This document shows positions 1 through 32,758 of a stretch of 32,758 nucleotides of DNA, in pieces; position 1 is the first letter of the stretch; the number at the start of each line of letters is the position of its first letter. Origin of the DNA: Chromatiales bacterium (GTDB lineage: Bacteria > Pseudomonadota > Gammaproteobacteria > Steroidobacterales > Woeseiaceae); NCBI GenBank assembly GCA_004282875.1, contig SHLT01000023.1, forward strand, positions 1-32,758. Direction: 5' to 3'. A program made the position numbers and the translations under genes. The notes beneath the pieces are model-generated. The model was given only the letters and a program-made list of their open reading frames with translations, ran no database searches and was not told the DNA's origin.

Positions 1-947
1 ACAACCTGCGTTTCTGGCTGAACAAGGGGGTCGACGGTTTTCGGTTCGATGCGGTGGGCGTCCTGTTCGAGAACGGGTCGTCGGCCTGGAACAACCAGCC
101 CGAGAACCACGTATTGCTGAAAGAAGTGCAGGACCTGGTCGATTTCTACGGCAAGCGCTTCATGATCTGCGAGGCGCCCGACGATCCGCCGGCCTTTGCC
201 GCGGCGACCTCTTGCGGACGCGCGTTCGCATTCGGCACGCAGGGCGCGATTCTCGACTCGGCACGGAACTTCGCGACCGACGGCAGTGTCACGAACCGGC
301 TCGCCGCCGCTGACGTCGATCGCCTGCCGCTGTTCCTTTCGAACCACGACAGCTTCGCCGGCGACCGCGTGTGGAACCAGTTGAACGGCGACACCGAGCA
401 ATACAAGTTGGCTGCGGCCACCTACTTGCTGGCCTCCCGCAATCCATTTACGTATTACGGCGAAGAAGTCGGCATGGCAAATGCCTCGGTGTATACGGAC
501 GACCGTACATTGCGCACACCGATGAGCTGGACATCCAATACCGTCACAGCGGGCTTTACGACCGGCACGCCATTCAGGAACTTGTCGGACAACGTCGCGA
601 CCCAAAACGTCGCGGACGAGGAGGGTGACAGCGATTCTCTACTCGAAAATTACCGGTCTCTTTACCAACTGCGGGCAACCTACCCGCTGATCGCCAGTGG
701 CGCGATGACGCTCCAGTCCGGCTCCGGCGATCCCGTCCTGTTGTGGACGAGATCTGACGGCGGCATCGTCGCGATCATTGCGATCAATTTTGCTGCGACG
801 GGGCAACAGGTAACGGCCGACACCGGCCTGGTTAATACGACGTTCGATGCGGTCCTGGGCGCCACGGGCCAGTTGGGGTCCGACGCAAGCGGAATGCTTA
901 CCATCGCCGTGCCGGGCCGCACGGCAGTCGTTTTCGTCAATCCCTGA
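1..947 (+). CDS. GH13 alpha-amylase family glycosidase, C-terminal part (5' end outside window)
   Basis: The reading frame is open from base 3 to the TGA at 945-947, so the gene begins upstream of the window; about 314 residues remain. Conserved GH13 regions II-IV are all readable: GVDGFRFD, whose last Asp (codon 48-50) is the nucleophile; MICEAP, whose Glu (codon 171-173) is the acid/base; and FLSNHD, whose Asp (codon 348-350) stabilises the transition state. After the end of the barrel (YYGEEVGM) comes a small beta-sandwich of the kind that closes GH13 enzymes. The expected role is hydrolysis of alpha-1,4-glucosidic bonds in starch or maltodextrin. Subfamily, signal peptide and region I cannot be judged because they are off the edge. 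The gene converges with the fusion gene on the other strand, and their last 11 bp overlap. Family assignment is secure; substrate is inferred from family and neighbours. Confidence 0.93.
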   Translation, partial: NLRFWLNKGVDGFRFDAVGVLFENGSSAWNNQPENHVLLKEVQDLVDFYGKRFMICEAPDDPPAFAAATSCGRAFAFGTQGAILDSARNFATDGSVTNRLAAADVDRLPLFLSNHDSFAGDRVWNQLNGDTEQYKLAAATYLLASRNPFTYYGEEVGMANASVYTDDRTLRTPMSWTSNTVTAGFTTGTPFRNLSDNVATQNVADEEGDSDSLLENYRSLYQLRATYPLIASGAMTLQSGSGDPVLLWTRSDGGIVAIIAINFAATGQQVTADTGLVNTTFDAVLGATGQLGSDASGMLTIAVPGRTAVVFVNP

Positions 948-3900
948 GGAGCCATTCGAGCTGCTCAAGTACCCTTGCGCGCCAGGCGCGCTCGCTATGG
1001 TCGGCGCCTTCATACTTGACGAACCGGTAGTCGCGGTTTTTCTTCAGTCCCTGCCTGCGGAACCAGCGCTCGACCGGTTTGTGGTCCGCTTCGTAGGTCG
1101 AATCCAGGGTCTCGGTTCCGTAGTCGAAGTAGAAGCGTCCGCCGGAAAGCGAATCGCCAGCCGCAATATCGAGCACGACGTAGGGCGTAGGGTCTGCGTT
1201 TTGCCTGTCTTTATTATAGTAGCCGGCAAACATTTGCTCGGATAAGGCGAAGTGGCTCGAGACACAACCGCAGGCGCCAATGACGTCGCTGTGATTCTTG
1301 ACCAGGTAATAGGACAAGAGGCCGCCCATGGACGATCCCATGGCGAAGGTATTCTCAGGGCCCGTCTTCGTGCGGAACGCGGCGTTGACGCGCGGCATCA
1401 GCTCCTCGATCAGGAAGCGCGCATACTGTGGTGCATCGTGCCACGGCGAGTACTCGAGTCCGCGTTTCGCGGTACTCCAGGTGCCGACGACAATAGCGGG
1501 CTCAAATGAACCTTCTTCGACGCCGCGCATCATGGCTTCGTCAATACCCCAGTCGACACCCCAGCTCGCGATACGCGGGTCGAACAGGTTTTCGCCGTCT
1601 GACATGTAAAGGACCTTGTAACGTGTGCCCGGATTTTCTTCGTACTCGGGCGGCAGCCAGATCACGACATTTCTATCTTCCTCGAGGAATGCAGAGCCTG
1701 TGTCATACCAGTAGTGCAGGGAACCGTGTGCTCCGGCACCGGACAGATTGGCCATGAACGGCGCATCGTCGGGCGCTTTGAACAGGCCGCCACCGATGCG
1801 GTAGACGGCGGATTCGGATGGTGCGAGACGGATATGAATCTTACCGGCGCCATGGTCCACAACGATGGCGTTTTGCGTTTCGCCGTAGAGTCGCTCGTCG
1901 AGCGTCCATCGCCCTGCCTTGAGGCCCAGTTCTTCGACCAGGCTTTCCGGCACCTCGATGACGAGTTCCTGTTCGCTCTCCGCGTCGAAATTGGCGACGA
2001 CGATGAGTCGCTCATCGTCGTCCCAGCGAGCGAATGCAAATACCCGGTCGTTGTTCGTCGGGATCGGCGCGTAGGCGCCTTGCAGAGCGCTATTCCTGGC
2101 GCTGAAGCTCATGAGCCTGACGTAGAAATCACGCAGCGACTTCTCGTCGTCGCTGAGTGCTCCACCGTCGAACATGCCACCATTCATCCAGCGCTGGTGC
2201 GCAGGCACGCCCCAGTAGTCGTATTGTGTCGTCCGGAGCTTCGGCGGCTGGTTGAAGTTGGCGTCGTTGAGGTCGCCTGCCTCGCCGACATCCTGTCCAA
2301 AGTAGAGCATGGTGGGTGACCGGCTGATTAGCGTAGACACGACCATGCCCGGTTTGCCGGCATGCCCGTTGCCGACGAAGTTAGCGCTTGCGATGCGCTC
2401 CTCGTCATGGTTCTCGAGAAAGTGCAGCATGTGCTCTTCGATATCGAGCACTTCGGCATGCACTGGTGCCAGCGTGCCGGACGAAGCCTCGCCCTGCATC
2501 ACAGGCTTCAATGCATCGTAGAGACCGACCTTGTCGTAGAGATAGCCCATGCGGCCGAGCTGCAGGTAGTCGCGGTAAAGATCCGGGTTATAGACCTCGG
2601 CCAGCAGGAAGGCCTCGGGGTTGATGCGCCGGATATTCGTATTGAGGTAACTCCAGAATTCGACCGGCACCATTTCGGCCATGTCGTAGCGAAAGCCGTC
2701 GACGCCGCGCGCGAGCCAGTACTCGGTGATCTGGCGGTACTTAGTCCAGCTGTCAGGTACGTCCTTATCCGCCCAAAACGCGACGTGCTCGGCATTACTC
2801 CAGCTGCGCGCATCGTCGGGCAAGCGATCGAAGGCATAGCTGCCGTCCGGGCGTACGCCGTGATTGACCTTGACGGTTTCGAACCAGTCCATGAACTCAG
2901 GCTTGGCGACGCGTGCGCCATTGCCGGTCCACTTCGCCGGCGATTCGTCAAAATGCCCGTCGTTCAGCGGATGTTCCTCACCGCCGAGCGGCTGGTAGTG
3001 GTCGGGAAAGTCGGGTAGTTCGAAGTCCTCACCGACGACATAGTAGAAGTTGTTGTCGCGCGCCCATTCGACCGACGTGTCGTCGTTGGCGCCGAAGTCC
3101 TCGACGCCCTCGGGTCGGCTGATCGACTCGTAGCGACGCGCTACGTGGTTCGGCACGACGTCGATAATTACTTTCATGCCGTTGCGATGGGTCCGCTCGA
3201 TCAGTGCGTCGAATTCCTCGAGACGCCTGGCGGGGTCAATCGCGAGATCCGGGTTGACGTTGTAGTAGTCCTTAACGGCGTAGGGCGAACCGGCACGGCC
3301 CTTGACCACGTCGGGATCGTCGTTGCTGATGCCATAGGCCGTGTAGTCTCGCACGATCGCGTGATGCGGCACCCCCGTGAACCAGATGTGCGACACGCCA
3401 AGCTCGCGAATGCCCCGCAGCGCTTCGTCGGTGAAGTCGGCGAACTTGCCAACGCCGTTTTCCTCGATCGTGCCCCAGGGCTTGTTGGTTGTTTTCTTGT
3501 TGCCGAACAGGCGGGTCCAGACCTGGTAGACGACGGGCTTGCCTTCGGGCTCGCTCACCTCGAGTCGCGCGGGAGCATGGTCCCAGGTCACATCGACGCT
3601 GAGTGTGCCGCCTTTTACGAAGTGGCCCTCTACTGCCTGGCCATTGAAGGTGATCTTATCGCCCGGCCCGCTCCAGTTGTGGATGACGAGTGTGACATCG
3701 CGCTCTTCCGGCATGCCCTGGTACTCGCCGCCGGTACGCGACAGGTCGATAGTCAGATAATGACCGTTCTGATTGGCTACGAAATTCAGCAGCTCGAATG
3801 CACCGTCCTCGAGACTCGTGCGGCTCGTGCCATCGTCTTCGTACATCTGTCCTGACGACTGCGACACCGAGGCGTCGGCGTAGTAATGCAGCGTCAGCTT

Positions 3901-5931
3901 CTTACTCGAGTAATCCCGCGTCGTCTGGATTTCGTCCGTCATCGGGATGAACGAGCCGCCGCGGACAAACACAGGAAGAGTCTCGAGGCTCAGTGGAACC
4001 TCGATCGGCCCGCCGCCCTCATAACGTTTGCCGCTAAGGAAGTCGAACCAGACGCCGGGCGGCAGCATCGACGAAATCGATTCCATATCCGGATCTGTGA
4101 CCGGGATAACGAAAAACGCATCGCCCCATAAGTAGGCGTCCTTGACGTCGATCAGCCAGGGAATGGACTCGTCTTCGAAAAACACGGGCCGCATCAGCGG
4201 CATGCCGGTCGTGCTGTTCTCGTACGCCAGCGTGTAGTTGTAGGGCAGCAGGCGATAGCGCAGGTTGACGAAGTCGCGCACGATGTCGCGCGTCTCCTCG
4301 TCATGAAAGACGGGCTCTGCCGGGATGTGTTCCTGAGCATGCGGGCGATACACAGGCTGGAAGACGCCGTACTGCAGCCAGCGAATGTACAGCTCCTTGT
4401 CGAATTCCTCGCCGCCGGCAAATCCGCCCAGGTCGGAGTGAGTATAGGCAAGGCCGAAGAGCCCGCCCTGCAGCGCGAGCTCGACCTGCGGCTTGAGACC
4501 GCCCCATTCGCGGCTGACGTCGCCAGTCCACGGGATGAAGCCGTAACGCTGTGACCCGGCGAACCCCGAACGCATCATGATCATCGAACGCATGTCCGGG
4601 TATTTCTCTACCTGGCGCTCGTACACCATGCGGGCCCACTCGTGGCCGTAGGCGTTATGCACCTCGTCGCCGGTCGCCTCGATGCCGGCCTCAGACAGCC
4701 GGTGGAGGGCATCGCCGGGATGCACCTCGGGCTCGCCGAGGTCCCCCCACGTGGCCGCCATGCCCTGCTCGAACAGCATCTCATAGGACTGCCAGAACCA
4801 GTCGGCGGCATCGTCATCGAATACGTCGATGAGCCCCGTGTTGCCGAAATAGAAGTCGAAGCGCCGCGGTTCACCCGTCACCGTGCGGGCAAGCGCATTG
4901 TTATCGACGGCCTCCTGCCAGCGCTTCGAGGTGCTCAGGATGAACGGCTCGGTGATCGCGATGGTCTTTACGCCCTCGGCGGCGAAGTCGGCCACCATGT
5001 CTTCGGGGGTTGGCCAGGCGTCGCGGTCCCAGTCGAGATTGCCCATGTGCCCCTTGATATCGGGGCCAAACCAGTAGATGTCGAGGATGATCGCGTCAAG
5101 CGGAATTCGTTCGTCGCGAAAGCGGCGCACGACGTCACGCGTTTCCGCTTCCGTGTGATAGCCGAAGCGCGACGCGTAGTTGCCGAAGGCCCAGCGCGGC
5201 GGCAGCGGTTGTTTGCCGGTCGCATCCGTGTAATTTCCGATGAGCTCGGGGTAGGTCGTGCCCGCGACTACGATGTACGAGGTACGCCCTGCGACGGCCT
5301 CGAATTGCAGGACGTCAGGCTCGGCATGGCCGATGTCGAGCCAGCCGCTCGCCGAGTTGTCGAACACGATCATGTACTTGTCGGACGACATGACGGCCGG
5401 CAGGCCGTAATACATCTGCTCGGACTCGGTGGTGTAACCGTAGTGAGCCTTGTTGTACAACGGCATGCGATTGCCGCGGCGGTCCATGCCGAGGACGCGC
5501 TGGCCGCCACCGAGGATCTTCTCGTCGTCATCGAGTGCGAAGCGGAAGCCGCGCAGCGTCTCGAGGGTGAAGTAGCCGTGTTCTTCTTCGACGAGCGGTT
5601 CGCCGTTGCGGAAATAGGAGACGCGTACGGGCGATTTGTCGACGACTGCGGTGATGCCGTCTATCGCGAAGGCAATCGTGTCATCCGTCTCGGTTATTGC
5701 ACCCGCGAAATCCCGATCCTGTGGCGCCAGCGCGAAGGAGGGCAGCTGCTTGACTCCGTCCTCGATGTAGTGGACTTCGAGCGCCGCATCATCGACAGCG
5801 GTGATGCGCAGATCGCCCGCTGAACTCGAGATCGCAAGCGTATTGCCGTCACGAGAATGGCTCTCGTATTCGCCGAAGTCTGCCCAGGTCGCGCTCGCCG
5901 CGAAAGCGAGCAACAGGATCAGTCGTTTCAA
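937..5931 (-). CDS. Exported GH31 alpha-glucosidase / GH13 alpha-amylase / esterase fusion protein (1664 aa)
   Basis: One uninterrupted frame encodes three enzymes. Residues 1-17 are a signal peptide (LKRLILLLAFAASATWA). Residues about 20-790 are GH31: mutarotase-like N-domain, barrel with nucleophile Asp397 in WGDLGE and acid/base Asp471 in WTGD, then beta-sandwich domains. Residues about 797-1380 are a complete GH13: DVVPNH (924-929), GVDGFRYD with Asp1083, AEVYNP with Glu1112, FLENHD with Asp1176, and a C-terminal sandwich. Residues about 1390-1664 are an alpha/beta-hydrolase of the Esterase D/CE1 type, with nucleophile Ser1534 in GSSMG and probable His1645 in GADHS. Each is normally a separate protein. 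The start is TTG: it gives the signal peptide and has AAGGAG 6 nt upstream, whereas the next in-frame Met is residue 149. It follows the cyclomaltodextrinase by 13 bp, so the two are probably one operon. The enzymes should act together on alpha-glucans in the periplasm or outside; the esterase substrate is unknown. Confidence 0.93.
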   Translation of the reverse strand: MKRLILLLAFAASATWADFGEYESHSRDGNTLAISSSAGDLRITAVDDAALEVHYIEDGVKQLPSFALAPQDRDFAGAITETDDTIAFAIDGITAVVDKSPVRVSYFRNGEPLVEEEHGYFTLETLRGFRFALDDDEKILGGGQRVLGMDRRGNRMPLYNKAHYGYTTESEQMYYGLPAVMSSDKYMIVFDNSASGWLDIGHAEPDVLQFEAVAGRTSYIVVAGTTYPELIGNYTDATGKQPLPPRWAFGNYASRFGYHTEAETRDVVRRFRDERIPLDAIILDIYWFGPDIKGHMGNLDWDRDAWPTPEDMVADFAAEGVKTIAITEPFILSTSKRWQEAVDNNALARTVTGEPRRFDFYFGNTGLIDVFDDDAADWFWQSYEMLFEQGMAATWGDLGEPEVHPGDALHRLSEAGIEATGDEVHNAYGHEWARMVYERQVEKYPDMRSMIMMRSGFAGSQRYGFIPWTGDVSREWGGLKPQVELALQGGLFGLAYTHSDLGGFAGGEEFDKELYIRWLQYGVFQPVYRPHAQEHIPAEPVFHDEETRDIVRDFVNLRYRLLPYNYTLAYENSTTGMPLMRPVFFEDESIPWLIDVKDAYLWGDAFFVIPVTDPDMESISSMLPPGVWFDFLSGKRYEGGGPIEVPLSLETLPVFVRGGSFIPMTDEIQTTRDYSSKKLTLHYYADASVSQSSGQMYEDDGTSRTSLEDGAFELLNFVANQNGHYLTIDLSRTGGEYQGMPEERDVTLVIHNWSGPGDKITFNGQAVEGHFVKGGTLSVDVTWDHAPARLEVSEPEGKPVVYQVWTRLFGNKKTTNKPWGTIEENGVGKFADFTDEALRGIRELGVSHIWFTGVPHHAIVRDYTAYGISNDDPDVVKGRAGSPYAVKDYYNVNPDLAIDPARRLEEFDALIERTHRNGMKVIIDVVPNHVARRYESISRPEGVEDFGANDDTSVEWARDNNFYYVVGEDFELPDFPDHYQPLGGEEHPLNDGHFDESPAKWTGNGARVAKPEFMDWFETVKVNHGVRPDGSYAFDRLPDDARSWSNAEHVAFWADKDVPDSWTKYRQITEYWLARGVDGFRYDMAEMVPVEFWSYLNTNIRRINPEAFLLAEVYNPDLYRDYLQLGRMGYLYDKVGLYDALKPVMQGEASSGTLAPVHAEVLDIEEHMLHFLENHDEERIASANFVGNGHAGKPGMVVSTLISRSPTMLYFGQDVGEAGDLNDANFNQPPKLRTTQYDYWGVPAHQRWMNGGMFDGGALSDDEKSLRDFYVRLMSFSARNSALQGAYAPIPTNNDRVFAFARWDDDERLIVVANFDAESEQELVIEVPESLVEELGLKAGRWTLDERLYGETQNAIVVDHGAGKIHIRLAPSESAVYRIGGGLFKAPDDAPFMANLSGAGAHGSLHYWYDTGSAFLEEDRNVVIWLPPEYEENPGTRYKVLYMSDGENLFDPRIASWGVDWGIDEAMMRGVEEGSFEPAIVVGTWSTAKRGLEYSPWHDAPQYARFLIEELMPRVNAAFRTKTGPENTFAMGSSMGGLLSYYLVKNHSDVIGACGCVSSHFALSEQMFAGYYNKDRQNADPTPYVVLDIAAGDSLSGGRFYFDYGTETLDSTYEADHKPVERWFRRQGLKKNRDYRFVKYEGADHSERAWRARVLEQLEWLLRD

Positions 5932-5937
5932 GGGACG

Positions 5938-5943
5938 CTCCTT
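5938..5943 (-). promoter_or_regulatory. Shine-Dalgarno site that fixes the TTG start of the fusion gene
   Basis: On the minus strand AAGGAG lies 6 nt before TTG (5931-5929), and the codons after that TTG encode a good signal peptide. The frame is also open upstream to 6135, but that stretch lies inside the cyclomaltodextrinase gene, lacks a ribosome site and reads as low-complexity Trp/Ser/Thr-rich protein. The TTG is therefore the preferred start. Confidence 0.8.
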
Positions 5944-5944
5944 A

Positions 5945-7804
5945 TCAATGCCTAATTTCGAGCAACAGCGCCGAGCGGGGTGCCAGCTCGAGCTCGTCAT
6001 CCAGCTCCACCATGGTATCGGCAAGTACATCGCGGGCGCGCGTCGCGCCGCGCAGGCGTTCGGCAAAGCGCGCGAGTTCGAGATCGATCTCGTCGTCGTC
6101 GAGATTGAACACCACCATGACGGTCTCGTCGTCATCGTAGCGGAAGAAGCTGTAGACGTTGCCGATCGGCGCGAACTGCATGAGCCTGCCGTTGTGAACC
6201 ACGTGCGTCTGTTTGCGCCAGTTCAGCAGCCTGCGCGTGAAGTCCTGCGCCCCGGCTTCACGGTCGGACAGGCCATCCCCGGTAAACGCATTGCTGTCGT
6301 GATCGTCCCAGCCACCCGGGAACTCTGCGCGGATCGCGCCATGGCTGTCGGTGCCGGGATGCGACATCTGGATCTCGGTTCCGTAGTAGATCTGCGGGAT
6401 GCCGCGCATCGTCGCGTAGAACACCATGGCGATCCGCCACAGATCCTCGTCTTCATCGAGCTGCGTGTAGATTCGGCTCATGTCGTGATTGTCCGGCATG
6501 ATCACGAGGTTCTCAGGCTCCGGGTACACGTAGTCGTGGCCGAGCAATTCGTAGACCGGTGTCCAGATGCTGCCCCAGGAGGGTTCGTCGCTGGTCAGGA
6601 CTTTCTGCAGCTTGATCTGCAGCGGGAAGTCGAACATGCCGGGCATATGGGAGACGTAGCCGTCCGGATTCTGCTTCCCGCGCTGCCAGTAGGCCGTGAC
6701 ATTCGGGCTCTCACTCCATTCCTCGCCAACCATGTTGAAATCAGGGTACTCCTGCATGATGCGCCGCGACCATTCGGCCATGAAGTGCTTGTCGGGGTAG
6801 GGGTGGGTGTCGTGCCGAATGCCCGACAGCCCCAGGTACTCGACCCACCAGATCGAATTCTGGATGATGTAATCGGCGAGCAGCGGGTCGCGCTGATTGA
6901 GGTCCGGCATTGTGGGTACAAACCAGCCGTCCGCATGGCGAGCCTTGTCGTACTCGGACGCATAGGGATCCTGGTTCGTCGTTCGCGCATGGATCGTCAC
7001 CTCGCGTGTCTCGGGGTTGTTCAGCCAGGTTTCTGTTGGCAGATCATCCATCCACCAGTGACCGCTGCCCGCATGATTCGCGATCATGTCCATGATGATG
7101 CCGATGCCCTTGTCGCGGGCTTCGTCGACGAATGCACGATAACTCTCATTGCTGCCGAAGCGCGGGTCGACCTTGTAGTAGTCGGTGATGGCATAGCCGT
7201 GGTACGACCATTGTTCCATCGCGTTCTCGAGCACCGGGTTGAGCCAGATCTGTGTGAAGCCCATGTCCGCGATGTAATCAAGGTGCAGGCGTACGCCCTC
7301 GATATCGCCACCGTGCCGGCCATAGTCGTCATTACGATTCTGCTCGTCGTCGTAGCCCCCGACGGAGTCATTCGTAGAGTCGCCGTTGGCGAAGCGATCG
7401 GGAGTGATCAGGTACATGACGTCACTACTGTCGTAGCTACCAACGCGGCCGGGTTCCCGTGAGCGCAGCTCGTAGGTCGTCGCAATGCGTTCGTCATCGT
7501 TTGTGAAGACGATGTCGAAGGAGCCGGCACTGGTGGCACTGATGTCGAGGTAGACGAACACGTAATTCGGGCTGTCGCCGGGCTCCACGCGCGCGATCGA
7601 AATCCCGTTCGCCGCGACGCTCGGCTCGAAGCGTGCGATGTCCGCCCCGTTGACGAGCAACTGCAGTTCGGTGTGCTCGAAGCCGGTCCACCAAAATGGC
7701 GGCTCGATGCGTTCGATCCGGTCGCCGGCCGCAGCGCCGGGTTCGTCCGAGGAACAGGCCGCGAGCAGCAGGAGCCCGATGGCCACTACGAGGTTTCGTT
7801 TCAT
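5945..7804 (-). CDS. Cyclomaltodextrinase/neopullulanase (SusA-like GH13) lipoprotein
   Basis: The protein has 619 residues. The start ATG at 7804 begins MKRNLVVAIGLLLLAAC, a lipoprotein signal with lipobox LAAC (Cys17), preceded by AAAGGGGG. Residues about 28-115 (with IEPPFWWTGF) are the N-terminal beta-sandwich typical of cyclomaltodextrinases. The barrel carries DMIANH (239-244), GIRHDTHPYPD with nucleophile Asp332, MVGEEW with Glu361, and MPDNHD with Asp441. The HDTHPYPD form of region II is characteristic of the SusA/neopullulanase branch. It should open cyclodextrins and cut pullulan or maltodextrins while anchored to a membrane. It is the first gene of a minus-strand pair with the GH31-GH13-esterase fusion and is transcribed divergently from the GH97 operon. 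An in-frame start 15 codons earlier (7849) is less likely because it would extend ahead of the signal peptide. Confidence 0.93.
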   Translation of the reverse strand: MKRNLVVAIGLLLLAACSSDEPGAAAGDRIERIEPPFWWTGFEHTELQLLVNGADIARFEPSVAANGISIARVEPGDSPNYVFVYLDISATSAGSFDIVFTNDDERIATTYELRSREPGRVGSYDSSDVMYLITPDRFANGDSTNDSVGGYDDEQNRNDDYGRHGGDIEGVRLHLDYIADMGFTQIWLNPVLENAMEQWSYHGYAITDYYKVDPRFGSNESYRAFVDEARDKGIGIIMDMIANHAGSGHWWMDDLPTETWLNNPETREVTIHARTTNQDPYASEYDKARHADGWFVPTMPDLNQRDPLLADYIIQNSIWWVEYLGLSGIRHDTHPYPDKHFMAEWSRRIMQEYPDFNMVGEEWSESPNVTAYWQRGKQNPDGYVSHMPGMFDFPLQIKLQKVLTSDEPSWGSIWTPVYELLGHDYVYPEPENLVIMPDNHDMSRIYTQLDEDEDLWRIAMVFYATMRGIPQIYYGTEIQMSHPGTDSHGAIRAEFPGGWDDHDSNAFTGDGLSDREAGAQDFTRRLLNWRKQTHVVHNGRLMQFAPIGNVYSFFRYDDDETVMVVFNLDDDEIDLELARFAERLRGATRARDVLADTMVELDDELELAPRSALLLEIRH

Positions 7805-7858
7805 ATAGCCCCCTTTAATCTGGCAGTAAATATAAGCATTTGGCAGCAATTCCGGGGA

Positions 7859-7872
7859 TGAATACGTTTGCA
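7859..7872. promoter_or_regulatory. Candidate LacI-family operator in the divergent cyclomaltodextrinase/GH97 region
   Basis: TGAATACGTTTGCA matches its own reverse complement at 10 of 14 positions and has a central ACGT, the usual shape of a LacI-family operator. It lies between the two divergent glycan operons, 54 bp from the minus-strand start codon and 41 bp from the plus-strand one, where one bound repressor could control both. A LacI-family regulator is encoded about 5 kb away. Assignment to that regulator is inference. Confidence 0.45.
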
Positions 7873-7913
7873 GAAAGCCCGTTGAAATTCAATGAATTGC
7901 TAAAATTGGCCGA

Positions 7914-9944
7914 ATGTCCAGAAGCCTTTCGCCAATCAGCGCCGCCGCCGTTTTCTTGCTTGCTATCGTGGCAGCGCTTGCCGGTTGCCTGCCTGCTGCC
8001 GGTGTATTTTCGCCAGATGGCGAGATTGAATTCAGGGTCAATATTGACACCAAGGGTCAGCCCGGCTACGAGGTTCGCCACGAGGGCGTCAGCGTGGTCG
8101 GCTGGTCGCGCCTCGGCATCGAATTCACCGACGGTGCATCCGCAGTCGGACGTTACCGCCTCGCCGATATCGAGCGCAACCAGCGCGACGCAACCTGGGA
8201 GCAGCCATGGGGCGAGCGTCGCGTCGTGCGCGACCGACATAACGAAATGGTCGTTACGCTCGCCAGCAAGGAGGGCGTCGATTTTCGTGTGCGGGTTCGC
8301 GTGTTCGACGACGGTGTTGGCTTTCGCTACGAGTTTGACGGCGACAGCCAGGTTGCAATCAAGCGTGAGTGGACCCAGATAAACCTCGCGGGCCCGGCCA
8401 CCGCCTGGTGGCAGCCGGCGAACGGCAAGGTTCGCTATGAGCACCTGTATGAAGCCACGCCACTTGCCGAAATGGAGGCTGCGCACACACCCGTTACACT
8501 TGTACGGGACGATGGCTTGCACGTCGCCGTGCATGAGGCTGCCCTGGTCGACTACGCGGCCTACACATTGGCTCCGACAGACGGTGGCGGGTTCCATACG
8601 GAACTGCGCCCGTGGTCGGATGGAATCGCGGTGCGGACTGCACGACCGTTCACGACGCCCTGGCGGACACTGCAGATTGCCGAAGATGCCAGTGGGCTCA
8701 TCAACTCAGACCTGATCCTGAATCTCAATGAGGCCAACGTGCTGGGTGACGTGTCCTGGGTCGAGCCCGGTAAATACGTCGGCATCTGGTGGGAAATGCA
8801 CCTGGGTCTGAAGACCTGGGAAGAAGGGCCGCGACATGGGGCGACAACAGCCAATGCCAGGCGCTACATCGATTTTGCGGCGGACCATGGTTTCGATGGT
8901 GTGCTCGTGGAAGGCTGGAACAAGGGTTGGCACGGACCGTTCAATTACACTGAAGCCTACGATGACTTCGACCTCGACGGCGTGGTCGACTACGCCCGGG
9001 ATCGCGACGTTTACCTGATCGCTCATCATGAGACCTACGGCGATGTGCCCTCATACGAGACGCAGATGGAAGCCGCGATGGATGTTCTGGCTGACGCGGG
9101 TATCCCGCAGGTCAAGACCGGCTACGTTGCAGATGCCGGTGCCTTGCGTGGGGTTGACGCGAATGGCGAGGAGGCGCAGGTCTGGCACGACAGCCAGTTC
9201 CACGTCCAGCACTTGCTGCGGAACGTGCGTGCGGCAGCGCAGCGTCGTGTGGCCGTGAACACGCACGAGCCGGTCAAGGACACGGGTCTGCGTCGGACCT
9301 ACCCCAACTGGCTGACGCGCGAAGGTTCGCGCGGGCAGGAATTTGCGATCTGGGGTGAGATTCCCAATCCGCCCGAACACACGGTCGTCCTGGTGCATAC
9401 GCGCATGCTAGGCGGCCCTATGGACTTCACGCCGGGCATGTTCGATCTGTACCCGGTACGCGATGGCGAGCAGAAACGGATTCAGACGACGTTAGCGAAG
9501 CAACTTGCGCTGTACGTCGTGCTGTACAGTCCGATGCAGATGGTCCCGGACTTGCCTGAGAACTACGCAACGCACCCGACCGCATTTCAGTTTGTTGTCG
9601 ACGTGCCGACCGATTGGGAAGAGAGTATCGCGCTGGATGGTGCCGTTGGTGACTTCGTGGTGATGGCAAGACGCGAACGTGGCGGCGATGACTGGTATCT
9701 CGGGGCCATAACTGACGAGGAGGCGCGCCATGTGTCCGTGCCGCTGCACATGCTGGATGCGGGCGTAGACTACGTCGCGGAGATCTATCGCGATGGCGAC
9801 GACGGCCACTGGAATGACAATCCTTACGCGCTGACAATTGAGCGCCGGGATATTTCCAGCGACACGACACTTGAATTATGGTTGGCTGCGGGGGGTGGCA
9901 CAGCCGTGCGCTTCAGGCCACAAGAGGGGGCATTAGAAGAATGA
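7914..9944 (+). CDS. GH97 alpha-glucosidase (SusB-like) lipoprotein
   Basis: The 676-residue protein starts with a lipoprotein signal ending in LAGC (Cys25). Residues about 32-275 form the N-terminal beta-super-sandwich of GH97, about 280-560 the barrel, and the rest the C-terminal beta domain. Family hallmarks are IWWEMHLG, VEGWNKGW, HHETYGD, NTHEPVKDTG, LTREGSRGQE and GGPMDFTPGMF. Glu452, Glu470 and Glu476 have the same 18- and 6-residue spacing as Glu508/526/532 of Bacteroides SusB, which points to the inverting, calcium-dependent alpha-glucosidase type rather than the retaining alpha-galactosidase type. It would release glucose from maltodextrin ends in the periplasm or at a membrane. No clear Shine-Dalgarno sequence precedes the ATG. 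It is the first gene of an operon, and its TGA overlaps the ATG of the transporter (ATGA). Confidence 0.93.
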   Translation: MSRSLSPISAAAVFLLAIVAALAGCLPAAGVFSPDGEIEFRVNIDTKGQPGYEVRHEGVSVVGWSRLGIEFTDGASAVGRYRLADIERNQRDATWEQPWGERRVVRDRHNEMVVTLASKEGVDFRVRVRVFDDGVGFRYEFDGDSQVAIKREWTQINLAGPATAWWQPANGKVRYEHLYEATPLAEMEAAHTPVTLVRDDGLHVAVHEAALVDYAAYTLAPTDGGGFHTELRPWSDGIAVRTARPFTTPWRTLQIAEDASGLINSDLILNLNEANVLGDVSWVEPGKYVGIWWEMHLGLKTWEEGPRHGATTANARRYIDFAADHGFDGVLVEGWNKGWHGPFNYTEAYDDFDLDGVVDYARDRDVYLIAHHETYGDVPSYETQMEAAMDVLADAGIPQVKTGYVADAGALRGVDANGEEAQVWHDSQFHVQHLLRNVRAAAQRRVAVNTHEPVKDTGLRRTYPNWLTREGSRGQEFAIWGEIPNPPEHTVVLVHTRMLGGPMDFTPGMFDLYPVRDGEQKRIQTTLAKQLALYVVLYSPMQMVPDLPENYATHPTAFQFVVDVPTDWEESIALDGAVGDFVVMARRERGGDDWYLGAITDEEARHVSVPLHMLDAGVDYVAEIYRDGDDGHWNDNPYALTIERRDISSDTTLELWLAAGGGTAVRFRPQEGALEE

Positions 9945-11446
9945 AACAGAAGCCTGTACTAAGTTTTTGGCAAATCTGGAATATGTGTTTCGGATTCCTT
10001 GGAATCCAGATGGGCTTCGCGCTGCAAAACGCGAACGTCAGCCGCATCTTCCAGACGCTCGGCGCAGCCGTCGACGAGATACCCATCCTGTGGGTCGCGG
10101 CGCCGCTGACGGGACTCATCGTGCAGCCGATCATCGGCTACATGTCCGATCGCACCTGGAATCGACTTGGCCGCCGCCGTCCTTACTTCCTTGTAGGCGC
10201 AATTCTTGCGTCGCTGGCACTGTTTGTCATGCCTAATTCGCCGTACCTGTGGTTTGCGGCCGGCATGCTTTGGATCATGGATGCGAGCATCAATGTCTCG
10301 ATGGAACCGTTTCGTGCTTTTGTGGGCGACATGCTGCCGGAAAAGCAGCGCACGTCCGGGTTCGCGATGCAGACGTTCTTCATCGGCGTCGGCGCGGTCA
10401 TCGCATCGGCATTGCCGTGGGTCATGACCAACTGGTTCGAGGTCAGCAATACAGCGCCTGCCGGCGAAATTCCTGAGTCTGTCAAGATCGCATTCTACGT
10501 GGGCGGTGCGGCGTTTCTGCTGGCCGTGTCGTGGACGGTTTTCCGTTCCCGCGAGTACTCGCCCGAACAGCTTGCCGAGTTCGAGGCGATGCGCGACAAG
10601 ACCGGCGAAGACGCGGTGCCGACGTTGCGCGCCGCTGTGAAATACAGGAACGGCGGGCTTCTCTGGCTCGTCGTAGGGGCGGCGCTCCTGTTCTGGATTG
10701 TGAAGGCCGAACTCGACAAGGAACTCTACATTCTCGGCGGCGGCATCGCGGCCTTCGGCCTCTTCCAGTTACTTGCCTCGTTGCTGCAGGGCAAGGGCGC
10801 AACCGAGAACGGCTTTTATGAAATCATGCACGATCTGTTTCATATGCCACGGGCTATGCGGCAACTCGCTATCGTGCAGTTCTTCTCCTGGTTTGCGTTG
10901 TTCGCGATGTGGATTTACGGGACCTCGGCGGTGACGAGCTATCACTTTGGCGCCACGGATGTCACGTCGGCAGCATTCAATGATGGCGCGGACTGGAATG
11001 GCATATTGTTCGCGTCGTACAACCTGTTTGCGGCGCTGGCTGCGATCGCGATTCCGTTCGTTGCCAATCGCCTTGGGTGCCGCGTCAGTCACATGATTAA
11101 TCTGAGTCTTGGCGGCATCGGACTCATCAGCTTTTACTTCATCGGAAACCCGAAGCTGCTGCTCATCTCGATGGTCGGCGTCGGATTCGCGTGGGCCTCG
11201 ATCCTCTCGCTGCCTTATGCGTTGCTGTCGAATAACCTGCCGGCGCAAAAGATGGGCGTGTATATGGGGATCTTTAATTTCTTCATTGTTATCCCGCAGT
11301 TGGTCGCGGCGAGCATCCTGGGTCTGTTGCTGCGCGAGTTCTTCGACCTGCAGCCGATCTTTGGCCTGGTCATCGGCGGTGTTTCGCTACTGATCGCCGG
11401 CGCGGTGACCTTGCTCGTCGACAAGTCGGCAGAGCCCACAGCATGA
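9941..11446 (+). CDS. MFS sugar transporter, SLC45/maltose-sucrose type
   Basis: The 501-residue inner-membrane protein begins at the ATG that overlaps the GH97 stop codon; a purine-rich AAGAGGGGG lies upstream. About twelve hydrophobic segments are present. The loop between helices 2 and 3 holds the MFS motif GYMSDRTWNRLGRRRPYF (66-83), and the N-terminus (FWQIWNMCFGFLGIQMGFAL) is typical of the glycoside-pentoside-hexuronide/SLC45-like carriers found in maltose and sucrose loci. A longer start at 9878 exists but would lie entirely within the GH97 coding end. Its position between two exported alpha-glucan hydrolases suggests proton-coupled import of maltose or glucose released by them. The exact sugar is inferred from context. 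The stop codon overlaps the next ATG (ATGA), so the three genes are probably translated in a coupled way. Confidence 0.9.
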   Translation: MKQKPVLSFWQIWNMCFGFLGIQMGFALQNANVSRIFQTLGAAVDEIPILWVAAPLTGLIVQPIIGYMSDRTWNRLGRRRPYFLVGAILASLALFVMPNSPYLWFAAGMLWIMDASINVSMEPFRAFVGDMLPEKQRTSGFAMQTFFIGVGAVIASALPWVMTNWFEVSNTAPAGEIPESVKIAFYVGGAAFLLAVSWTVFRSREYSPEQLAEFEAMRDKTGEDAVPTLRAAVKYRNGGLLWLVVGAALLFWIVKAELDKELYILGGGIAAFGLFQLLASLLQGKGATENGFYEIMHDLFHMPRAMRQLAIVQFFSWFALFAMWIYGTSAVTSYHFGATDVTSAAFNDGADWNGILFASYNLFAALAAIAIPFVANRLGCRVSHMINLSLGGIGLISFYFIGNPKLLLISMVGVGFAWASILSLPYALLSNNLPAQKMGVYMGIFNFFIVIPQLVAASILGLLLREFFDLQPIFGLVIGGVSLLIAGAVTLLVDKSAEPTA

Positions 11447-13128
11447 GAATCATCGTTGCGGGAATCGCCGTTTTACTGGCGTCGTGCGCGTCGCAAAACG
11501 ATGCAGTTCGTGAAAGCCGTGATTACTACGGGACGCTGGAGCCGTTCGCGGCCGAGGCCGTGTATTTCCTGTTGACCGACCGCTTCGTCGACGGTGATCC
11601 GTCCAACAATTTTCCTGAGCAGGGCGGTGGGCCGGATACGCGCACGTTCAACAGGCCGATTCACGTGCCCGGTTACGAGCCCGCGAACATGGGCTACCTC
11701 GGCGGTGACTTCAAAGGAGTACTCGACAACGCAGCTTATATAGCGGACATGGGTTTCACGGCTATCTGGACAACACCCATCGTCGATAACCCGGATGAGG
11801 CCTTTACCGGCAGCAGGGTCCCTGGCAGGGGGCCGGGCGGCGACAAAGGTAAGTCCGGGTTCCACGGCTACTGGGGCGTGAACTTCTTCGTCGTCGACGA
11901 GCACCTGGAGTCTGACGGTCTGACGTTTGCGGACTTCACCGGCCAACTGCAACGCGCGCACGATCTCAAGTATGTTCTCGACGTGGTGTGCAACCATGGG
12001 TCACCGGCTTACACGATGCCGGCAGACCAGCCCGATTTCGGCGAATTGTATGACGCTGCGGGCGAGTTGGTTGCGGACCACCAGAATCTCCATCCGTCCG
12101 AGCTTGATGCAAATAATCCGCTACATGCCTTTTACAATCGCGAACCCGGTTTGGGTGAATTGTCCGACCTGAACGAAACCAATCCCGAGGTTCTCGATTA
12201 TTTCGTGGCTGCCTATGCGCAATGGCTCGACCAGGGTGTCGATGCTTTCCGGATCGATACGATCGCGCACATGCCGCACGCATACTGGAAGGCGTTCAGC
12301 GACAGGATTCGGGAGAAGCGCCCGGGATTGTTCATGTTCTCGGAGAACTTCGCCTACGATGCGACCGCTATTGCCCCGAATACCTGGCCGGAAAACGGAA
12401 AGATCAGCGTCCTCGATTTCCCGGGCAAGCAGGCGATGAATCGGGTATTCGCGGATGGTGAAAACTACAGTGAACTGGCCGACTACCTGCATCTGGAGTC
12501 CGGTCTCTACGACAATCCCTACGACCTGATGACCTTCTACGACAATCACGACATGGACCGGATGAACGCCGCGACACACGGCTTCATCGACGCCAACAAC
12601 TGGCTGTTCACGAGTCGTGGCATACCCGTCGTCTATTACGGTTCGGAGATCGGCTTCGAGGCGGGTACAAACGAGCACACGGGTAACCGCAATTACTTCG
12701 GGCAGGACAATATTGATGGTGCCGCGTCGCACCCGATTCACGCGGCGCTCACGCGGATCGCCAACATCCGTAAGAATTCAGTCGCACTGCAGCGGGGCCT
12801 GCAGGTGTATACGGGCTTCGGCGCCCGCTCGGCGAGCTTTTTTCGCGTGTATCAAAAAGACGGCGTGCGCCAGACCGCACTCGTGCTGCTCAATGGTGGC
12901 GACGAAGCCGTCACGATGGAGTTTGGTCAGCTACCGGCAAGCGGTGCCTGGAAGGATGCGGTGACAGGACATATCGTCCAGGTCGACGACGACTTTACGG
13001 GCCTGGTACAAGAGATCGCACCCCACGGCGTACGCGTCTACCTCAACGACGCACCGCTCACGCACCCGGAGTTTGTCAAGCTACTGGATGAGGCGCAGGC
13101 AGCTAAAGTGCGCCGCAAGACGCCCTGA
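11443..13128 (+). CDS. GH13 alpha-amylase family lipoprotein
   Basis: The 561-residue protein opens with a short lipoprotein signal, MRIIVAGIAVLLASC (Cys15). GH13 regions are complete: region I DVVCNH (180-185), region II GVDAFRID with nucleophile Asp272, region III FMFSENF with acid/base Glu301, and region IV FYDNHD with Asp370. AVYFLLTDRFVDGDPSNNF near the N-terminus is the usual first strand of secreted amylases and CGTase-like enzymes, and the long loop around residues 55-80 and 120-140 also resembles that group. There is no starch-binding domain; a short C-terminal sandwich ends the protein. It is the last gene of the GH97-transporter-amylase operon. Its 3' end overlaps the convergent LacI-family gene by 26 bp. 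Hydrolysis or transglycosylation of maltodextrin is expected; the product pattern cannot be read from sequence. Confidence 0.92.
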   Translation: MRIIVAGIAVLLASCASQNDAVRESRDYYGTLEPFAAEAVYFLLTDRFVDGDPSNNFPEQGGGPDTRTFNRPIHVPGYEPANMGYLGGDFKGVLDNAAYIADMGFTAIWTTPIVDNPDEAFTGSRVPGRGPGGDKGKSGFHGYWGVNFFVVDEHLESDGLTFADFTGQLQRAHDLKYVLDVVCNHGSPAYTMPADQPDFGELYDAAGELVADHQNLHPSELDANNPLHAFYNREPGLGELSDLNETNPEVLDYFVAAYAQWLDQGVDAFRIDTIAHMPHAYWKAFSDRIREKRPGLFMFSENFAYDATAIAPNTWPENGKISVLDFPGKQAMNRVFADGENYSELADYLHLESGLYDNPYDLMTFYDNHDMDRMNAATHGFIDANNWLFTSRGIPVVYYGSEIGFEAGTNEHTGNRNYFGQDNIDGAASHPIHAALTRIANIRKNSVALQRGLQVYTGFGARSASFFRVYQKDGVRQTALVLLNGGDEAVTMEFGQLPASGAWKDAVTGHIVQVDDDFTGLVQEIAPHGVRVYLNDAPLTHPEFVKLLDEAQAAKVRRKTP

Positions 13129-14131
13129 CGATAAGGCGCGGTGCCATTTGCGTGGATTCAACGGGCTCGCCTTCGATCAGGCCGACGATGCCGTGCACCA
13201 GGCCATCGGCGGCCTGCCTGATGTCCTGCCGAACGGTGGTGAGTGCGGGGGTAACGTGGCCGGCCAGCGAAATGTCATCGAAGCCCACCACAGCAATATC
13301 GTCGGGAATGGTGTAGCCGTTATCTTCGAGCGCCCGCATGGCATCGATAGCGATGACGTCAGTAACCGCGAAGATGGCGTCGAATTCGACGTCCCGCGAC
13401 AGCAAATCGAGAGCGGCCCGATAGCCTTCTCCCTCGGAACTCATGGCATCGACTTTTAGCCTGTCGTCGGGCTCGAGGCCGGCGTCGAGCAGCGCCTTGC
13501 GGTAGCCGTCATAACGGGCGGCCAGTTCCGGCGATCGCTGGGATGTGCTGCCCAGGAAAGCGATGCGTTGGCGACCGAGGCCGAGCAGGTGCCGAGTTGC
13601 CTGGTCGCCGCCATCGACGTTGTCGCAGCTGATGGAATGCCCGGGCTGATTGTCGATTATCGGTCCCCAGATCATGAAGCGCGTGTTGGCCCGCGCCAGC
13701 GCCTCGATCTTCTCGTGATAGGTGAGGTAGTCGCCATAACCGAGAAGGATCAGGCCGTCGGCCCGATTGCTGGCCTGGTACTCAATATGCCAGTCGTCAG
13801 TCAGTTGCTGCATGGAGATCAGCACATCGTAGCCCAACCCTGACGCAGCGCGGGTGATGTAACCCAGCATCGATAGGAAGAACGGATTGATCTGTGCGTC
13901 TTCGCCCTCGGTTTCGTCAAACAGGAGCAGCGCAATCGTGTTGCTTTGCTGGGTCCGCAGACCGGCTGCATTGCGGTTTACGAAGTAGTTCAATTCGCGT
14001 GCGATTTGCTGCACACGTTCGCGCGTTTCCTTGCGCACGAGGGGACTGTTGCGCAGCGCACGCGAGACGGTTGCCTGCGACACGCCGGCGATCTCGGCAA
14101 TATCCCGCGATGTCGGGTTGTCTACCTTCAT
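13103..14131 (-). CDS. LacI-family transcriptional regulator
   Basis: The 342-residue protein has an N-terminal LacI helix-turn-helix (residues 7-27, SRDIAEIAGVSQATVSRAL), hinge helix around LNYFVNRNAAGLR, and a periplasmic-binding-protein-like sugar domain (about 60-342) with FDAIFAVTDVIAIDAMRAL and DDIAVVGFDDI, both standard in the family. It is therefore a DNA-binding repressor or activator released or recruited by a sugar. The adjacent convergent alpha-glucan operon makes it the best candidate regulator of that locus. It is not transcribed alone: its ATG overlaps the stop of the DUF2189 gene (ATGA, 14131-14128), placing it at the end of the methyltransferase-GT4-DUF2189 operon. The 3' end overlaps the amylase gene by 26 bp. 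The family call is certain; the maltodextrin role is inferred. Confidence 0.92.
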   Translation of the reverse strand: MKVDNPTSRDIAEIAGVSQATVSRALRNSPLVRKETRERVQQIARELNYFVNRNAAGLRTQQSNTIALLLFDETEGEDAQINPFFLSMLGYITRAASGLGYDVLISMQQLTDDWHIEYQASNRADGLILLGYGDYLTYHEKIEALARANTRFMIWGPIIDNQPGHSISCDNVDGGDQATRHLLGLGRQRIAFLGSTSQRSPELAARYDGYRKALLDAGLEPDDRLKVDAMSSEGEGYRAALDLLSRDVEFDAIFAVTDVIAIDAMRALEDNGYTIPDDIAVVGFDDISLAGHVTPALTTVRQDIRQAADGLVHGIVGLIEGEPVESTQMAPRLIVRASCGAL

Positions 14132-14964
14132 TCAGTATGCTCACCTTCCGCGACGGTATCATTGCGGGGCACAGACGTAATTCCGACTTCATGCCTGGGG
14201 AAATCATCGGCAATGATCGTTTCAAGGTAGCCGTGCCACGCGGCGTAGCCAATTACCGGGATGATGACAATGAGCCCGACAAACACCGTGGCGACGCCAA
14301 GCAGCAACAAGACAACGACCAGTGACAGCCACACAATCATAGCGCGTTTGTTTCGCAGTACGGCGTTTACGGATGTGACGATCGCAGTAATGCTGTCGAC
14401 GTCCCGATGCATGATCATCGGTAACGAGAATGCGCTTGCTGAAAACGTGACCGCGGCAAACACGGCGCCGATCATGGAACCGAAGCCCAGGTACATGAAC
14501 CAGTCCTTGAACGTCGGGTCGCCGTCGGTCGGGAAGAACACGCTAACCATCACGGCCGCCCGCGCCCACACGAGGAAAATGACGAGCAGGGCAAGTGCGA
14601 AGATCATCTCGTTGCCGAAGTGGCGTTTCCAGGCAGCGCGCGCGCTGCGGGCCATTTGCGGGTCCTGGCCGCGCTCGAGTTGCGCGCTGATGGCGTACAG
14701 GCCGATGCAGGTCAGCGGTGCGATGAAGACGAAGCCGCCGAGCATGGCGTACATGATCCACTGGCCGCCCTTGAACCAGGCCAGCAGGCTGACGCTGGCA
14801 ATCAGGATAGCGACGGTCAGGCCGTAGGCCAGGCTGTGCTGCGGTGCGCGGACCAGGTCCCTGATGCCGAGCCGCAGCCACCTGAACGGCGCAATAGGAG
14901 AAAGCTTTTTGCAAGGCGCTACAAATGGCAGTTCGTCGCGGTCCGGCGCGGCTTGCTCGGTCAT
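14128..14964 (-). CDS. DUF2189 integral membrane protein
   Basis: The 278-residue protein has a hydrophilic N-terminus of about 40 residues, then six hydrophobic segments (approximately 47-63, 70-92, 120-138, 155-178, 208-232 and 233-245, some possibly merging) and a charged tail. The opening FRWLRLGIRDLVRAPQHSLA followed by helices is the pattern of the DUF2189 family (sometimes named for distant similarity to cytochrome oxidase subunit I). No function is established for the family. A purine-rich GGGGGACCAGGAT lies just before the start. It follows the glycosyltransferase by 21 bp and overlaps the LacI-family gene by 4 bp, so it is probably co-translated with the regulator. Confidence 0.85.
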   Translation of the reverse strand: MTEQAAPDRDELPFVAPCKKLSPIAPFRWLRLGIRDLVRAPQHSLAYGLTVAILIASVSLLAWFKGGQWIMYAMLGGFVFIAPLTCIGLYAISAQLERGQDPQMARSARAAWKRHFGNEMIFALALLVIFLVWARAAVMVSVFFPTDGDPTFKDWFMYLGFGSMIGAVFAAVTFSASAFSLPMIMHRDVDSITAIVTSVNAVLRNKRAMIVWLSLVVVLLLLGVATVFVGLIVIIPVIGYAAWHGYLETIIADDFPRHEVGITSVPRNDTVAEGEHTE

Positions 14965-14985
14965 ATCCTGGTCCCCCTGGTCGGA

Positions 14986-16080
14986 TTAGTCCGGATTTGG
15001 CACGAGTTCCTTATATAAGGCGATCGTCTTCAGGACAGTGTCATCATTTCTGAAGGCCGTTGCAATCCGTTCGCGCGCGGCAACGCCCATTCGCCGGCGC
15101 AAACTGTCATCTCGATAAAGCGTCTCAATCGCATTTGCGATCGCCTGGGCGTCTTTCGGCGGCACCACGATGCCCGAAACGCCATCGACCACCAGTTCCG
15201 GGCTGCCGCCGGTATCCGTGACGATGGGCGGGACGCGGTAGACCATGGCCTCGATTATGGCCCGCGCGAGGCCCTCTCGTTTGGTCGACGGCATGCAGAA
15301 AACGTCGCAGGCTGCGCTTAACTCCGGGGCGTTGGTGACGTATCCGGCCCGGTGAATACGATCTTTCGCCGGGCTGCGCGCGATGCGCCGCGTCAGTTTC
15401 GGAGCGTCCATGTGGCCGACGAGCATGAGGTGGACGGGTACGTCATCCGGCAGCGCCTCGATGGCGTCGATGAGGTAGTCGATGCCCTTGCGCGGCCGGT
15501 AGTTTGCGGTACAGCCGACGACGAATGCGCCGTCGGGAATGCCTTGCTCAGAGAGGTCGGCCGGCGTTGCCGTGTACCATTCGAGCTTGTGGCCCTTGTG
15601 AATGGTTACGGGCCGCTCGGCGGGCATCCGCAGGAAGGCGGGCTGCATCTCCAGGAAATGACGGCGGATCGCGTCGGCGACGCAGATGATGCGGTCGATG
15701 CGGGGGTTCAGATAACGCATCCACGACATTGGGTCGAGAAAGCCGACGGCGCCGACGATGCCCCGGTAACAAACCACTTTGACGGGCAGGCCCTTGCAGG
15801 CGCGCAGGCCGTTGCTGACCGCCTTGTTATTGTAGGTGTGCATGATGTGGTAGCGGCCGCGAATGAGTTCTTCGCGCAGTGCGGCGATACCGGCTTTGTT
15901 GAAATTGGTCGGCAGGCGGATGTCCACCGTCGGCACGCCGGCATCCGTCAGCGTCTTGTGATTCGGGTGGTCCTCGGGACAGACAACCGTGACCTCGATG
16001 CCCGCCTCGTGCATTCCGATAAAGGTCGCGACGGACGGCCGGTCGGCGCTTTCCGTGATGCAGAGTGACCTGATCGGCAT
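14986..16080 (-). CDS. Glycosyltransferase family 4 protein
   Basis: The 364-residue protein shows a GT-B fold: an N-terminal acceptor half (residues 1-175, with YHIMHTYNNKA and a later CVADAIRRHF) and a C-terminal nucleotide-sugar half starting at VVGCTANYRPRKGIDYLIDA. The diagnostic GT4 E-x7-E motif is EGLARAIIE (Glu269 and Glu277), followed by PPIVTDTGGSPELVVDGVSG. It should move a sugar from an NDP-sugar to an acceptor in the cytoplasm, most likely for a surface glycan. No signal peptide or membrane span is evident. It follows the methyltransferase by 8 bp and is followed by DUF2189, so the four minus-strand genes look like one operon. Donor and acceptor cannot be deduced. Confidence 0.9.
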   Translation of the reverse strand: MPIRSLCITESADRPSVATFIGMHEAGIEVTVVCPEDHPNHKTLTDAGVPTVDIRLPTNFNKAGIAALREELIRGRYHIMHTYNNKAVSNGLRACKGLPVKVVCYRGIVGAVGFLDPMSWMRYLNPRIDRIICVADAIRRHFLEMQPAFLRMPAERPVTIHKGHKLEWYTATPADLSEQGIPDGAFVVGCTANYRPRKGIDYLIDAIEALPDDVPVHLMLVGHMDAPKLTRRIARSPAKDRIHRAGYVTNAPELSAACDVFCMPSTKREGLARAIIEAMVYRVPPIVTDTGGSPELVVDGVSGIVVPPKDAQAIANAIETLYRDDSLRRRMGVAARERIATAFRNDDTVLKTIALYKELVPNPD

Positions 16081-16088
16081 CGGTGGCG

Positions 16089-16787
16089 CTAGCCCGCGTA
16101 GTCCGGATTCTCGAGAATACGGACGGCGACCTGCTGCCCCGTCACCGAGAAACAGATGTACTCGTAGCGCAGCCCTGAGCGCTCCACAAACTCCTGAAAC
16201 GCCTTGAACTCGTGCTCCTGCCAGCGGTGGAAATTGTAGTACTCGTCAAACAGCACGATGGCACCGGGCTGCAGCCGACTGCCGAGCGCGTCGAAGATCG
16301 TCACGGTGGACGAATACAGATCGCAGTCGACGTGCAGGAACGCAACGGGATCCGTGTGCTTCTCGAGGAAGCCGGGCAAGGTCGCATCAAAATAACCGAC
16401 CTGGAATTCGACGTTGTCGGGCACCTTGGGCAATTTTTTCTGGGCGAACGCGCCGACAGGATTACCATTCCAGTACTCCTGGATGCCGTCGAACGAGTCG
16501 AAGCCATAGACGGTGCCGTCGACCTGCGGCGCGATCCAGCGCATGGACTTGCCCCGTCCCACGCCAAACTCGAGATAGAGGCCTTCCTTGCGAACCTGGC
16601 CCAGCGTGTAGTCAACCAGGGCGGGGTGCTTCTCGAAGAAGGGCGCGTCGATCATCTTGGCCTTGATGTAGTCAAGAGTCTGTTGCTTGGCTTCGAGGTT
16701 CATGTCGACGAGCAGGTTCGACGCATGGTGCTTGAGCATAAAGCGCCGAAAAATAAACTCGCTGAGGGTACGTTTGAATAAGGGCAT
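16089..16787 (-). CDS. TylF/MycF-type class I SAM-dependent methyltransferase
   Basis: From the ATG at 16787 the protein has 232 residues. The SAM-binding motif I is LEFGVGRGKS (about 72-81), followed by YGFDSFDGIQEYW, then FLHVDCDLYSST (150-161) and LFDEYYN (179-185); these are the metal- and substrate-site features of macrocin O-methyltransferase-like enzymes. Such proteins methylate sugar hydroxyls, and the next gene is a glycosyltransferase, so methylation of a surface sugar is a reasonable inference. A GTG at 16862 would add 25 residues; the ATG start is preferred because MPLFKRTLSEF begins the part that looks conserved, but no strong Shine-Dalgarno sequence decides it. First gene of the minus-strand operon, divergent from the EAL-domain gene. 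Confidence 0.83.
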   Translation of the reverse strand: MPLFKRTLSEFIFRRFMLKHHASNLLVDMNLEAKQQTLDYIKAKMIDAPFFEKHPALVDYTLGQVRKEGLYLEFGVGRGKSMRWIAPQVDGTVYGFDSFDGIQEYWNGNPVGAFAQKKLPKVPDNVEFQVGYFDATLPGFLEKHTDPVAFLHVDCDLYSSTVTIFDALGSRLQPGAIVLFDEYYNFHRWQEHEFKAFQEFVERSGLRYEYICFSVTGQQVAVRILENPDYAG

Positions 16788-16918
16788 CGATTCGCTCGAA
16801 AAGGGGCAATCCAACGCCGCGTAAGGTACCACAAGCGTGCTCCAGATAGTGCGCTGCGTCACGGATCAGGGGCCGGATCGGCCGTAAACTGTGGGTCTTA
16901 TTGTCAAATTTATCAGCG

Positions 16919-18850
16919 ATGAACGTATCCCTGCACGCCTCTTCCAACCGGGTGCTGGTCGTCGACACCGACGCTGGCCAGATCGATGCGTATGTTGCCT
17001 GCCTGGGTGAGGATTTCGAGCCGGACGAAGCGGTTGAAACACTGACCGACCTGGAAAAAGTCCTGCTCGGCGAAGACTCCGATGTAGATCACAACCCGCG
17101 ATTCGAAGTCCATTCCCGGAACCAGGGCGACGCCGCGGTCGAGGCCGTCCGCTATGCCCTGGAAAAGAGACAACCGTTCTCGGCCGTGTTTCTTGAACTG
17201 GATCTGCCCCCGGGTATCGATGGCATCGAGACGGCCCAGCAGATCAGGGCACTGGACCCGAACGTCAATATCGTCATCGTATCGGGTTCGCCCGACGCAA
17301 ACCCCGAGAATCCCGGCAAGAAAATTCCGCCGGCCGACAAGGTCTTCTTTTTTCGCAAACCTTTCCATGGCGTGGAATGTCGGCAACTGGCGGCGGCGCT
17401 TTGCGGCAAGTGGCATGCGGATACGGCATTGCGCCAGGCCAACGAAGATCTCGAGCGGCGTGTCGAGGAGCGCACCGCCGCCCTGCAAAAAATTGCCTAT
17501 TTCGATATTGTCACGCGCCTGCCCAACCAGCACCTGCTGATCGAAGAACTCAAGAACCTCATCGCTGCGGCTGAGGACGCGGAAGGCGACACCGTGGTGG
17601 TGCTGCTCGACATCGATCGCTTCAGTTTCATCAATGAGACCATGGGCTTCGATGCCGGTAACGAACTGCTGCGCTCGGTGGGCAATCGCCTGAGTCGGAC
17701 CTTCGGCGAAGACAGCGGGGGTGAGCAGGCGATCGTGGGCCGTTTCGGCGCCGACGAGTTCGCCGTTCTGCTTCCCGACGTCAATTCAGATCTGGAGATT
17801 CCGGACTTTGCGGCCATGGTCAAGGAGACGGTCGAAGAACCGTTCCTGATCAACGGGCGTGACCTGTTTCTAAAAGTTGCCGTCGGCGTGGCCTGGCATC
17901 CGGTGCATGGCCGCGACGCGAAAACCGTGTTTCGTTGTGCCGAGGCGGCGTTGCACCGCTCGATGCGCAGCATCGACCATGCGATTACCTATTACCACAG
18001 CGAGATGCGCTATCGCGCCCGTCACCGCTTCAGTCTGGAGGCAGAGCTGCGCGGCGCGATCGAGGGCGGTGAGATCGTGGCCCACTACCAGCCGCAGGAG
18101 TCCACGCGGACCGGCAAGCTGGAGGGCGTGGAGGCCCTGGCACGCTGGAATCGTCCCGATGGGTCAGTGGTTTCATCGGCCGATTTCGTGCCGCTGAGCG
18201 AGGAGATGGGCATTTCGGACATGCTGTTCGAGTCCATCCTGCGAAGCGTCTGCAAGGATCTCGCCACCTGGCGGGAGGAGGGCGAGTGGAACGTCCCGGT
18301 CAGCATTAACCTGTCTGCACACCAGCTGCGTAATCGCGAGCTGGTGCAGCTGATCAAAGACGTCATGAACGACGCCGGCATCGGCGAGGAACTCATCAAT
18401 CTCGAACTCACGGAAACGGTGCTCCTCGAAGATCTGACCATCGCGCAGCCCCTGCTCGACGAGCTGGCATCATTCGGTGTGGGTATCCATATTGACGACT
18501 TTGGCACCGGCTACTCGTCGCTGAGTTACCTCGCACAGCTGCCGGTGCGGACGCTGAAGATCGACCAGGCTTTTGTCGCACAGCTATCCGAGCCCGACGC
18601 GACGACCAAGCTCGTGGAGGCGATAATCGCGCTCGGTAAGGCGCTGGATCTCGAGGTTATCGCCGAAGGCGTAGAGACCAATCAGCAATACGCCATCATC
18701 CGGCGACTGGGTTGCGACCTGGTCCAGGGATACTTTATTGCCCGTCCAATGCCGGCGCATCAGCTCCGTACCTGGTGCGGCGGTTATGAGGATACCCAGA
18801 GCCTCAAGCGTGGCTCTGCAGTGGTTGATATCGAAAAAGCCCGTAAGTAG
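16919..18850 (+). CDS. REC-GGDEF-EAL protein, probable c-di-GMP phosphodiesterase
   Basis: The 643-residue protein has a receiver domain (about 10-165), a short coiled linker (LRQANEDLERRVEERTAAL), a GGDEF domain (about 195-355) and an EAL domain (about 370-625). The receiver keeps the acidic pocket (VVDTD), the Ser of VIVSGS and the Lys of FRKPF, but the phospho-acceptor position is Glu93 (FLELDLPPGIDG where D-x-x-M-P-P-G-x-D-G is usual). The GGDEF signature is FGADEF with no RxxD inhibitory site. The EAL domain is intact: VEALARW, INLSAHQL, ELTETVL, DDFGTGYSSL, LKIDQAF, IAEGVET and QGYF. It should hydrolyse c-di-GMP, with the GGDEF perhaps only sensing GTP. A TTG 6 codons upstream is an alternative start. 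It is divergent from the glycan operon and monocistronic, with a hairpin downstream. Confidence 0.92.
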   Translation: MNVSLHASSNRVLVVDTDAGQIDAYVACLGEDFEPDEAVETLTDLEKVLLGEDSDVDHNPRFEVHSRNQGDAAVEAVRYALEKRQPFSAVFLELDLPPGIDGIETAQQIRALDPNVNIVIVSGSPDANPENPGKKIPPADKVFFFRKPFHGVECRQLAAALCGKWHADTALRQANEDLERRVEERTAALQKIAYFDIVTRLPNQHLLIEELKNLIAAAEDAEGDTVVVLLDIDRFSFINETMGFDAGNELLRSVGNRLSRTFGEDSGGEQAIVGRFGADEFAVLLPDVNSDLEIPDFAAMVKETVEEPFLINGRDLFLKVAVGVAWHPVHGRDAKTVFRCAEAALHRSMRSIDHAITYYHSEMRYRARHRFSLEAELRGAIEGGEIVAHYQPQESTRTGKLEGVEALARWNRPDGSVVSSADFVPLSEEMGISDMLFESILRSVCKDLATWREEGEWNVPVSINLSAHQLRNRELVQLIKDVMNDAGIGEELINLELTETVLLEDLTIAQPLLDELASFGVGIHIDDFGTGYSSLSYLAQLPVRTLKIDQAFVAQLSEPDATTKLVEAIIALGKALDLEVIAEGVETNQQYAIIRRLGCDLVQGYFIARPMPAHQLRTWCGGYEDTQSLKRGSAVVDIEKARK

Positions 18851-18866
18851 GGCACGCCAATAAGAA

Positions 18867-18898
18867 AAGGCGCGAACGGCCGGGGCCGCTCGCGCCTT
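18867..18898 (-). terminator. Intrinsic terminator between convergent EAL and OmpA genes
   Basis: AAGGCGCGA (18867-18875) pairs with TCGCGCCTT (18890-18898), and inside it CGGCC pairs with GGCCG around a GG loop with one A/C mismatch. On the minus strand the hairpin is followed by TTTTCTTATT, a usable U-tract, so it probably ends the OmpA transcript. On the plus strand the tail is GT-rich and a weaker stop for the EAL gene. Confidence 0.8.
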
Positions 18899-18923
18899 GT
18901 CACGTGGTTTGGCTTCGCTGTAC

Positions 18924-20189
18924 TTAGCGGGCCGTTATGCGCAGGACCACGCGGCGGTTCTGCGCCTTGCCGTCCGCAGTCGTGTTGTCTGCAATCGGCT
19001 GTGCTTCACCGTAACCGCGCACGGTCATGCGATCGGCAGCCACGCCGCGTACGGCCAGGTAGTCACGAACCGTCTGCGCACGACGCGACGACAGGCTCTC
19101 GTTGTACTCGGCGGCACCATCGCTGTCGGTATGCCCGGCAACCTCGACGCGAATGGTCGGATTCTTGCCCAGCGTGGCGGCAGCGTCGTTGAGAATGGCC
19201 TCAGCGCCCGGCAGGAGGCGATCCGAGTTGGTCTCGAAATTCACGCCCTCGAGCCTGATCTCTTCCTTGATTTCACAGCCCTTGATATCGACCTGCACAC
19301 CGGCAGCGGTGCCGGGACATTCGTCGAGGCGGTTCACGACACCGTCGCCGTCGTCATCGAGTTCGCAGCCATTGGCGTCGACCGGTTCGCCGGCCGGCGT
19401 GTTGGGACACTGATCCTTGTCGTCGGTGACGCCATCGCCGTCACTGTCGTTCGGGCATCCGTTTGAGCCGCCCGCAACGCCGCGCGGCGGTCCCGGGCAC
19501 TCGTCTTTGGAGTCCTTGACGCCATCGCCGTCGCTGTCGAGCTCACAGCCGAAAGTGTCGACGCGTGCACCGGCCGGCGTGTTCGGACAGTTGTCTGAAC
19601 TATCGGCCACACCGTCGCCGTCCGAGTCCACCCACTTCGGCGTGCTCGAGCCAAACGGAAGTTGCAGGCCAAGGCTGATCAGGTTATCGCTCATATCCTC
19701 CGACATCGTGCTGTCGATGCGATGGCGATATTCGCCGCGGAGCGCGACCTCCGAGGAGAACAAGTCGAGCAGGAAACCAGCCCCTAACGAGTACATTGCC
19801 CCATCGGGGTCGTTGGCATTGCCGGCCACGTCGGTGTGGGAATAGCCCAGCCCTGCATGCAGGTACGGGCTGAACCGCTCGGCCCTGCGGAAAACACGCT
19901 GTACGTCGATGCCAGCGCCAAACTGGTCCTCGTCCACATTGCTTAACCCGAGGTAGTCAGGGGAGGCAAGAGACAGCATCGCTTCAATATTGTATTTGTC
20001 ATTGATGGCGTAGCCGAGCCCAAACTGGCGCCCGCCAAAGCCATCGTCAACCCCACGTTTGCTGTCGTAATCGGTGTAGGTTCCCATGGCGGACAGGTAA
20101 GGTTGCCCGGCCTCGGCCTCAGCGTACGCAGTCTGGGCGCTCCCAAGCACCGTGAAAGTCGCCAGGGCGACACAAAATAACGTCTTCAT
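18924..20189 (-). CDS. OmpA-family outer-membrane protein with TSP3 calcium repeats
   Basis: The 421-residue precursor has a Sec signal (1-24, ending TAYA). Residues about 28-182 are an OmpA-like eight-strand beta-barrel with alternating aromatic strands such as FGLGYAINDKYNIEAML and FSPYLHAGLGYSHTDV. Residues 188-305 hold four TSP3-like Asp-rich repeats (DSDGDGV...DxCPxTPAG...DxxGCE). Residues about 310-421 are the OmpA peptidoglycan-binding domain with VNFETNSDRLLPGAE, AGHTDSDGAAEYNESLSSRR and NRRVVLRI. It ties the outer membrane to the cell wall; the calcium repeats form a stiff spacer. TTG at 20192 just before the ATG could also be used, since AGGGAG lies 6 nt from TTG and 9 nt from ATG. 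The 229 bp upstream separate it from a divergent operon. Confidence 0.93.
   Translation of the reverse strand: MKTLFCVALATFTVLGSAQTAYAEAEAGQPYLSAMGTYTDYDSKRGVDDGFGGRQFGLGYAINDKYNIEAMLSLASPDYLGLSNVDEDQFGAGIDVQRVFRRAERFSPYLHAGLGYSHTDVAGNANDPDGAMYSLGAGFLLDLFSSEVALRGEYRHRIDSTMSEDMSDNLISLGLQLPFGSSTPKWVDSDGDGVADSSDNCPNTPAGARVDTFGCELDSDGDGVKDSKDECPGPPRGVAGGSNGCPNDSDGDGVTDDKDQCPNTPAGEPVDANGCELDDDGDGVVNRLDECPGTAAGVQVDIKGCEIKEEIRLEGVNFETNSDRLLPGAEAILNDAAATLGKNPTIRVEVAGHTDSDGAAEYNESLSSRRAQTVRDYLAVRGVAADRMTVRGYGEAQPIADNTTADGKAQNRRVVLRITAR
19275..19628 (-). repeat. Four TSP3-type Asp-rich repeats within the OmpA gene
   Basis: Residues 188-305 of the OmpA protein repeat a unit of about 29 residues with DSDGDGV or DDDGDGV, a Cys-Pro pair and a closing GCE or GCP. 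The calcium-ligand Asp pattern is present in every unit. The second unit departs from the others (PGPPRGVAGGSNGCP instead of PNTPAGxxVDxxGCE), which suggests it is older or less constrained. Confidence 0.85.
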
Positions 20190-20418
20190 CAAATAATGCT
20201 CCCTAATTTATTCCATGTTCCCGCGTTGCCAGCCCGCAGGATCGAATTCTGCTGGCCCAATAGACGCCCGAGTGGTCGATTGAGTCACAATTCCACGGCG
20301 GGCTGGGCCAAGCGTAGATATTACCCTAGTCAATGTGACTTCAGGGCTGACTCTGCCGTCTATTTGGACCATCATTGCGTCTACTTATCAACATTTCGGG
20401 GCAAACTAAAGTACCCAC

Positions 20419-20712
20419 ATGGCAGATACGCGTAACGAGGAACAGATTCGCCGGCTCATGCAGGCCGGCATGGATACTGACGAACGTCCATCGCGAGCCC
20501 TGTCCGCTGTGAGCCGCGCCCGCCGCCAGGTCGGGCAGCGCGATACCCTGGCGTTCGCGCTGGTCCGGGTCTGGTCGGTATTGGCCCGTCTTCTTGCGCC
20601 CGTGTTTGCGTTCCTTGGTGAGAAACAGGCACAGACGGGTTACCAGCAGTCAGCCGGCAAGGTCAAAGCGCGCGCCGCAAGCAAAGACGAAAAGGCCAAA
20701 GACAAAGAATAA
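20419..20712 (+). CDS. Small basic protein with one hydrophobic segment, unknown function
   Basis: The 97-residue protein is not recognised. Residues 1-40 are charged and Arg-rich, residues about 44-68 (LAFALVRVWSVLARLLAPVFAF) form one hydrophobic segment that could cross or lie on the membrane, and the tail (KVKARAASKDEKAKDKE) is Lys/Glu-rich. The ATG lacks a clear Shine-Dalgarno sequence, and an in-frame ATG at 20458 is an alternative start. The gene is 55 bp before the MscS-type channel on the same strand and probably shares its promoter. Reality as a gene is supported by position, length and plausible composition, not by homology. Confidence 0.6.
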   Translation: MADTRNEEQIRRLMQAGMDTDERPSRALSAVSRARRQVGQRDTLAFALVRVWSVLARLLAPVFAFLGEKQAQTGYQQSAGKVKARAASKDEKAKDKE

Positions 20713-20767
20713 CTCGATTGGGGTGGTCCCATGTCCGGGCCGGCCTCTTAGGTAAGAGGGGAAAACC

Positions 20768-21598
20768 ATGATAGATGAAGTACAGGAAACACTGTGGCAG
20801 CCAATGGTCAGCCTGTGGACCAAGGTGGCGGAGTTCTTGCCCAATATCGCGGGTGCGTTATTTTTGCTCATCATTGGCTACCTTGTAGCCAAAGGTATCG
20901 GCCTTGCGATTGCCAAGCTCCTTGCCAAGCTCGGCCTCGACAAGCTGACCGAAAGCTCCGGCGTCGCGTCGGCCGTGCAGAGTACGGGCTTCGAGGCGTC
21001 GGCCTCCGCGATCATTGGAAAGATCGTCTATTGGCTGATTTTCCTGCTGTTCATGATTGCGGCGGCAGATAGTCTCGGATTGCCGCGCGTCTCCGACACG
21101 ATCAATGGATTCGTTCAATACCTGCCGAAACTCATTGGCGCGCTGCTCGTCGTCATCATCGGCCTGTTCGCGGCGCATCTCGTGAGGTCGGCCGTGGAAA
21201 CAGCATCGGCGAGCATGCAGCTCGACTACGGCAAGCCACTGGGCACGCTGATCTACATGCTCATTGTGATCGTGGTGGTCTCGCTGGCAATTGGCCAGCT
21301 GGAGATTGAAACGGACCTGCTGAACCAGGTTGTATCGATCATCCTGTTCGCGATCGGCGCAGCGGTGGCGCTTTCACTGGGAATGGGAACGCGTGCTACG
21401 GCCGGCAATATCGTGGCGGGCCTCTATGCACGCGACCTGTTTCCGCCGGGGGACAAAATAACGGTTGGGGACATCTCCGGCCGTGTCATTGAGGTCAGTG
21501 CGACAAATACACTGCTCGAGCTCGACGACGGTACGACGTACACGTTGCCCAACAGTGTATTGGTAGAAAGCCAGGTTCATACGACCGACCGCCTCTGA
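20768..21598 (+). CDS. Small-conductance mechanosensitive (MscS-type) channel with TM-helix repeats
   Basis: The 276-residue inner-membrane protein has hydrophobic helices at about 25-50, 80-105, 115-140, 160-178 and 184-205, of the conserved TM-helix repeat type seen in CmpX-like channels. The pore helix is Gly/Ala-rich (FAIGAAVALSLGMGTRATAGNIVAG) and is followed by the MscS beta domain (FPPGDKITVGDISGRVIEVS ... DDGTTYTLPNSVL). The protein stops soon after the beta domain and lacks the large alpha/beta vestibule domain of E. coli MscS, as is common in this short subclass. A purine-rich AAGAGGGGAAAA precedes the ATG. It ends 1 bp before the sigma factor start, so the two are probably co-translated. 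It would release solutes on hypo-osmotic shock or act as a tension sensor. Confidence 0.88.
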   Translation: MIDEVQETLWQPMVSLWTKVAEFLPNIAGALFLLIIGYLVAKGIGLAIAKLLAKLGLDKLTESSGVASAVQSTGFEASASAIIGKIVYWLIFLLFMIAAADSLGLPRVSDTINGFVQYLPKLIGALLVVIIGLFAAHLVRSAVETASASMQLDYGKPLGTLIYMLIVIVVVSLAIGQLEIETDLLNQVVSIILFAIGAAVALSLGMGTRATAGNIVAGLYARDLFPPGDKITVGDISGRVIEVSATNTLLELDDGTTYTLPNSVLVESQVHTTDRL

Positions 21599-21599
21599 C

Positions 21600-22232
21600 G
21601 TGAGCGCTCGGCGCAGAACGCCGTTACCGAAGGAGTATCGGGCTCTTTTGGATGAGCAGCTTGTTGAGCGCGCGTGCGATGAGCTGCCGTATCGTACGCG
21701 TGCGTACGAGGAGCTCATGCGCCGGCATGAAAAACTGATGTTCAGCGTTTGTCTTCGACTGCTCGGGAACAGGCAGGATGCGGAGGACATAACGCAGGAC
21801 GTCATGTTGAAGATCTTCTCGAAGCTGCATGGCTTTGAAGGCAGGTCATCGTTCAAGACATGGCTGGTTCGAGTGACCCGCAACGCCTGCAAAGACTGGC
21901 TGAAGAAGCGGGCAATTTCGAAACATTACTCCGAGGCTCTGGCGAACGAGCCGCAGGAACACTCGACCGTCGAATACGAGGAGGATCGCCTGATCGGCTT
22001 GCTGAAACACCTTTCCCCTACCGATCGGGAAGTCCTGACCCTGCGATTCGTAGCCGACCTGAGCCTGCAGGAGATTGCGGAGATGACCGAGTTGAGCTTG
22101 AGCGCAACGAAAATGCGCCTCTACCGGGCAATTGACAGGCTACAGGAGCTCGCGACTGATACGATTGGCGATTACCTGCAGGATTACCAGGTACCAGAAC
22201 AAACTGACAACAGAAAAGGAGAAAAACCATGA
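21600..22232 (+). CDS. ECF-type RNA polymerase sigma factor
   Basis: The 210-residue protein starts at GTG, 1 bp after the channel stop, with no Shine-Dalgarno sequence of its own, which suggests translational coupling. Region 2 (about 30-103) contains LGNRQDAEDITQDVMLKIF and FKTWLVRVTRNACKDWLKK, the core-binding and -10-recognition part. Region 4 (about 138-185) contains LSPTDREVLTLRFVADLSLQ and a helix-turn-helix, EIAEMTELSLSATKMRLYRA. There is no region 3 or 1.1, so it is an ECF sigma. No anti-sigma gene (zinc-finger or transmembrane) is adjacent. The dodecin ATG overlaps its stop (ATGA). Downstream genes are stress-linked families, so it may drive its own operon, but no matching promoter could be identified by eye. 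Confidence 0.9.
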   Translation: MSARRRTPLPKEYRALLDEQLVERACDELPYRTRAYEELMRRHEKLMFSVCLRLLGNRQDAEDITQDVMLKIFSKLHGFEGRSSFKTWLVRVTRNACKDWLKKRAISKHYSEALANEPQEHSTVEYEEDRLIGLLKHLSPTDREVLTLRFVADLSLQEIAEMTELSLSATKMRLYRAIDRLQELATDTIGDYLQDYQVPEQTDNRKGEKP

Positions 22233-22429
22233 GTGTTGCAAAGACTTCCGAGATCACGGCGTCATCGTCCAAGAGTTTTGAGGACGCGATGCGCAAAGGC
22301 ATTCGCAAAATGGGCGAAACTGTGGACAATATCGAAGGCGCCTGGGTTAAGGAACAGAAGGTCGTCGTCAATGATGGGGAAGTAACGGCATATCGTGTGA
22401 CCATGAAAGTGACGTTCATCGTCAAATAA
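22229..22429 (+). CDS. Dodecin family protein
   Basis: The 66-residue protein matches the dodecin fold: strand SVAKTSEITA, helix SFEDAMRKGIRKMGETVDNI, and strands GAWVKEQKVVV and VTAYRVTMKVTFIV. Dodecins form hollow 12-mers that store or buffer flavins such as riboflavin or FMN. Compared with classical actinobacterial and haloarchaeal dodecins, the Gln that holds the isoalloxazine ring (xQVT) is Arg here (YRVT), and the Trp is displaced by two residues (GAW). Proteobacterial relatives often share this form, so ligand binding may differ. AAAAGGAG just upstream, inside the sigma gene, is a strong ribosome site, which predicts more dodecin than sigma factor. It is the fourth gene of the operon. 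Confidence 0.9.
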   Translation: MSVAKTSEITASSSKSFEDAMRKGIRKMGETVDNIEGAWVKEQKVVVNDGEVTAYRVTMKVTFIVK

Positions 22430-22475
22430 CGTGAAGCAATTGCTCAAGAATTAGATCGTAAGACAGGAGATAGAG

Positions 22476-22808
22476 ATGGCAGGTAAGTTTGAAGTGTACA
22501 AAGACAAGGCGGGCGAATTTCGGTTTCGTCTGAAAGCCGGCAATGGGCAAAACATCCTCGGGAGCGAGGGGTACAAAGCCAAGGCCAGCTGCATGAATGG
22601 CATCGAGTCGGTCAAGAAGAACTCGCAGAATCCGGATCGCTTTGAGAAGAAATCCACGGCATCGGGCAGATTCACGTTCAGGCTATGCGCATCGAACGGT
22701 CAGTGTATCGGCGTGAGCCAGACCTACGAGTCCGAATCGGGCTGCGACAACGGCATGAAGAGCGTTGCTGAAACGGCACCGGGCGCGTCTACAGACGACC
22801 AGAGCTGA
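22476..22808 (+). CDS. YegP-family protein with two DUF1508 repeats
   Basis: The 110-residue protein has two copies of the DUF1508/YegP unit: residues about 3-49 (KFEVYKDKAGEFRFRLKAGN, then GQNILGSEGY, CMNGIESV) and about 54-97 (RFEKKSTASGRFTFRLCASN, then GQCIGVSQTY, CDNGMKSV). Each unit is a small beta-beta-alpha fold. The family is widespread and often linked with stress, but no biochemical role is established. AGGAGA precedes the ATG. A 10-bp perfect palindrome, AGCAATTGCT, lies in the 46-bp gap after the dodecin (22435-22444) and may be chance. It is the last gene before the strong terminator, so it probably shares the channel-sigma-dodecin transcript. Confidence 0.88.
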   Translation: MAGKFEVYKDKAGEFRFRLKAGNGQNILGSEGYKAKASCMNGIESVKKNSQNPDRFEKKSTASGRFTFRLCASNGQCIGVSQTYESESGCDNGMKSVAETAPGASTDDQS

Positions 22809-22841
22809 GAATCAGGACGCCGCAAGGCGTATGCGATCGAG

Positions 22842-22874
22842 ACCGGCGGCGCATCAGTGCCGCCGGTTTTTTTT
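22842..22874 (+). terminator. Strong intrinsic terminator closing the channel-sigma-dodecin-YegP operon
   Basis: ACCGGCGGC (22842-22850) pairs with GCCGCCGGT (22859-22867) across an 8-nt loop and is followed directly by eight T (22867-22874). It lies 34 bp after the YegP stop codon and separates the operon from the YfcC-family carrier. Confidence 0.92.
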
Positions 22875-22934
22875 GCGCCGGCGATACGGCTTCGATAGTC
22901 TGGGCGACATCTGCATCGCCGTGGTTCAATAATA

Positions 22935-24341
22935 ATGACAAAACGCAACTGGTCGATCGATTCCCTGGTCCTGATATTCTCGTTTATCGTCTTCGCGCAA
23001 TTATTGTCCTACGCGATACCGCACGGGGAGTTCGAGCGCGCGCCGTCGCCGGATGATCCAGGTCGCATGGTCGTCGTCGATGGCACCTACACTCAAATGG
23101 CCGCCGACGAGAGCGTAACGCTCGCGCCGTGGCATTTCCTGATGGCTATCACGAAGGGCCTCGAGTCGGCGCAGGGAATCATCTTCCTGATCTTCCTCGT
23201 TGGCGGCGTGATCGAGGTGTTGCGCAAAACCGGTGCGATCGACGCTGCGCTGCACGGGGCCGTCGATCGACTGGGCAAAAGCCCCTGGCTGCTGATCGGC
23301 GGTTGCCTGCTGCTGTTCAGCATCGGCTCCTTTACGATCGGTATGGGCGAGGAGTACGTGCCGCTCGTGCCAATTATCGTGACTATGTGTCTCGCCATGC
23401 GCATGGACGCCATTGTGGCGATGGGTATGGTCTGGATACCCTACGGTATTGGCTGGGCCTGCGCCGGCATCAATCCGTTTGGTGTCCTGATAGCGCAGAA
23501 TATTGCGAACGTGCCACTGACATCGGGCTGGGGTTTTCGCCTGATCATGATGTTCGCGTTTCTTGCGTTGGCGTTTCATCACATCTATCGGTACGCCCGT
23601 CGCGTGCAGGCGGACCCGTCGTATAGCTTCGTGGCCGATGTCGATTACAGCTCGGGTTTCGAGCCCCCGGGGGACCTGCACTTTAATGGCCGGCGCGTCG
23701 CCATCCTGGCTGTGTTCGTGATCGGACTCGTGGTCTTTGTTTACGGCGTATCGGAACACCACTGGTACATCACAGAACTCAACTCAATCTTCCTTGCCAT
23801 CGGCCTCATTGCTGCGGCTATCGCGCGCTTGCCTGCCGGTGAAACGAGTCGCACGTTTCTCGAAGGTGCTGCGGCGATGACGCCGGCTGCCCTGCTCGTG
23901 GGATTTGCCCGAACCATTGAGGTCGTCATGACGGACGGCCAGATCATCGATACGGTCGTCTACTCCATCGCAGGATTGCTTGAAGGGCTGCCGTCGGAGG
24001 CGTCTGCAATCGGCATGCTCGCCGTGCAAACGGTTTGTAACTTCTTCATTCCCTCGGGTAGCGGCCAGGCGTTTGTGACGATGCCGATCATGTCACCGCT
24101 CGCGACCTTGACCGATGTGCCGCAACAGACGGCCGTGCTGGCCTACCAGTTTGGTGATGGCTTCACGAACATGATCGTCCCGACGAGCGCACTCGTGATG
24201 GGTGCGCTAGCGCTCGGCAAGGTTCCCTATGCGGCATGGTTCAAGTTCGTGGGCCCGTTGCTGTTAAAGATGTTTGCGCTCGCGGCGGTGTTTCTCGTTG
24301 TGTCGATGCACATCGGATCGGCTTTCGGTTTTCACAGCTAG
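22935..24341 (+). CDS. YfcC/DcuC-family membrane carrier
   Basis: The 468-residue inner-membrane protein has about 12 hydrophobic helices. It carries the hallmarks of the YfcC family: FLVGGVIEVLRKTGAID, SFTIGMGEEYVPLVPI, CAGINPFGVLIAQNIA, FFIPSGSGQAFVTMPI and AYQFGDGFTNMIVPTSA. These GMGEE and SGSGQ re-entrant motifs line the substrate path in ion-transporter-superfamily carriers. E. coli YfcC is annotated as a putative amino-acid or dicarboxylate carrier, but its substrate is not firmly known. The neighbouring indolepyruvate oxidoreductase suggests an amino or organic acid here, which is only inference. It follows the terminator and converges with the MBL-fold gene, sharing 4 bp at the 3' end. 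Confidence 0.9.
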   Translation: MTKRNWSIDSLVLIFSFIVFAQLLSYAIPHGEFERAPSPDDPGRMVVVDGTYTQMAADESVTLAPWHFLMAITKGLESAQGIIFLIFLVGGVIEVLRKTGAIDAALHGAVDRLGKSPWLLIGGCLLLFSIGSFTIGMGEEYVPLVPIIVTMCLAMRMDAIVAMGMVWIPYGIGWACAGINPFGVLIAQNIANVPLTSGWGFRLIMMFAFLALAFHHIYRYARRVQADPSYSFVADVDYSSGFEPPGDLHFNGRRVAILAVFVIGLVVFVYGVSEHHWYITELNSIFLAIGLIAAAIARLPAGETSRTFLEGAAAMTPAALLVGFARTIEVVMTDGQIIDTVVYSIAGLLEGLPSEASAIGMLAVQTVCNFFIPSGSGQAFVTMPIMSPLATLTDVPQQTAVLAYQFGDGFTNMIVPTSALVMGALALGKVPYAAWFKFVGPLLLKMFALAAVFLVVSMHIGSAFGFHS

Positions 24342-25363
24342 CTGCGGCGGTAGTACGTAACCCCGGCGTCATTCTGCTCGGCGATCATGTCGCCGGTGTT
24401 GCACAAGTAGGTAAGGTGTGAAATCGCTTCGCCGCTGGCCATGACGCGGTTGCTGTCGGAGATGGCCGAGTTGAACAGGATGTCGAATACATCGACAGCG
24501 CGCCGCGGAACGCTCGCAGTCTCGAGCAGCTTGTCGAGGTTGTCCGTGTGTTCCTTGCGCAGCTGCTCAAGCCGGACATGGACACCTCGAAAGGGCTTGC
24601 CGTGCGCCGGTAACACGAGGACATCGTCGGGCAGTGTCGCCTCGAGCCTGTCAATCGATTCAAACCAGTCCTTCAGCGGGTCGGCGTGGGGTTCCGTTGG
24701 CCAGACACTGACATTGGGTGAAATGGTCGGCAGGATCTGGTCGCCGGAGATCAGGATGTTGCGCGTCCGGTCGTACAGGCACGCGTGTTCGGGAGAATGG
24801 CCGCGCCCGACGATTATCTCCCAGTCATGCCCGGCGAATGAACACAGGTCGCCGTCCTGCAGTCGCCGGTAGGATTGCGGCAGCTGTCCGACGACCCGCC
24901 CGAACATGCCGAAGTTATCCCTGTACAGCTGCAATTGTGCATCGTCGAATCCCGCCGCCCGGTAGAAGCGCACCGCTTCGTCGGGGGCTTCATGTCCCGT
25001 GTCGGCTACAAGAATCCGGCACAGCAGGTATTCGTCTCGCGTCATCCAGAGGTCGGCGTCGAAATGCTGCACGAGCCAACCGGCACACCCGACATGGTCC
25101 GGGTGCAGGTGCGTGGCAATGACGTGTGTCGCCGGATCGCCGCGCATGGCGTCGTTGAAGGTCGTTTCCCAGGCGTCTCGACTCGTGCGCGTGTCGACGC
25201 CCGTATCAACAATGACCCAGCCGTCGTCGTCGCGCAGCAACCAGAGGTTGATGTGGTTCAGGGAGAACGGCAGGGGCATCCGCAGCCAGGTGATGCCATC
25301 GGCCATCGCCGTGGTCTCGCCGTTCGCGGGGCGCGCAATGTTTTCATACTGAATCTGATCCAT
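24338..25363 (-). CDS. MBL-fold metallo-hydrolase
   Basis: The 341-residue protein has the metallo-beta-lactamase metal site: THLHPDH (His85, His87, Asp89, His90), a later His in GRGHSPEHA, the bridging Asp in LISGDQILP, and the final His in VLPAHGKPF. The glyoxalase-II-like domain fills residues 20-265, followed by a helical C-terminal domain of about 75 residues found in thioester-hydrolase relatives. It should be a cytoplasmic hydrolase with two metal ions; a thioester substrate is possible given the oxidoreductase, which makes acyl-CoA, just upstream. The start is uncertain: ATG at 25363 is taken; TTG at 25384 overlaps the oxidoreductase stop and would add 7 residues. The two genes are almost certainly one operon. 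Confidence 0.87.
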   Translation of the reverse strand: MDQIQYENIARPANGETTAMADGITWLRMPLPFSLNHINLWLLRDDDGWVIVDTGVDTRTSRDAWETTFNDAMRGDPATHVIATHLHPDHVGCAGWLVQHFDADLWMTRDEYLLCRILVADTGHEAPDEAVRFYRAAGFDDAQLQLYRDNFGMFGRVVGQLPQSYRRLQDGDLCSFAGHDWEIIVGRGHSPEHACLYDRTRNILISGDQILPTISPNVSVWPTEPHADPLKDWFESIDRLEATLPDDVLVLPAHGKPFRGVHVRLEQLRKEHTDNLDKLLETASVPRRAVDVFDILFNSAISDSNRVMASGEAISHLTYLCNTGDMIAEQNDAGVTYYRRS

Positions 25364-25380
25364 CGGCGGATACTCGCACG

Positions 25381-28300
25381 TCAACCCGTTGCGCGCATCT
25401 CCTCGACCGCCTGTTCCTTGACGGGGCCATAGCCGCGAATATCGAGGTAGGCCTGAACAGATTCCAAGAGCCGCTGGTGGTTGTCGGTCGATAGTGTCGG
25501 CAGGGATTCGTCGAGCAGCGCCTCAAAGTCGACGATGAGCTGGCGTTCCATGCGGCGTTCGCCCGTATAGCCGAAGATGTCGAAGGCGGTGCCACGAAGG
25601 CCGCGCAAGCGCGCAAGCAGCCCGAAGACGGGAAGGATCCAGGGACCGAACTCACGCTTCAGAGGCCGTCCGCGAGCGTCCTTTTTGCCGCCGAGAAACG
25701 GGGGCGCGAGGTGAAACCGGAGCTTTGCATCGCTACCAAAATCACGTCGGACTGAGTCGAGGAATTCCGGCCTGGAGTGCAGACGGGCGACTTCGTATTC
25801 GTCTTTGTAGCTGAGGAGGCGGAACCAGGCCTGTGCGACGGCGCGGGCAAGCTGTTCACTCTCGGTGATGGCGCGCTCCGCCTCGTGCACCCGCGTGACG
25901 AGTGCAGTGAATCGCTCGGCCAGTGCATCATCCTGGTAAGCCGTAAGAAACGTGCGCCGCGCTGCCACCATCTCGTCGAGCGTGTCTTCCTTGCTGCGCA
26001 CTTCGCCATCAAGCAATGCGGCAATGGCGGCGGAATTGTGTGCCGCGATGCGGCCCCAGGTGAATGCCTGCTTGTTGGCGTCGACCTTGACGCCATTGAG
26101 CTCGATGGCGCGCAGCAGCGCAGCCAGTGAAACGGGTATCAGGCCCTGCTGCCAGGCGCAGCCGGTCATGATCACATTGGCATAGATCGTGTCGCCCATG
26201 AGCCTGCGCGCCAGCGTATTGGCATCAATGGTGCTTAGCATGCCGTCGCCCACCGCATTGCCGATCGCGGCGAGCCTCTCATCGACGCGTAGATTGGCAT
26301 CCCGGTGCTGGATGAAATCGCCGGTCAGCATCTCTGCCGTATTGACGAGGGCGCGAGTGTGGTCCTTCTGGTAGGTGACGGAGGCTTTCGGCGATGAACT
26401 GACGACGAGGTCGCAGCCGATCAGGGCGTCGGCGCGCGCAGGCTCGATGCGGACCTGGTTGATATCGGCCGGCTGTTCGCCAATGCGCAGGTAGCTCAGG
26501 ACCGGGCCGAATTTTTGTGCAAAGCCCATGAAATCGAGTTCGCTGGCCCCCTTGCCCTCGAGGTGTGCCGCCATCGTGATGAGCGCGCCGACGGTAATCA
26601 CGCCCGTGCCGCCGACACCGGTTACGAGCAGGTCATAGCATGAGTCGATTGCGGGAACGGCGGCGTCGGGCAGTTCGCGACCCAGCGCTTCCAGTTCGTT
26701 GCCGAAGGCCGCCGCCGCGCGCGGCCGCTCGATATTGCCTTCGACCGTCACGAAGCTCGGACAAAAGCCGTTGACGCAGGAGTAGTCCTTGTTGCAGCTG
26801 TCCTGGTCGATCTGGCGCTTGCGCCCGAACGGCGTCTCCTTCGGTATGACGGAAAGGCAATTGGACTCGACCGAACAATCGCCGCAGCCTTCGCAGACGA
26901 GTTCGTTGATGACGACGAACTTGTTAGGGTCTTCTAGCTTGCCGCGCTTGCGGCGGCGCCGCTTTTCGGTGGCACAGGTTTGCGCGTAAATGAGGACCGT
27001 CACACCGGGAATGTCCCGGAGCTCTCGCTGCACGCTATCGAGTTCGCTCCGGTGGCTGATTGAGGTGCGAGCCGGAAAGTCGGTGGAATCGAAAAGTTCG
27101 GGTTCATCCGAGACGAGCGCAATGCGCTCTACACCCTCGGCGCGGACGGCCTGGGCAATGCTTTGCACGGTCAGGGGGCCGTCCACGGGCTGGCCCCCGG
27201 TCATTGCGACCGCGTCGTTAAAAAGGATCTTGTAGGTGATGTTGGTCCCGGCCGCGATCGACTGCCGAATCGCCAGTGATCCGGAGTGGTAGAACGTGCC
27301 GTCGCCGAGGTTCTGGAACGCGTGCTCGCCGCCATTGAACCTGGAGCGCGTGATCCAGTTGACGCCTTCGCCGCCCATCTGGATCAGACCGTCGGTGTCG
27401 CGGTCCATCCAGCTCGCCATAAAATGGCAGCCGATGCCGGCGAGTGCCTTGGAACCCTCCGGAACCCTGGTGGACGTGTTGTGCGGGCAGCCCGAGCAAA
27501 AATACGGCATCCGCGTCGCGCCCTGGACTGCGATGCGAGAACCGCGTTGCCGCGCGAGAATCTCGGCCCGGTCGCCGAATCGGGTTCCGCCAAACTCCCT
27601 GTCGAGGCGCCGCGCGACGATCGGCGCGAGCTGTACGGGCGATAGTTCGCCAACCCAGGGCACCAGGCGATCGAAGTTCTCATCCCGCTTGCCGACCATG
27701 CGTTTCGGCTTCTTGCCCGGGTAGTCGTAAAAGTACTCCTTGAACTGGCTCTCGATGATGCCGCGTTTTTCCTCGACGACGAGCACTTCGTTCTTGCCCT
27801 GCACGAAGTCGAGAGCGCCCCTGGGCTCCAGCGGCCAGACCATGCCCACCTTGTAGACGTCGATGCCGATGCGGCGCGCCTCGTCGGCGTCGATGCCGAG
27901 CAGGCGCAGCGCTTCCATCAGGTCGAGATGCGCCTTGCCTGTTGTCACAATGCCGAAACGCGCCTTCGGCACGTCGAAAATCTTGCGGTCGATCGGGTTC
28001 GCGGCCGCGAACGCAAGCGTCGCGGCTTTCTTGGCTTCGAGGCGCTCCTCGATCTGCGGGCCCGGAAAGTCGGGCCAGCGATAGTGCAGCCCGGTCACGG
28101 GCGCCACAAAGTCGTCCGGAATGACGTACTGGGGGTAGGGCGGCAGTTCGAAGGACATGGCCGACTCGACCGTCTCGGTGACCGCCTTGAAACCCACCCA
28201 CATCCCCGAGAATCGCGACAGTGCGATGCCGTACAGGCCGTATTCGAGGTACTCGGCGATGTTGGCAGGATTCAGGTGCGGCATCATGAACGTCAGGAAA

Positions 28301-28782
28301 GCGACGTCCGACTGGTGCGGCATCGACGATGAAATGCAGCCATGATCATCGCCCGCAACGACGAGCACGCCGCCCGTCGGTGAACTGCCGTAGGCGTTGC
28401 CGTGTTTGAGGGCGTCGCCGGCACGATCGACGCCGGGTCCCTTGCCGTACCAGATACCGAACACGCCATCGACATTCTTGCCGGGGTCTGTCTCGACCTG
28501 CTGGGATCCGAGTACCGCGGTCGCGGCCAGGTCCTCATTGACGGCGGGCAGGAACTCGATGTGGCTTTCCTCGAGAAACCGGCGCGCGCGCCACAGTTCC
28601 TGGTCGACCATGCCGAGCGGTGACCCGCGATAGCCACTGACGAACCCGGCGGTATTGAGGCCGGCGGCTTCGTCCATGGTGCGCTGCATGAGCGCGATGC
28701 GCACGAGCGCCTGGGTACCGGTCATGAGGACGCGCCCCGACTCGCGCCGGTAGCGGTCGATGAGTTCGTAGTTATCGAGCAT
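25381..28782 (-). CDS. Fused indolepyruvate:ferredoxin oxidoreductase
   Basis: The 1133-residue protein joins the alpha (IorA) and gamma/beta (IorB) parts in one chain, as in many proteobacteria, and is slightly shorter than the usual 1150-1190. It has an N-terminal pyruvate-oxidoreductase domain (VSGYRGSPLGMVDQ at 48-61, VNEDLAATAVLGSQQ), the thiamine-diphosphate domain (FCSGCPHNTS at 428-437, GDGTFYHSG, NDAVAMTGGQ at 522-531), cysteine groups for iron-sulfur clusters (CEGCGDCSVESNC at 630-642 and CNKDYSCVNGFC at 663-674), and a C-terminal domain beginning GVGGTGVITVGAL (722). It oxidatively decarboxylates aryl- or branched 2-oxo acids to acyl-CoA with ferredoxin, in amino-acid catabolism. 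It is divergent from an Lrp regulator and is followed by an MBL-fold hydrolase. Confidence 0.95.
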   Translation of the reverse strand: MLDNYELIDRYRRESGRVLMTGTQALVRIALMQRTMDEAAGLNTAGFVSGYRGSPLGMVDQELWRARRFLEESHIEFLPAVNEDLAATAVLGSQQVETDPGKNVDGVFGIWYGKGPGVDRAGDALKHGNAYGSSPTGGVLVVAGDDHGCISSSMPHQSDVAFLTFMMPHLNPANIAEYLEYGLYGIALSRFSGMWVGFKAVTETVESAMSFELPPYPQYVIPDDFVAPVTGLHYRWPDFPGPQIEERLEAKKAATLAFAAANPIDRKIFDVPKARFGIVTTGKAHLDLMEALRLLGIDADEARRIGIDVYKVGMVWPLEPRGALDFVQGKNEVLVVEEKRGIIESQFKEYFYDYPGKKPKRMVGKRDENFDRLVPWVGELSPVQLAPIVARRLDREFGGTRFGDRAEILARQRGSRIAVQGATRMPYFCSGCPHNTSTRVPEGSKALAGIGCHFMASWMDRDTDGLIQMGGEGVNWITRSRFNGGEHAFQNLGDGTFYHSGSLAIRQSIAAGTNITYKILFNDAVAMTGGQPVDGPLTVQSIAQAVRAEGVERIALVSDEPELFDSTDFPARTSISHRSELDSVQRELRDIPGVTVLIYAQTCATEKRRRRKRGKLEDPNKFVVINELVCEGCGDCSVESNCLSVIPKETPFGRKRQIDQDSCNKDYSCVNGFCPSFVTVEGNIERPRAAAAFGNELEALGRELPDAAVPAIDSCYDLLVTGVGGTGVITVGALITMAAHLEGKGASELDFMGFAQKFGPVLSYLRIGEQPADINQVRIEPARADALIGCDLVVSSSPKASVTYQKDHTRALVNTAEMLTGDFIQHRDANLRVDERLAAIGNAVGDGMLSTIDANTLARRLMGDTIYANVIMTGCAWQQGLIPVSLAALLRAIELNGVKVDANKQAFTWGRIAAHNSAAIAALLDGEVRSKEDTLDEMVAARRTFLTAYQDDALAERFTALVTRVHEAERAITESEQLARAVAQAWFRLLSYKDEYEVARLHSRPEFLDSVRRDFGSDAKLRFHLAPPFLGGKKDARGRPLKREFGPWILPVFGLLARLRGLRGTAFDIFGYTGERRMERQLIVDFEALLDESLPTLSTDNHQRLLESVQAYLDIRGYGPVKEQAVEEMRATG

Positions 28783-28842
28783 AGTCAGTCAGTGTCGCAG
28801 AGTAGCCCCGAAAACGGGTGCCTATCATTCCGCAAATACGCA

Positions 28843-28883
28843 ATAAAACGGTATACTGTCCCGAAGAAAGACATAAAACGGTA
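28843..28883. promoter_or_regulatory. Two identical 11-bp repeats, probable Lrp-type binding sites
   Basis: ATAAAACGGTA occurs at 28843-28853 and again at 28873-28883, exactly 30 bp (about three helical turns) apart, in the 109-bp region between the divergent oxidoreductase and Lrp genes. A third, partial copy (AAAACGG) is at 28811-28817. TATACT at 28852-28857 overlaps the first repeat and could be the -10 box of the Lrp gene. Same-face spacing suits a multimeric Lrp protein, which suggests autoregulation and control of the oxidoreductase. Confidence 0.55.
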
Positions 28884-28891
28884 GAATATTG

Positions 28892-29350
28892 ATGCTGGAG
28901 AGCAAAGACCGCCGAATTCTCTCGGAGCTGCAGGCCGACAGCCGCCTCACGATGCAGGAGCTTGGGCTTCGCACCGGCATGTCCAGTTCAGCCTGCTGGC
29001 GCCGCGTGAAGAGCCTCGAGGAGGCCGGTATTATCGACCGCTACGCGGTCGTCGTGAATCGACGCAAGGCGGGCTTCGGGTTTTCGTCGGTGGTGCACGT
29101 GTCACTGGCACGGCATGAGCAGGAGAATGTCGACCGCTTTATTCGCGAGGTGCACCGGCATCCCGAGATTCTCGAGTGCTTTGCCACGAGCGGTGAAGCG
29201 GATTTTCACCTGCGCGTCGTAGTCGAAGATATCGACGCCTATAATGCATTTCTCGACGACTTCATTTTTCGCCTTCCTGGCGTGTCACAGGTGCGCTCGA
29301 ACATCGTACTCAAGGAGATCAAGGCCGACACGGCGTTACCGTTCAAATAG
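28892..29350 (+). CDS. Lrp/AsnC-family transcriptional regulator
   Basis: The 152-residue protein has the N-terminal Lrp helix-turn-helix (about 5-55: DRRILSELQADSRLTMQELG, then SSSACWRRVKSLEEAGII) and a C-terminal RAM/AsnC ligand-binding domain (about 65-150) with HPEILECFATSGEADFHLRV and a closing FRLPGVSQVRSNIVLKEI. It would bind an amino acid and control transcription as an octamer. ATG at 28892 is chosen; the TTG directly before it would add one residue, and no clear Shine-Dalgarno sequence is present. It is divergent from the indolepyruvate oxidoreductase, the usual arrangement for a local Lrp regulator and its amino-acid catabolic target, and the 11-bp repeats lie just upstream. Confidence 0.93.
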   Translation: MLESKDRRILSELQADSRLTMQELGLRTGMSSSACWRRVKSLEEAGIIDRYAVVVNRRKAGFGFSSVVHVSLARHEQENVDRFIREVHRHPEILECFATSGEADFHLRVVVEDIDAYNAFLDDFIFRLPGVSQVRSNIVLKEIKADTALPFK

Positions 29351-29378
29351 CAAGGTCGTGACGGCGGATCACAGTGTA

Positions 29379-30095
29379 ATGACCCAACATCAAGCTATCC
29401 CCTGGAAACGCATCGCCGTACAGGCGACGGCAATTGTTATCAGTATCTTGTTGGCCTTCGCCATAGAAGCCTGGTGGGCCGAGAGGCAAGAGAGAGAACT
29501 GGAACACAGAACGCTCGAGGCCTTGCGGAGTGATCTTGAAGCGACCGACACGGAATTGGATCGGCTCCTTCAACGCGTAGCGGCTGCGCGAGAAATCTTT
29601 TCGCGCTTTCAGTCTGCGTCACCCGCCGAGTTAGTCGAGTTTGATGCCGAAGAGGTTCGGCTTGCGATGGTCAGTCTTGTCACGCCAGCGTCCTTTAATC
29701 CGATTACCGCCACACACGATGCGCTGTCCAACGACGGGCGGCTTGGGTTGATCAGTGACCCCGAGCTACTCAGGCACCTGTCCAATTGGCAGGGGGCCCT
29801 CGACGACATCGAAGCGAATAGTATCGATCTTGCTGCCGAATCCGTACGTGTACTCCGGTCCATGGAGAAATACGGTGGACCGTTCATCCGTTGGCAGCGG
29901 AGCGTGGATGACCTAGAGGTTCTTCAACGAGCGAATGGCGAAACCCTCGCGGTATTGCGTCAGGACGCTGATTTCATGGGCAAGGCGAGGATGCATCAGT
30001 ACACGCTGTCGGGTTATCTCCTGAAGCTTCGGCAACTGGATGAAAATCTGGATTCGACGCTGGCGGTTCTTGAGCAGGAAATTGATCAGTACTGA
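29379..30095 (+). CDS. Single-pass membrane-anchored coiled-coil protein, unknown function
   Basis: From the ATG at 29379 the protein has 238 residues; a GTG at 29358 is also possible. A short N-terminus (MTQHQAIPWKRI) leads into one hydrophobic helix (about 12-28, VQATAIVISILLAFAIEAWW), then a long, highly charged helical region (WAERQERELEHRTLEALRSD) and further amphipathic helices. The arrangement resembles DUF6090-like proteins, which share the anchor-plus-helical-body pattern; that link is a resemblance, not a firm assignment. It starts 28 bp after the Lrp gene but seems unrelated to it. The body probably faces the periplasm. Confidence 0.7.
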   Translation: MTQHQAIPWKRIAVQATAIVISILLAFAIEAWWAERQERELEHRTLEALRSDLEATDTELDRLLQRVAAAREIFSRFQSASPAELVEFDAEEVRLAMVSLVTPASFNPITATHDALSNDGRLGLISDPELLRHLSNWQGALDDIEANSIDLAAESVRVLRSMEKYGGPFIRWQRSVDDLEVLQRANGETLAVLRQDADFMGKARMHQYTLSGYLLKLRQLDENLDSTLAVLEQEIDQY

Positions 30096-30136
30096 CCGCC
30101 GATCAGTATCCGCTTTCAGCCACAAGGAGAGACGAG

Positions 30137-30811
30137 ATGGCGAATGTGAAGTTGAATTCTATTGCGCTTGCCCTCGCAGTTGTTTCCCTTCTCGCTGGGG
30201 AACGCAGTTGCGGCGAGCTTCGTATAGTCATTCCAGACAACTACGAACTCGAGCTTACCGAGAAAGAGAGAGTTGAGCTGCCCCAGGTTCCCGGAAGCCT
30301 TGTTCACAACGCATCTGAGTTACTGATGACATCGATCAAGGCAAATGACGGTGACGCGTGGTTATTGGACCAGCGTGATGACCTGAGAAATGAATATCCC
30401 CTCATGATGCTCGTCATCTACCCCAAGATCACGGTCAACGAATACAGAACAGTTGAGCCAATGGTCGTGTGTGGAGGCTCTTATGACCCGGTTGTCTGGG
30501 AGTATTGTCTCGAGACTTCTGATACCTACTTGGATATTCCAGGGTATCGCCAGATTCACATAGACCACGTATCTATCACCGCGGATAGCGCACAAGAGAT
30601 GCTGGCGTTTGTTGAGGCAGCTAAGCTTGAGACGCCCACAGGTTCACAGATTGCGGCGGTTGACGTTCACAATATCTTGTACAACACAAGTGTCGGCCTG
30701 TATCACATTATTGGCGACACTCCCGGCGATGAATACTTTTCAATCAAGCTTCGTCGGATCGAGTACAAAGGTGTGGCCAAATTCGAAATCTCGGATTGGT
30801 CTTGCCGGTGA
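30137..30811 (+). CDS. Possibly exported protein of unknown function
   Basis: The 224-residue protein starts with MANVKLNSIALALAVVSLLAG, a plausible but short Sec signal whose cleavage site is unclear (GERSCGEL follows; it is not a good lipobox). The rest is mixed alpha/beta with four Cys (near residues 25, 112, 123 and 223) that could pair in the periplasm. No known domain is recognised. AAGGAGA lies 8-10 nt before the ATG, which supports the start. It follows the membrane-anchored protein by 41 bp on the same strand and may be co-transcribed with it. Confidence 0.68.
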   Translation: MANVKLNSIALALAVVSLLAGERSCGELRIVIPDNYELELTEKERVELPQVPGSLVHNASELLMTSIKANDGDAWLLDQRDDLRNEYPLMMLVIYPKITVNEYRTVEPMVVCGGSYDPVVWEYCLETSDTYLDIPGYRQIHIDHVSITADSAQEMLAFVEAAKLETPTGSQIAAVDVHNILYNTSVGLYHIIGDTPGDEYFSIKLRRIEYKGVAKFEISDWSCR

Positions 30812-30869
30812 TCTGATCCCACCCATTGGCAAAGGGTTGATCGAACGGCCGCTCTTTGCTGTTTGTTAC

Positions 30870-30905
30870 ACTCAACGGCTGGTACAGACCCAAAGCGGAC
30901 ATCCG
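30870..30905. repeat. Intergenic repeat, copy A (upstream of the FG-GAP gene)
   Basis: ACTCAACGGCTGGTA (30870-30884) recurs exactly at 32450-32464, and GACCCAAAGCGGACATCCG (30887-30905) matches 32618-32636 at 16 of 19 positions. The surrounding AACGGCCGCTC block is of the same style. The copies lie outside recognised coding sequence on either side of one gene, so this looks like a dispersed, decaying intergenic repeat. Confidence 0.6.
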
Positions 30906-30948
30906 GGATGCAAGCGCAACTGCCCAGTTCCGTTGAAACGGTAAGAGT

Positions 30949-32217
30949 ATGAAGTTTATTTCTGGCATGCATTGGACCCGAAGTCACTCCATTTTCGTTT
31001 CCGCAGGCGTAATGCTGTTTATTGTATTTTCGACTTGGGCCGCGTCGCCCGTCGAGGTGGCAAATCTTATTGCAGAGGATAGCGCTAGTAACGACTTCTT
31101 CGGCTTCAGCATCGCGCTCTCCGACGACACTGCCGTGATCGGTGCATTAAGAGACGACGACAAGGGCGTCGATTCTGGATCGGTCCACGTGTACACGCGC
31201 ATCGGAACCAATTGGAGCCAACAAACCAAGATCACGGCCGTGGACAGTGCAGCGGGAGACGAGTTTGGCGGCGATGTCGCGCTCGATGGCGACACTGCAG
31301 TGATCGGAGCAAGACGCAATGACGACAACGGCGTCGACTCTGGTTTAGCCTACGTGTTCAAGCGCTCCGGGACGGCATGGAGCCAGCAAACGCGGCTCGT
31401 CGCCTCCGATGGGGCAGCCGGCGACGAGTTTGGCTACAGCGTCGCAATATCGGGTGACACCGCAGTAGTTGGAGCCCCACGTGGCAACGACAAGGGCGAA
31501 GATTCGGGTTCCGCCTACGTGTTCACGCGTTCGGGAAGCACGTGGAGGCAGCAAGCCAAACTCGTCGCCAGCGATGGCGCGGTAGGCGATGTCTTCGGAA
31601 TTAGCGTCGCTATCTCAGGGGACACAGTGGTGATCGGCGCCGACCTAGCTGACGAGAAAGGCAGCAATTCAGGTGCCGCGTACGTGTTCAGCCGCTCTGG
31701 AATCACCTGGAGCCAGCAGGTCAAGCTCATCGCTGACGACGGCGCGGCAGGCGACCTATTCGGCATTCGGGTCACGCTTTTTGGTGACACCGCCGTGATC
31801 GGAGCGGCCCGTGACGACGACAAGGGCGACGAATCGGGCGCGGCGTATGTCTTCAAACGCTCTGGGACTGATTGGTTTCAGCAGGCCAAACTCAGTGCTT
31901 CCGACGGCGCAGCAAACGACCGGTTCGGCACGCGAGTCGCAATCTACCGTAACACTGCGGTAATTGGGGCCATCCTGGCTGACGCCGCGGCCGACAATTC
32001 GGGTTCCGCTTACGTGTTCACGCGCTCCGAAAGCACGTGGAGCCAGCGGGCAAAGCTCGCCGCGAGCGATGGCGCAGCGAATGACGTCTTCGGCTGGAGC
32101 GTCGCGATTTATGGCAACACCGTGATGATCGGAGCGCCTACATCGATCATCGCAATGCCCGGCGGAACCGGTTCGGCGTATGTATTCGAAAACAGCCACA
32201 ACGAGGACATTGACTAG
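30949..32217 (+). CDS. Secreted FG-GAP repeat beta-propeller protein
   Basis: The 422-residue protein has an N-terminal signal or anchor (hydrophobic stretch about 16-31, GVMLFIVFSTWAAS) and then seven tandem repeats, six of 55 residues and a shorter last one (residues 40-422). Each reads approximately DGAAGDxFGxSVAISGDTAV, then IGA, a short Asp-rich turn, SGxAYVFxRSGxxWxQQ. The D-x-FG-x-S-V-A and G-DTAVIGA parts are the FG-GAP signature of integrin-type propellers, and seven units are the expected number of blades. It should be an extracellular or periplasmic binding surface; the ligand is unknown. Stand-alone proteins of this kind are common in marine bacteria. No Shine-Dalgarno sequence is obvious (GGTAAGAGT precedes the ATG). 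It is flanked by copies of the intergenic repeat. Confidence 0.88.
   Translation: MKFISGMHWTRSHSIFVSAGVMLFIVFSTWAASPVEVANLIAEDSASNDFFGFSIALSDDTAVIGALRDDDKGVDSGSVHVYTRIGTNWSQQTKITAVDSAAGDEFGGDVALDGDTAVIGARRNDDNGVDSGLAYVFKRSGTAWSQQTRLVASDGAAGDEFGYSVAISGDTAVVGAPRGNDKGEDSGSAYVFTRSGSTWRQQAKLVASDGAVGDVFGISVAISGDTVVIGADLADEKGSNSGAAYVFSRSGITWSQQVKLIADDGAAGDLFGIRVTLFGDTAVIGAARDDDKGDESGAAYVFKRSGTDWFQQAKLSASDGAANDRFGTRVAIYRNTAVIGAILADAAADNSGSAYVFTRSESTWSQRAKLAASDGAANDVFGWSVAIYGNTVMIGAPTSIIAMPGGTGSAYVFENSHNEDID
31066..32214 (+). repeat. Seven tandem 165-bp repeats encoding the propeller blades
   Basis: Units begin at 31066 and recur every 165 bp (31231, 31396, 31561, 31726, 31891, 32056). The first six are all exactly 55 codons with no indels; the seventh departs after its first 30 codons and ends the protein. 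Blades 2 to 5 share much nucleotide wording (for example GGCGACGAGTTTGG and CGACACTGC), which suggests duplication rather than ancient divergence. Confidence 0.85.
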
Positions 32218-32725
32218 GGTTGCATCAATGTGGCTAATGTTGGCACCCAATAATCGATCGGCAGATGATTGAAACTGACGGAAAGCGGCCCGTCGGATTC
32301 TTGCGTTCAAAACATATTGATGAGCCAATGCTCCGATAAACAAGTGCATATTGTTGCGACCGAGGTTGGAACAACGACAGAGAATGGTGTGCTGTCATGT
32401 GGAGCCGCGAACTCCAAGTCGAGGTGATTGCTGCTACGTAGAGGACTGTACTCAACGGCTGGTATTGGCCGACTCCGGCCGTCACACGGAATGCCGTGAA
32501 CGGCTGGTGTTGATGAGAGCAAACGCTCAGATGCGGTTTCGCGAAATTTACACGCGCGAGCGACCGCTATACTGTTGAAAGCAGCCAGTCACCGGAACGG
32601 TCTAAATGACTGGTGATGACCCACAGCGGACCTTCGTCGACCTTGCCGAACGACTCGTGCAACTAGACTTGTCCTGATGGTAAACCGTCTTCAAGTAGGC
32701 AAGATTCATACTGAGGAGCCGTGTT
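32218..32725. other. Intergenic region of about 500 bp without a convincing gene
   Basis: Short open frames exist here on both strands, but none has a ribosome site, a domain or sensible composition. The right half carries related copies of the intergenic repeat. The left half (32218-32440) shows nothing recognisable. The promoter of the gene cut at the right edge presumably lies near 32650-32700 but was not resolved. Confidence 0.6.
32450..32636. repeat. Intergenic repeat, copy B (downstream of the FG-GAP gene)
   Basis: ACTCAACGGCTGGTA (32450-32464) is identical to copy A. AACGGCTGGT recurs at 32499-32508, and GACCCACAGCGGACCTTCG (32618-32636) matches copy A at 16 of 19 positions. Between these are GACTCCGGCCGTCAC and GCGAGCGACCGCTATACTG, blocks of similar style. 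The order of blocks matches copy A but the spacing is much longer, so copy B is either less eroded or is two nested copies. Confidence 0.55.
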
Positions 32726-32758
32726 ATGCGAAAACTTCTGCCGCTTCTTGGTGGCGTA
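32726..32758 (+). CDS. Start of an exported or membrane protein, cut by the window edge
   Basis: GAGGAG at 32713-32718, then 7 nt, then ATG at 32726, a near-ideal ribosome site. The eleven visible codons read MRKLLPLLGGV: a positive N-terminus followed by a hydrophobic stretch, as in a signal peptide. Nothing more can be said. Confidence 0.6.
   Translation, partial: MRKLLPLLGGV

Follow-up and report, generated by a model that had tools for sequence, protein, structure and literature searches.

Among the closest systems are the alpha-glucan PULs described for marine Flavobacteriia and Woeseiaceae, which, in the available parts of the published accounts (PMC11093988, PMC10108472, PMC12175321), group GH13, GH31 and GH97 enzymes (and GH65 or GH77) with SusC-type receptors, as does the locus studied here. 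Among the dissolved polysaccharides consumed during a North Sea bloom, alpha-glucans and laminarin were the most prominent (PMC10108472, available part). The same parts of these three accounts contain no three-enzyme chain; the word "esterase" is absent from the main text of PMC11093988, as far as it is available, and occurs in one general sentence in that of PMC10108472. The available part of an account of the R. bromii amylosome (PMC5814915) mentions no esterase. An esterase and a glycoside hydrolase do share one PUL chain in the CE15-GH8 multicatalytic CAZymes, as they do here, but the families differ (PMC8417218, available part), and a survey, in its available part, records occasional CBM20 modules alongside CE1 in myxobacteria (PMC12093494). 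We found no description of a GH31-GH13-esterase chain or of a CBM20 starch esterase in the open-licence literature, in keeping with the original prediction, which knew of no described enzyme with this order of domains.

Here, we analysed a stretch of 32,758 nucleotides from a Chromatiales bacterium (the window), in which a single gene encodes one chain combining a GH31, a GH13 and an esterase, a combination kept across relatives. With a probability of slightly above one half (about 0.53), we read the protein as a periplasmic multicatalytic processor of O-acylated maltodextrins, LacI-regulated together with a TonB receptor, a GH97, GH13 enzymes and a symporter. The gene and its parts are:

937..5931, minus strand: three-part gene (signal peptide, GH31, GH13 and PF00756 esterase), 1664 aa, TTG start at 5931
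5938..5943, minus strand: AAGGAG, likely ribosome-binding site immediately 5' of the TTG (from the sequence)
5881..5931, minus strand: Sec signal peptide, residues 1-17 (from the sequence; cleavage site between ATWA and DF picked by eye)
3622..5874, minus strand: GH31 module with DUF5110, residues 20-770, Agd31B type, with D397 and D471 (Pfam, solved-sequence match, alignment)
1798..3537, minus strand: GH13 module with Alpha-amylase_C, residues 799-1378, with D1083, E1112 and D1176 (Pfam, alignment, fold comparison)
943..1758, minus strand: esterase module (PF00756), residues 1392-1663, with S1534, H1645 and the conserved D1603 and D1610 (Pfam, alignment, model)

The coding frame lies on the minus strand only, the plus strand having many stops across 937-5931 (ORF check); these coordinates had earlier been given without a strand. 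An in-frame ATG at 6135 would lengthen the chain; it falls within the upstream gene, and in a relative (L052) a frame of 1664 aa begins with a similar TTG. Pfam places GH31 domains at residues 41-752, Alpha-amylase from 828, Alpha-amylase_C at 1293-1378 and Esterase at 1413-1660, and the translation bears out the earlier claim of one frame with one signal peptide and all catalytic residues (D397, D471, D1083, E1112, D1176, S1534 and H1645). The chain is probably periplasmic. The fragmentation of the host's draft genome (210 contigs, 3.39 Mb) would speak for an assembly or frame artefact, a reading we rejected because full-length homologues exist in independent assemblies, including contigs of 3,696,919, 3,487,514 and 2,555,343 bases; many homologues are about 1640-1700 aa long and 59-92% identical, most over 99-100% of the query (best 120 of the 310 listed). 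The genus itself holds 15 complete three-part frames, this one included. We give an artefact a negligible chance and take the chain for one genuine frame without an assembly join, as first predicted.

The GH31 part aligns over nearly its whole length with Cellvibrio japonicus Agd31B (4b9y and others), a GH31 oligosaccharide 4-alpha-D-glucosyltransferase (for the reaction, see the available part of PMC9061262), and shares with it the motifs WGDLGEPE and WTGDVSR, although Agd31B as solved (817 aa) lacks both GH13 and esterase. Among solved sequences, Agd31B matches with 958 bits over about 746 residues, the next solved family with 314 bits. By nearest kin, the part is thus probably an Agd31B-type 4-alpha-glucosyltransferase rather than the plain exo-alpha-glucosidase originally proposed. 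Its D/D catalytic pair is kept in 84/84 three-part and 45/45 two-part members of a 207-protein alignment (every match listed by two homologue searches, query included). The GH13 triad is intact in 207/207 of these proteins. The earlier label "endo-amylase" is unproven: solved sequences give distant relatives only (best E 2.3e-14), and the nearest folds to the model are of the cyclomaltodextrinase/neopullulanase type. That group (TVAII 1g1y and others) has the fold and catalytic triad in common with the chain's GH13, at only 15-22% identity in the fold lists and with no close solved member. In the model of the GH13-esterase piece (moderate, mean pLDDT 76.6, pTM 0.67), D1083 and E1112 come directly after strands and D1176 lies within a low-confidence stretch.

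The genes around the three-part gene point to a probable maltodextrin regulon:

3..947, plus strand: GH13 gene truncated by the contig end, 3' part only; the terminal frame of contig C195 (L120) is probably its 5' part
5945..7804, minus strand: SusA/cyclomaltodextrinase-like GH13, likely lipoprotein, upstream of the three-part gene and 13 bases from it (Pfam; its name, start site and lipid site were assigned by eye)
7859..7872, no strand assigned: LacI-type operator TGAATACGTTTGCA, within the spacer between the divergent genes (seen by eye, then genome scan)
7914..9944, plus strand: GH97, divergent operon (Pfam)
9941..11446, plus strand: MFS sugar symporter (NCBIfam best hit, below its cut-off: sucrose/proton symporter)
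11443..13128, plus strand: GH13, likely lipoprotein by eye (Pfam)
13103..14131, minus strand: LacI-family regulator, likely reader of the operator (Pfam, NCBIfam)

Our first guess, a symmetric LacI site (TGNNANCGNTNNCA), had no occurrence, and another site was then picked by eye in the spacer. This operator occurs at only three places in the genome, one here and two ahead of a TonB-receptor operon on contig C195, and is thus common to the three-part gene, the GH97/symporter operon and the TonB-receptor operon. Pairs of operators stand at 7/7 TonB receptors tested in relatives. The consensus, TGAATACGTATTCA, unites maltose-regulator sites with the pattern seen here, so what counts as evidence is how well it fits in relatives rather than what it is called. 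Together, these genes form a predicted LacI-controlled maltodextrin regulon with a TonB receptor that would include the three-part gene.

The esterase module has the alpha/beta-hydrolase fold of the PF00756 / CE1-like family, with a GxSxG serine and a histidine that are kept in 139/139 and 138/139 proteins of the alignment, respectively (one gap). Two acids are also conserved (D1603 in 138/139 and D1610 in 137/139), and the after-strand position in the model favours D1610 as the triad acid. The earlier label "Esterase D" does not name the nearest kind: the closest fold is the enterobactin esterase Fes, a siderophore esterase, and the closest sequences with solved structures belong to feruloyl/acetylxylan-type esterases. 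With Fes and the CE1 feruloyl/acetylxylan esterases that carry CBM48, the module shares its fold, the serine in a GSSMG elbow and the histidine. Those enzymes and the stand-alone relatives of our module both have a beta-sandwich ahead of the esterase domain; in the stand-alone relatives it matches CBM20 by sequence, and identity to the Fes/CE1 group is low (13-25%). Pfam CBM20 matches this N-terminal module (E <= 0.01) in 91/99 of the nearest stand-alone relatives, and each of the 48 solved sequences matching its profile (E <= 0.05) is either a starch-active enzyme or the starch-binding domain of one. Two Trp are conserved in stand-alone CBM20-type esterases of the P0263 type. As for the module itself, we regard it as a diverged CBM20, because the precomputed Pfam cut-off finds CBM20 in only 42 of the 120 stand-alone relatives listed. 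CBM48 was considered for this module; it is absent from the six families listed at E <= 0.01, but the fold list does not separate CBM48 from CBM20, and the module aligns by fold with N-terminal domains in Fes and in feruloyl esterases with CBM48 as well (VIA-align, a weak test of the N-terminal part).

CBM20 was not found in the window's own chain, either by Pfam or by our own profile. It stands between GH13 and esterase in 2/74 type-A three-part rows, giving the GH31-GH13-CBM20-esterase chains P0045 (via Pfam) and P0065 (via our profile), and the chain's esterase catalytic module is nested among CBM20-esterases in a quick, midpoint-rooted tree that carries a long-branch warning. One stand-alone CBM20-esterase, L018, adjoins by eye a TonB receptor and unrelated genes and no starch locus. 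The tie between esterase and starch is firmer than the original prediction knew, because of the CBM20-bearing relatives, the repeated association with the same GH31/GH13 pair and the shared operator. The likeness to Fes counts against our best explanation. A rival reading takes the esterase for a siderophore or small-ester hydrolase that rides along, fused only for common expression and export. We judge this very unlikely, as three esterase lineages occur in or beside the same GH31/GH13 pair (trees), the lineage of the window has CBM20-bearing kin and the locus has a maltodextrin-type operator.

The solved feruloyl esterases nearest the module raise another reading, that the substrate is an acetylated polysaccharide from plants or algae, either mixed or decorated with xylose/arabinose, whose pentose part the esterase deacylates (acetyl or hydroxycinnamoyl), with the amylase parts acting on the glucan. 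Under the same operator, the C195 operon with the TonB receptor encodes a GH43 whose nearest solved relative is an arabinofuranosidase/beta-xylosidase, and a second, unrelated carbohydrate esterase of SASA type, nearest to the acetylxylan-esterase-related 1zmb (E 1.7e-5). However, GH43 occurs in 5/7 loci with the SASA-type esterase and in 0/9 other named Woeseiaceae-type loci, most of them with esterase (loci cut at their ends), Pfam gives CBM20 and no xylan-type module on the stand-alone kin, and no xylanase was found among the seven window genes searched. We therefore hold a decorated polysaccharide to be an unlikely substrate.

The architecture recurs in more than one genome of the family: within the genus, 16 of the 30 genomes with this GH31 have the three-part chain. 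Three-part, two-part, split and four-enzyme forms occur inside this one genus, and other marine bacteria have the same modules as adjoining genes in three orders. Culturable marine strains in which the genes are separate include Simiduia aestuariiviva, Paraglaciecola arctica and Microbulbifer sp. NKW57. Esterase lineages A and B change once on the esterase tree and eight times on the GH13 tree (136 database rows), and a single clade for B on the GH13 tree was rejected with all 136 rows (p-AU 0.013). Two random 44-row subsets gave 4 and 3 changes and did not reject one clade for B (p-AU 0.116 and 0.265); an initial 44-row test gave p-AU 0.0017, with nine rows chosen for looking mixed. We rely on the full set and take exchange of the two lineages on the same GH13 as likely, not proven.

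Six of the 30 genomes show no such esterase at the locus and two more are ambiguous (at E <= 1e-60, where a distant separate esterase would escape). Among 80 named loci, many clipped by contig ends or the 10-kb flank, 52 have no esterase match above 150 bits near the GH31/GH13 pair (one, L073, has a weak match); the esterase share is biased upward because the query by which these loci were ranked contains the esterase. When the class was sampled evenly (completeness of at least 80), the GH31 occurred at E <= 1e-150 in only 3/275 genomes, a number too small to count neighbouring esterases beyond the genus without bias. The esterase-free minority of the genus, and the fact that GH31 and GH13 require no acyl group, would fit a chain acting on plain, unesterified alpha-glucan, the esterase dealing with rare side products such as acetyl-maltodextrins from other bacteria. 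Given the near-invariant serine and histidine, and an esterase seemingly acquired or exchanged more than once, this too is quite unlikely.

As a processor of O-acylated maltodextrins, the chain would work as follows; we infer the activities, the order of steps, the regulation and the placement of esters on an alpha-glucan. A LacI-type regulator would control the chain jointly with the TonB receptor, GH97, further GH13 enzymes and the sugar symporter. Alpha-glucan fragments would be imported bearing O-acyl esters, most simply acetyl, which the C-terminal esterase would strip, and the middle GH13 would shorten the deacylated glucan. The N-terminal GH31 may then disproportionate small maltooligosaccharides by transferring glucosyl units one at a time onto the 4-OH of other sugars; this would turn products below the size that GH13 can use into glucose and longer dextrins, and the dextrins would re-enter the cycle. 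What had been predicted, a single-chain degrader of acylated alpha-glucan, is retained as one exported alpha-glucan chain with an esterase; the exo-glucosidase label is not, the endo-amylase label is unproven, and the acyl group is inferred. Against our reading, no natural alpha-glucan from marine sediment is known to us to be acylated. Still more tentatively, and as a possibility short of even odds, we suggest that an undescribed starch-esterase family (CBM20-type module plus PF00756) has been repeatedly built into marine alpha-glucan chains because a sizeable share of marine-sediment alpha-glucan is O-acylated, with deacylation, cleavage and glucosyl transfer fused to cope.

Published marine alpha-glucan breakdown, as far as the available parts of the accounts go, involves no esterase. 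If the esterase deacylates maltodextrins, natural alpha-glucans would bear a modification that is lost in harsh (for example, alkaline) extraction, and CBM20-type esterases would be a handle for finding acylated alpha-glucan. In this family, catalytic modules serving one pathway have been fused, split and apparently exchanged, and the three-enzyme chain of this seafloor bacterium, with the starch-module kin of its esterase, hints that natural starch-like food may carry ester groups.

The exported chain that joins GH31, GH13 and PF00756 esterase modules is encoded on the minus strand of the window as one frame, and many stops occur on the plus strand of the same interval (937-5931).

Window 5931-937, minus strand: three-part gene frame, translation of 1664 residues
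Residues 41-752: GH31 domain set (Pfam)
Residues 828-1378: GH13 with C-terminal domain (Pfam)
Residues 1413-1660: PF00756 esterase (Pfam)

The TTG start has AAGGAG at a suitable spacing ahead of it, lies 13 bases past the stop of the upstream gene, and is shared with a frame of equal length in a relative, locus L052. All catalytic residues named in the original prediction (D397/D471 for GH31, D1083/E1112/D1176 for GH13, and S1534/H1645 for the esterase) were found in the chain. In an alignment of 207 proteins, comprising the rows from two homologue searches and the query, they are kept in each protein with a complete module, with the exception of one gap at the esterase His. The nearest solved relative of the GH31 module is the Cellvibrio japonicus transferase Agd31B (958 bits across nearly the whole module; 314 bits for the second-best solved family), and this kinship makes a disproportionating transferase the most likely identity of the first module.

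The three-part chain is genuine, and within its family it is common. Out of 5.8 billion proteins searched, 310 relatives inside length limits were scored; among the best 120 of these, many are ~1640-1700 amino acids long with all three Pfam parts, and several lie on megabase contigs. Named three-part records belong to Woeseiaceae or to unclassified Gammaproteobacteria/Proteobacteria, and the source names of such kin often cover the first module alone (“oligosaccharide 4-alpha-D-glucosyltransferase”). At E <= 1e-60, 31 of 73 same-genus genomes gave a match, 30 of which carry an Agd31B-like GH31 once G362, with a distant GH31 only, is left out. By eye, the three-part chain is present in 16 of these 30, complete in 15 and stopping within the esterase in G338. 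Four others have GH31-GH13 without an esterase in the chain (G002, G014, G034, and G354); in G002 the esterase is the next frame, and in G014 a GH13-CBM20-esterase frame lies ~11 kb away. The remaining 10 have GH31 separate from GH13, or a locus ending at a contig edge: four hold a GH13-esterase (G022, G027, G031, and G355), no esterase was found at the locus in four (G005, G340, G351, and G359), and two (G360 and G364) were assigned to neither group. An esterase in the chain or nearby thus occurs in 22/30. This GH31 type is uncommon outside the family, since an even draw of the class yielded it in just three of 275 genomes, our own genome included.

The modules recur in shuffled arrangements around a single pathway. 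The 80 named loci, which were ranked with a query that includes the esterase and are so biased towards it, comprise 12 three-part chains, six two-part chains, 61 loci with separate genes or GH31 alone, and one EST-GH31 fusion. The latter, from Flavobacteriaceae (L041:4310-7789, 1160 aa), has the esterase ahead of GH31 and adjoins a GH13 gene; it is a separate fusion with another order. The esterase is an adjacent gene at 13/80 loci, placed behind GH31 > GH13 or GH31-GH13 (L031, L040, L059, L075, L076, and L093), between the two as GH13 > esterase > GH31 (L062, L067, L077, L086, and L088), or ahead as esterase > GH31 > GH13 (L042 and L043). It lies ~3 kb away at two further loci (L060 and L064), and none above the match threshold was found at 52/80. 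One Woeseiaceae genome encodes four enzymes in one chain of 2289 aa, GH31-GH13-esterase-GH13 (P0049, L026:9974-16852). A different fusion from the window's genus (L112:6023-8653, minus) links another kind of GH13 to CBM20 and to an esterase of the same lineage; a GH31-GH13 gene lies ~11 kb from it.

Three lineages separate on a quickly searched, midpoint-rooted tree of 104 esterase modules, which carries a long-branch warning: A, the window's own, placed among CBM20-esterases; B, from other Woeseiaceae fusions, next to L042/L043; and C, from esterases encoded by neighbouring genes in Alteromonadaceae, Microbulbifer and others, plus L041. Median identity is 56-62% within and 31-38% between them. 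The chain's esterase is likely of starch-binding descent. On the same 148 rows the A/B label requires one change on the esterase tree versus eight on the GH13 tree. Lineage B as one group on the GH13 tree was rejected with all 136 database rows (p-AU 0.013) and with a 44-row set including nine hand-picked rows (p-AU 0.0017), although not in two random 44-row sets (p-AU 0.116 and 0.265); the esterase was therefore likely exchanged on the same GH13 backbone, an uncertain number of times. For the GH31 label, the count of 23 changes is an upper guess, as some rows without GH31 are perhaps cut proteins. Abundance of PF00756 does not explain its joining to the GH31/GH13 pair, because of 12 matches in our genome just two besides the chain's esterase are strong (198 and 97 bits). 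By eye, a stand-alone CBM20-esterase from another family of the same order (L110:8455-9714) is not in a starch locus; its neighbours are a TonB receptor and a mandelate-racemase-like gene.

The upstream gene on the strand of the three-part gene encodes a SusA-like GH13. GH97, an MFS symporter and a further GH13 diverge from it and are followed by a LacI-type regulator.

Window 7859-7872, divergent spacer: TGAATACGTTTGCA, candidate LacI-type operator

Sites with <=3 mismatches to TGAATACGTATTCA occur at 22 of 24 Woeseiaceae-type loci (16/16 in a first set, 6/8 in a second) and were not found in L022 and L046; shuffled windows average 0.45. In the first 16, coordinates place the site at the same spacer or a gene start. 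All seven of the TonB receptors tested have a pair of sites, ~19 bases apart, at their start. In our genome TGNATACGTWTNCA occurs in three places only, the window spacer and a pair on another contig, C195 (also L120); its reversed control has no occurrence. By eye, the window also encodes a 1133-aa protein resembling an indolepyruvate ferredoxin oxidoreductase fusion (25381-28782, minus) and a repetitive 422-aa protein with FG-GAP-like repeats (30949-32217, plus).

The C195 pair sits between a TonB-receptor operon and GH77, GlgC-like and GlgA-like genes. The operon comprises the receptor, two tryptophan-halogenase-like proteins, GH43, a SASA-type carbohydrate esterase and a GH13 start. This GH13 start and the GH13 end in the window (3-947) correspond to two portions of a single L052 gene, so C195 probably adjoins the window on its left. 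The halogenase-like proteins lie directly behind the receptor (L120:3723-6730), and their kin occur near receptors in many related loci. In the locus stretches covered, which run up to contig ends or flanks, SASA occurs in L030, L035, L037, L047, L052, L112 and on C195, with GH43 in 5/7 of these, and neither was found in L025, L026, L032, L033, L034, L048, L113, L114 and L116. An esterified substrate is supported by the presence of another esterase, of unrelated fold, under the same putative operator. GH43 in this operon would also fit a pentose-bearing substrate; GH43 and SASA here (L120:1088-3888) lie under a maltodextrin-type operator, and pentose enzymes inside an alpha-glucan regulon are odd.

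The alpha-glucan locus type to which the chain belongs has already been predicted in Woeseiaceae, according to passages of PMC12175321, and no description of the GH31-GH13-esterase architecture was found in open-licence papers. We infer that the three-part chain would be a multicatalytic alpha-glucan enzyme, with predicted activities, location and regulation and a putative acyl group.
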